DNA of 40,558 nt, taken from the IMG/VR virus record IMGVR_UViG_3300036884_000436, positions 1 through 40,558 of that record. One strand, given 5' to 3'. Within the stretch, counting starts at the first letter, position 1. The number at the start of each line of letters is the position of its first letter. Below, piece after piece: positions 1-40,558 of this stretch. Below the pieces are notes generated by a model. It did not search any database. It was not told the origin of the DNA and saw only the letters and a list, made by a program, of their open reading frames with translations. The position numbers and the translations under genes were made by a program. This stretch comes from a virus.

Positions 1-134
1 CCGGCTATTGTGCTCATCGGTGGCCGCCTTTCCGCACTGGCAGCCGGGGGCTCGTTTGGGGCGAAGGCTGTTGCAGGCTGATTGCGACTGAGCCGGGGAG
101 CCGGGGCAATGGACGCTGCCGGAGAAGCGACGAC
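1..134. repeat. Terminal overlap repeat, left copy
   Basis: The first 134 bases match the last 134 bases of the window in direct orientation; the single difference is G at 127 against A at 40551. The HNH gene that begins in the right copy has its start codon reproduced here at 15-17, where it overlaps the stop of the next gene as ATGA. The simplest reading is a circular assembly of a circular or circularly permuted genome with a unit of about 40,424 bp. A physical terminal repeat is possible but is not needed. Confidence 0.9.
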
Positions 135-358
135 GAGGAGCTGCAGCTGGCGAGCATCAGGGCTAGGCAACACACGAGCGTGAGGGCGCTGCGCTGCAGG
201 AAGTGAGCGTACGGCGACAGGACCAGGTCGAGCGTTGCTCGGCGCCGCTCGCGATGCGGTAAAACACATTTACCCTTTTCATCGCGACACCAGTGGCCGG
301 AACCGCGATGGCATTTGGGGCAGGTGACCTTGAGAACTTCGGCGGAGAAGGCATTCAT
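14..358 (-). CDS. Zinc-binding phage protein with lipoprotein-like C-terminal tail
   Basis: 114 aa. The N-terminal 45 residues carry a CPKC...C...H pattern followed by a basic HRERRR stretch, as in the small phage zinc-binding domains thought to bind nucleic acid. The second half is different: a hydrophobic run (LTLVCCLALMLASC) that looks like a signal peptide ending in a lipobox, then a proline-rich tail. That tail would pass for an Rz1-like outer-membrane spanin if translated alone, but I see no clear internal start. The start codon overlaps the stop of the preceding gene (ATGA), and its stop overlaps the HNH start across the genome join. Function unknown. Confidence 0.6.
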   Translation of the reverse strand: MNAFSAEVLKVTCPKCHRGSGHWCRDEKGKCVLPHRERRRATLDLVLSPYAHFLQRSALTLVCCLALMLASCSSSSSLLRQRPLPRLPGSVAISLQQPSPQTSPRLPVRKGGHR

Positions 359-948
359 AGCTCACCGCCGATCACGAAGCCGAACTCAGCGGCATATTCC
401 GTGGCGGCTTCCTTGGTGCCGAAGTTGTAGGCCTGGACATTACCGGCAAGCTGACCGGCAGGCTGACAGTCTTCGGTGATGGGGACCCACCAAGATCCAC
501 TCCAACCGAAATACTGATTCTCGGCCCTGACAATAAACCAGCGGCCGAAGAGCCCTTGTTTGAGGAAGCAGCGTTGCGGCGTGACCTCCTTCATCACTGG
601 TTCGACTAGGAAATCCTGAATAGTCCCGAGTTTGGAATGGTCGCCTCCGGCGTCATCGAGGGTGAGAGCCGCGCGGAGAGGCAAAATCTCCCCCTGCATG
701 GCCAGCAGATACTCGAAGGTTTCGATGACGACTTTTTTGGCGGCCTCGGCGATGAGCTCGGCGACTTTGGGGTCGTAGCCCATGTACAACGTGACCGATG
801 ATCGTCGCGGAAAATTAAGCAGCAGCCAGGCGCGCTCGGTAACCGTATCCAGGGTGCCATTTTTCACGCACCGAGCAGCTAGGTTGCGAGCGGTGGCTGC
901 CGTCTGCGCGTCGACCGTGAGCATGGGAGCATGGGATAGGCTGGCCAT
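355..948 (-). CDS. Hypothetical protein, early operon
   Basis: 197 aa, not recognised. It is a soluble-looking mixed alpha/beta protein with a helical middle (PKVAELIAEAAKKVVIETFEYLLAMQG) and an aromatic C-terminal half (GRWFIVRAENQYFGWSGSWW). No signal peptide or membrane segment is visible. It is locked into the minus-strand operon: its ATG overlaps the stop of the upstream gene in TAATG, and its stop overlaps the next start as ATGA, so translation is probably coupled. Confidence 0.7.
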   Translation of the reverse strand: MASLSHAPMLTVDAQTAATARNLAARCVKNGTLDTVTERAWLLLNFPRRSSVTLYMGYDPKVAELIAEAAKKVVIETFEYLLAMQGEILPLRAALTLDDAGGDHSKLGTIQDFLVEPVMKEVTPQRCFLKQGLFGRWFIVRAENQYFGWSGSWWVPITEDCQPAGQLAGNVQAYNFGTKEAATEYAAEFGFVIGGEL

Positions 949-1205
949 TACACCACCCCCACGGCCCAGCCGGGCCAGTTCTTGCGGATCATCCGGGCGA
1001 CGTCCTGCATGGTATCGCCGCAGGGCGCTGGGTTGACCGGAAGGACGTTGGCGCCGAACAAGCGGAAGATTTCAGCGGCACCGGGGCCGTCGAAGGTGGC
1101 CGAGATGCCCTGAGCCGTGTTCTGTAGGGTTATCTCGTTGGCGTGGGATGTTGCAGGGTTGGGGTGATCAGCCCCGCGTGAATGATCTGTTTCGTGATTG
1201 AGCAC
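948..1205 (-). CDS. Hypothetical protein, first gene of the early operon
   Basis: 85 aa with a GTG start, not recognised. The C-terminal part (ISATFDGPGAAEIFRLFGANVLP) looks like a small alpha/beta fold; the first 25 residues are polar and probably disordered. A GGGAG Shine-Dalgarno lies upstream in the loop of a hairpin whose 3' arm contains the start codon. It is the most upstream gene of the tightly overlapping minus-strand series that runs through the genome join to about 33.7 kb. Confidence 0.6.
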   Translation of the reverse strand: MLNHETDHSRGADHPNPATSHANEITLQNTAQGISATFDGPGAAEIFRLFGANVLPVNPAPCGDTMQDVARMIRKNWPGWAVGVV

Positions 1206-1229
1206 TGGATTTTTCTCCCAAATCCAGTG
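1203..1229 (-). promoter_or_regulatory. Hairpin enclosing the ribosome binding site of the 85-aa gene
   Basis: CACTGGATT and AATCCAGTG form a perfect 9-bp stem with a 9-nt loop. Read on the minus strand, the loop is TGGGAGAAA, which contains the Shine-Dalgarno, and the 3' arm ends in the GTG start codon. There is no U-tract, so it is not a canonical terminator. Control of translation at the head of the operon is an inference. Confidence 0.45.
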
Positions 1230-1278
1230 TCAGATCCAGACTACGTGAGGCGCTCTTTCCGTTTTTCGTACAACTCGC

Positions 1279-1320
1279 TGCTTGTAAGGCAGGCGCTCTA
1301 ACCAGCTGAGCTAACCGCCC
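1279..1320 (-). other. attP: Probable attP: 5' half of a tRNA-Val(UAC) gene
   Basis: Read on the minus strand the segment begins GGGCGGTTAGCTCAGC, forms an acceptor 5' strand, a complete D-arm (GCTC...GAGC) and an anticodon arm with loop CTTACAA (anticodon UAC, valine), then diverges at the last base of the anticodon stem. No T-arm or matching acceptor strand follows, so it is not a working tRNA. A fragment of a host tRNA beside a tyrosine integrase is the usual form of a phage attachment site. The 5' half rather than the more common 3' half is carried here. It overlaps the last bases of the zinc-ribbon gene. Confidence 0.7.
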
Positions 1321-1529
1321 ACAGGAAGCGTGGAAGTCGCACTTTCAATTTCTGGTCTGACGCTGGCGCGTTTTTTCGATGTGCGTTGGAAATCACTCGC
1401 ATCCCGATTCCAGTTTGGAGTCTTGCAGTTCGAATTGGCACATCTAACCGGAAGGCCGTCCTTCCGAGGATGCCATTCGTGCCCGCAAATCTTGCACTTG
1501 AGAACCGGTAGCGTGATTGCCGTCGCCAT
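1311..1529 (-). CDS. Small zinc-ribbon protein next to the integrase
   Basis: 72 aa from ATG at 1529. The N-terminal half has the pattern CKICGHEWHPR...RCANSNCKTPNW, matching a widespread family of small zinc-ribbon proteins (CxxCGHxWxPR...CxxCxSPxW) of unknown function. The C-terminal half is basic and polar. The reading frame is open upstream to GTG at 1583 with ATGs at 1571 and 1550; ATG 1571 has an AGAGAG just before it, so a 14-residue longer form is possible. The gene lies downstream of the integrase on the same strand, and its 5' leader is part of the 111-bp duplication. Confidence 0.65.
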   Translation of the reverse strand: MATAITLPVLKCKICGHEWHPRKDGLPVRCANSNCKTPNWNRDASDFQRTSKKRASVRPEIESATSTLPVGG

Positions 1530-1534
1530 CGTGT

Positions 1535-1759
1535 TTCTCTTATAGGACATCGCCGAGATGTTGTCAAGCATTATCTCTCTCACAGGGGTTATTTTTTTAG
1601 CTCATCCCCGAAACGAGCGCTCAGCCGGCAGTCGGCTTCTTCTCGTTCTCTTATAGGACATCGCCGAGATGTTGTCAAGCATTATCTCTCTCACAGGGGT
1701 TATTTTTTTAGCTCATCCCCGAAACGAGCGCTCAGCCGGCAGTCGGCTTCTTCTCGTTC
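1535..1759. repeat. Perfect 111-bp tandem duplication (unit 111 bp)
   Basis: Bases 1535-1648 equal 1646-1759, giving two head-to-tail units of 111 bp with a shared TTC at the junction. On the minus strand each unit holds the last codons and stop of the integrase, then the ribosome-binding leader and early codons of the zinc-ribbon gene. The copy nearer the integrase supplies its real C-terminus; the other supplies the leader of the zinc-ribbon gene. No differences between copies are visible, so the event is recent or an assembly error. Confidence 0.95.
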
Positions 1760-2803
1760 CGGAGGCTTCTTTGGAAGGGGCAGTTCGAGCTTCGCGGCGG
1801 CGTCGGCCTTGGGCGCCAGGCGGATGTGTGAATAGCGTTTCTTCATTCGGCTCGAGAGCGCGTGGCCGGCCATCTCTTCGACCGTCTGCTCCGAGATATC
1901 AGGATCCTCCATCAGCTTGGTGATGGCGTGGTGGCGCAGGTCATACATGCGCAGCCCTGGCAAGCCCGCGGCCTGGCGTAGCGCTCCCCAGGCTTTCTTC
2001 CAGCTCCCTATGGGCCTCGAGGGATCGAGGGGCCGGCGACGTTTGCGTCCGGGAAGTATGTAGTGATCCGGATATGGCACGAGACACAGCTTTTTGCAGA
2101 GTTTGTAATACCGCTTCAGAATTTGAGTGACAGCCCACTGCGATGACGAATTCAGAGGTAGGATGCGCTCGCGGTGGCCATTCTTCAGGCCGTCGCGGAT
2201 CCGCAAGCTTCCAAATGGACTGCCTGGCCGCTCCCCCAACTCGATGTCGTCGAGGTGCAGGTGCGATATCTCCGCGGGCCCCGCGGTTGTTGTGGCACTC
2301 AGGATCGAGCACCAATAAGCAATCTTCCAGCGCGGCCTGGTGCCGGCGACCATGAAGAGCCGTGCTTCGTCCACCGGCTCGAGCGCCTGGCCAACTGTCC
2401 TGGGCAGACGAAGCGGTCGATAGAACTTTTTAATTTCACTCCACAGTCCGGCGCGCTCGAGGATCTGCTTGAGGGTATTGATCTCATGGTTGATGCACGA
2501 AGGCCCCGCCGCGGCCGAGCGTTCGGCGGTGTAGGCGGCGATGTGCCCGACGTGGACCTGGTCGAGCTGCAGCTCGCCGAAGAAGTGCTCGAGCGTGGCG
2601 ATGTAGTAGCGATAGTCAGTGCAGGTCTTCTCGGCAATTCGGGCTTTGTGCTCGTTGAGCCAGAGTGCGGAGGCTTCAGAAAAGTGCATGCTACCCATGG
2701 CTGCCGGCTCGACGGTGCGCACCAGGTAGAGCCTGCAGGCCGGGCAATCGATGTGGTGAAGTGTATGTGGGGTATCAGGCGAGGCGATTGATTGGGGGAC
2801 CAT
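1700..2803 (-). CDS. int: Tyrosine-family site-specific integrase
   Basis: 367 aa from ATG 2803. A short N-terminal segment with CPAC is followed by a SAM-like core-binding domain (about residues 40-130) and a catalytic domain. Visible catalytic residues are Lys in KNGHRERILPL, Arg in YDLRHH (about R290), His in AGH (about H314) and the nucleophile Tyr in KKRYSHI (about Y324). The first Arg of the pentad is not at its usual place: the segment reads TTAGPAEISHL. The HxxR box has Tyr in the His position. Similar variants are recalled from Acidobacteriota. The role is phage integration and excision, supported by the adjacent tRNA fragment. It is divergent from the plus-strand gene at 2855. Confidence 0.85.
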   Translation of the reverse strand: MVPQSIASPDTPHTLHHIDCPACRLYLVRTVEPAAMGSMHFSEASALWLNEHKARIAEKTCTDYRYYIATLEHFFGELQLDQVHVGHIAAYTAERSAAAGPSCINHEINTLKQILERAGLWSEIKKFYRPLRLPRTVGQALEPVDEARLFMVAGTRPRWKIAYWCSILSATTTAGPAEISHLHLDDIELGERPGSPFGSLRIRDGLKNGHRERILPLNSSSQWAVTQILKRYYKLCKKLCLVPYPDHYILPGRKRRRPLDPSRPIGSWKKAWGALRQAAGLPGLRMYDLRHHAITKLMEDPDISEQTVEEMAGHALSSRMKKRYSHIRLAPKADAAAKLELPLPKKPPEREEADCRLSARFGDELKK

Positions 2804-2840
2804 GACGCAGCTACAATAAAGCCAGCGCTGGCTTTTGCAA
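2788..2840. promoter_or_regulatory. Overlapping divergent promoters with a central palindrome
   Basis: Plus strand: TTGATT (2788-2793), 18-bp gap, TACAAT (2812-2817). Minus strand: TTGCAA (2835-2840), 16-bp gap, TATTGT (2813-2818). The two -10 elements overlap, and a perfect 12-bp palindrome GCCAGCGCTGGC (2821-2832) lies in the spacer of the integrase promoter and at the expected start of plus-strand transcription. A dimeric repressor bound there could control both directions. Promoters were judged by eye. Confidence 0.45.
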
Positions 2841-2854
2841 GTTACGGAGGGGCC

Positions 2855-3016
2855 ATGGCCCAAAAGAAGGCAGTTTGCAAGTTACATCCGGACACTGAGT
2901 TGGTGTGTCCGAAGTGTCAGGGAGAGAAGGGTGGCCAGACCACAGTGGAGAGACATGGCGACAAGCTGAGTAAGTGGGGAGCTCTGGGTGGACGCCCGAA
3001 GAAGGCGAAAAAGTAA
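2855..3016 (+). CDS. Small basic zinc-knuckle protein
   Basis: 53 aa. The start is set by GGAGGGG immediately upstream of ATG 2855. The N-terminal half has CKLHPDTELVCPKC, a possible zinc site; the C-terminal end (WGALGGRPKKAKK) is strongly basic and resembles nucleic-acid-contacting tails. It is the first plus-strand gene, divergent from the integrase, which is the position expected of a regulator, but no DNA-binding fold can be named. Confidence 0.6.
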   Translation: MAQKKAVCKLHPDTELVCPKCQGEKGGQTTVERHGDKLSKWGALGGRPKKAKK

Positions 3017-3018
3017 GA

Positions 3019-3047
3019 AGCCCCCGAGGTGCTCAGTCCCAGGGGCT
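3019..3047 (+). terminator. Weak hairpin after the first plus-strand gene
   Basis: AGCCCC and GGGGCT form a 6-bp stem closing a 17-nt loop directly behind the stop codon. No T-tract follows, so it may be a pause site or mRNA end-protector rather than a strong terminator. Confidence 0.3.
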
Positions 3048-3065
3048 CCCCAACGCTGGTTAATC

Positions 3066-3093
3066 TTGGGAGAAAAACCAGATTTAGTATAAC
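3066..3093 (+). promoter_or_regulatory. Sigma70-like promoter for the plus-strand block
   Basis: TTGGGA, a 16-bp spacer and TATAAC lie in a locally AT-rich stretch about 55 bp before the ATG of the next gene. The match is four to five of six bases at each hexamer, judged by eye. Confidence 0.4.
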
Positions 3094-3148
3094 TCTGAAT
3101 GGTGGGAAAAGGCCGTGTTACCGATGGTTCCAGGAGCTGGGAGGGATT

Positions 3149-3544
3149 ATGTCTCGAGAACGAATTAAACAGCGCGAGCCGCGGGAGGAGCGCGTAAAGA
3201 AGAAGCTCGAGGTGCAGAAGAAGCTTACGCAGGCGGAGATCGGCCGGGCTATGACGGAAGCCTCAAGGGCGATCGACCGGCTCGGAGCCGAGAATGCAGG
3301 CTTGCGGAGGATCGTTGTGGCCGAGCGCGCCCAGGTGATCTATTACACCGAGCAGGCGATCGCGTTTGCTGAACGGAAGACGCTGGACCTGGTGCTGAAG
3401 GCCTTTCAGGAGTTGACCGACGAGCAGCGCGAGGCATACGTGAAGCGCGCGATCGTTGAGCTCGAGGGCCCAGCGGAGCCGCCGGCTATTGCGGAGCCAG
3501 GCGCGGCGAAGAAGGCTGCGGGAGAAGTGAAACTGGTGCAGTAA
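3149..3544 (+). CDS. Coiled-coil hypothetical protein
   Basis: 131 aa. ATG 3149 is preceded by GGGAGG, which is better than any upstream start in the frame. The N-terminus is very basic (REPREERVKKK), followed by a long amphipathic helix (VQKKLTQAEIGRAMTEAS onward) and an alanine/proline-rich tail. No family was recognised. A basic helical protein early in the plus-strand block could bind DNA or form oligomers. Confidence 0.55.
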   Translation: MSRERIKQREPREERVKKKLEVQKKLTQAEIGRAMTEASRAIDRLGAENAGLRRIVVAERAQVIYYTEQAIAFAERKTLDLVLKAFQELTDEQREAYVKRAIVELEGPAEPPAIAEPGAAKKAAGEVKLVQ

Positions 3545-3765
3545 GACCCATTTCACTGTTCTTCTAAGCTATTTTCCCATCTTGTTTTGCAAAGGTACTC
3601 AGGCGTAAGTTGAGGGCTCATTCCTTTCAGAGCCGTCGAGTCCGCCCCCGAAAGCGAGCTTCTGACGCAGGCCTCATCAAGCCTCTGCTGTGCGCAACCG
3701 GCCGCTGCATCTGTTAGCCGTAGTGTTTCCAGACAATCAAATTCCTCTACCCCGTAGGAGTTCCG

Positions 3766-4161
3766 ATGGCACGTCACGTGTTAAGAGCTACGGTCTACTC
3801 GTGCAATGGCGAGCGGCTGAGATCGATTCCCAGACGCGAAGCTGAAGCCATGATCGAAAGCGGCCCGGCGAAGCGATTGTCCCGGCTAAAGGCAGATCAT
3901 CTCATTATCCAACTGATGGAGCGCAAACCTACCGCGCGCGAACTACTGGCAAACTCAACGATCACATTGGGAGAGATGGAAGCGAACGTCGGGGAGCGTG
4001 GACCTCGCCGGCGAAGCTACTTTAGTCGGCGGCTGAAGAAGAACGTCCTCGCCAACTTCGTCGATCGAGCGATGAGCAAGATCGAGGTGTGGCCATACAT
4101 TGGCGACGATCTGGCTGTCAGGGTTGGGCCGAGAGTCGCAAGCGCTGCTGGCGCCTGCTGA
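3766..4161 (+). CDS. Hypothetical basic protein
   Basis: 131 aa with TAGGAG before ATG 3766. It is basic (GERGPRRRSYFSRRLKKN) with a short N-terminal segment that looks like a beta hairpin (HVLRATVYSCNGERLRSI). Not recognised. It follows a 220-bp gene-free stretch (3545-3765) with no convincing signal, and its stop is 35 bp before the next gene. Confidence 0.55.
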   Translation: MARHVLRATVYSCNGERLRSIPRREAEAMIESGPAKRLSRLKADHLIIQLMERKPTARELLANSTITLGEMEANVGERGPRRRSYFSRRLKKNVLANFVDRAMSKIEVWPYIGDDLAVRVGPRVASAAGAC

Positions 4162-4196
4162 AGCAGAATCCAAACTACAAAATCAGGAGTTCCCCT

Positions 4197-4664
4197 ATGG
4201 CAACGCAGGTGGCCGTCGTCGGCCTGCTCACAAAAAAGACTTTGGAAGCGGCGCGCAACGCATGCGCTGGAGCGGCGGCGGCCGGCAAGCTGAAGACTGC
4301 GGCCGACAAAGAACGCGATGCCGCCCTCGGACAGGTTTTCTTCGAGCTTGGCTTTGCCAATATGGACGGTGTGAAGACGCTCTGTCCGGAGGAACTCGCG
4401 ATAGCGATCAAGCAGAGCCTCGGGGTGGAGTGCGAGCTGGAGGCCGGCGCGACTGGGCTGTTTGTGATCGTGCAGACCAGCGCGGGTAAATATCCGAAGT
4501 GGAAAGAGGAGTTTTCGGCGTGCCTGGGGCCGGCCGAAGTCGGTCGGGTTGAGAGCGAGACGGCGAAGCAGTACTCGTATGCAGTTGTCGATGTGGCCAG
4601 TGCAAAACCTGGTGCTGGCGTGCTGTTGGGTTGTGCAAAAGCTGTGAAGCCTGCGAAGAAATAG
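4197..4664 (+). CDS. Hypothetical alanine-rich protein
   Basis: 155 aa; CAGGAG precedes ATG 4197. The N-terminal third is helical and alanine-rich (LTKKTLEAARNACAGAAAAG); the rest alternates helices and strands. No motif links it to a known activity. Codon pattern and a good ribosome binding site support a real gene. Confidence 0.55.
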   Translation: MATQVAVVGLLTKKTLEAARNACAGAAAAGKLKTAADKERDAALGQVFFELGFANMDGVKTLCPEELAIAIKQSLGVECELEAGATGLFVIVQTSAGKYPKWKEEFSACLGPAEVGRVESETAKQYSYAVVDVASAKPGAGVLLGCAKAVKPAKK

Positions 4665-4679
4665 CTTTACAGTGCAGCT

Positions 4680-4841
4680 ATGACGCTCACCAGGTCGAGA
4701 CGCGGTACTCATCCCCACAGTTTGAAGAACCTGAAGCCATGGAAGACCGGGCAATCCGGGAATTCGCGGGGGCGCCCGCGGTTCCCGAAGGCGCTGCGGG
4801 AGCTCCTCCGTTCCGCGAACGAGAAAAAAGGAGAGAAGTGA
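4680..4841 (+). CDS. Small protein with the GQSGNxRGRPR motif
   Basis: 53 aa in a frame of its own between two accepted genes. It contains KPWKTGQSGNSRGRPRFPKA, very close to the GQSGNPxGRP signature of small basic proteins commonly found next to phage terminases (DUF5681-like, from memory). Its TGA overlaps the next ATG as TGATG, a typical coupled junction. The ribosome binding site is weak. It is easily missed because longer open frames cover it. Confidence 0.6.
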   Translation: MTLTRSRRGTHPHSLKNLKPWKTGQSGNSRGRPRFPKALRELLRSANEKKGEK

Positions 4842-4981
4842 TGCCGAGTGGTGGAGTGCTTGTAGTCTGTGCCCTGGCGGGTATGCTGGCGGTCGGTACC
4901 GTCAATGTTGCTCGCGGCGTGAAAAAGGCCGCACATAGTGCCAAGGCAGCAGTTGTGCGCGTGATGCAGCACCAGAAGTAG
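4841..4981 (+). CDS. Small single-pass membrane protein
   Basis: 46 aa. GGAGAGAAGTG precedes ATG 4841. One hydrophobic segment near the N-terminus (GVLVVCALAGMLAVGTVNV) is followed by a basic tail, which predicts N-out/C-in insertion by the positive-inside rule. The frame is open further upstream, but the overlap with the preceding gene and the strong ribosome binding site favour this start. Role unknown; inner-membrane effector or superinfection functions are guesses. Confidence 0.5.
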   Translation: MPSGGVLVVCALAGMLAVGTVNVARGVKKAAHSAKAAVVRVMQHQK

Positions 4982-5028
4982 GCAGCCCCAGCAGGTAACG
5001 AAATACAGTTCTGTTTCCTTTTTTGATT

Positions 5029-5562
5029 ATGGAACACCTTTCAAAAAGCGAGGTTTTGGGGCTTCTGGGCGCGGCAAAGGCCTACCGCGAACGTGACTGG
5101 CTGATGATCCTCATCGGCTTTTGGCATGGGCTGAGAGCCAGCGAAGTGACTGGATTAACAGCCGGTTCGATCGCTGACGGTCATGTAACAGTCGCTCGGT
5201 TGAAGGGGTCGCTGAAGACCAGGCAGCCGCTGGTGGGGCATGAGGATCCGCTCCTCGATGAGGCCACCGGATTGTTTGAATTCACCCGGGAAATGCACCC
5301 TAATCAAAGAATTTTCCCGATATCGAGAATTCATTTTTGGCGCCTGGTCCGCCGCCACGGAAAGACCGCCGGCATCGCGAAAGATCTCGCACACCCGCAC
5401 ATTTTGAAGCATTCGATAGCCATGCAAACTATTAAGGCAGCAGGGGTTGAGAACGTTCGGCAGTACCTTGGGCATAAGAGCCTGGCATCAACCGGTGCAT
5501 ATCTCAAGGTGGATGATGAGGCTGCCTCGATCGCGGTGACGGGGTCCCTAGGGGCCAGCTGA
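5029..5562 (+). CDS. Short FimB-like tyrosine recombinase
   Basis: 177 aa, a catalytic domain only, as in FimB/FimE. Visible motifs are Arg I in FWHGLRASEV, Lys in RLKGSLKTRQ, box II in HPHILKHS, His in QYLGHKS and the nucleophile Tyr in TGAYLKV. In box II a Lys stands where Arg II is expected. There is no N-terminal core-binding domain. It is the second tyrosine recombinase in this genome and lies directly upstream of the terminases. Genome multimer resolution or inversion of a nearby segment are possible roles. ATG 5029 lacks a clear ribosome binding site; TTG 5023 is an alternative. Confidence 0.8.
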   Translation: MEHLSKSEVLGLLGAAKAYRERDWLMILIGFWHGLRASEVTGLTAGSIADGHVTVARLKGSLKTRQPLVGHEDPLLDEATGLFEFTREMHPNQRIFPISRIHFWRLVRRHGKTAGIAKDLAHPHILKHSIAMQTIKAAGVENVRQYLGHKSLASTGAYLKVDDEAASIAVTGSLGAS

Positions 5563-5568
5563 ACACGT

Positions 5569-5600
5569 TTGAATATGTCTGATTTTGTCTGAGATTCAAC
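5569..5600. repeat. Inverted TTGAAT/ATTCAA flanking a TGTCTGA direct repeat
   Basis: Just after the short recombinase gene, TTGAAT (5569-5574) and ATTCAA (5594-5599) bracket two copies of TGTCTGA. The element is AT-rich against its surroundings. Its position makes it a candidate binding site for the recombinase, but the arms are short and this is tentative. Confidence 0.25.
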
Positions 5601-5667
5601 CAGCAGTTTTTCAAAGCGCGGCGAGTTGAGGCCTACCCTCGGGGTCGACTTGAGCCCGGGAGATGCA

Positions 5668-6153
5668 ATGCCTCGAGGTGGAAAGCGCAAGGGCGCCGGC
5701 CGTAAGGCGAGTCTGAAGAAGCTTGATGTGCTAGCGCAGTTAACGCTGCGGAAGCGGTTGTACCTGGACGGCCTGGCGCAAGGTAAAACGAAACAGCAGT
5801 CCGCATTGGATGCCGGATATGCGGAGTCGACGGCGAAGACAGCCAAGGCGCACATCGAGACCGCAGACGTGCAGGGCGCATTCGCCGAGCTGATCCAGGC
5901 GGTAATTCCTTCAGAGAAGATCGTCGCTCGCATCGCAGAGGGCCTGGATGCGACCGAGACGAAGCTTTATGCGTTCCAGGGGATGATCTTCGATCGCGAA
6001 GATCTGATCGCATGGACGGAGCGGCGAGAGTACGCGAAGCTGGCGGCTGAATTCGGCCGCTACTTTGTGCAGACGCAAAAGACCGAAGGTGAGGTCGAGC
6101 ACAACCACAGCGGCGAAGTGAAGGTTACGGTGGAGTTCATCGGTGGCGCATAA
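5668..6153 (+). CDS. terS: Terminase small subunit
   Basis: 161 aa from ATG 5668, with GGGAGAT upstream. A basic N-terminus (PRGGKRKGAGRKA) is followed by a helix-turn-helix of the TerS type (LAQGKTKQQSALDAGYAESTAKTAKAHIE), then a helical oligomerisation region and an acidic tail. It should bind the packaging site and regulate the large subunit, which begins about 120 bp downstream. The assignment rests on motif pattern and position. Confidence 0.75.
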   Translation: MPRGGKRKGAGRKASLKKLDVLAQLTLRKRLYLDGLAQGKTKQQSALDAGYAESTAKTAKAHIETADVQGAFAELIQAVIPSEKIVARIAEGLDATETKLYAFQGMIFDREDLIAWTERREYAKLAAEFGRYFVQTQKTEGEVEHNHSGEVKVTVEFIGGA

Positions 6154-6169
6154 CGAACAGGTTCTTCAC

Positions 6170-6295
6170 ATGATCGTTGTGGAAGTGGAAGTGGGTGAGC
6201 CGAACCATTTATGCGGTCCCGATTGCCCATGCTGGGACGCGCCGGCCTACGCTGAGATACGAGAGATATTGGGCAATGCTGGCGCGCTCGACTGA
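6170..6295 (+). CDS. 41-aa Cys-containing protein between the terminase genes
   Basis: ATG 6170 to TGA 6295, filling the gap between small and large terminase and overlapping the latter by 20 bp in another frame. The sequence has a CGPDCPCW cluster and an amphipathic C-terminal helix (AYAEIREILGNAG). The upstream AACAGG is a moderate ribosome binding site. Composition is protein-like and it explains an otherwise empty 120 bp, but there is no family match. Confidence 0.4.
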   Translation: MIVVEVEVGEPNHLCGPDCPCWDAPAYAEIREILGNAGALD

Positions 6296-7799
6296 GCCGG
6301 TTGCGCTGAACATACGCTTTCAGCCGAAGCAGGGCCAGTTCTGGACGCTGGCAAGTGATAGCCGGTCAGGCTGCCCGACGAAAATAGGGTACGGCGGCGC
6401 TCGAGGTGGCGGAAAGTCGAAGGCAGGCAGGGACGTAATGATCCTGTTGTGCCTGACCTACGATGCCGTCGACTGTTTGATTCTGCGGCGGACCTGGAAA
6501 GAGGTTTACCGCAACCACGTTGTGCCGATGTTTCGCGAGTTCCCTCACCTTCGTAAGTGGTGGAACGAGTCGAAGAAGACGCTGACGTTTCCGAACGGAT
6601 CGAACCTGATCTTCGGATATGCCGAGCACAAGGAAGACGTCTACGACTTCCAGGGGCATGAATATGCATTCATCCTGGTGGAAGAGGCGACGCACTTCAA
6701 CGAAGAAGAGCTGACCTTCCTTGAGACGTGCAACCGGTGGACTAAGAACCCGGCGATCGTGCCGAAGATGTTGTACACGACGAACCCTGGCAAGGCTGGC
6801 CACGAGTTCATCAAGCGCATCTTTGTCGATCGAGACTATAGAGATAACGAAGTACCCAGTGATTATGCCTTCATCCAGGCATACGGCTGGGACAACGTCG
6901 AGTGGGCATCGCCCGTGTTTGTTCGCGATGCCGGCATCACGCCGTTGCAGTGGAAGACTTGGACGGGCGATCAGCATCGGGCCTTCCTCGCGCCGTACGT
7001 CAACGGGTACTACTCGTGGACGGACTCGCAGAGATACGAGTTCTTTGTATCGAGGACGGATTACGGCCGGAAGCTGAATGCCCTGCATGGGCAGCTGCGC
7101 GAAGCTCATCTCTTCGGATCCTGGGATAGCTTCGTCGGACAGTTCTTCGGTGAGTGGAACCGCAAACTGCATGTTTGCAAGCCGTTCAATGTTCCCATTT
7201 GGTGGGAGCGCTTCACAGGGTTCGATTGGGGCTACACCTCAGCCGCGGCGACGCTGTGGTTTGCCGTAAGCCCTGAAGGCCGCATATTTGCGTATCGCGA
7301 AGCCTACATTAAGAAGCGCGACACGGTGTGGCTGGCGAAGTACAACTGCAAGCTGAGTGCGCTCGAGAAGCTTTGTTACAACGTCGCGGATCCCAGCTGC
7401 ATGAATCCGGACCATGGGCCTTCGATCGCAGAGGTGATGGGGATCCACGGCTGGAAGATGGTGGCCGGCGACAACGATCGCGTGAACGGCTGGTCGCGGG
7501 TCCGTGAGTTTCTAGCCTGGGAGCAGAACAGAGAAGGGCAACTATCGCGGGCCCCGATGCTCCAGATATTTGGCGAGGATCCGCAGTTCCCGGGGCTGGG
7601 CTGTCCGAACCTGATCAGGACGCTGCCAGCGTTGCCCTTTGACGAGCACGATCCTGAAGACGTCGACACGATGTCTGAAGATCACGCGCCGGACGCGCTT
7701 AGATACGCGCTGATGACCAGGCCGAGGTTCTCGATCGTGCCGGTGGAAGTGATGGCCGAGGAGTACGCCGAGGCGGAGAGAAGGGCGGAGCACAAGTAG
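6276..7799 (+). CDS. terL: Terminase large subunit
   Basis: 507 aa from ATG 6276. The N-terminal ATPase has a Walker A motif GGARGGGKS (about residues 40-48) and a Walker B motif FILVEE (about 132-137). The C-terminal RNase H-like nuclease starts at FTGFDWGY (Asp about 317), continues through NVADPSC and ends at HAPDALRYAL, giving the expected acidic residues. It cuts and pumps DNA into the prohead. GTG 6195 or TTG 6177 would add up to 33 residues, but that stretch reads as a different small gene. Length is typical for the family. Confidence 0.95.
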   Translation: MLARSTEPVALNIRFQPKQGQFWTLASDSRSGCPTKIGYGGARGGGKSKAGRDVMILLCLTYDAVDCLILRRTWKEVYRNHVVPMFREFPHLRKWWNESKKTLTFPNGSNLIFGYAEHKEDVYDFQGHEYAFILVEEATHFNEEELTFLETCNRWTKNPAIVPKMLYTTNPGKAGHEFIKRIFVDRDYRDNEVPSDYAFIQAYGWDNVEWASPVFVRDAGITPLQWKTWTGDQHRAFLAPYVNGYYSWTDSQRYEFFVSRTDYGRKLNALHGQLREAHLFGSWDSFVGQFFGEWNRKLHVCKPFNVPIWWERFTGFDWGYTSAAATLWFAVSPEGRIFAYREAYIKKRDTVWLAKYNCKLSALEKLCYNVADPSCMNPDHGPSIAEVMGIHGWKMVAGDNDRVNGWSRVREFLAWEQNREGQLSRAPMLQIFGEDPQFPGLGCPNLIRTLPALPFDEHDPEDVDTMSEDHAPDALRYALMTRPRFSIVPVEVMAEEYAEAERRAEHK

Positions 7800-7817
7800 T
7801 ACCCCGCCGGCGAGTGG

Positions 7818-7919
7818 TTAGGCAGCCTTGCGCTTGGCCTTGCGGGTTGCAGTCGTCTTGGTAGGCGTGCGCTTGGTGTTTTTGGTTTTGGCGGTGTTGC
7901 CGGTTTTTGTGTTTGACAT
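7818..7919 (-). CDS. 33-aa highly basic peptide on the opposite strand
   Basis: ATG 7919 is preceded on the minus strand by AAGGAGGATAGTTCC, a near-perfect ribosome binding site. The product is almost only Lys, Arg, Thr, Asn and Ala (for example KTKNTKRTPTKTTATRKAKR), like a miniature histone-tail peptide. It lies convergent to the large terminase and divergent from the gene at 7961. Nucleic-acid binding is the natural guess. It is isolated from other minus-strand genes. Confidence 0.55.
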   Translation of the reverse strand: MSNTKTGNTAKTKNTKRTPTKTTATRKAKRKAA

Positions 7920-7960
7920 GGAACTATCCTCCTTCCCCTTATCTTAAGCGAGGTTGCGGC

Positions 7961-8122
7961 GTGGATGATGAGACAGAGGCCGAAATCCGTAACGGAATGC
8001 GGCGAAGTGTGGAACTGCGGAAGGTGCGCAAGGGCCTGATCGACACGATCTGGGAGATCGTCGATAACTGTCACCCAGTGGTGGGACTGGAAGGCAACGG
8101 CCGCGCCGATGGCGACAAGTAA
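7961..8122 (+). CDS. Small acidic/helical protein
   Basis: 53 aa with GTG start and GAGG about 9 bases upstream. The sequence is mainly one or two helices (DETEAEIRNGMRRSVELRKV and GLIDTIWEIVDN). It overlaps the next gene by 14 bp. Function unknown. Confidence 0.5.
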   Translation: MDDETEAEIRNGMRRSVELRKVRKGLIDTIWEIVDNCHPVVGLEGNGRADGDK

Positions 8123-8318
8123 GGCTGTCGCCAGGTATTGTCCATCGTGCGGCGCGGCAAACACGCTGATTCCTCCGCTGCCGGAGAAGATCAAGTGTTT
8201 TTGGTGCGACAACGACTTTGAGCCGGCAAAGCCTACCAGCAAGCCCTACAGGCAAAGCCTGAAGGCGATGCAGAGAAGCCAGAGATGCAAAGACTCTCTC
8301 CCGATCGCACGACGCTGA
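8109..8318 (+). CDS. Zinc-ribbon protein
   Basis: 69 aa. It has CPSCGAAN...KCFWCDNDF, a standard treble-clef/zinc-ribbon spacing of two CxxC pairs, then a basic tail. It overlaps both neighbours, consistent with a coupled string of small genes. No specific role can be assigned. Confidence 0.6.
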   Translation: MATSKAVARYCPSCGAANTLIPPLPEKIKCFWCDNDFEPAKPTSKPYRQSLKAMQRSQRCKDSLPIARR

Positions 8319-8710
8319 GTGGTAGAGAAACAACCCCACCCAAGCCAACGACGGGCTTGAACGGGGCACCCTCTATCAGGCGCTGTTCGAACTGTAACGT
8401 GGAGGACAGGGCGGAGACGATCGAGGGCGAGTACGATGCCTTCGGCAAGGCGAAGGTTGAGCATCACGTTACGGTCGAGCTCAGGTACCTGAAGGTACAG
8501 ACAGAAGCTGAGGCACAGACGCGGATGACTCCGCACATGCGTCGACGGGGATGGAAGTACAAGCTCTTCCAGGGCAGGCATGCAATAGAGCGGTTCGTCT
8601 GCCGGCCATGTCTGCGGGATCTATCGATCATGGAGCGGGACTGGGCGTCGAAGGCCAACGGTGACCGGGCCTCAAATAAAGATTCGTACTACGGAGCATT
8701 ATGCGATTGA
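8285..8710 (+). CDS. Cys-pair protein
   Basis: 141 aa. RRCSNCNVED near residue 35 and RFVCRPCLRD near residue 105 give two CxxC pairs that could hold one zinc across a central beta-rich segment. A nested inverted repeat (CCCC, AAGCC, GGCTT, GGGG; 8335-8369) lies inside the first codons and resembles hairpins found elsewhere between genes of this phage, so the true start could be downstream, although no better one is visible. Confidence 0.5.
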   Translation: MQRLSPDRTTLSGRETTPPKPTTGLNGAPSIRRCSNCNVEDRAETIEGEYDAFGKAKVEHHVTVELRYLKVQTEAEAQTRMTPHMRRRGWKYKLFQGRHAIERFVCRPCLRDLSIMERDWASKANGDRASNKDSYYGALCD

Positions 8711-9540
8711 GCAGACTGAACGACAAGCCGCGGTTCTACCTCTTGTGGCTGCTGACCCTGGCGGTGATCGCGCTGTGGGCATCGAGCGCGCGCGCCCAGG
8801 GCGCCTACAACATGGACAGGGATTCCGGCAAGATCACGGTATCCGGCGGCACCTGGACGCACACGAACCGCATCGGCTCGCTGAATATCACGTTCGAAGT
8901 GCTGATCAACGGCTCGCCAACTACGAGCACAATCACAATTCAGGGCTGCGGACGCGGCAACCAGGCTGCCTATGGATCCTTGAACGGGCTGAACGGCCTG
9001 GCGGCCGTCTCTGCAACCTGCGATACGCTGGACACCTATACGGCTAACGCCAATGCAAACCGCAAGGTTACAGGCCTCTATGACTATTACCTGGTCACGG
9101 CGACCTGGTCAGGCGGGTCTTTGCAATCGGTGCAGGTGAACACGCTGGAGACGGCCGCGAGCTCGCCGCTCTCGGCAAACGATCCCTGTCAATCGAGCGC
9201 GGTGGCGAAGCAGAGCGCCGTGGTTAACATCTCGAGCGCGACGACCACGGAACTGGTGGCGGCGAGCGCGGGGCTAAGGGTTTACGTTTGCGGCTTTTAT
9301 GCCTCTGCTGCGGGAACGTCTCCCACGATGGTCTTCGAATATGGCACCAAGAGCAGCACGGCGTGCGATACCGGAGCAACAGCACTGACCGGGACGATCG
9401 CGGCGTCTACTACCATACCGTTGGAGCTCGCGAGCGGGCTGACTAACTTTGCCACGCCGCAAGGCAAAGAGCTTTGCGCGCTGAGTGCCGGCACCGGGCC
9501 GAACTTTCAGGGTGTGTTGACGTATGTGCAGGCTCCATAA
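8701..9540 (+). CDS. Exported fibre-like protein 1
   Basis: 279 aa. It begins with a clear Sec signal peptide (basic start, hydrophobic LLWLLTLAVIALW, cleavage after SSARAQ). The C-terminal 120 residues (from NDPCQSSAVAKQ to GVLTYVQAP) match a recalled domain of phage tail or surface proteins with STTTxLVA...VYVCG...GVLTYVQ. Four cysteines in that domain could form disulfides, consistent with export. Start overlaps the previous stop. A tail-fibre accessory or a host-surface protein are both possible. Confidence 0.65.
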   Translation: MRLSRLNDKPRFYLLWLLTLAVIALWASSARAQGAYNMDRDSGKITVSGGTWTHTNRIGSLNITFEVLINGSPTTSTITIQGCGRGNQAAYGSLNGLNGLAAVSATCDTLDTYTANANANRKVTGLYDYYLVTATWSGGSLQSVQVNTLETAASSPLSANDPCQSSAVAKQSAVVNISSATTTELVAASAGLRVYVCGFYASAAGTSPTMVFEYGTKSSTACDTGATALTGTIAASTTIPLELASGLTNFATPQGKELCALSAGTGPNFQGVLTYVQAP

Positions 9541-10804
9541 GCGCGTGAGGCGACTGCTGCTTCTCCTGACAATTCTGGCTTTCGGGCTTTCTGGCTTTGC
9601 GCAGACGACGTACACAGCCCATCTGTTCACTGGGCTGACGTCGCCGGCGACGACGGGCCAGGTGTGCTTCCACCTCAAGAACTACGGGACGAACATCCCG
9701 TATGTGGCGGGGACCGGAGTGGTAGCGGACACCGATCCGCCTTGTGTTCCGGCAGCGGTGACTGGCACGGTAACGGGAACGATCTACGGCAGCGACGTGA
9801 TTGCGCTGACCGGGTGTGTGCCTTCGGCGCTGAATCCTTGCACATATTGGACGGTGGAGTACTGGGTGAACGGGCAGATGAAGTCCACCCAGGACTACAG
9901 CAACATCGTCGGGGCGTCGGTGACGCTGGATAACCTGGCGCCGATGACTACGATCCCGATAATCCCGGCACCGACGGGCGATTCGACGTATGTGCAGCTT
10001 ACCGGTGGAAACGTCAACGGGAGCAGCGGGTTCCTGAACTTTCCCCAGTTTAGGATCGCTGGATCTCAATATGTAACGGGGCTGCAAGGTTCTGTCGGAG
10101 TCAAGGTTGCCGTCACCACAGGCAGCTTCACGAACGGCAATCTACGCTCGACAAATGCGACCGGTGATGAGGTCGACAGCGGGCGCGCCGTTCCGAACGG
10201 CGCCGTCCTCGGGGCACCTACACCTACGGTCTACAGCTCGGGCAGCGGGACATACACGACGCCGGCCGGAACAAAGCTACTGCACGTTCGCATGTGCGGC
10301 GCTGCCAGCGGCGGGGGCGGCGGTGGGACTGTAGGCGGCGCATCAAGCGGGCCATCCAACACCACTTTTGGAACCACGTTTCTGGTAGCCGGCGGGGGAA
10401 TCGGGGCAAATTCTTATATTCCGGGCTTTGGCGGGAGCGGTTCCGGAGGCACTCTTAATTTATTTGGCTCTTCCGGTCAAACCGGAACCGTCCCAAGTGT
10501 TGCCAGCCAGGGCGGCACTGGAGGATCTGGTTTTAGCGGTATGGGCGCTGGCTATGGAGGAAATGGTGCGGTCGGAGGATCGGGATCAAGTTGCGGAGGC
10601 GGCGGCGGCGGCGGCTCGGCATCTACGACATTTCCAACTGGCGGCGGAGGAGGAGGAGGAGGATATGTGGAGGCTTGGATCACGACACCCAATGCGACCT
10701 ATTCTTATTCGGTCGCTAGTGGCACAAACGGCGGCTCGGCAGGAACAAGCGGCTTCGCGGGCGGTCCGGGCGGCAATGGCCTCATCGTGGTAGAGGCGTA
10801 CTGA
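9524..10804 (+). CDS. Exported fibre-like protein 2 with glycine-rich tip
   Basis: 426 aa. A signal-peptide-like N-terminus (RRLLLLLTILAFGLSGFAQ) is followed by beta-rich segments and a C-terminal glycine-rich domain of about 180 residues starting near TYTTPAGTKLLHVRMCG, with runs of Gly6-8. This resembles glycine-rich receptor-binding tips of tail fibres. GTG 9545 is an alternative start. It overlaps the previous gene by 17 bp and ends convergently, overlapping the SGNH gene by 23 bp. Confidence 0.65.
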   Translation: MCRLHKRVRRLLLLLTILAFGLSGFAQTTYTAHLFTGLTSPATTGQVCFHLKNYGTNIPYVAGTGVVADTDPPCVPAAVTGTVTGTIYGSDVIALTGCVPSALNPCTYWTVEYWVNGQMKSTQDYSNIVGASVTLDNLAPMTTIPIIPAPTGDSTYVQLTGGNVNGSSGFLNFPQFRIAGSQYVTGLQGSVGVKVAVTTGSFTNGNLRSTNATGDEVDSGRAVPNGAVLGAPTPTVYSSGSGTYTTPAGTKLLHVRMCGAASGGGGGGTVGGASSGPSNTTFGTTFLVAGGGIGANSYIPGFGGSGSGGTLNLFGSSGQTGTVPSVASQGGTGGSGFSGMGAGYGGNGAVGGSGSSCGGGGGGGSASTTFPTGGGGGGGGYVEAWITTPNATYSYSVASGTNGGSAGTSGFAGGPGGNGLIVVEAY

Positions 10805-11522
10805 GTAGCATATCGAACATGATTTGAGACCCGACTGCGTTGGGATGGACCCCGTCGTCGGTTTCGCCCGTTCGGTAGTGCTGGCCATCGTCGGTGAGTC
10901 CGGAGTGGTAATCGACGATTGTGATTCCTTGCTCGGCTGCGAACTGCTTGAGCCAGGCGTTCAGCTCGTCGATGCGAAGGTAGCGTTCAGGAGATGGGTC
11001 AAGACACGCCTGATAGGCGGCACTATATCCAACCACCGCGCACACTTCTGGCGATGACGAGCTAATACCTGAAGCTGTTCCCCAAGGCGGGATAGTCCCG
11101 ACAACAACCTGGATGCCATTGGCTTTGGCTGTTTGCACCATATAGCCGAAGGTAGAGCAGTCGTCGATTCCAAGGTTGGCTACACCTCCCGATCCGACCC
11201 ACCAAGGGGCATCGGGGCCCATGCTGCACGGTGAAAGCCACCAGGAATAGACGTCGTTTGTCCCGGCCAGGATATGCACGATGTCGGGATGTAGGGCGAC
11301 GACGTCGGCTTCGAAGCGCCCCGCGATGTTTGCGGAGGTCTGGCCCGAGACGCCCTTGCCGGTCCAATTCGCATGTGCCTGAAATTGAGGCTGGTTACCG
11401 AGCACAACGGTGACAGAGTCGCCGATAAAAACGCCGTTCTTTGTCTCCAGCGGGCTTGGCGGCGAGCCGCCGCAGGCGATGAAAGAGAGCGATAGCAGGA
11501 CGGCGAAGGTTAAGGATTTCAC
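10782..11522 (-). CDS. SGNH/GDSL-type hydrolase lipoprotein
   Basis: 246 aa, GTG start with AAGGAG upstream. A lipoprotein signal ends LSFIAC at C17. SGNH blocks are present: GDSV (Ser36), GKGVSGQTS (Gly block), GTND (Asn89) and DDGVH (Asp223, His226). The family hydrolyses esters, typically acetyl groups on carbohydrates or lipids. Being membrane-anchored and encoded opposite to the virion genes, it could modify the cell surface of infected cells or lysogens. Translationally coupled to the regulator upstream (GTGA overlap). Confidence 0.85.
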   Translation of the reverse strand: MKSLTFAVLLSLSFIACGGSPPSPLETKNGVFIGDSVTVVLGNQPQFQAHANWTGKGVSGQTSANIAGRFEADVVALHPDIVHILAGTNDVYSWWLSPCSMGPDAPWWVGSGGVANLGIDDCSTFGYMVQTAKANGIQVVVGTIPPWGTASGISSSSPEVCAVVGYSAAYQACLDPSPERYLRIDELNAWLKQFAAEQGITIVDYHSGLTDDGQHYRTGETDDGVHPNAVGSQIMFDMLLSTPLPR

Positions 11523-11656
11523 GATCTCTTCTCCTTCTGTTGAAGCAGCCGGATAGCGATACGGATGATCTGACTGACACCGACTCCGAGCTTCTTGTTA
11601 AGCCATTCAAGGATTTTCTGGTCCTCTTCAGTGGGGCGAAAGCTGATTGGGTCCAT
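11519..11656 (-). CDS. Ribbon-helix-helix-like regulator
   Basis: 45 aa, too short for routine calling. It reads as a complete RHH unit: strand ISFRPT, helix A EEDQKILEWLNKKLG, helix B VSQIIRIAIRLLQQKE. The stop overlaps the GTG of the SGNH gene (GTGA). The expected product binds DNA as a dimer and probably represses its own promoter, where TGTAT/ATACA half-sites lie. ATG 11656 sits about where transcription would start, so the message may be leaderless; GTG 11665 is an alternative. Confidence 0.65.
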   Translation of the reverse strand: MDPISFRPTEEDQKILEWLNKKLGVGVSQIIRIAIRLLQQKEKRS

Positions 11657-11691
11657 GTATGACACTGTAATACAGAGTTGCTGAACGTCAA
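11653..11691 (-). promoter_or_regulatory. Promoter and operator of the regulator-SGNH pair
   Basis: On the minus strand TTGACG (11691-11686), a 16-bp gap and TACAGT (11669-11664) make a fair promoter. An inverted TGTAT...ATACA (11654-11672) overlaps the -10 element and the start codon, a good position for autoregulation. Confidence 0.5.
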
Positions 11692-11814
11692 GAGAAAAGT
11701 TTTAAGATTCTGCCTGCAACAACAGGTGGGACATGGGAAGGGCCAGAGCAAGGCGCCGTTCGGGGGAAGGCGTCGGGCGATGGCCTTTCCTTTTGGAATT
11801 CGAGGTGAGGGGGC

Positions 11815-12012
11815 ATGGACGGAGCACAGATTCTAGGAGCGACGATCGGCATACAGTTGCTCGGCATAGCGTTCATCTACGGGATGCACTCGCGGGCCTC
11901 AAACGATCATGAGCGGCGGCTCGGCATTCTCGAAGTAAAGTCGACGGAGCATGGTGAGGATATCGCCGCGCTAAAGGGCGCGCGCTCCCTGAGCACGGCG
12001 GCTGGCAGGTAG
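11815..12012 (+). CDS. Single-pass membrane protein, holin candidate
   Basis: 65 aa with GAGGGGG before ATG 11815. A transmembrane segment (ILGATIGIQLLGIAFIYGM) near the N-terminus is followed by a charged helical tail (DHERRLGILEVKSTEHGEDI). Size and topology fit a small holin or holin-associated protein and it stands upstream of the lysin gene, but nothing in the sequence is diagnostic. Confidence 0.5.
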   Translation: MDGAQILGATIGIQLLGIAFIYGMHSRASNDHERRLGILEVKSTEHGEDIAALKGARSLSTAAGR

Positions 12013-12045
12013 GTTTCTCAATTTCAATTCGAAATAGGAGCTCCA

Positions 12046-13200
12046 ATGAAAGCATTTCGCACACTCTCTCTGCTGGCGGTTGTACTGCTCGTCGCCTCAG
12101 CGATGTTCGGGCAAAGCCGCCAGGCGCCGCCGGTGATCTCCGGCACCAACGTCGGTTACTGCGGTGAGGCTTCATACAACTCTGGGCTAGACGGCTGCCT
12201 GATGAGGGTTGGACCAGGCCAGTACGGCTTCAGCAACGGGCAGTTGCCGGTGGCGAGCCTGATTCCGCTGACTCCGAATATTTACCTGAACGCACCTGCT
12301 GCGGTCTCACTTGCGACGGCAACGACCGGCGGGCTGATTCCAGCAGGCACCTACCGTTTAGCGGCAACTTATGTGACGTGGACTGGCGGCGAGACACCGA
12401 TTTCGACCGACTCCGGCTCGACACAGGCTACCACCGGAGCCACTTCTACGCTTACCGTAACTGCCCCCGCCGCGGTCTCGGATGCAGCTGGATACCGCGT
12501 ATATGCCTCTGCCGCGGCCGGTGCGGCGAATAGCGAAGTTCTGCAGCCTCTGACTATGGCAGTCTGTGCCGGGGCATTCCAGATCGGCGGCGGCATCACC
12601 GTCTGCCCGTTCGGCGCCAACGCGGTTTTCACCTCGCTGGTGTCTTCCGGCTATACCGGGCCTGCTCTCTCCGGAGCGGCCAATACGGCCGGCGTCGTAA
12701 ACCTGACGGCGGGCCCGCAGACTGCGATCACGACCGTGACCACGGTGCAGACGATGGGCTCCTGGACGTTGGCCGCAGGCGCGATGAATGTGCAAGGCAA
12801 GAAGATGCGGATTAAGGGCTATGCCGTGTTTTCCAACGGCGCTACCACGCCCGCGATCACCCTCAGCGTGAAGATTGGCGCCTCCATTACCCCGGTCTCC
12901 ATCGTAGGTGCTGCCAACGCGAACAGCAACAGCAGCGCGCCGCTGCCCTTCGACATTGTCATTCAGACCACCACAACTGGGTCTTCGGGAGCTGATGAAG
13001 CGCACGGCTGCATGCAAAATTCGACAGCGGCGGCCTGGTCTTCGGGCGCCTCTCTGTTGAACTACTGCGACAACAACACGGCGGCATCTTCAACCTACGA
13101 CCATACTGCGTCGAACGTGCTGGCGATCAACATAGCGGCCACGGCGGCGTTGACCACTGTGACGCTGAGGGATGTCTCAATCGAGTTCATCCAGAACTAA
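12046..13200 (+). CDS. Exported fibre-like protein 3
   Basis: 384 aa; AGGAG precedes the ATG. A Sec signal peptide (KAFRTLSLLAVVLLVASAMFGQ) leads into a Thr/Ala/Gly-rich, beta-strand-rich protein. Middle and C-terminal parts (TTVTTVQTMGSWTLAAGAM, VTLRDVSIEFIQN) are typical of phage fibre or appendage domains. Six or more cysteines are present. It closes with a strong terminator. It shares the export signal with the two fibre-like genes upstream. Confidence 0.65.
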   Translation: MKAFRTLSLLAVVLLVASAMFGQSRQAPPVISGTNVGYCGEASYNSGLDGCLMRVGPGQYGFSNGQLPVASLIPLTPNIYLNAPAAVSLATATTGGLIPAGTYRLAATYVTWTGGETPISTDSGSTQATTGATSTLTVTAPAAVSDAAGYRVYASAAAGAANSEVLQPLTMAVCAGAFQIGGGITVCPFGANAVFTSLVSSGYTGPALSGAANTAGVVNLTAGPQTAITTVTTVQTMGSWTLAAGAMNVQGKKMRIKGYAVFSNGATTPAITLSVKIGASITPVSIVGAANANSNSSAPLPFDIVIQTTTTGSSGADEAHGCMQNSTAAAWSSGASLLNYCDNNTAASSTYDHTASNVLAINIAATAALTTVTLRDVSIEFIQN

Positions 13201-13233
13201 AGCCACAGATTGGAGCCTCGCTTCACTCTGCGA

Positions 13234-13266
13234 AGGGACCTGTAATTACAGGTCCCTATTTTTATA
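13234..13266 (+). terminator. Rho-independent terminator
   Basis: A perfect 24-nt palindrome, AGGGACCTGTAA and its complement, is followed by ATTTTTATA. It ends transcription of the exported-fibre block just before the lysin gene. Confidence 0.85.
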
Positions 13267-13275
13267 GAAGGCACG

Positions 13276-13743
13276 ATGCAGACACCGATTCCGCAACTCA
13301 TTGACCTTTGCAAGCGATACGGCCTGGCGCTCGGCTACAAGCCATTTGACGGCCCGACGCTGATGTTCGCGCTGGCGATGGTGGAGTCGAGCGAGGGAAA
13401 GAACTGCGCGCCTCGGCATGAGGACGGTTACTGCCGCGGCGGAAAGTACTTTGACAAGATTGCAACCGAGCAGTGGAACTGCCTGGCGCACATGTCGTAC
13501 GGCGAATGGCAGGTGATGTGGGCAAATATGAAGGTTGCGCCGCAGATCCTGCTGACCGACCAGGAGACCAGGGCAAAGTTGTCGTCGCTATTCATCGCGA
13601 ACCTCGCGCTTCGGGCGAGCCAGGCTGGCCAGGGCTTGAAGGCGTCTCTCGCTTTATTTGCGCACCACTACAACGGCCCGGCGACGACGCAGAAGTACAT
13701 CGACGATCTGACGGCCGCTTACCAAAAGGGAATTCCAGGATGA
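13276..13743 (+). CDS. Transglycosylase/lysozyme-like endolysin
   Basis: 155 aa. MFALAMVESSEGKN supplies the catalytic Glu (E37) in the position used by lytic transglycosylases, and MSYGEWQVMWAN corresponds to the GLMQIM-type second motif. A later ALFAHHYNGP fits the third block. Peptidoglycan cleavage is the likely role. There is no signal peptide, so release would need a holin. Its TGA overlaps the next ATG. Confidence 0.7.
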   Translation: MQTPIPQLIDLCKRYGLALGYKPFDGPTLMFALAMVESSEGKNCAPRHEDGYCRGGKYFDKIATEQWNCLAHMSYGEWQVMWANMKVAPQILLTDQETRAKLSSLFIANLALRASQAGQGLKASLALFAHHYNGPATTQKYIDDLTAAYQKGIPG

Positions 13744-13922
13744 CGCAGGTTGAATTTCACCTGGCCGACGGTAACCATACGCCGATGTGCGTCGACGCCG
13801 ACGAGATCAAGCTGGAATTCTCCTGCCTGGCCGGCACAACGATCTGCACTCCAAGCTGCTCATTTGTGGTGATCGAAAAGCTGGACGAGGTGAAGCAGAT
13901 GATCGAGGAGGCGCGCACTTGA
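13740..13922 (+). CDS. Hypothetical small protein in the lysis region
   Basis: 60 aa; ATG 13740 overlaps the lysin stop as ATGA. Beta-rich, with a CLAGTTICTPSC segment and a helical C-terminus. Not recognised. Confidence 0.55.
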   Translation: MTQVEFHLADGNHTPMCVDADEIKLEFSCLAGTTICTPSCSFVVIEKLDEVKQMIEEART

Positions 13923-14104
13923 AGGAAGGCTATCACGTGATCAAAACGCTGCGCGATATACGGCCCGGACAGCCCTTTGTGATGATCTGCAAAGAGTGCG
14001 TCAGTAATCATCACGAGGACTGCCCAACCCCCGACTGCAACTGCATTTGCCGACGCGACAAGGTTCTGCTCGCTCATTTTGGCAGAACGATTGACCAGAA
14101 ATAA
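13919..14104 (+). CDS. Cys-rich zinc-binding protein
   Basis: 61 aa from TTG 13919, which has AGGAGG nine bases upstream and overlaps the previous stop (TTGA). The middle contains CKECVSNHHEDCPTPDCNC, a dense Cys/His cluster expected to hold one or two zinc ions. No enzyme motif. Confidence 0.55.
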   Translation: MKEGYHVIKTLRDIRPGQPFVMICKECVSNHHEDCPTPDCNCICRRDKVLLAHFGRTIDQK

Positions 14105-14105
14105 T

Positions 14106-14732
14106 ATGGCGAAGCACATTGACCACATCTCGGAGCTGCAGGCGCTGGCGGTTGGAAAGCCGGAATTCTATAGTCGCTTGAGATCTGGCATGCTGCTGTT
14201 CTGCATCGGCAAGGCTGAGATCAGCAAAGCGATTCAGAAGGCAACAAAGAGCCCGCTGAGCCACATCGGGATGATTTACATGCCATGCTTCGAGGACGGG
14301 GCTCCGGTGGGCCTGTGGACGTTGATAGAGGCCGTTTATCCGCACGGCGTGGGAATGAACCCGCTGGAGAGTTACGTCGAAGGCCCCGAGGATCTGATCC
14401 TGTGCAAGCGCGTGGATCCGAACGGCAAAGATATTGACCAACGGGCGGCGATCCTGGCGGAGCTGAAGATGTGTGGCCACGGCTACGCCGCGCTCGGCCT
14501 GGTCAAAGAGGGATTGCACCGGATGGTCCCCGCGCTGCCTGCCGAGTGCAGCACAAACGAAGTTTACTGCAGCGGCTTGCAGCACATCGGTTCTACCAAC
14601 ACTATTTTCCCCTTCGCGGCGCCTGACGGTGGAGAGCCGGCGCCCGAGGATGAGTATGTGGATCCGAGCGTGGTGGTAGTGGCTGCGATGATCAAGCAGG
14701 CGCTGGCGGCGGCGAAAGGAGCTTCGGCGTGA
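14106..14732 (+). CDS. Permuted NlpC/P60-type (YiiX-like) hydrolase
   Basis: 208 aa. The order is His first and Cys last, as in circularly permuted papain-fold enzymes: LSHIGMIYM (His53), LIEAV (Glu75), EVYCSGLQH (Cys155). Such enzymes cut peptide or acyl bonds in cell-wall peptides or lipids. Position beside the lysin suggests wall degradation at lysis or DNA entry. No signal peptide. Confidence 0.65.
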   Translation: MAKHIDHISELQALAVGKPEFYSRLRSGMLLFCIGKAEISKAIQKATKSPLSHIGMIYMPCFEDGAPVGLWTLIEAVYPHGVGMNPLESYVEGPEDLILCKRVDPNGKDIDQRAAILAELKMCGHGYAALGLVKEGLHRMVPALPAECSTNEVYCSGLQHIGSTNTIFPFAAPDGGEPAPEDEYVDPSVVVVAAMIKQALAAAKGASA

Positions 14733-14941
14733 AACAACTTCTGACGAGCTGGTACTTCTGGGCTGTGCTCATGTTCGTTGGCGGCTGGCTGAAATTCATC
14801 TTCATGTGCGCTGTGGCTTCGATGGCTCCGCCAACGGAAGCGGACAGTCAGAGGTACGCTTTCTACTTCCGCTTCTTCAATAAGATTTCCGTAAACCCTC
14901 CGACGCTGGAGAGCGCCGGCATTCGATTTCCCAAACCTTAA
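14729..14941 (+). CDS. Small membrane protein
   Basis: 70 aa, GTG start overlapping the previous stop (GTGA). A long hydrophobic segment (SWYFWAVLMFVGGWLKFIFM) near the N-terminus is followed by a polar C-terminal half. A second holin candidate or an accessory lysis protein; unproven. Confidence 0.5.
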   Translation: MKQLLTSWYFWAVLMFVGGWLKFIFMCAVASMAPPTEADSQRYAFYFRFFNKISVNPPTLESAGIRFPKP

Positions 14942-14960
14942 ACCCCGAAAGGAAAATGAA

Positions 14961-15410
14961 ATGTCTACAGTACCCGCCAGCGCTCCGGCGCCGCCACCTA
15001 AACAAAGCGAAGTCAAGCACGTCCTGGCCGTAATCGGAGAGGACTTCAAGAAGGTTCTATACGGGGGCGAGAACGTCACCATCGCCGAGCTGCCATTGGA
15101 GGAGAAGTATCTTCCCGGAATGGCCGTCATCATGAAGATGCTTCTCGCCGCCCAGATCAATGCCCAGCAAAAGTATGCTGCGGTAAAGGGCGAGACTGGG
15201 GTGAAGAAGGCCGCCGATGTTATCGGCATCACCTTTGAAGCAGCGGTCGAGATCGCGGCCGGCTTCGGTGCAACCATCACCAAGGCCAACTACCAGCTCG
15301 CAAACGATGCCCTGGTGAACTTCCAGAAGGCGTTCACGGTACCGGGCAGTTTGACTGCTGCGCCGACAACGGCGGCTTTGATTGCTGCTTCGGATTCAGG
15401 CGCAGCGTAG
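14961..15410 (+). CDS. Helical hypothetical protein
   Basis: 149 aa with GAAAGGA upstream. A proline-rich start (ASAPAPPPK) precedes a mostly helical, alanine-rich body. The length and composition are reminiscent of small virion or head-associated proteins, but no family is recognised. Confidence 0.5.
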   Translation: MSTVPASAPAPPPKQSEVKHVLAVIGEDFKKVLYGGENVTIAELPLEEKYLPGMAVIMKMLLAAQINAQQKYAAVKGETGVKKAADVIGITFEAAVEIAAGFGATITKANYQLANDALVNFQKAFTVPGSLTAAPTTAALIAASDSGAA

Positions 15411-15485
15411 ATAGAGAAGTATCAATCTGCCGGCAAGTGGGGAAGGGCTGAAAGGCTTTTCCCCGTTCTATTTCAGGGAGGTTCC

Positions 15486-15758
15486 GTGGCGAAGGATTCG
15501 AAGAAGAACAGCGCCCGAGACAGCGGTATGCGCGGCCCAAGCGTACCCATGTCTACCGGTGGCGGGAAAAAGAAACTGGCCGGGGGCGCGGCCTCGATCT
15601 CCGTTCGCCGCGCGGACAATGGCTACATCGTGAGCTGCGAGTTCCCCTATGACGGGAAGAAGTACCGGGAGTCTGAGCAGAGCGTGTTTGCCAGCGCTGC
15701 GGACGTGGCTGAATTCATCGAGAAGAAACTCGGTGTGAAGGACGGTGACGACAAATGA
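15486..15758 (+). CDS. Small protein with an RDSGMRG motif
   Basis: 90 aa from GTG with GGGAGG upstream. The N-terminal 35 residues are disordered and contain DSGMRGPSVP; the rest (ASISVRRADNGYIVSCEFPY) forms a compact beta-rich segment ending in a helix. The SGMRG motif recurs in the next protein. Stop and next ATG overlap. Confidence 0.55.
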   Translation: MAKDSKKNSARDSGMRGPSVPMSTGGGKKKLAGGAASISVRRADNGYIVSCEFPYDGKKYRESEQSVFASAADVAEFIEKKLGVKDGDDK

Positions 15759-16219
15759 AGAGAGATCCGCGGACGAGCGCCGCCTTTGACAGCGGAATGC
15801 GCGGCAAGGACAAGCCATCCGAAGGGGGCTCAAAACAGGGCCCGAAGACGAAGGTCGGGAACCCTGATGGCGAGCTGTACTCGAGCGGGATGCGCGGCCA
15901 GGAGAAGCCGAAGGAAGCTCCGGTGGAAGACGGTGCTGCAACTCTCGCGACGGGCGATGCCGGCGGAGCGGGGTCGAGCAAGCAGGCTCCGAACTCAAGC
16001 GTGGGCAATCCGAAGGGCGAGGACGCTTCCAAGGCGGTTGGTGCTGTCCTGGGCGGTGGCGAGGCGCAAGCGAAGACCTCGGCCGGATACAAGGTCGGGA
16101 TCCCGGGGAACAACCTCGAGCACGCCGCGGCTGGGCATGAGCCGTCGTTTGAAGAAGACGACACTCACCTCAACATCCGCGTGCCCAAGACTTCGTTTAA
16201 GCGTCGGGGCGCGCAGTGA
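15755..16219 (+). CDS. Disordered protein with SGMRG and VGNP repeats
   Basis: 154 aa, low complexity and rich in Gly, Lys, Pro, Ser and Glu. Two SGMRG motifs (FDSGMRGKDKP, YSSGMRGQEKP) and two VGNPxGE motifs (VGNPDGE, VGNPKGE) are spaced along it. No folded domain is obvious. Related motifs are found in neighbours at 15486 and 19200, so this looks like a linear-motif scaffold. Function unknown. Confidence 0.55.
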   Translation: MKRDPRTSAAFDSGMRGKDKPSEGGSKQGPKTKVGNPDGELYSSGMRGQEKPKEAPVEDGAATLATGDAGGAGSSKQAPNSSVGNPKGEDASKAVGAVLGGGEAQAKTSAGYKVGIPGNNLEHAAAGHEPSFEEDDTHLNIRVPKTSFKRRGAQ

Positions 16220-16536
16220 TGTTCGCGTGCAGGCATTGCGGGCAGTTCTTTCCGGTGACCCCGGGAGCTGATCTGCATTGCAGCCCAAAATGCGCCCGCG
16301 ATTACGAGACGGCAAAGATCGACACCGCCGCTCTGCTCGTGGAGCAGGGCTTCGCTCTACACGGCGAGATCCCTAACTTGTTTGTGAAGGACGGCGTCCA
16401 CGTGAGCCTGGAACAGGTGATGCATGAAGGGTTTCAAAGAACTTTGGAGGCGCATAGTCATGCCCTCGCCGCCAGAAACGCTATTGCCGGCAATGCTGGA
16501 CAAACTGACCTCGGCCCAGCAGGCGCACATAGCTGA
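16219..16536 (+). CDS. Zinc-knuckle protein upstream of the portal
   Basis: 105 aa; ATG 16219 overlaps the previous stop (TGATG). CRHCGQFF and CSPKCARDY give two Cys pairs at the N-terminus with the spacing of a zinc ribbon. The remainder is helical. Function unknown. Confidence 0.55.
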   Translation: MFACRHCGQFFPVTPGADLHCSPKCARDYETAKIDTAALLVEQGFALHGEIPNLFVKDGVHVSLEQVMHEGFQRTLEAHSHALAARNAIAGNAGQTDLGPAGAHS

Positions 16537-16843
16537 TCTGCGGGTGCTGGTCGACCAGGCGCACGACCGGGAGAAGGACTTGGCAGGAATGGTCCGCCTG
16601 GTGATGGAGGAGCGCTTCTACCGTCCGGACGTGACCAGGCCAGAAGGCAAGCCCGTGAACCATTCGCCGCTGCCGGCGGAGGCGCTCGAGGACGTGACCA
16701 ACTTTGACGGCGAGGCCGACGCGAAGACGATCAAGGAGCAGGACATCGTTGCAAAAGAAATAGCGGACGGGATCGCCGAGCTTGCGAGAGAAGAGCGCGA
16801 GTATCGCGAGTCTCGCGAGTCTCGCGGGACAAAGGCTGAATAG
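16460..16843 (+). CDS. Helical hypothetical protein
   Basis: 127 aa from ATG 16460, which has TGGAGG ten bases upstream; ATG 16424 in the same frame would lengthen the overlap with the preceding gene. Highly charged and helical, ending in YRESRESRG encoded by a short tandem TCTCGCGAG repeat. Its last base is the first base of the portal start (TAGTG). Confidence 0.5.
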   Translation: MPSPPETLLPAMLDKLTSAQQAHIADLRVLVDQAHDREKDLAGMVRLVMEERFYRPDVTRPEGKPVNHSPLPAEALEDVTNFDGEADAKTIKEQDIVAKEIADGIAELAREEREYRESRESRGTKAE

Positions 16844-19173
16844 TGGCGAGCAACCAGGTGGAAAGCCGGTCACTGGCGGAAGGCGGCGGCTCGAGCTTGA
16901 GCAAGGCGCTGCTGGGATATGCAGACGTTTTGCATCAGGACCTCTCGCGCAACCGCTTTGCGGAAGAGCGCGAGTGGTACGAAGAGGCACTCTTCTACCA
17001 GCGGCGCCAGTGGCTGAAGTGGGACAACTCGAACAAGCGGTGGAGTCTGATTAAGCAGGATCCGGACAAGCCGCGGCCGATGCCGGTGACGAACCACTTT
17101 GCCCGGACGATCAATGCCAATGCCAACCAGCTTGGCGGCGGTCGTCTGCGGGCGATGTGCATTCCGAACGATGACAGCGACAAGAACCGCCGGGCTGCGC
17201 AGTTTGCCGAGAAGGCAATCGACGCGATCGACGAAGAGAGCGGGATGAACGTGCAGAACCCGCTGCTGGCGAAGCACGTTGCGCTGTGGGGCATCGGTGT
17301 TACCAAGGATATCTGGGATCAGTCCAGCTCTAACGGCACCTATAAGCTGCCGGTGATGGGCGAGCCGGTGCAGACTCCGCAGCTTGGCTGCTTCGATTGC
17401 GGTCGGGTTTCAGCGGGCGAGGTCAACGACGCGGCGGGGCCCGGAATGCCTTCTACCACGCCCGGAACGATGGAGGTTCCATGTCCGCAGTGTGGATCTC
17501 CTAACACTGCGGGCTGGCTATCCTCGCAGCCAACAGTTCAGGAAACGAAGGAGTTCTACAAGGGCAAGATTTGCACAGAGGTGCGACCGATCTTCGAGTT
17601 CTTCCTGCCGCGGGACTGCATGGCGCCGAACCTGGCGAAGAAGATGCAGCACCGCTACCGGAAGCCGTTGTCGGAGGCCAAGCGGATCTGGCCCGACATG
17701 GCTGACGAGCTGCAGATCGACGTACGGCAGGATACCAGCACGGTTTACCTGGAAGCTCTGCGCTCGCTGGTGAATTACAACTACATGCAGGAGCAGAGCG
17801 CCGAAGCTCTGACGGTGACTGAGACCTACGTGGATTGGGACCAGCTCCCGGAGGACCTGCAGGAGAAGCTCGAAGAGGTAGTTCTGGCCGGAGAAGACGA
17901 TGAAGGGATTCCCTTCGAGGCTCCGGATCCTGACCTGGACCCGGTGGAGCAGCTTCACCAGTGGGGAATCTTCATTATCAGCGGCGGCGGCAAGATTCTC
18001 GATCGTGGAATCAACCCAATCGAAGGCGAGAAGCCGTACACGTTCTACCTGTGGCAGACGGACCCGGCAAACGTTTATCCGATGGGCATGGGCTCGGACC
18101 TGATCCCCTTGCAGAAGCGTTTGAACCGGCTGGACTCGCTGATCGAGCTGGCCTACATGTCGAACGCGGCCGGCAAGTGGCTGTGGCCGTCGACGCAGAC
18201 GACCGGGAAGCCTACAGGATCGCCCAGCGACGTGATCGAGTTCGATCCGATCGGCGACGGCAAGATCAAGCCGGAGTTTGTGCAGCCGAATCCGATTGCG
18301 CAGTCGGCGCACGGCCTGAGACAGGCGATCAAACAGGACTTCCTCGAAATTGGCATGACCGAGGGCGTGCAGATGGGTCACAATCCCCAGGGCGTGACGG
18401 CCTTCCGTGGATTGGCGTACCTTGGAGCCAAGGCAGCCGAGCAGATCTCGACGCAACGGCAGCTCTGGGAGCGGGCGCACGCCATGAGGCACAAGAAGTG
18501 CCTGATTCTGGCGAAGAAATTCTGGAGTGAGCCGCGGCGGACCAAGGTGGCAGGCTTCAACGGCCGCTGGGGCATGAAGCAGTTTCTCGGGCAGGACCTC
18601 GAGGGCGATTACACGAACACGATCGTGGAGAACAGCTCCCGGCCGAAGACGATTGACGAGAAGCAGGGGCAGTTCGCCATGCTGGTGCAGGGCGGCCTGA
18701 TAGACCCGACCGACCCGAGCACAAGGGAGTATGTGCTGGACGAGATGAATCTGGACAGGGTGAACCTGACGGATCATCTCCAGTACGAGAAGGCCGAACG
18801 CGATCTCGAATCGGTGATCAACGGCCAGATGCCAGCGCTGAATCCGTACATCAACCTGGCGATCTTTGTGAAGATCTTCTCGAACTTTACCCTCACGGAA
18901 GAGTTCGAGGAGCTGCCACAGGATGCGCAGCAGCGGGTGATGCAGGCGACGCAGATGATCAGCCAGGCGATGGCCCAGCAGCAGGCGGCGGCGGCGATGC
19001 AGCAGATGCGGACGCAGGCCACACAGCGGCTCGCAGGGGCTATGGCAGAGCATGCGGCCAAGGGGCCACAGGACCCCGGTCTGAGCGGCGTACCAGGTAA
19101 AACAACATCGCCGGAGGCTTCGGCCACGGCGGCCGAGTCAGAAGGAAATCAGATGGCATCGGCGATGCCGTAG
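16843..19173 (+). CDS. Portal protein, P22-like, with an embedded zinc-ribbon pair
   Basis: 776 aa, GTG start. Size, the early RQWLKWDNSN and PMPVTNHFARTINANANQLGGG segments, a helical C-terminal barrel and a Gln/Ala-rich tail (QQQAAAAMQQM) fit P22-type podovirus portals. It forms the dodecameric ring through which DNA is packaged and ejected. Residues 183-217 carry CFDC and CPQC pairs in an inserted loop, probably binding zinc. Position downstream of the terminase and upstream of scaffold and capsid supports the call. Confidence 0.85.
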   Translation: MASNQVESRSLAEGGGSSLSKALLGYADVLHQDLSRNRFAEEREWYEEALFYQRRQWLKWDNSNKRWSLIKQDPDKPRPMPVTNHFARTINANANQLGGGRLRAMCIPNDDSDKNRRAAQFAEKAIDAIDEESGMNVQNPLLAKHVALWGIGVTKDIWDQSSSNGTYKLPVMGEPVQTPQLGCFDCGRVSAGEVNDAAGPGMPSTTPGTMEVPCPQCGSPNTAGWLSSQPTVQETKEFYKGKICTEVRPIFEFFLPRDCMAPNLAKKMQHRYRKPLSEAKRIWPDMADELQIDVRQDTSTVYLEALRSLVNYNYMQEQSAEALTVTETYVDWDQLPEDLQEKLEEVVLAGEDDEGIPFEAPDPDLDPVEQLHQWGIFIISGGGKILDRGINPIEGEKPYTFYLWQTDPANVYPMGMGSDLIPLQKRLNRLDSLIELAYMSNAAGKWLWPSTQTTGKPTGSPSDVIEFDPIGDGKIKPEFVQPNPIAQSAHGLRQAIKQDFLEIGMTEGVQMGHNPQGVTAFRGLAYLGAKAAEQISTQRQLWERAHAMRHKKCLILAKKFWSEPRRTKVAGFNGRWGMKQFLGQDLEGDYTNTIVENSSRPKTIDEKQGQFAMLVQGGLIDPTDPSTREYVLDEMNLDRVNLTDHLQYEKAERDLESVINGQMPALNPYINLAIFVKIFSNFTLTEEFEELPQDAQQRVMQATQMISQAMAQQQAAAAMQQMRTQATQRLAGAMAEHAAKGPQDPGLSGVPGKTTSPEASATAAESEGNQMASAMP

Positions 19174-19199
19174 CCAGAAAAGGAACAGGTGAACCCCCC

Positions 19200-19799
19200 A
19201 TGGAAAACGAAAACACCAACGATTCGATGCCGGACGGTAAGACGGTCGATGAGCACAAAGCAGCCCTTGAGCAAGCAAGCGATGTGCAGAAAAACCCTCC
19301 CGAGGCGGCCGTGTCTTCAGCCCCCAGTACAGACAGTGGCTCGCCTACATCCTCAGGGGTAACCGCACCCTCGGAACCTTCGGCCACAGACGCCGCTCCC
19401 GCCTCCGCGAGCCCCGAGCCTATTAAGAAACCATCACCGGCGGAGAACACCGGCGATCCGCGCGACACCTCGCAGGTGGACTCGTTGGGGAACCCGAAGG
19501 GCACCTTCCCTCTGGGTGAAGTTCAGTACCACGGTGAGCGCAAGGGCGAGACTCCGGTGTTTCGCGACAAAGATCCGCTGGAAGCGCACGATCCGCTGCA
19601 AGGTTCCGGGCCGCGCGGAGCGGATGTGCCTCCAGAGCATCTGTCAGAGGCGCGCAAGGCTGAGACGGCCGCGGCCGAGACCGCGCGCTTGCAGCGAGGC
19701 ATGAGTTCAACCGACGCGGTCGATTCGATCGGCAATCCATCGGATGTGCCGCCCGGCCCGCGTGGAGCAAATGCTCCGAAAGACAGTTTCCGGCGATAA
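19200..19799 (+). CDS. Disordered acidic protein with GNP motifs
   Basis: 199 aa. Predicted to be almost wholly disordered: runs of Ser, Ala, Pro, Glu and Thr. Repeats include VDSLGNPKG/VDSIGNPSD and GPRGADVP/GPRGANAP. It lies between portal and a small capsid-region gene. The GNP and DS motifs echo the 15755 protein. A head-assembly helper or decoration-anchoring linker is a guess. Confidence 0.55.
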   Translation: MENENTNDSMPDGKTVDEHKAALEQASDVQKNPPEAAVSSAPSTDSGSPTSSGVTAPSEPSATDAAPASASPEPIKKPSPAENTGDPRDTSQVDSLGNPKGTFPLGEVQYHGERKGETPVFRDKDPLEAHDPLQGSGPRGADVPPEHLSEARKAETAAAETARLQRGMSSTDAVDSIGNPSDVPPGPRGANAPKDSFRR

Positions 19800-19804
19800 G
19801 AACA

Positions 19805-19840
19805 CCCCAACAAGCCAACAGCAGGCTTGTCGGGGACCCC
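19805..19840 (+). terminator. Intergenic hairpin of the CCCC...GGGGACCCC type
   Basis: CCCC-AA-CAAGCC, a 7-nt loop, then GGCTTG-TC-GGGG, followed by ACCCC. No T-run. Similar elements stand at 24370 and, less perfectly, at 8335. Probably an mRNA processing or stability hairpin. Confidence 0.45.
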
Positions 19841-19863
19841 GCTAAAACGAAGAGGAGAAGGCA

Positions 19864-20178
19864 ATGGCTGTTGTAGTGACTTGCGTAGACCGTGCAGTCC
19901 CAGGGGCAGCGTACGAGTGCCTGAATGAAATCACCTTCAGCTCGAACAACGATTACGTAACCAACGGGATTGCGATCACGGCGGCAATGCTGGGCATGCA
20001 GCGCGTGGACTGGGTTATACCGATACAAATCGGCCCGTCGCTGGCGAGCGGCATCGCCGGGATTTCCTGGGACCGTGCAAACCAAAAGGTGAAGTTCTAC
20101 ACCGACGCAGGCGTGGAAGTCGGAAACGGTGTCGACATTTCCAGCGTGAAGCTCTACGTCCTGGCAAAGGGCGTCTAA
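19864..20178 (+). CDS. Small probable head protein
   Basis: 104 aa with a very strong ribosome binding site (AGAGGAGAAGGCA), suggesting high expression. Compact beta-rich sequence (VVVTCVDRAVPGAAYECLNE, WVIPIQIGPS, VKLYVLAKGV). High expression and position before scaffold and capsid would suit a decoration or head-completion protein, but no family is recognised. Confidence 0.55.
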   Translation: MAVVVTCVDRAVPGAAYECLNEITFSSNNDYVTNGIAITAAMLGMQRVDWVIPIQIGPSLASGIAGISWDRANQKVKFYTDAGVEVGNGVDISSVKLYVLAKGV

Positions 20179-20357
20179 TGCCGAGACCTACCGGAAAGCA
20201 CAACTCGCTCGATTCGTATTCCGGCGCTCCGGCACCGGCGCCGACGACCCCGGGATACCTGACGCCGGCGGCAAAGCAGATCAACGCCGGGGATAAGAAG
20301 GTGGGGCCGAAGAAGAGCTCCACTGGGCAGATAAGCCCGGACAGTTTCTGCGAGTGA
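20178..20357 (+). CDS. 59-aa disordered protein
   Basis: ATG overlaps the previous stop (TAATG). The sequence is basic and Pro/Ser/Lys-rich (GAPAPAPTTPGYLTP, KKVGPKKSSTG) with a SLDSYSG start reminiscent of the DS-containing motifs of the nearby disordered proteins. It is followed by AGTGCGCACT and a terminator. Function unknown. Confidence 0.5.
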   Translation: MPRPTGKHNSLDSYSGAPAPAPTTPGYLTPAAKQINAGDKKVGPKKSSTGQISPDSFCE

Positions 20358-20420
20358 GCAGTTGTGCGCAGTAGTGCGCACTCTTGAATAGTAACTACCA
20401 ACAATTCGTAAGCTGGGAAG

Positions 20421-20445
20421 AGCCCTCCTCTGAGAGGGCTTTTTT
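20421..20445 (+). terminator. Rho-independent terminator
   Basis: AGCCCTC and GAGGGCT form a 7-bp stem with a 6-nt loop, ending directly in T6. It separates the portal-side genes from the scaffold gene. Confidence 0.85.
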
Positions 20446-20468
20446 ACTGGCGCGAACAGGAGAAGGGC

Positions 20469-21563
20469 ATGAACAAGCGTTTGGAAGAGTTGCTGCGCGG
20501 CCTGTGGCGGCCGAGCTCTATTTGTTCGATCGAGGGCGAAGGCGACGGAGCGGCAGCCGGCGGCGGCGATGCCGGTGGAGCAGCCCCGGAGCTATCGAGC
20601 GCGGAAAAGGCGCTGGAGTTCTGGGATTCACCAGTAGATGCGAACAAAGTTGAAGGCGGCCAGGGCGGCGGCGAAGCCGGCAAGGCTGGGGCTGGGGCTG
20701 CGGCCGATGGCGAGAGCAAGTCCGCCGAAGGCGATGGCGCTCAAAAAAGCGCCGACGGTCAACCCGCGATTCCGGATGAGCAGCTTCAAGCGGATCCTCG
20801 CTACAAAGAAGTAGCACAGTTTTGCGATGAAGTGCAGCCGATTCTGGACCAGCATGGGATCCCGGACGCGAAGGAACTGGGCCTCGCGCTCGCCGATGCC
20901 GGCATTCTCTACCAGATTGCCGGTGGCCAGGCGCCTCCATCGCGATTACTGGACGTGATGATCCAGAATTCGGGCTGGTCAAAGGAGCAAGTGTCTGGCG
21001 TGGCTGCCGATCTGATCGGCTGGCTCACCAAACAAGGGTTCCTGAAGGGTGACCAGGCGGGACAGCAGCGCGGCACCGATGGCAAATTCGTCGATCCGCT
21101 CGAGGAAAAAGTAAACGGCCTCGCGAAGACGCTCGAGGAGCAGAAGGCAAACGAGACCAGGGCGGCCGAGCAGCAGCGGCAGACGAAGATCTTCGATAGC
21201 TTCCGCGGCAAGATTGGCGAGCTGATCGAGGCGAAGGGCCTGGACAAAGACGATCTGGACTATTACGGCCGGGAGATTCGGGCGCTGATCGATCCGAAGG
21301 TCTTCAACGCCGTAGTCGCCCGCATCGAGAAGGGCAACTTCGTCGACGTGCAGAAGTTATTCGACCAGGTTCACAGCCGTGAAGCAGCGCGTTTGAAGCG
21401 CTACACGGACAAGCAACTTTCAACAGCCACGCAGCGGCAGAATGCAGCGCCGCGCGTACCTGCTGGCGGAGCACCACCAGCGCCGAAGGCCGGACAGCAA
21501 AAGCGCGATCTTTCCAACCGGGAAGAGCGCTTAGCGGCGGCCGAGGCCGAGTGGGAAAAGTAA
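20469..21563 (+). CDS. Probable scaffolding protein
   Basis: 364 aa. A low-complexity Gly/Ala/Glu-rich N-terminal third is followed by a helical, charged region with a coiled coil (PLEEKVNGLAKTLEEQKANE) and a basic Lys/Arg-rich C-terminal end (NREERLAAAEAEWEK). It sits directly upstream of the major capsid gene, the standard scaffold place. In P22-type phages the helical C-terminus binds coat protein. The role is inferred from context and composition. Confidence 0.65.
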   Translation: MNKRLEELLRGLWRPSSICSIEGEGDGAAAGGGDAGGAAPELSSAEKALEFWDSPVDANKVEGGQGGGEAGKAGAGAAADGESKSAEGDGAQKSADGQPAIPDEQLQADPRYKEVAQFCDEVQPILDQHGIPDAKELGLALADAGILYQIAGGQAPPSRLLDVMIQNSGWSKEQVSGVAADLIGWLTKQGFLKGDQAGQQRGTDGKFVDPLEEKVNGLAKTLEEQKANETRAAEQQRQTKIFDSFRGKIGELIEAKGLDKDDLDYYGREIRALIDPKVFNAVVARIEKGNFVDVQKLFDQVHSREAARLKRYTDKQLSTATQRQNAAPRVPAGGAPPAPKAGQQKRDLSNREERLAAAEAEWEK

Positions 21564-21592
21564 CTTAAGTTACATCCGTAACGTTCGTTACG
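21561..21592. repeat. String of short palindromes between scaffold and capsid genes
   Basis: TAACTTAAGTTA (21561-21572) is followed by CGTAACGTTCGTTACG (21577-21592). Because GTTAC, GTAAC and GTTAC alternate, at least two mutually exclusive hairpins can form. The scaffold stop codon lies in the first palindrome. Possible RNA switch, processing site or protein site. Confidence 0.4.
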
Positions 21593-21662
21593 TTCTAAGC
21601 CCGCGCACCATCATCCCCGCGACCCCCGAGCGCGATTTCCACCAGCAACATGGAGAACTACC

Positions 21663-22889
21663 TTGGCTGATCAGAACACGATCAACCGCATCGGGGGACT
21701 GCTCAAAAACGTCTACTCCGACGCGATTGTGGAGCAACAGAACCTTGCCGCAGTAGCGCGCAAACTGTTCACAAAAGCAAAGGGCGTCCGTCTGGGTGGG
21801 GACCACTACGAGATCTCAATCAGGATCGGTGGAAACCGCGCCGGCGTCGGTGCCCGCAACTCTGACGACACCTTGCCCACCCCCCTGCGTCAGCAGGAAA
21901 AGAAGTTCCTGGTCTACGACCGCGCTGTCTTCGGCGTGATCAGGGTCTTCGACAAGGATATTCAGAACAGCAAAGACAACAAGCAGGCCTTCATCAACCA
22001 CCTGGACGATGAAGTCACCCAGGTTGCCAAAGACGTGATGAAGCACATGAACATCATGACCTATGGCGACGGCACGGGAACGCTCGCCCTGGTGAATGCA
22101 GGCACGGTGGCCACCAACCAGTTTGTGGGCAAGACCGGCACCGCGTTCGGCAACTTCGGTACGCGATACCTGCAGCTCAACGATCAGATCGACATCTGGG
22201 ATCCGACCTTTGCCGTCCAGCGCACTCCGGCTGGCGGCGTGACGGTGACCAACGTCGATCCGACAACGCAGACGGTGACCATGAGCAGCGTCCTGACACT
22301 CACCGCAAACGATGTGGTAGTGCGGGCGAACTCGCAGAACAAGGAATACGTCGGTCTGCAGTTGGCGACCGACAATTCCTCGTCCGTAACCTTCCAGGCC
22401 CTGTCCCGCGGCTCCTACGCGATGCTGCGCGGCAACGTGGTCTCGGCGGGCGGCGCTGGCTTGGCGGAGTCGCACCTGCAGCAGATCATCTCGCTGATCG
22501 AAATGTCGAGCGGCGAGACACCGGACCGGTTCTTGACCGGCAACGCGCAGTGGGATGCTTATGTGGCCCTCGGCCAGTCGCTGAAGCGCTATGTGAACAC
22601 CCAGAAGCTGGACCGCGGCTTCCAGGAGCTGGATTACAACGGCATCCCCTTCCTTAAGGACGTGGACGCTCTGCCGGCTGCTATCTTCGCCATCAACAGC
22701 GAATATGTGCAGAACGGCGTGGTGACCCCGCTGAGCTGGATGGAAGAGGACGGCTCTCTGCTGAAGTGGGACCCGGGCTACGCTGCTTACAAGGGCGTGA
22801 TGAGGGAATACGGGAACTACGTGTACCCGCGTCCGAACGCGATCGGCAGGATCGACACCCTGGCGGTGGGCGCGGCCTACGTGCGGTAG
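21663..22889 (+). CDS. Major capsid protein
   Basis: 408 aa from TTG 21663 with GGAG eight bases upstream. Features of HK97-fold coats of the N4-gp56/P22-like groups are seen: a helical N-terminus, RRIGGNRAG-type basic loop (SIRIGGNRAGVGARNSDD), an extended central domain with many Thr/Val strands, and a C-terminal segment rich in Tyr and Pro (YGNYVYPRPNAIGRID). It is placed after the scaffold and before head-completion genes, and its codon use is the most regular in the window. It builds the icosahedral shell. Confidence 0.8.
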   Translation: MADQNTINRIGGLLKNVYSDAIVEQQNLAAVARKLFTKAKGVRLGGDHYEISIRIGGNRAGVGARNSDDTLPTPLRQQEKKFLVYDRAVFGVIRVFDKDIQNSKDNKQAFINHLDDEVTQVAKDVMKHMNIMTYGDGTGTLALVNAGTVATNQFVGKTGTAFGNFGTRYLQLNDQIDIWDPTFAVQRTPAGGVTVTNVDPTTQTVTMSSVLTLTANDVVVRANSQNKEYVGLQLATDNSSSVTFQALSRGSYAMLRGNVVSAGGAGLAESHLQQIISLIEMSSGETPDRFLTGNAQWDAYVALGQSLKRYVNTQKLDRGFQELDYNGIPFLKDVDALPAAIFAINSEYVQNGVVTPLSWMEEDGSLLKWDPGYAAYKGVMREYGNYVYPRPNAIGRIDTLAVGAAYVR

Positions 22890-22895
22890 AGAAAG

Positions 22896-22929
22896 GCCCC
22901 AGGTCAGTCCCGCGGAGGGGACCTGGGGC
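22896..22929 (+). terminator. Strong GC hairpin after the capsid gene
   Basis: GCCCCAGGTC and GACCTGGGGC form a perfect 10-bp stem around a 14-nt loop just after the capsid stop. No T-run follows. It could act as a partial terminator or 3' end stabiliser that raises capsid mRNA over downstream genes. Confidence 0.55.
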
Positions 22930-22972
22930 ACCGCATTACAACGTTATATTGCAGTAACGAAGGGATCCCCCG

Positions 22973-23479
22973 ATGGCAATCATCCTGGTGGGCGAGCAGA
23001 CGCCGGCGCATCCGGAAGAATTCGAACGCAAGCTGCAGGCCTACGACAAGGATCTAGTCGTCGCCTGGCACAAGCCTCCGACGTGGAAGCGATCGCGCCC
23101 GGGCGTGTGGAAGATTGAGCAGTGCGTCCGCCATGCGAGCGGGCTGTTACACCCTGACGGCCGTCCAAAGCACACGCACGTTTGCCAGCGCAGTTACGTG
23201 ATGATGGTGACGGATGAGCAAGGGGCGCCTCTGCCGCTGGGCGAGCACGTGATCGAGAAGCTGCGGGCGATGCGGGCCTATTCGGAGTCGTTTGGCGGCG
23301 AAACGGAACGGGGCCTGAAGAACTTTATCCATAACTCGAAGGCCATCGATGCCGAGCTGGAGAACCGGCGCGCGGTAGCGACCGAAGACATCATGCAGCA
23401 CAACCGGCGGTTCAACCGGGTGACGCTGAACCGGGCCTACAACCTGCTCGAGCGTCACGATCTGCGGCCAAACCGCTAG
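22973..23479 (+). CDS. Hypothetical protein after capsid
   Basis: 168 aa. N-terminal alpha/beta part with a Cys/His segment (EQCVRHASGLLHPDGRPKHTH) and a long helical C-terminus (DAELENRRAVATEDIMQHNR). Located where podoviruses often keep head-completion genes, but I recognise no family. Confidence 0.5.
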   Translation: MAIILVGEQTPAHPEEFERKLQAYDKDLVVAWHKPPTWKRSRPGVWKIEQCVRHASGLLHPDGRPKHTHVCQRSYVMMVTDEQGAPLPLGEHVIEKLRAMRAYSESFGGETERGLKNFIHNSKAIDAELENRRAVATEDIMQHNRRFNRVTLNRAYNLLERHDLRPNR

Positions 23480-23524
23480 TTTCAAGTCTTTCATTCCCCC
23501 AATTTCAACCTGAGCAGCGGGCAA

Positions 23525-23544
23525 ATATATCAATTTTGATATAT
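23525..23544. promoter_or_regulatory. 20-bp AT-rich perfect palindrome
   Basis: ATATATCAA-TT-TTGATATAT lies in the gap before the next gene, about 25 bp upstream of its GTG. In a GC-rich genome an all-but-two-base AT palindrome stands out. It could be an operator or a promoter-region element; no T-run supports a terminator. Confidence 0.4.
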
Positions 23545-23568
23545 CGGCCTGAGCTGCGGGAGAAGCCT

Positions 23569-24366
23569 GTGTCAATTCTGTTTTTCAATGCCGGGGACAA
23601 GATCGACGAGATTCTGCCCTACTCAATTCCCACTGGCCAGGACGTGCACTGCATAGCGCGCTGGCGGCTGTTGGCTCCGAAAGAAGATTTCCTCGATGTT
23701 CCGACCGAGGTTGTGATTGCCGACACCTCGGAGACCATCGCGGTGCAGTTTGCCCGCGATATCAGCTTCAAGTTCGGCGCGCGGGGCGTGGTGCGCGTAA
23801 AGCCGGACTATGACCCCGACAAGGAAGACCCCGAAAAGGGGATCGAGCATTATCCCTTCGCCACAAGTAAGGACGAGGCGATCGAGCGCGGCCGGGAGAT
23901 CTGGGAAGCGTATCTGCGCAAGGTTGTCGAGTCGCACTTAAGCGACTGCGAGAGTGCACGGGCAGCCGGCGGCGCGCCACGCTCGGCGATCGGCTTTACC
24001 AAGCGCGCGCTGAAGATCCTGAATGTGCAGGACCCTGGCGAACAGTACTTCCGCTCGCTGCAGCACGGCGGCGCCGGTGAGCATGGGGCTGGGAACCCGG
24101 TGCTGGAGGCGATGCGGGCGCAGCAGGCCGTGATGATGCAGATGTTGATCGCGGTTGTGCAGGGCAAGCCGATCGACATGGCTGCGATGGATAAGCTGGC
24201 AACGCCGAACGCGATCGGGGTGAAGGAAAACGGCGACGTCGCAACCTCCGGGGTGATGACCGGCGAAATCAAGAGGCCGATCGTACACGAAGATGTGACG
24301 CCCAAGGCCGTACAGCAGCCGCGCGGCAAGAGCGATCGAGCGAAGGACGCGGAGAAGCAGTTCTAG
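23569..24366 (+). CDS. Hypothetical virion-module protein
   Basis: 265 aa from GTG 23569 with GGGAGAAG upstream. The first half alternates strands and helices (VHCIARWRLLAPKEDF, VPTEVVIADTSETIAV); the second half is helical with a Met/Gln segment (RAQQAVMMQMLIAVVQG). Not recognised. Position between capsid and tail-hub genes suggests a structural or assembly role. Confidence 0.5.
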   Translation: MSILFFNAGDKIDEILPYSIPTGQDVHCIARWRLLAPKEDFLDVPTEVVIADTSETIAVQFARDISFKFGARGVVRVKPDYDPDKEDPEKGIEHYPFATSKDEAIERGREIWEAYLRKVVESHLSDCESARAAGGAPRSAIGFTKRALKILNVQDPGEQYFRSLQHGGAGEHGAGNPVLEAMRAQQAVMMQMLIAVVQGKPIDMAAMDKLATPNAIGVKENGDVATSGVMTGEIKRPIVHEDVTPKAVQQPRGKSDRAKDAEKQF

Positions 24367-24369
24367 TTA

Positions 24370-24395
24370 CCCCAGCGGCTCGGAAGCCGCCGGGG
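24370..24395 (+). terminator. Intergenic hairpin of the CCCC...GGGGACCCC type
   Basis: CCCC-A-GCGGCT, loop CGGA, AGCCGC-C-GGGG, then ACCCC. Same architecture as the element at 19805, with a different stem sequence. No T-run. Confidence 0.5.
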
Positions 24396-24415
24396 ACCCC
24401 GGGGGGGATGACCAG

Positions 24416-25117
24416 GTGGACCTGAAGACGATGTTTGCGCTGGCGCATGCCAAGAGCTACTACTCCAGGTCTGACCAGGAGGTGTGGTGGGCGATCAGCG
24501 GCGCCGCCCATACGCTTTATCTGAAGATTCTGGCGGAGAATCGCGGCTTCTTCATTAAGTGGGATACGACGACGGTTGCGCTGGCGCCGAACACCGAGGA
24601 GTACACCCTGCCGGCGGACTGCACGCAATTGCTGCGGGTGCGCGAGCAGGCAAGCTCATCGGCTCCCTGGCGGACGGTGACGCCGGCGGAGAGCCTCAAC
24701 GATCCGAACTTCACCGACTCGCAGTTCAACTCCGTGCTGGGCCCGAACATGGATGGCCCAACCTCGGAGTTCACTTACTACCCTTACCTGCTGCAGGCGG
24801 ATGCAATAACAGCAGCGCAAAACGAGCGCATTCGCTTCGAGCCTCCGCCGTACGACAACCGCGCGGTGGAGCTCGTCTATGTCTGCCGCTTTCTGGAGAT
24901 CGTCAATCAGAACTCAACCAAGGTTCTGCCCAACGAGGCGGACGAGGTAGTGCTCTACGATGCGATTGCCACGCTGCTGGAAGACAACGGCGACGATGGC
25001 AGCAAGGCGAAGAACCATTCCCACGAAGAAGAGATCGTCTTTCTGAAGTGGGTGCGCAAACGGCAGCAGCAGGCGGCCGTGACTCACGTACAGCCGTACG
25101 TGGACGACATGGATTAG
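24416..25117 (+). CDS. Probable head-tail adaptor (tail tubular A-like)
   Basis: 233 aa, GTG start with a G-rich ribosome binding site. The sequence (AISGAAHTLYLKILAENR, TTVALAPNTEEYTLPADC, FEPPPYDNRAVELVYVC) matches the helix-then-beta layout of podovirus connector proteins such as T7 gp11 or P22 gp4 relatives. Directly followed by the large tail-hub gene, as in those phages. Role: ring between portal and tail nozzle. Assigned from layout and context. Confidence 0.6.
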   Translation: MDLKTMFALAHAKSYYSRSDQEVWWAISGAAHTLYLKILAENRGFFIKWDTTTVALAPNTEEYTLPADCTQLLRVREQASSSAPWRTVTPAESLNDPNFTDSQFNSVLGPNMDGPTSEFTYYPYLLQADAITAAQNERIRFEPPPYDNRAVELVYVCRFLEIVNQNSTKVLPNEADEVVLYDAIATLLEDNGDDGSKAKNHSHEEEIVFLKWVRKRQQQAAVTHVQPYVDDMD

Positions 25118-25120
25118 CGC

Positions 25121-27076
25121 ATGCCACTGACCACGAAGAGCTGGGATTCATTCGCGGGCGGACGCTGTACGCGCAATAACTTGCTGCGGGCGACCGACGA
25201 CCATTTTCTGATTGCATCGAACCTGATCTTTCCAGGAGATGGTGTCGCGCACAAGCGGCCTGGCTACACGCTGGTGAAGGCTTCACCCTTTGCCGGCGTG
25301 CGGCGGATCTACAACTTCAACCGGCAGAGCGATCAGACTCCGTTTGTCTTCCTGGCCGGCGCGGGCAAGCTGGGCTGGATGTCTCCTACGGGGGTGGCTT
25401 ATACACAGCTTTCGAGCGCCGAAGACGCGAACGCGATCTTCGATTTCATCGATGCCACGGCTTTCGAGGCCTATTGTTCGAATGGCCTGGCAAGCTATCG
25501 CCTGGTGGATGTGGGTGGCACTCTCACCAAATACAACTGGGGGATAGCGGCTCCGGCAGCGGCGCCGACGATCGGAACGGCCGGCGGCTCACTGACTCTG
25601 GTCTACGGCAGAACATACGCATTTTCATACGTAGCGAAGTGGACGGATTCCACCGGTGTCCAAAGGGTCCACGTAGGGCCGCCGTCGCCGATATCGGCTT
25701 TCAGCGGGGCCGTTGCCAGCGGCGTGGTGAACCTGAGTGTGCTGACGGCCTCGGCGGACCCGCAAGTCACGCACATCTGGATCTGGGCGACAAACGATAC
25801 GCCACAGGCAACGACATCGGCGCTGTTCTTCGCGGCGGAAATCCCTAACGGAACAACCACTTGGGGAGACAGCCTGGCGGACACTTCGCTGGACACAACC
25901 AGGCTGATTCCATACGACAACCAGCCGGCACCGCTGGCGACGATCCTGAAACAGTACCAGGGACGGATTGTGGCCATGGGAATCCCGGGCAAGCCTGACC
26001 TGGTGATGATGTCCGCCCTGTCGGAATGTCCCCTGGGCATTGCGCAGCAGTGCTTTCCGCTGAGCGTGTTTTTCAACGTCCCCGGCGGGGTAAAAGACAT
26101 CACCGCTGGCGAAGCCTTCAACGGATCGTTTTACATAAGCACGCAGGACTGGTGGTTTCAGATCACCGGCTCGACGGCCGACACCATTACCGAAAACGAC
26201 CGGATATTCGGCCCCGGCGCCGTGGGCCCGCGGGCCACCTGCGTGATGGCGAACAACTGGCTCTGCTGGGTGGGCGTGGATAAGAAGGTTTGGGCCTGGG
26301 ACGGCACCAATGCACCGAGCGAGGTGAGTTGGAAGATTGCGCGGCGGGACGGCAGCGGCATGCTCGCGATGGAGGACCTGGGCGACGCCACGCTGAAGAA
26401 CTCAGAGCTGAGGATCTACAGCTTCGGCCGTTACAGCATCCTGGCGCACTTTGCCTCGACCGGGGCGAACCCGGGCTACTTCGACTGGGTGCAGCTCTAC
26501 GACGTGACTGCCTTGACGGCGCCGGCCGGACCCTGGGGGACGGTAACCAAAGACGGACGCCTGACGCGCGGAGCGGAGAGCGACATGTTCCCTTCGCACC
26601 AGATGTACGCCAGCGGAAACGTCATGGTGGGAGCAACACAGTATCTCTTTATGGCTGACCTGGCGGGGAACATCTATCGGTGGCCTGACGGCTTTGCCGA
26701 TGCCGGCACAAACTTTACTCCGCAGCTCGGCTCGGAATTTGACGCCATGGGCGGCCAGGACATTCCGGAGAACGCGCTGAAGCGCATGCGCTGGCTGGAC
26801 CTGAAGAGTTCGCGGCAGGATGCGGCGACGGCTTTCTCTATCCAGGCCGTGGCCACGGATGGGGCGAATTTGACCGCACCTCTGCTTAAGCTGCCGACGC
26901 GAGCGGTGCCGGCGCCACGGGGAAATGACCCCACGGTGTTGCGCGCTTACCTGGAGCAGGTCCGCGGGGCTTCGTTTGGACGCCTGCTGCGCTGGCTGAT
27001 CACCTTCCCGACGGACGCGAACGACTGCGAACTTTATGAAGTGATCGGCAAGGCCTCAGCGATCGCGGATCGGTGA
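25121..27076 (+). CDS. Tail-hub/DNA-stabilisation protein (P22 gp10-like beta-propeller)
   Basis: 651 aa. Repeating beta-rich blades with Trp/Gly motifs (FLAGAGKLGWMSPTG, CWVGVDKKVWAWDG, YLFMADLAGNIYRWPDG), a FnIII-like insert near residues 145-235 (TYAFSYVAKWTDSTG, PQVTHIWIWATND) and an opening (KSWDSFAGGRCTRNNLL) of the type seen in P22 gp10 and T7 gp12-type nozzle proteins. It plugs packaged DNA and forms the tail tube of podoviruses. Confidence 0.75.
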   Translation: MPLTTKSWDSFAGGRCTRNNLLRATDDHFLIASNLIFPGDGVAHKRPGYTLVKASPFAGVRRIYNFNRQSDQTPFVFLAGAGKLGWMSPTGVAYTQLSSAEDANAIFDFIDATAFEAYCSNGLASYRLVDVGGTLTKYNWGIAAPAAAPTIGTAGGSLTLVYGRTYAFSYVAKWTDSTGVQRVHVGPPSPISAFSGAVASGVVNLSVLTASADPQVTHIWIWATNDTPQATTSALFFAAEIPNGTTTWGDSLADTSLDTTRLIPYDNQPAPLATILKQYQGRIVAMGIPGKPDLVMMSALSECPLGIAQQCFPLSVFFNVPGGVKDITAGEAFNGSFYISTQDWWFQITGSTADTITENDRIFGPGAVGPRATCVMANNWLCWVGVDKKVWAWDGTNAPSEVSWKIARRDGSGMLAMEDLGDATLKNSELRIYSFGRYSILAHFASTGANPGYFDWVQLYDVTALTAPAGPWGTVTKDGRLTRGAESDMFPSHQMYASGNVMVGATQYLFMADLAGNIYRWPDGFADAGTNFTPQLGSEFDAMGGQDIPENALKRMRWLDLKSSRQDAATAFSIQAVATDGANLTAPLLKLPTRAVPAPRGNDPTVLRAYLEQVRGASFGRLLRWLITFPTDANDCELYEVIGKASAIADR

Positions 27077-27079
27077 GCC

Positions 27080-27544
27080 ATGCGCTACGGAACCGCAAAC
27101 AAGGCCCAGCAGCAGTTAGCGGATGACACCAACCGGCGGCTGAACAAGCTCGATCACCGCGGCAAGATGCCGGCGCGGCCGGTGATCACGAATTTGACGG
27201 CAACACAGAACTCGACCACTTATGTCTGCCAGGTGCGCTTCACGGTGACCTCGCTGCAGGGGCTGGATTCGGTGGTGCTGATTCGCTGCGCGACGCGGGA
27301 CCCAGGCTCGGCAAAGATCATGGGCACCTGGGGATCGTCGTCGCTGCCTCAATTTAAGCAGAACAACCTTTATCCGATCAGCTTTGCGGATTCGGATCCG
27401 GCGCTGAACGGTGTGGCGGTTGCTTATTACTGGGTGCGGGTGCAGCCGGCGGCTGACCCACAGGGGCAAAGCTATCTGGTAGGACCGGTGGCAATGGTGC
27501 AGATCGACAGGACGATCTTCCCCGTAAGAAAACGCGGAGTGTAG
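27080..27544 (+). CDS. Tail-associated beta-sandwich protein
   Basis: 154 aa. A helical start (QQQLADDTNRRLNKLDH) is followed by a fibronectin type III-like segment (PARPVITNLTATQNSTTYVC ... AVAYYWVRVQPAADPQGQ). Often such modules decorate phage tails. The gene is in a close series with the hub gene. Specific role unknown. Confidence 0.55.
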   Translation: MRYGTANKAQQQLADDTNRRLNKLDHRGKMPARPVITNLTATQNSTTYVCQVRFTVTSLQGLDSVVLIRCATRDPGSAKIMGTWGSSSLPQFKQNNLYPISFADSDPALNGVAVAYYWVRVQPAADPQGQSYLVGPVAMVQIDRTIFPVRKRGV

Positions 27545-28012
27545 ATGGAAGCGATGATCGAAGGGGCTGAAGTTGCCCCTGCTCCCCCGACAATTCAATC
27601 CCCCAAAAAAGTAACGATCCGGCCGGCAACCGATGCCGATCTGCCGCTCTTAGCCTCGTGGCTGGCGGCGCAGACCTACTTCGAGATCGTCGACCTGCCG
27701 CAGATGATCGTCTACGTCGCCGAGTTCGGCGGCCAGATCGTCGGCTTCGGCGCCGCGCGATTGATGTGGCAGGTCGAGCCGATATTTCTGGAGCCGATGT
27801 TCAAGCGCCACGCGCCGCACTTTGCGCGGGCCAGAGCAACGCTGGGGCTGATCCGCGCTGTCGAGAGATGGATTGCGGACCGCCGGCAGAACACAACGGG
27901 CATTTATTCGTACTTTTGCTTCATCAAGGGGCGCGTGATGCAGCAGCTGGCGGAGGCTTACGGCATGTGGCGGATCTATCGCGGCGGCCGGTTCTATAGG
28001 AGGGATGTTTAG
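27545..28012 (+). CDS. GNAT-like acetyltransferase in the virion module
   Basis: 155 aa. From residue 22, VTIRPATDADLPLLASWLA and VYVAEFGGQIVGFGAARL follow the N-terminal part of the GNAT fold; the acetyl-CoA loop is degenerate. Similar proteins often stand next to P22-like tail and ejection genes; their target is not known. Overlap-free, immediately after the preceding stop. Confidence 0.6.
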   Translation: MEAMIEGAEVAPAPPTIQSPKKVTIRPATDADLPLLASWLAAQTYFEIVDLPQMIVYVAEFGGQIVGFGAARLMWQVEPIFLEPMFKRHAPHFARARATLGLIRAVERWIADRRQNTTGIYSYFCFIKGRVMQQLAEAYGMWRIYRGGRFYRRDV

Positions 28013-29026
28013 ATGGGCGGCGGAGGACAGGTCAATTCGGCACAAGCAAATGCGGCGGCAATACAGTCCGGTGCCGCGAGCACAGCGTCAGCGGCTCTCT
28101 CAAACACGCAGAACTCGGAGCAGCAGAAGAGCTACAACTACCTCTTCGGAGATCCGACCGCCGCGGGCAGCACGGGCTCACTGACTAATTACCTCAACCC
28201 TGCGTTGCTAAATGTTACGCAGCCCACGGGCGCCTACAAGACGGCGTACAACTTGGGCACCGATACGCTGGCGCAGAACTACGACCAGCAGCGCGGCTCA
28301 CTGTCTCAGGCATGGGCTAACAAGGGGTTCACCGGCAGCAGCACACCTACCGGCTTCCTAGCGGACCAGATGCGCAAGCTGGGCAACTCGCAGGCGGACT
28401 CGCAGGGGAGTCTCTTCACTGGCACGGTCGGCCAACAGTATCAAGACGCGCTGAACAACTTCTGGAATGCTAACAATATCTCCGCCGGCCAATCAGCGAC
28501 TTTGGCGGGGACGTCAGACGCGGCCTCGAAGGATTCCGGCACTACTGCGAACGGAGTCTACCAAACTGCGGGCGCTGCTGCACCAAGCGTCCTGGGCTCT
28601 GCCTTGGGTGCTGTTGGAACGACCGGCACGGCAGCGACAGCCGCGATTGCCTGTCCAGCTCGTGGCGCGAAGATCGCAACGGAGCGCGGCGACCTGGCGG
28701 TGGAAGAACTCAAGAAGGGCGACAAGATCTACCAGAGCGATCGCCGATACTTCGAACTGTCGGCGAAGCCGAAGAAGGTCCTCTCGCGGTGCTTGCAAGT
28801 ATTCACCACCAGGCGCAGTTCGACAGTCAGTGTTTCACATTGCTTCTCTACCCCGCTCGGTGGATACACGGAAGCAGCGAGTGCGGTTGGCAAGCGCGTG
28901 AGCGTGCACGGCGCGCGGCGGGAAGCAGTCTATGCCGTTAAAGATGCCGGCGAGCAAGAAGTGTTCATCATGCCGCCTGGCGGAAATAACACCTATCTCT
29001 GCGATGGGATCTGGAGTCTGATCTAA
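28013..29026 (+). CDS. Virion protein with C-terminal Hint (intein-like) domain
   Basis: 337 aa. Residues 1-212 are Ala/Gly/Ser/Gln-rich and helical, like small ejection or internal proteins. A Hint domain begins at Cys213 (CPARGAKIATERGDLAVEEL), with a block-B like VSVSHCF and a closing NNTYLCDGIWSLI. The final His-Asn needed for C-terminal cleavage in inteins is missing, so N-terminal thioester chemistry with release of the first 212 residues is more likely than splicing. Stop overlaps the next ATG (TAATG). Confidence 0.7.
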   Translation: MGGGGQVNSAQANAAAIQSGAASTASAALSNTQNSEQQKSYNYLFGDPTAAGSTGSLTNYLNPALLNVTQPTGAYKTAYNLGTDTLAQNYDQQRGSLSQAWANKGFTGSSTPTGFLADQMRKLGNSQADSQGSLFTGTVGQQYQDALNNFWNANNISAGQSATLAGTSDAASKDSGTTANGVYQTAGAAAPSVLGSALGAVGTTGTAATAAIACPARGAKIATERGDLAVEELKKGDKIYQSDRRYFELSAKPKKVLSRCLQVFTTRRSSTVSVSHCFSTPLGGYTEAASAVGKRVSVHGARREAVYAVKDAGEQEVFIMPPGGNNTYLCDGIWSLI

Positions 29027-30651
29027 TGGGCGCGTTTGCTAAGCCGATAGCCTTCGGGCCCGGACAGCCGTTCGACCCGAGCCAGGTAGCTCAATTCTTC
29101 AATCCGAACCAGGACCAACTGGCGGCGCAACCTGACCCGAACGGGATACAGCAGCCAACGGCTGCACCTGTTGGAGCGAGAGGCCCGCAGCTTGTACCTC
29201 CGGCTCAAAGCATGGGAGCGCAGCCGCCGCCGACGGCAAGTGCGGACCCTGGGGCGAGCGCAGCACCGACCGCGGACGCCGCGCAGACGCCTTACGGTCC
29301 GCAGCAGAATGCTAGAGATCAGTTCTTCGCCCAGAATCCTGACGCGGCGAAGGCCTACACGCCGGCGCGTCCGGTCGGGGTGATGAGCAGCCTGAGTCCA
29401 GTTGGCAAAGGCCTGGCGGCTGCATTCGCGGGCCTGGCGGAATACGGCGGCCAGCGGAACAGAAACCCCGGACAGGGGCAGCACATTGCCGATAAGTGGC
29501 TGCAGCAAAGCCTTGCCCAGCGGCAGTACGATGCGAACGCGCCTCAGCGTGAGGCGGAAGCCAAAAACAAGGCCTACGGCACCGAGCTGCAGAATAAGGC
29601 GTCCGAGGCCATCACTCAGCACACTCAGGCGGAAACGGGACTCATCGGGCAGAACCTGCCGATGCAGGAGGCGGCCGAGAAGGAATACAACGACCTGGTC
29701 GGACACTGGCAGAGCAAAGACGTGCCGAACTTCGATGCCTACGCAAATGCGAAGCTGCAGGCGATGCCGTCGCCAATCGCGCGCCGGATCCAGCCCCTGC
29801 TGCAGAACATTAAGCAGCTTCCGCAGACCGGCAAGGGCTACTCGCTGACCATGCAGGACGATCTACCGAAGTCGGTGAACGTCTACGGCAAGGAGTACGA
29901 TCGCAACGATCCCGAACTGCAGAAGCTGCCGGCAGGAGCCGCAGCGGCGGCCGACTTTGACCGTGCCATGCAGGCGCACAGCACAAAGCTCACCGAGCAA
30001 GAGGCAAAGGATACGCGCGTCGCCGGCCACGCCGCAGATCGGCAGGCCGCGGGATTCACGCAGGCCGCGTCGATGCAGCAGAACACCTTCAACCAGCAAC
30101 AAATAATGGCGAAGCAGAAGGAAGTGCAGCCGCGCTATGACACTGCACTGGATGCCGATCAGCGCCTCGGCCGCATGGAGTCTTCCTATACGAAGGGAGT
30201 GAAGGGCGATCAACAGGCACAACTAGCGCTACTGACCGATCACATCGGCATGACGATGGGGCTACAGAAGGGCGCTCGGATCACCAAGGACATCATTCAG
30301 GAGGCCCAGCAATCGCAACCCTGGCTCGCCAAGATGGGAGCGAAATTCGACTCGCGCGGCGTGCTGAGCGGCGTAACCCTCGGCCCGGAGCAAATGAAGC
30401 AGATGCTCGACCTCGGCTACGAAGCGCGTGATCGCTCCTGGAACGGAGCCTTCGACGCCAGCAGGATGCAGGGGATCGAACCGCCGAAGGGCGCGCAAGA
30501 GATCTATGGGAAGCGCACTCCGGGCGACAAGCCGGCCTTCGGGCAAACCAGCGCCAATAATGGCCACGTAATCCAGGTGGGCAATAAGAAGTACGCCTAC
30601 AAAGGCACTGGCGACACCGCTGATTTGAAGAACTACACGGAGACGAAGTAA
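29026..30651 (+). CDS. Probable ejection (internal virion) protein 1
   Basis: 541 aa. A Pro/Ala/Gln-rich disordered N-terminus of about 110 residues leads to long helices (LTEQEAKDTRVAGHAADRQ and others) rich in Gln, Ala and Met. No catalytic motif. Large helical, Gln/Ala-rich proteins placed after tail genes are typical of the E-proteins that podoviruses inject to build a trans-envelope conduit. Assigned by composition and position. Confidence 0.6.
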   Translation: MGAFAKPIAFGPGQPFDPSQVAQFFNPNQDQLAAQPDPNGIQQPTAAPVGARGPQLVPPAQSMGAQPPPTASADPGASAAPTADAAQTPYGPQQNARDQFFAQNPDAAKAYTPARPVGVMSSLSPVGKGLAAAFAGLAEYGGQRNRNPGQGQHIADKWLQQSLAQRQYDANAPQREAEAKNKAYGTELQNKASEAITQHTQAETGLIGQNLPMQEAAEKEYNDLVGHWQSKDVPNFDAYANAKLQAMPSPIARRIQPLLQNIKQLPQTGKGYSLTMQDDLPKSVNVYGKEYDRNDPELQKLPAGAAAAADFDRAMQAHSTKLTEQEAKDTRVAGHAADRQAAGFTQAASMQQNTFNQQQIMAKQKEVQPRYDTALDADQRLGRMESSYTKGVKGDQQAQLALLTDHIGMTMGLQKGARITKDIIQEAQQSQPWLAKMGAKFDSRGVLSGVTLGPEQMKQMLDLGYEARDRSWNGAFDASRMQGIEPPKGAQEIYGKRTPGDKPAFGQTSANNGHVIQVGNKKYAYKGTGDTADLKNYTETK

Positions 30652-32559
30652 ATGGCTGGGCCGACGAAGCTCCCCCCGGGGGCAACCCTGGTCAGCGATG
30701 GAGCGCCTTCGAACTCTTCGATCGCGCTCCCTCCCGGCGCAACGCTGGTGAGCGGCGGATCGTCGCCCGGGCAGCAATCATCTCCGCCGGCGGAGCCCTC
30801 TTTCCGCGACAAGATCGATTCCTACCTGAACAACACCTCTGACGACGGAATGGTCGCGCGCGCACTCAAAGGAGCGGGCCGCGCACTGGTTGGAATTCCT
30901 GAGACGGTCGCCGACGTCACCAAGGCTCCGCAAACCACGGCAGAAAAAGTCGTCGACATGGTGCCCGGCGGACTCGCGATGAAGCGCGCACTCTGGGACC
31001 CGGCCGTCGACCAGGCGCAGAAAGCTGCAAACAACTGGAAGCGCGGGCAGATCTCCGAGGCCATGGGGCATGGCGCTGCGGCGGTGCTTCCGATGGTGGG
31101 CCCATGGGCAGCTAACATGGGAGAGCGGGCGGGGCAGGGCGATTTCGCCGGCACCGGCGCCGAGCTCGCGACCGGCCTGCTTGTACCGAAGATCGCAGGC
31201 AAGATCGTCGGGAAAGTTGCTCGGGGAGTAGACACAGCTTCTGCTCCGCTTGCAGATACCATGGGCTCGCCGCGAGGCCCGACGCCTGCCGAAGCGGCAA
31301 CGCCGGCGGACATCAAGGGATACGCCGACGCAAATAATATTCCGATGAACGCCGCCCAGGTCACCGAACACAATTTGCCGCGGAACATTCAGAGCGCCGG
31401 CGAACGTGCGACGATCGGTGGCACGGCGGTCCGGAAGCAAATCAAGAGCTCACAGGCAGCCATCGCCCAGCACACGAGCGATCTGATGGATCAGATGGCG
31501 CCCGGGCAGAACATTCAAACCGCCGGCGACGCAGGCGAAGCGCTGCGCGGGACTATTCAGAAAGCCCTCGAGGACGAGCAGACGCAATCGCGCCAACTGT
31601 ATTCACAGGTTGACAACCAGGCGAAGGGTGTCGGAGTAGATCTTCGACCTGTGAAACAACTCGCCGCGCAGGTCCTGCAGGATAATAGCTTCGTTCGCGA
31701 CAAAGCCGCGGCCGTCGCTCCGAAGCGCGGCCTGGCTGTTCTCAAGATGGCGAACGATCTACCCGACAACGCGAGCTTTTCAGATACGCAAGCGCTGCGA
31801 TCGGCCTTGCTCGACGAGAGCAAGCATCCTGACAATGTGATCAGCCAGCAGGCGCAGGGATGGATCAAACACCTCACGGGCGCAGTCGACGATCAGATGA
31901 TGACAGGCGCCACGGGGAACGCAAAGCTCGAGCCGGCATTCCGGGCAGCAAACGATCACTGGACGGGACTACAAGAGGACTTCAATAATCCGCGCTCGCC
32001 TCTCTTCCAGGCGCTGCAGGAACCGGACCCGAACAAGATCCCGCAGAAGTTCAGCGCAAAGGGGCAGATTGGCGGATCTCCATTCAACGCCGAAGTGCTT
32101 GATAAATACGGCATCGACAAAGGCCCCTTGAAACGAATGGTTTTGCAGGACATGCTGAACCAGGACTTCAAGATCCGCGGGAAGACGCTGGCGGGTTACT
32201 CGGATGACTTTCTAAAATCTCTCTACACGCCGGCCGAGCTGGAGTCAGTTTATAAGACTGGCGCGATCGCGCGATCGGTGGGAATGAATACAAACCCCAG
32301 CGGCACTGCGGCCGTGGAAGGCGCGATGCAGGATGTACAGAAGCCGATCCGCAGCGCGATCCCGAAGACCTGGTCAGCGAACAGGACCGTGAGTCCGAGC
32401 TTCAACGATCGGCTGATGAAGAGTACTCCTGGACCGGTTGCGGGAACAATCGCTGACATGATGCGTGGAGCGCAACCCGCAGTTGCGGCTTCAGGGGCCA
32501 TTGGCGGATCTGCTCAGGCGCCGAAGCGCGGCCGATTAGCACAGCAGATGGGACGCTAG
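30652..32559 (+). CDS. Probable ejection (internal virion) protein 2
   Basis: 635 aa, the last gene of the plus-strand block. The N-terminus has a duplicated LPPGATLVSxG motif (residues 7-17 and 26-36). A segment with Gly/Ala-rich helices (LATGLLVPKIAGKIVGKVA) could contact membrane, then long helices follow. No enzymatic motif was found. Its TAG and the stop of the convergent accessory gene share the palindrome CTAG. Confidence 0.6.
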   Translation: MAGPTKLPPGATLVSDGAPSNSSIALPPGATLVSGGSSPGQQSSPPAEPSFRDKIDSYLNNTSDDGMVARALKGAGRALVGIPETVADVTKAPQTTAEKVVDMVPGGLAMKRALWDPAVDQAQKAANNWKRGQISEAMGHGAAAVLPMVGPWAANMGERAGQGDFAGTGAELATGLLVPKIAGKIVGKVARGVDTASAPLADTMGSPRGPTPAEAATPADIKGYADANNIPMNAAQVTEHNLPRNIQSAGERATIGGTAVRKQIKSSQAAIAQHTSDLMDQMAPGQNIQTAGDAGEALRGTIQKALEDEQTQSRQLYSQVDNQAKGVGVDLRPVKQLAAQVLQDNSFVRDKAAAVAPKRGLAVLKMANDLPDNASFSDTQALRSALLDESKHPDNVISQQAQGWIKHLTGAVDDQMMTGATGNAKLEPAFRAANDHWTGLQEDFNNPRSPLFQALQEPDPNKIPQKFSAKGQIGGSPFNAEVLDKYGIDKGPLKRMVLQDMLNQDFKIRGKTLAGYSDDFLKSLYTPAELESVYKTGAIARSVGMNTNPSGTAAVEGAMQDVQKPIRSAIPKTWSANRTVSPSFNDRLMKSTPGPVAGTIADMMRGAQPAVAASGAIGGSAQAPKRGRLAQQMGR

Positions 32560-32936
32560 CGCGCTAGGAGTACTTTGCAAATATCCTTCGCGGCGGCCGA
32601 GAGCCGGTGGGCCTTCCCGGTCTGGATCAAATCACTATTCTTTGCGTAAACAGAGAACTGGTTCTGGTGACCGGACCAGGACGTTTGCTCCCAGCTCGTG
32701 GTATCCCAGACAACTAGAAAGTCGGCGGAGTCGCGGACGCTTGTAACGGCAACGGCTGGGCAGCTTTTATTGAGCGCGTTGATCTGTTCGCTGTTGAATC
32801 TTCGCACCCCAGCCTTCACGCTCACCGCATTTCCAGAGGCTTCAAAGCTATCTCTATCAGCAACGAACACGCGCGGCTTCTCGGCTGCGACAGCGGAGAT
32901 GGTGAGCAGAATGAACAGAGCGGCGATCTTTTGCAT
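32556..32936 (-). CDS. Exported accessory protein, host-like
   Basis: 126 aa; GGGAGAGA precedes ATG 32936. A Sec signal peptide (KIAALFILLTISAVAA, cut before EKPRVF) is followed by a small alpha/beta domain (RVFVADRDSFEASG, CPAVAVTSVRDSADFLVVWD, DICKVLLAR). The layout recalls a family common in Acidobacteriota in which xVYITDSxSW, CPxVTVxxxxxxADYVVxLD and a final KDAC recur. With its own promoter and opposite orientation it is a classic accessory (moron) gene, perhaps expressed in the lysogen. Confidence 0.65.
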   Translation of the reverse strand: MQKIAALFILLTISAVAAEKPRVFVADRDSFEASGNAVSVKAGVRRFNSEQINALNKSCPAVAVTSVRDSADFLVVWDTTSWEQTSWSGHQNQFSVYAKNSDLIQTGKAHRLSAAAKDICKVLLAR

Positions 32937-32960
32937 GGTGTTCTCTCCCAAGTAGCTGGA

Positions 32961-32989
32961 AGTGTGAAACCGAGTGCTGGCTTTGTCAA
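32961..32989 (-). promoter_or_regulatory. Promoter of the accessory gene
   Basis: TTGACA, a perfect -35 hexamer, is followed after 17 bp by CACACT (3 of 6) and then the leader of the 126-aa gene. Confidence 0.5.
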
Positions 32990-33280
32990 GAACTTCTCTG
33001 GCCCCGGCGACATTGGCCTTTCGTTTGCGCAGATCCGCCTGGTTGTGCAGTGGGCTGGATCGGCACGCGAACTGCTTTTGCTGTTGCGGTTGCTTTTGCT
33101 TTTCGCCGACATCACTTCGGAATCTTCCTCCTGACGCGCCCTTGGTTGGCAACGTGCTTGCACTCCCTCAATCCCCAGAGGGGGGAGGGGTGTGGGGAGG
33201 GCTTGCCCTCACCACGTTCGTAAAGAAAAAGACTCCTCTGTCTCGGCTGTTGATCGCCGACTCCTGGTCGGCCTCCTTCG
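32990..33280. other. Gene-free stretch upstream of the putative origin
   Basis: No convincing gene on either strand. It holds G-rich tracts (33175-33201), a GAGGGC-TT-GCCCTC hairpin at 33197-33210 without a T-run, and mixed sequence otherwise. Apparent reading frames lack ribosome binding sites and have low-complexity translations. Confidence 0.5.
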
Positions 33281-33480
33281 AGTAGTTATCCACAGAACCC
33301 ACAGCGGAAAATCAACGGCTGCTGTCTTACACACAATGGGAAAGAAGATGAAGGCCTAAATATTAATTGCCGGTTTTTGCTCTTCTCAGAGTTGGTTTTC
33401 ATCAACTTGGAGCTGCTTTCAGTCAGTTAGTCGAGTTGCTTTTCATCAACAGGTCGGGATGGTTTTCCTCGGCTGTGGAT
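33281..33480. other. ori: Putative replication origin with DnaA box and iterons
   Basis: A perfect DnaA box TTATCCACA stands at 33286-33294. An AT-rich patch (TAAATATTAATTG, 33357-33369) follows. Then come repeats starting at 33390, 33411, 33434 and 33458, spaced 21-24 bp: the first and third share AGTTGsTTTTCATCAAC (one mismatch), the second and fourth are degenerate. Helically phased iterons beside an AT-rich patch and next to a DNA-binding gene at 33706 are the usual layout of a phage origin. No activity is shown by sequence alone. Confidence 0.5.
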
Positions 33481-33484
33481 GCCG

Positions 33485-33506
33485 AGTGCGAACTCCAGTT
33501 AGCACT
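33485..33506. repeat. 22-bp near-palindromic repeat, copy 1
   Basis: AGTGC-G-AACT-CC-AGTT-A-GCACT: an inverted repeat with one mismatched pair. An identical copy begins at 33570. A GGCCCTC-TC-GAGGGCC hairpin (33521-33536) lies between the two. Probable binding sites of one dimeric protein. Confidence 0.6.
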
Positions 33507-33569
33507 TCATGCCCGCTACGGGCCCTCTCGAGGGCCTTTCGCTGTTTGTTCGCTTTTCTATTTTGGGGT

Positions 33570-33591
33570 AGTGCGAACTCCAGTTAGCACT
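33570..33591. repeat. 22-bp near-palindromic repeat, copy 2
   Basis: Identical to copy 1, 85 bp away, and about 115 bp downstream of the stop of the putative initiator gene. The 10-bp AGTGCGCACT at 20373-20382 has the same outer arms without the centre. Confidence 0.6.
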
Positions 33592-33638
33592 CGCCAAAGA
33601 GCCAACTTGCGGAATAGCAGTGTTTCCTGGCTGCGCGC

Positions 33639-33671
33639 AAAAAAGCGGCCGGAGACACCTCGCCTCCGGCC
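33639..33671 (-). terminator. Rho-independent terminator of the early operon
   Basis: Read on the minus strand, GGCCGGAG...CTCCGGCC forms an 8-bp GC-rich stem with a 9-nt loop, then GC and six T. It is 35 bp beyond the last minus-strand gene and is the natural end of that long operon. Confidence 0.8.
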
Positions 33672-33705
33672 TTACCTGCAAAACTTCAGTTTTAGGGGAT
33701 AATCG

Positions 33706-34821
33706 TCAGCTTGGGGGCCTGGGGAAGATCTGCTCGAGGATTTTCTCGGGAATGCCTGCTTCTGACATGCGTTTCCAGCACTCACGCTGGAATGTTCCCA
33801 CCTGGCGACCCTCTTCCAGCCACTCCAGGCGTGTCTGCTCGAAGACCTGGTCCATCACGGTTGCCCACTCCGAACGGGTAGCATGCAGGGCCTCCATGGC
33901 GTGATCGTAGCGCTGCTTCTCGGTCTCTGCCCAGTCGCAGATCCCGATGTACTCGTTAGGCTCGTCCTGCTGCCAGATAGCCCCAGGAGTGCCCTTGGGG
34001 ACCTCTGCGCCGTGCTTCTGCCAGCTCCCGGGCTTGCCGATAAACTTGAGCACCCCGAGCCCGTGGTGGACGTTGCCCTTGCGATCGGTCCACTCGGCGG
34101 CCAGGCGGCGCAGCGATCGCCGCACAGTGTCGCGATGGAGGCCTAGTTTGCTGCCTATGAACTCCTGGGTGAGCTGTACGCTGCCGGACTTCCAGCGCTT
34201 GGCGTTTTCGTCGCGGACAAAGAGGCCAAACTCGCGAGTCTCCCCGCCAACGCGTTTGCGGAGAGCAATAAAATTGAAGACCATACGATCTGCCGGCCCG
34301 AGCGGCGATGACGGATGGTTCCCAATTGCGGGGAAGGCGATGTAGTTTACCTTCGAGATCTTCTCGACATCGTCGGCGAAGTACTTCGCGATCTCCGGAC
34401 TCCTCACCAGCTCGCGCGCGCTGGCCGCCTGGAAGTCAACACTCTTGTAGGTGCGTCCGGGCTTTTCTGGAAGAGACCACCTGTACTTGTTACGGCCCCT
34501 TGTGCCGAGCACCTCGATGAAGCTCTTCCCTGGTCGGCGAAGCAACCGGCAGGCCGATTCCGCCCACTTCAGCCCTATTGAGAGCGCCACATCAAGCAAC
34601 GATGGCTGTTTCTGGCTATGGAGTTTACGGCCACCATCCTGGGGAATTGCGTTGAGCGTAATCAGCCCATGTTCCAGGCGGATGTCGCGTTGCTTGTCCT
34701 TGGCCGCCGGGCGAGTCTTGGGCCCGCGGGCGTGCCTGGTGAACTCGTGGCCTACGGTCTCGTAGAGCGCATAAGGGGCGCGCAGCACACCGCTCGAGGC
34801 TGGCATTCCAGGGCGGTGCAT
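33706..34821 (-). CDS. Putative replication initiator / DNA-binding protein
   Basis: 371 aa from ATG 34821. A helix-turn-helix is visible at LTQEFIGSKLGLHRDTVRRSLRRLA, flanked by a basic, aromatic domain; the C-terminus is helical (TRLEWLEEGRQVGTFQRECW). It is the last gene of the early operon and adjoins the iterons, as lambda O-like initiators do. The frame is open upstream with coding-like residues (EEGYKSRKHEKLEFPTPKG) back to a G14 tract; with 13 or 16 G the frame would start at GTG 34906, overlapping the J-domain gene stop. The true N-terminus is therefore probably longer. Confidence 0.6.
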   Translation of the reverse strand: MHRPGMPASSGVLRAPYALYETVGHEFTRHARGPKTRPAAKDKQRDIRLEHGLITLNAIPQDGGRKLHSQKQPSLLDVALSIGLKWAESACRLLRRPGKSFIEVLGTRGRNKYRWSLPEKPGRTYKSVDFQAASARELVRSPEIAKYFADDVEKISKVNYIAFPAIGNHPSSPLGPADRMVFNFIALRKRVGGETREFGLFVRDENAKRWKSGSVQLTQEFIGSKLGLHRDTVRRSLRRLAAEWTDRKGNVHHGLGVLKFIGKPGSWQKHGAEVPKGTPGAIWQQDEPNEYIGICDWAETEKQRYDHAMEALHATRSEWATVMDQVFEQTRLEWLEEGRQVGTFQRECWKRMSEAGIPEKILEQIFPRPPS

Positions 34822-34882
34822 GCCCTTTGGAGTGGGGAACTCCAGCTTCTCGTGCTTGCGAGATTTATAGCCTTCTTCTATG

Positions 34883-34896
34883 CCCCCCCCCCCCCC
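34883..34896. repeat. 14-base poly-C/poly-G tract
   Basis: Fourteen C on the plus strand (G on the coding strand), between the stop of the J-domain gene and the initiator ATG. Its length decides whether GTG 34906 is in frame with the initiator. Homopolymers this long are also prone to sequencing error. Confidence 0.9.
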
Positions 34897-34902
34897 AGCT
34901 AC

Positions 34903-35412
34903 TCACCTTCCCCCCAGTTCGCGGCGAGCATCAGTTCTTGCTTGGACGGCCGCTTCGTATTTGTCGCGATCTCCGCTCCCTGGCACGTCAGGATGGTAAA
35001 CGCGAACGGCCTCCCTGAACTTTGCCTCAACGCCCTCTATCGTCACCGGATCATAGCGGAGACCGAGTACATCGCGCCACGGCTGCGAAGCTTTCTCCGG
35101 GAGCGCCAGGAAGCCGGTGAAGGCGCGCTCCATCATTTCGCTGGCGCCATTGCGTTCGATGGTGCGGATCGCCTCGATCGTGAGGCCGACGGCATGCAGG
35201 TTACAGCGCACCAGGTTGTACTTATCGCAGGCGAAGCACATCGGCCGGCCCTTGCGCTCAAAATAAACGGCCAGGCCTGGATCCTCGGGCTCGCGCTGAG
35301 TTGCCATCGGCAATCCATCGCTGCGCAGCCGCAAATTGCTGGAGATGATTACGTTGGCGGCTTTCAGTATGCGCAGCTCGGCGAGCGGCGCGATGTGCTC
35401 GTCTCGTGTCAT
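34903..35412 (-). CDS. J-domain (DnaJ-like) protein
   Basis: 169 aa. Residues 112-165 form a J-domain: WRDVLGL, helix II, then YHPD (HPD at 140-142) and a final helix (YEAAVQARTDARREL). The N-terminal part (GLAVYFERKGRPMCFACD...GLTIEAIRTIERNGASEMMERAFTGF) matches a phage family usually fused to this domain. J-domains stimulate host DnaK; beside a replication initiator it may remodel the initiator complex as DnaJ/DnaK does for lambda. Overlaps both neighbours by 4 bp. Confidence 0.8.
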   Translation of the reverse strand: MTRDEHIAPLAELRILKAANVIISSNLRLRSDGLPMATQREPEDPGLAVYFERKGRPMCFACDKYNLVRCNLHAVGLTIEAIRTIERNGASEMMERAFTGFLALPEKASQPWRDVLGLRYDPVTIEGVEAKFREAVRVYHPDVPGSGDRDKYEAAVQARTDARRELGGR

Positions 35413-35621
35413 AGGATGTGCCTCAGATCGATCACCCGTCCCGGGGGAAGCTGTTCGCGAAGTTCGCGATCAAACTGCTCCGCGTTCTGATTGGGATCCA
35501 CCACGAGACGATGGATCATGACCAGACAGCGCGCGCCGTGCTCTGTCACGCCGTTCCATACGCGCACCCGGACGCCGTCCATGTGCGTAACTTGGTCCGT
35601 CGACTCGATCGTGATCTTCAT
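35409..35621 (-). CDS. Hypothetical small protein
   Basis: 70 aa, beta-rich (MKITIESTDQVTHMDGVRVRVW) with a helical acidic second half. The next base upstream is the stop of the Acb2-like gene; the 3' end overlaps the J-domain start. Not recognised. Confidence 0.6.
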   Translation of the reverse strand: MKITIESTDQVTHMDGVRVRVWNGVTEHGARCLVMIHRLVVDPNQNAEQFDRELREQLPPGRVIDLRHIL

Positions 35622-35840
35622 CTAAAACTTTCCCGCCGTAGCGATCGCCGCGTTGGCTGTCATCACCGCCTCGCGCACCTTGCGGATCGCCGTGGTCTGA
35701 TCCGGACCTTCGGGCGTGTTCAAAACGAGCAGCCGCACAAAGTGCAGGGCTTCTCTCCGGATCGTCTCGTACTTCACCTGGTCGCCCTCGGTGGGCGGGT
35801 GATAGGTGAACCAGTTTTTAAGCTGTTCGTCGCTGATCAT
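35622..35840 (-). CDS. acb2: Acb2-type anti-CBASS cyclic-nucleotide sponge
   Basis: 72 aa with AAGGAGAAAC before the ATG. The sequence follows the Acb2/Vs.4 helical-hairpin family: NWFTYHPPTEGDQVKYETIR, helix, then a C-terminal REAVMTANAAIA. Family members form hexamers that bind and sequester the cyclic di- and trinucleotides made by CBASS defence systems, without degrading them. Early-operon position suits a protein needed soon after entry. The residues quoted are the basis; ligand preference cannot be read from them. Confidence 0.85.
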   Translation of the reverse strand: MISDEQLKNWFTYHPPTEGDQVKYETIRREALHFVRLLVLNTPEGPDQTTAIRKVREAVMTANAAIATAGKF

Positions 35841-35997
35841 GTTTCTCCTTTCGTAATTTCATTGGCCGGGCAGCGCTGACTTCAAGGACAACCTCGCTAC
35901 TCCGTTCGCGAGTACTGCGGGACCCTTGAACATGCCGCATCTCATGGCGCCGCCCGGACAATGGCTCTGGCGATTCTCCGCGACCTCCTTTCCTCAC
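35818..35997 (-). CDS. Hypothetical small charged protein
   Basis: 59 aa from GTG 35997, which overlaps the stop of the upstream gene (GTGA), and ending inside the Acb2-like gene. Very rich in Arg, Glu and Ser (RRHEMRHVQGSRSTRERSS). The overlap pattern fits the operon, but composition is poor evidence for a folded protein. Confidence 0.35.
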   Translation of the reverse strand: MRKGGRGESPEPLSGRRHEMRHVQGSRSTRERSSEVVLEVSAARPMKLRKEKHDQRRTA

Positions 35998-36230
35998 CGA
36001 ATTCGACAAATCAAGACTTTGTCGCCGATCGGGAAGGGGAACCAGTAAAACCACCGCCGCCAGAATCTGCCCATCGCTCCCTGCCTCCTCGTCGTGGTAA
36101 TCTTGTTTCGCTGCTGCTTTTTGAAATCGACTGGCCGGCGGCGCGCGCTAACGTGCTGCCGGCGTAAGTAAGGCTTGTTGAAGTAAATCTCCGGAGCGCC
36201 TCTCGCAAAGCACCCCATCCGTTCTTCCAT
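35994..36230 (-). CDS. Hypothetical basic protein
   Basis: 78 aa; AAGGAGG precedes ATG 36230. Strongly basic and aromatic, ending RRWFYWFPFPIGDKVLICRIR. An internal ATG with GGGAG upstream would yield the last 26 residues alone. Not recognised. Confidence 0.45.
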   Translation of the reverse strand: MEERMGCFARGAPEIYFNKPYLRRQHVSARRRPVDFKKQQRNKITTTRRQGAMGRFWRRWFYWFPFPIGDKVLICRIR

Positions 36231-36250
36231 GGTTCCTCCTTGGTTGGTTT

Positions 36251-36448
36251 TCAATCATCCGGATGGACCCCTTTGCAGTGGGTTTTCTCCGGATCCTCGC
36301 GCATAAAAATTCCCGCAGTAGTCGGCTCGCCGCAAAAGCAGCAGTCCGTCGATTTCCGAAAGGCGGTCGTCAGCCTTATGGGCAAACGGTGCGGCTCGCG
36401 CTTCACCCAGCACGCTTCGCAAATGGCATGGTTCCAGCGGCTACTCAC
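36251..36448 (-). CDS. Phage zinc-finger protein (two CxxC pairs)
   Basis: 65 aa from GTG 36448, which overlaps the upstream stop (GTGA) and opens GTGAGTAGC. CEACWVKREPHR...CCFCGEPTTAGIFMREDP matches a common small phage zinc-binding family with CxxC pairs and an IYxRxDP-like segment. Function unknown. Confidence 0.65.
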   Translation of the reverse strand: MSSRWNHAICEACWVKREPHRLPIRLTTAFRKSTDCCFCGEPTTAGIFMREDPEKTHCKGVHPDD

Positions 36449-36903
36449 GCTGTCCTTCGCCGTTGGAACATCCACTTCCAGCCCTCTTTTGGACGACGGT
36501 TGACTGCTGCCTTTACCGATCGCGCTGGCTTCTTCGGCGGCTGTGGCGGCGGCGTCGCTTCCGGATCGGCCGGTGCGATCACGAACGTCGTCTTGTCGCC
36601 CACCTGGTCGTAAACATCGATTGGCCACTGTGCACGCTCGCCGAGCTCGAGAAGCGCCAGCTGCACGGCATCGCGATTACTTACGGCCAGCACGCGTTGG
36701 ATTAACCCCGCGTCCACCAAATACTTCACCGCTTCCCTCCATTGCTGCTCGCGCTGATACTCAGGAGACATTTCGCGGCGCATGCGCCTGAGCTCGGCCT
36801 GGAGATCCGAGAACAGCCCATAGGCCTCGTACTCCATCTCCAACTCGTTAGGCTCACGCTCACTTTCGACTTCCTGCCAGCTCGGTCCAAAGTCGCCCGA
36901 CAT
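36445..36903 (-). CDS. Hypothetical charged helical protein
   Basis: 152 aa from ATG 36903. Acidic N-terminus (EVESEREPNELEMEYEAYG), a helical middle with AVKYLVDAGLIQRVLAVSN, and a Pro/Lys-rich tail. Starts one base after the preceding TGA (TGATATG). No function. Confidence 0.55.
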   Translation of the reverse strand: MSGDFGPSWQEVESEREPNELEMEYEAYGLFSDLQAELRRMRREMSPEYQREQQWREAVKYLVDAGLIQRVLAVSNRDAVQLALLELGERAQWPIDVYDQVGDKTTFVIAPADPEATPPPQPPKKPARSVKAAVNRRPKEGWKWMFQRRRTA

Positions 36904-36904
36904 A

Positions 36905-37189
36905 TCACAACAGCCCCTTGCCGCGGCGGTGAAAATCGCGCACATGATCACGCGAGATCTTCAGCCTTTTTGCAGCCTTCGTCTTCACCTGGGCGGCATC
37001 CATCAAAGCCGTATCCATCAGGTACAGGCGCAGGAGATCCTGCGCTTCGCGATAGCTGTAGCCCTCGTATAGAAGCTGCTTGGCACACTCGCGCAGCCGG
37101 TAGCGGGCCTCTGCACTCGGCCGCCGATCGATGGCGAGCTTCTTCACCGCGCGCTTTGGAATGGCCGCGACCCTCGCCGTGGCGCTCAT
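36905..37189 (-). CDS. Fis-type helix-turn-helix DNA-binding protein
   Basis: 94 aa. The C-terminal helix-turn-helix (AAQVKTKAAKRLKISRDHV) has the Fis-family pattern KxxAAKxLxISR. The N-terminal part is basic. Likely a small nucleoid or transcription regulator, possibly recognising the iterons or 22-bp repeats. Overlaps its upstream neighbour by 4 bp. Confidence 0.65.
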   Translation of the reverse strand: MSATARVAAIPKRAVKKLAIDRRPSAEARYRLRECAKQLLYEGYSYREAQDLLRLYLMDTALMDAAQVKTKAAKRLKISRDHVRDFHRRGKGLL

Positions 37190-37422
37190 ACGGCAGACCC
37201 CGGAAATTCAAAACGCTGATTGCGTCCGTGAATGGGAGCGTTCGCAGGTTTCGCGTTCAACAGAATCCGAAAGCAGATCGGCTCCCGGCCCATCGCACGG
37301 CCGTCTTTGTCAAGCGGCCGAACGTAGATGCTCAGGCTGGCCTGGTTGCGATAGAACCAGACCACGGCGCGCCCCTTCTTGGGCACTATGTACTGCGGGA
37401 CGCAGTTTCGAGTGACTGCCAC
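37186..37422 (-). CDS. Hypothetical small protein
   Basis: 78 aa with GTG start and TAGGAG upstream. Beta-rich (AVVWFYRNQASLSIYVRPLD), not recognised. The closing bases overlap the Fis-like gene start. Confidence 0.55.
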   Translation of the reverse strand: MAVTRNCVPQYIVPKKGRAVVWFYRNQASLSIYVRPLDKDGRAMGREPICFRILLNAKPANAPIHGRNQRFEFPGSAV

Positions 37423-37430
37423 GGCCTCTC

Positions 37431-39032
37431 CTACGTCTGCTGAATGAGCGCCTTTGCGTACGTCGCGCTGTCGTCGTAGCCAAACGTCCAGGCGACGGCA
37501 TCGCGAGCGGTGACGATCGCCGGCGGCACGCGCAGGAAATAAGGCTTGCGCGATCCGTCTTCTTCCAGGGTCGAATTCATGACGCGAACCATGACGATCG
37601 GCTCGTCGCCCTCGAGCTCCGCGCGGTAAAGCTCGCCAAACTCGTCCTCATGAATCTTTTGCGCGCCGGTGTCCTGGATGTAGCGCGGGAAGGTATACCG
37701 TTCGAGGAGCACTCTTCTGACTTCGGCGTTGCGCTCCTGCTGGATCTGCTCGACGGTAATAGTTTCCGGATGTTCAACAATTTGCGGATTAACGCGCACG
37801 CCGTGCCATGCCCAGATTCCCCATTTGTCCGGGTACTGCAGGGCTGGCCCGTTTTCGCAATGTAAGCGCCCGCGCTCATCGCGATATAGAACGTTGTGAC
37901 GCTCAGAAATCCAACATATATGCTCGTGAGGCAAGAACCAGCCGGCGTTGCGGGCTATTAGCCATAAGCCGCCGAGCGGGCGAGTTTCTTCGCGCAGATC
38001 GCACACGGTGGCGAAGTAATCGTAAAACCCGAGCCAAGCTGCATCATGCTGGCCATAACCGCTGTCCCCGACGCTGTCCCTGACGCTGGCCCTGACGCTG
38101 GCCCAGACGCTGGCCCTGACGCTGGCCCCGACGCTGGCCCCGACGCTGTCCCCGACGCTGTCCCTGACGCTGGCCCCGACGCTGGCCCAGACGCTGGCCC
38201 TGACGCTGGCCCCGACGCTGGCCCCGACGCTGGCCCAGACGCTGGCCCTGACGCTGGCCCAGACGCTGGCCCAGACGCTGGCCCCGACGCTGTCCCCGAC
38301 GCTGTCCCTGACGCTGGCCCCGACGCTGGCCCCGACGCTGTCCCTGACGCTGGCCCCGACGCTGGCCCCGACGCTGGCCCCGACGCTGGCCCTGACGCTG
38401 GCCCAGACGCTGGCCCCGACGCTGTCCCTGACGCTGGCCCCGACGCTGTCCCTGACGCTGGCCCAGACGCTGTCCCAGACGCTGGCCCCGACGCTGGCCC
38501 AGACGCTGGCCCTGACGCTGGCCCCGACGCTGGCCCCGACGCTGTCCCCGACGCTGTCCCTGACGCTGGCCCCGACGCTGGCCCAGACGCTGGCCCTGAC
38601 GCTGGCCCCGACGCTGGCCCCGACGCTGGCCCTGACGCTGGCCCTGACGCTGGCCCAGACGCTGGCCCAGACGCTGGCCCCGACGCTGGCCCCGACGCTG
38701 GCCCCGACGCTGGCCCTGACGCTGTCCCAGACGCTGGCCCTGACGCTGGCCCCGACGCTGGCCCAGACGGCTTTTCCAATTTTGGTGCGACCGTCGAGCA
38801 GTTGCTCGACGGTCGCCCTGGTAAGCCCCTGTGCAAGTGGCGATGTGGTCCACACGATCTTTTTCGGCGGAGCTTTGCCCGCCAACTCATATGCGAGGCG
38901 AACCCCACGCTCGGCTTCAGCGCGATTCGCGGGCTGAGTCGACAGGCCAATGTCGGTCCATCGTTCAACAAGCTCCGCGAAACGCGCCTCCTGCCCTTTC
39001 GCAAGCGCCGTGATCTTCTTAGTCGGCGACAT
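37431..39032 (-). CDS. DUF6745-like protein with about 58 tandem (A/D)SV(G/R/W) repeats
   Basis: 533 aa. N-terminal residues 1-85 (AKGQEARFAELVERWTDIGL, EQLLDGRTK) and C-terminal residues 330-533 (LHCENGPALQYPDKWGIWAW, PRYIQDTGAQKIHEDEFGEL, MVRVMNSTLEEDG, TARDAVAWTFGYD) fit the family I recall as DUF6745. Between them lie about 58 four-residue units encoded by 12-bp DNA repeats. Function unknown. It overlaps by 14 bp the gene at 39019, which I recall as a constant partner. Confidence 0.75.
   Translation of the reverse strand: MSPTKKITALAKGQEARFAELVERWTDIGLSTQPANRAEAERGVRLAYELAGKAPPKKIVWTTSPLAQGLTRATVEQLLDGRTKIGKAVWASVGASVRASVWDSVRASVGASVGASVGASVWASVWASVRASVRASVGASVGASVRASVWASVGASVRDSVGDSVGASVGASVRASVWASVGASVWDSVWASVRDSVGASVRDSVGASVWASVRASVGASVGASVGASVRDSVGASVGASVRDSVGDSVGASVWASVWASVRASVWASVGASVGASVRASVWASVGASVRDSVGDSVGASVGASVRASVWASVRASVRDSVGDSGYGQHDAAWLGFYDYFATVCDLREETRPLGGLWLIARNAGWFLPHEHICWISERHNVLYRDERGRLHCENGPALQYPDKWGIWAWHGVRVNPQIVEHPETITVEQIQQERNAEVRRVLLERYTFPRYIQDTGAQKIHEDEFGELYRAELEGDEPIVMVRVMNSTLEEDGSRKPYFLRVPPAIVTARDAVAWTFGYDDSATYAKALIQQT
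38061..38769. repeat. 12-bp tandem repeat array, about 58 units
   Basis: Units read GACGCTG[G/T]CCC[T/C/A] on the plus strand. Only positions 8 and 12 vary; other bases, including third codon positions, are identical throughout. On the coding strand this gives Ala or Asp and Arg, Gly or Trp. A nine-unit pattern recurs near both ends of the array. All six frames are open because the unit is a multiple of three. Confidence 0.95.
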
Positions 39033-39333
39033 TGCGGATCTCCTCCGGGGAGTACTCGCGCTGGCGAACTACCTCGTAGTTGCCAGCCGGCAGGACGATA
39101 TCCGCATGCTCCTCGTGGACGATCCGCACGCCCTCTGAGCCAACCCGGAGATAGACTCCGTTGCCGATCTCCAAAACTTCTGCCTGCGTCAGCTCCGCGA
39201 TGCGATGCACGTGCCCGGTGGCTTCGCCCTCGAGGATTGCCCCGCTCTCTCTCTTCACGGCCTTTTGCTTCGGCAGGCCGTCAATACGCCGAATCAGAAC
39301 ATCTCCCTGCCTGTAGAGCTCTTGCTTCTTCAT
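39019..39333 (-). CDS. Partner of the repeat protein (RQGDVLxRR family)
   Basis: 104 aa. YRQGDVLIRRIDGLP, GEATGHVHRI, HEEHADIVLPAGNYEVVRQREY and SPEEIRNV are segments of a family that I recall as frequently encoded next to DUF6745 genes. Beta-rich, probably a small barrel; three His in GHVH and HEEH could bind metal. Function not established. Confidence 0.65.
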   Translation of the reverse strand: MKKQELYRQGDVLIRRIDGLPKQKAVKRESGAILEGEATGHVHRIAELTQAEVLEIGNGVYLRVGSEGVRIVHEEHADIVLPAGNYEVVRQREYSPEEIRNVAD

Positions 39334-39581
39334 TTCAACTTTCGCCCTTTCCGTGCCATCTGCCGTTCGTATCGGGCGCGATCGGCATAGATCTTCGCCG
39401 CCTGGTCGAAGACCGCCTCCCAGGAAATCTCGTAGCGCACCCTGGTTCCCTTGAGCCGCAATGCCAACGTGTAGCCCTGCATGTCGGGCTCAACCACGAT
39501 GGTGCGCACCTTCCCGCGATAGCGCGCCTTGGCCTCACTCTCAAACAACAGCCGCGTCTTGCGCTCAGTTAGCTTAGTCAT
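39330..39581 (-). CDS. Hypothetical small basic protein
   Basis: 83 aa from ATG 39581 with AAGGAG upstream; stop overlaps the next ATG. A beta-rich middle (KVRTIVVEPDMQGYTLALRL) and a basic helical end (RYERQMARKGRKLK). Not recognised. Confidence 0.6.
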   Translation of the reverse strand: MTKLTERKTRLLFESEAKARYRGKVRTIVVEPDMQGYTLALRLKGTRVRYEISWEAVFDQAAKIYADRARYERQMARKGRKLK

Positions 39582-39811
39582 GCGGACTCCTTCAGGTGGC
39601 GCCACGGATCGTTATGCCTTCGCCGCTCCCACTCCGGCAGCTCGGAGACGATATGCGGATAAGGCCGAAAGCTGCAGGTGCACGGCACTTCGATCTCGAC
39701 GCTGTTGGCGCGATGCGCTTGCTGCCAGCGTTCGTTGATCTCGCGCTTGTCGACCTCGCCGAGCCGGCGTTGACCATAGCGCTGTGCGTTCTCGCCATAC
39801 ATGCGGCTCAT
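39578..39811 (-). CDS. Hypothetical protein, early operon
   Basis: 77 aa from ATG 39811, chosen because it overlaps the upstream stop (ATGA). Contains PCTCSFRPYPHIVSELPEWE; single CxC only. Not recognised. Confidence 0.55.
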   Translation of the reverse strand: MSRMYGENAQRYGQRRLGEVDKREINERWQQAHRANSVEIEVPCTCSFRPYPHIVSELPEWERRRHNDPWRHLKESA

Positions 39812-40062
39812 GCGGCACCGCTTTGCGCGAGGGGAGCGAGCGGCACTTTGCAAGTGCAATCCGGACGGCGTGAATGCCGCTCCCACCAATCGAGCTGGTT
39901 ATAGAGGTGGAGCAAATTCCCGTTCTTATCGGAGCAGCCGTCCTCGAAGTTGCGCAGGTTGCATTCGGCCATTGCTAGTTGCTCGGTTGCCCAGCGTCCA
40001 CTCACGCATGGAACGACAACCCAAACGCCGTAGTCGTCGCAGATCTCGAAGGTGTTAGGCAT
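39808..40062 (-). CDS. Cys-containing hypothetical protein
   Basis: 84 aa. VVVPCVSGRW, AECNLRNFEDGC and RPDCTCKVPL give five cysteines, so metal binding is possible. Overlaps the HNH gene by 8 bp. Not recognised. Confidence 0.55.
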   Translation of the reverse strand: MPNTFEICDDYGVWVVVPCVSGRWATEQLAMAECNLRNFEDGCSDKNGNLLHLYNQLDWWERHSRRPDCTCKVPLAPLAQSGAA

Positions 40063-40441
40063 GGACCGCCTCCCCTCGGGAGTACACGAGCACTGGACGT
40101 CCGGGGACCTCCGCCGCGGGCGTCACTGACTCAACCGGCGTCACATTGATCCAACTTTCGCGGCGGAGGATCTTGGCTCTAGCGTGACAACGATGACAGA
40201 GCAACTCGGTGTCGCGATCGTCACGTTTGCCGCCTCCCATGCCGCGGCCGTAGATGTGGTGGCGGTGTCCCTCCGCCGGCGATCGCAGCCAGCGCGGACA
40301 GCCTGCACAGTGCTTGTCCTGTTGCAGCCACAGGCGAGCTTTGCCCTGGCTGTAGCGGCGCCCCTTCTCGACGACGCGGGGGATCTTGGGTCCGGGCTTC
40401 GGAAAAGCAAAACCCAGCGTGTAACCGGCTATTGTGCTCAT
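40055..40441 (-). CDS. HNH-type endonuclease domain protein
   Basis: 128 aa. CAGC followed by GHRHHIYGRGMGGGKR, then DTELLCHRCHARAK form an HNH beta-beta-alpha metal site with an extra zinc knuckle. HNH proteins near phage packaging or early genes nick or cut DNA. The start overlaps the stop of the zinc protein gene at 14-358 across the genome join (ATGA). Confidence 0.75.
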   Translation of the reverse strand: MSTIAGYTLGFAFPKPGPKIPRVVEKGRRYSQGKARLWLQQDKHCAGCPRWLRSPAEGHRHHIYGRGMGGGKRDDRDTELLCHRCHARAKILRRESWINVTPVESVTPAAEVPGRPVLVYSRGEAVHA

Positions 40442-40558
40442 CGGTGGCCGCCTTTCCGCACTGGCAGCCGGGGGCTCGTTTGGGGCGAAGGCTGTTGCAG
40501 GCTGATTGCGACTGAGCCGGGGAGCCGGGGCAATGGACGCTGCCGGAGAAACGACGAC
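40425..40558. repeat. Terminal overlap repeat, right copy
   Basis: Second copy of the first 134 bases, one mismatch at 40551. It contains the first codons of the HNH gene and the last part of the following zinc-protein gene. Confidence 0.9.

Follow-up and report, generated by a model that had tools for sequence, protein, structure and literature searches.

Tailed-phage virions are generally assumed to be finished in the cytoplasm, and P22 tail spikes are able to join tailless particles in vitro, so that a late joining of proteins of this kind is possible. The preliminary description of the locus studied here took export of fibre-like proteins to contradict a role in the virion. This premise does not hold for the Cellulophaga phages phi10:1, phi19:1 and phi39:1, whose MS/MS-recorded fibres bear signals equal to those described below. 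According to the virion assignments as deposited in the records, all eight MS/MS-recorded fibre-module proteins of phi10:1 (gp091-gp094) and phi19:1 (gp101-gp104) bear Sec signals, among them two pectate lyases and two tail fibres, versus 0/17 of the remaining MS/MS proteins of these two phages. Together with gp25-gp26 of phi39:1, which have Sec signals and are likewise recorded by MS/MS, this amounts to ten fibre or pectate-lyase proteins across the three phages, phi39:1 gp23 being left out of the count as it was flagged in an overlapping frame. Nearly all ten have Gln at position +1, and the head, tail-tube and tape-measure proteins of the three phages carry no signals. The virion preparations may contain periplasmic proteins as contaminants.

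Signal-bearing fibres are also found in the podovirus ctLwi270 (MW202554), the capsid protein of which is distantly related to that of the virus under study (25% identity). Here signals are located on an unequivocal tail-collar fibre (PF07484 at E 1.7e-23, with matches to 19 tail PHROGs), on a beta-helix spike and on a ConA-like lectin. The trait is nevertheless patchy, since the annotated fibres or spike of Puniceispirillum phage HMO-2011 and Arthrobacter phage Jasmine, which are related through their terminase or capsid, are devoid of signals, as are Cellulophaga phi14:2 and the checked part of phi38:1. As to previous reports, exported Bacteroidetes proteins are known to follow a Q-rule, with Gln right after the SPase I site (PMC5837995), signal-bearing Q-rule proteins of P. 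gingivalis phages have been read as possible outer-membrane modifiers (PMC10367356), and signal peptides have been remarked on in lyases of the Cellulophaga phages Ingeline and Nekkels (PMC8776804). A literature search retrieved no paper describing exported virion fibres as a class, but pieces of the pattern are already on record (PMC8776804, PMC10367356, deposited annotations).

Export signals of three genes between terminase and portal

The window, by which we mean the whole stretch of DNA analysed, is a podovirus-type record of 40,558 bases from a virus of soil bacteria. Three of its genes, designated here by their first positions (8701, 9524 and 12046), are situated between those of the terminase and the portal protein (Table 1) and belong to the same + strand run as the genes for packaging, lysis and virion structure, an arrangement in keeping with receptor-binding proteins. 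The SGNH lipoprotein located among the three constitutes a fourth exported product, which lay outside the claim of the preliminary description.

Table 1. Positions of the genes, signal peptides and other features in the window
Feature	Position	Strand	Remarks
Integrase	1700..2863		
Terminase large subunit	6177..7799	+	upstream of the three-gene cluster; homology begins near 6273
Exported fibre-like protein 1	8701..9540	+	279 aa; signal, conserved beta domain, variable C-terminal part
Predicted Sec/SPase I signal peptide of protein 1	8701..8796	+	32 aa; cut between ARA and QG
Exported fibre-like protein 2	9524..10804	+	426 aa; Gly-rich C-terminal tip
Predicted Sec/SPase I signal peptide of protein 2	9524..9601	+	26 aa; cut between GFA and QT
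SGNH/GDSL hydrolase lipoprotein	10782..11522	-	convergent, moron-like
Small one-TM protein, possible holin	11815..12012	+	tentative; PHROG holin E = 0.31
Exported fibre-like protein 3	12046..13200	+	384 aa; Ig/FnIII-like middle, jelly-roll-like C-terminal domain
Predicted Sec/SPase I signal peptide of protein 3	12046..12111	+	22 aa; cut between MFG and QS
Terminator-like 10-bp hairpin + T-run	13234..13257	+	directly 3' of protein 3; pattern match (15 sites in region vs 9.2 expected)
Muramidase-like protein, tentative endolysin	13276..13743	+	PF11860 E = 0.046
Portal protein	16843..19173	+	signal absent
Major capsid protein	21663..22889	+	signal absent
Head-tail adaptor, SU10-type	24416..25117	+	signal absent

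The three genes proved to be real and to start with classical Sec/SPase I signals, as the preliminary description had proposed: MRLSRLNDKPRFYLLWLLTLAVIALWASSARA in 8701, MCRLHKRVRRLLLLLTILAFGLSGFA in 9524 and MKAFRTLSLLAVVLLVASAMFG in 12046, the predicted cut falling in every case directly before a Gln. Each predicted signal comprises a basic n-region, a hydrophobic core and small residues at -3/-1, and the hydrophobic character of the three N-termini is strong (KD 9-residue mean about 3.0-3.5). Using a home-made n/h/c-region rule, and not SignalP, none of the other + strand phage genes of the window was flagged (0/24), and whole-protein shuffles of the three yielded 'signal + Gln' in 0.1-0.4% of trials. 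Regarding translation starts, 8701 and 12046 are closely preceded by GGAG Shine-Dalgarno-like sites, and 9524, which overlaps the stop of 8701, has a weak one. An origin of the signals in misassigned start codons was thus rejected, because ribosome-binding sites abut two of the three starts and relatives retain the signals.

Unlike exclusion-type lipoproteins of the Llp/Cor kind, the three proteins have no lipobox, there being no Cys at positions 15-32 in any of them; nor do they contain a second hydrophobic segment or a recognised surface anchor, the secretion-signal profiles used being those of Pfam only. Judging from these sequence features, it is well supported that the predicted signals are real and of the cleavable type, and export is supported as well. 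Since lipobox, anchor and further hydrophobic segments are all lacking, the proteins would be soluble in the periplasm after Sec export.

Relatives, cleavage sites and cysteine content

A terminase search recovered relatives from 24 viral contigs and from three bacterial assemblies, those of Granulicella mallensis X5P3, of a Bryobacterales MAG and of a Patescibacteria-labelled MAG, the first two being Acidobacteriota; the window phage thus has relatives that occur as prophages in this phylum (Granulicella, Bryobacterales). Of 24 related loci with 5 kb or more of sequence past TerL, 23 have one or more signal-bearing ORFs of at least 110 aa in the first 9 kb, the exception being L023. This count includes L011, the near-duplicates L016/L017 and L021/L024, a frameshifted copy in L004, and L031 (the Granulicella mallensis X5P3 prophage), whose signal-bearing ORFs are not fibre-like. 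The signal-bearing ORFs of the 23 loci include proteins of 841, 822, 747, 737 and 614 aa, and among the homologues of non-signal phage proteins no signal was flagged (0/52). The 12046 family has members with 55-69% identity in L003, L005 and L007 and is distantly related to a large protein of L016; in L005 and L007 the homologue is directly followed by a holin-like gene, a phage lysozyme or both, the lysozyme being clear in the two loci. Across distant relatives the signals are kept while the bodies diverge. When bacterial genomes were screened using the alignment of the 12046 family, no relative emerged, and there is therefore no evidence for a host-derived secreted family; annotated phage records contain no direct relatives of 12046 or of the signal proteins of L002 and L003.

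The residue following the predicted cut is shared with an Acidobacteriota host. In a 300 kb sample of a Granulicella genome, Gln occupies +1 in 31/37 signal-bearing ORFs, and by the same rule it does so in 39/52 of the phage set, in which some spurious ORFs are included. The predicted phage signals therewith match the style of an Acidobacteriota host.

The cysteine content provides a further line of evidence on the use of the signals. The mature proteins 8701, 9524 and 12046 have six cysteines each, and the count is even in 27/27 signal + Gln proteins of Acidobacteriota-type loci versus 31 even and 15 odd counts in homologues of non-signal phage proteins (Fisher p = 0.0005), a comparison to be read bearing in mind that the parity group was picked by locus after first counts had been seen and that some of its members are homologous. 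The Bacteroidota-looking loci L008-L010 and L013 depart from this pattern, and the exported host ORFs of the 300-kb Granulicella sample have no even bias (10 even, 14 odd). Within the 12046 family two Cys pairs are invariant, and the third (C321, C341) is jointly lost in L003. A related host encodes DsbA and VKOR, and the mature proteins probably contain disulfides.

Fibre-like bodies and domain build

The beta-rich, fibre-like bodies noted in the preliminary description were also borne out, within the limits of the models. Beyond helix 2-21 the 12046 model is nearly all strand (pLDDT 52, low confidence), and so is the 8701 model, the confidence of which is below that of 12046 and too poor for a fold search. 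For 9524, the Gly-rich tip gave weak matches to Pfam Gly_rich_2 (E 0.018) and to a tail-fibre PHROG (E 0.0087), the profile matches for all three proteins being below thresholds. Using Foldseek, the low-confidence 12046 model resembles, over part of its chain, the KP34 depolymerase (8.8e-5) and a Bacillus pre-neck appendage protein (4e-4) and, also with partial coverage, pectate-lyase-type phage proteins and other spike or fibre proteins. Among solved structures there was no match by profile and no fold match below E = 0.001. An early lead, the resemblance of the 12046 model to a 'structural protein' of Flavobacterium phage lillamy, was dropped, as the lillamy genome paper reports no mass spectrometry.

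A conserved N-terminal module combined with exchanged C-terminal tips is evident from the relatives. In the 8701 family, L003 and L006 retain the first ~130 residues of the mature protein and have the remainder swapped, and the middle and C-terminal domains of 12046 reappear after a different N-terminus in L016. As read from the alignments, the build of the 8701 family is the usual one for receptor-binding proteins, and the fibre character of the three predicted proteins is well supported.

Proposed route to the virion and comparison with known systems

Taken together, the signals of the relatives and the tagged fibres in particles of unrelated phages suggest that the three are probably virus fibres arriving from outside the inner membrane. 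We consider it somewhat probable that they are receptor-binding (fibre or spike) proteins of an Acidobacteriota podovirus-type phage that are folded in the periplasm and joined to the tail at lysis. The proteins would be produced late in the lytic cycle and exported by the host Sec system, after which signal peptidase I would cut the signals, exposing the N-terminal Gln, and folding and disulfide formation would take place in the periplasm. Heads and tails would be assembled in the cytoplasm, apart from the fibres, which would be stored in the periplasm until lysis of the cell unites both pools and the fibres attach to the tails. By analogy with the recorded cases we infer their presence in the virion of this phage. 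Attachment at lysis is the most economical reading for proteins that would be soluble in the periplasm and whose 12046 homologues neighbour lysis genes in L005 and L007.

The preliminary description had instead offered that the three coat the cell surface. On this reading they would be exported non-virion proteins that act at the envelope of infected cells or lysogens, where they would serve receptor masking, phage exclusion or adhesion. Such a role would suit signals that are real and conserved, the occurrence of an SGNH lipoprotein within the same cluster and the reading given to the P. gingivalis phage proteins (PMC10367356). However, a route to the surface is not visible, because lipobox, further membrane segment and recognised anchor are all absent, and for other phages such fibres are on record as virion components. 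Furthermore, the genes belong to the + strand run of packaging, lysis and structural genes: as regards features of a lysogenic-conversion moron, a hairpin follows 12046, but a pattern scan of the region yielded no promoter-like sites exceeding chance. In addition, the window contains neither another recognised fibre candidate nor a signal-less paralogue of the three, and we regard the envelope role as unlikely.

The two further explanations are both less likely than a secreted envelope function. One, which we deem improbable, is that two pools exist, some copies escaping Sec into virions from the cytoplasm and others being exported to the envelope or to debris. This would fit both readings, and leaky signals exist in other systems, but reading the sequences of the three and their relatives revealed no internal start conserved right after the signal, and the even numbers of cysteines point to one oxidising compartment. 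The other is that the N-terminus remains uncut and anchors the protein in an unusual manner, as had also been proposed, or that the signal is a relic. The strong hydrophobicity of the N-termini would agree with this; yet such an outcome is highly improbable because the Gln(+1) cleavage sites match the preference of an Acidobacteriota host, and distant relatives retain the signals despite their diverging bodies. What stands of the preliminary interpretation is therefore that fibre-like proteins carry export signals of the cleavable type, whereas the opposition that it saw between export and the virion falls.

A periplasmic origin of the fibres may apply more widely. That tailed phages of at least Acidobacteriota and Bacteroidota make capsid and tail in the cytoplasm and fibres in the periplasm (Sec, cleavage, disulfides), the two being joined only at lysis, is a tentative generalisation to which we give a little short of an even chance. 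If fibres were routinely exported and joined at lysis, there would be a separate extracytoplasmic arming step, which would explain the use of disulfide-rich adhesins on a virion. It would also change the annotation of fibre genes, as a protein could no longer be set aside as non-virion on account of its signal peptide.

With respect to known systems, the three proteins have in common with Bacteroidetes Q-rule proteins the Gln immediately past the SPase I site, but the present case concerns Acidobacteriota phages and their host, a phylum absent from the description of that rule (PMC5837995). The proteins of phi10:1, phi19:1 and phi39:1 are alike in belonging to a late structural module, in combining a Sec signal with Gln at +1 and in being of the fibre or spike type; these phages differ in having tape-measure genes (long tails), a Bacteroidota host and few cysteines, and no sequence similarity was found. 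ctLwi270 shares a distantly related capsid and several signal-bearing fibre or spike proteins, but its domains are recognisable by Pfam and Gln is missing from most of its cleavage sites. Finally, tail spikes and depolymerases of the P22/KP34 type, although cytoplasmic proteins without a signal and in this respect different from the three, have the same combination of a conserved N-terminal module and a variable tip, the 12046 model in part resembling the KP34 depolymerase.

The fibre region in two related loci

In relative L004 (IMGVR_UViG_3300048503_000063; region 12617-15053), whose terminase is 95% identical to that of the window, the 8701 homologue carries a frameshift, the 9524 homologue is directly followed by adaptor/25121-like genes, and the portal and capsid genes are missing; this locus is either a defective prophage or a misassembly. 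The terminase-portal gap of the Granulicella prophage L031 holds two copies (11819-12733 and 14818-15621) of a related protein devoid of a signal, with a IGKSGQYYRAGYL.. motif, together with small lipoprotein-like genes; the large fibres are absent from this gap.

Further genes of the window

The hydrolase encoded among the fibre genes is possibly a moron altering acetyl groups of surface glycans.

Additional open reading frames of the window
Position	Strand	Product	Remarks
5023-5562		Second tyrosine-recombinase-like protein, 179 aa	Catalytic part only; additional to integrase 1700-2863
10782-11522	-	SGNH/GDSL hydrolase	Lipoprotein signal; convergent with fibre genes
14079-14732		Weak YaeF/YiiX-type C92 papain-like amidase match	PF05708, E 0.03; adjoins lysis genes
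28013-29026		Large late-module protein	Resembles the Hint domain weakly (PF13403); at E 1.2e-4 the match does not reach the cut-off

Glutamine at position +1 in Acidobacteriota

Within 300 kb of Granulicella mallensis X5P3 (L043-L057), glutamine occupies position +1 in 31 of the 37 signal-bearing open reading frames, which, in this small sample from a single genome, evidences a Q-rule-like preference in Acidobacteriota. In the literature searched, such a preference is described for Bacteroidetes only.
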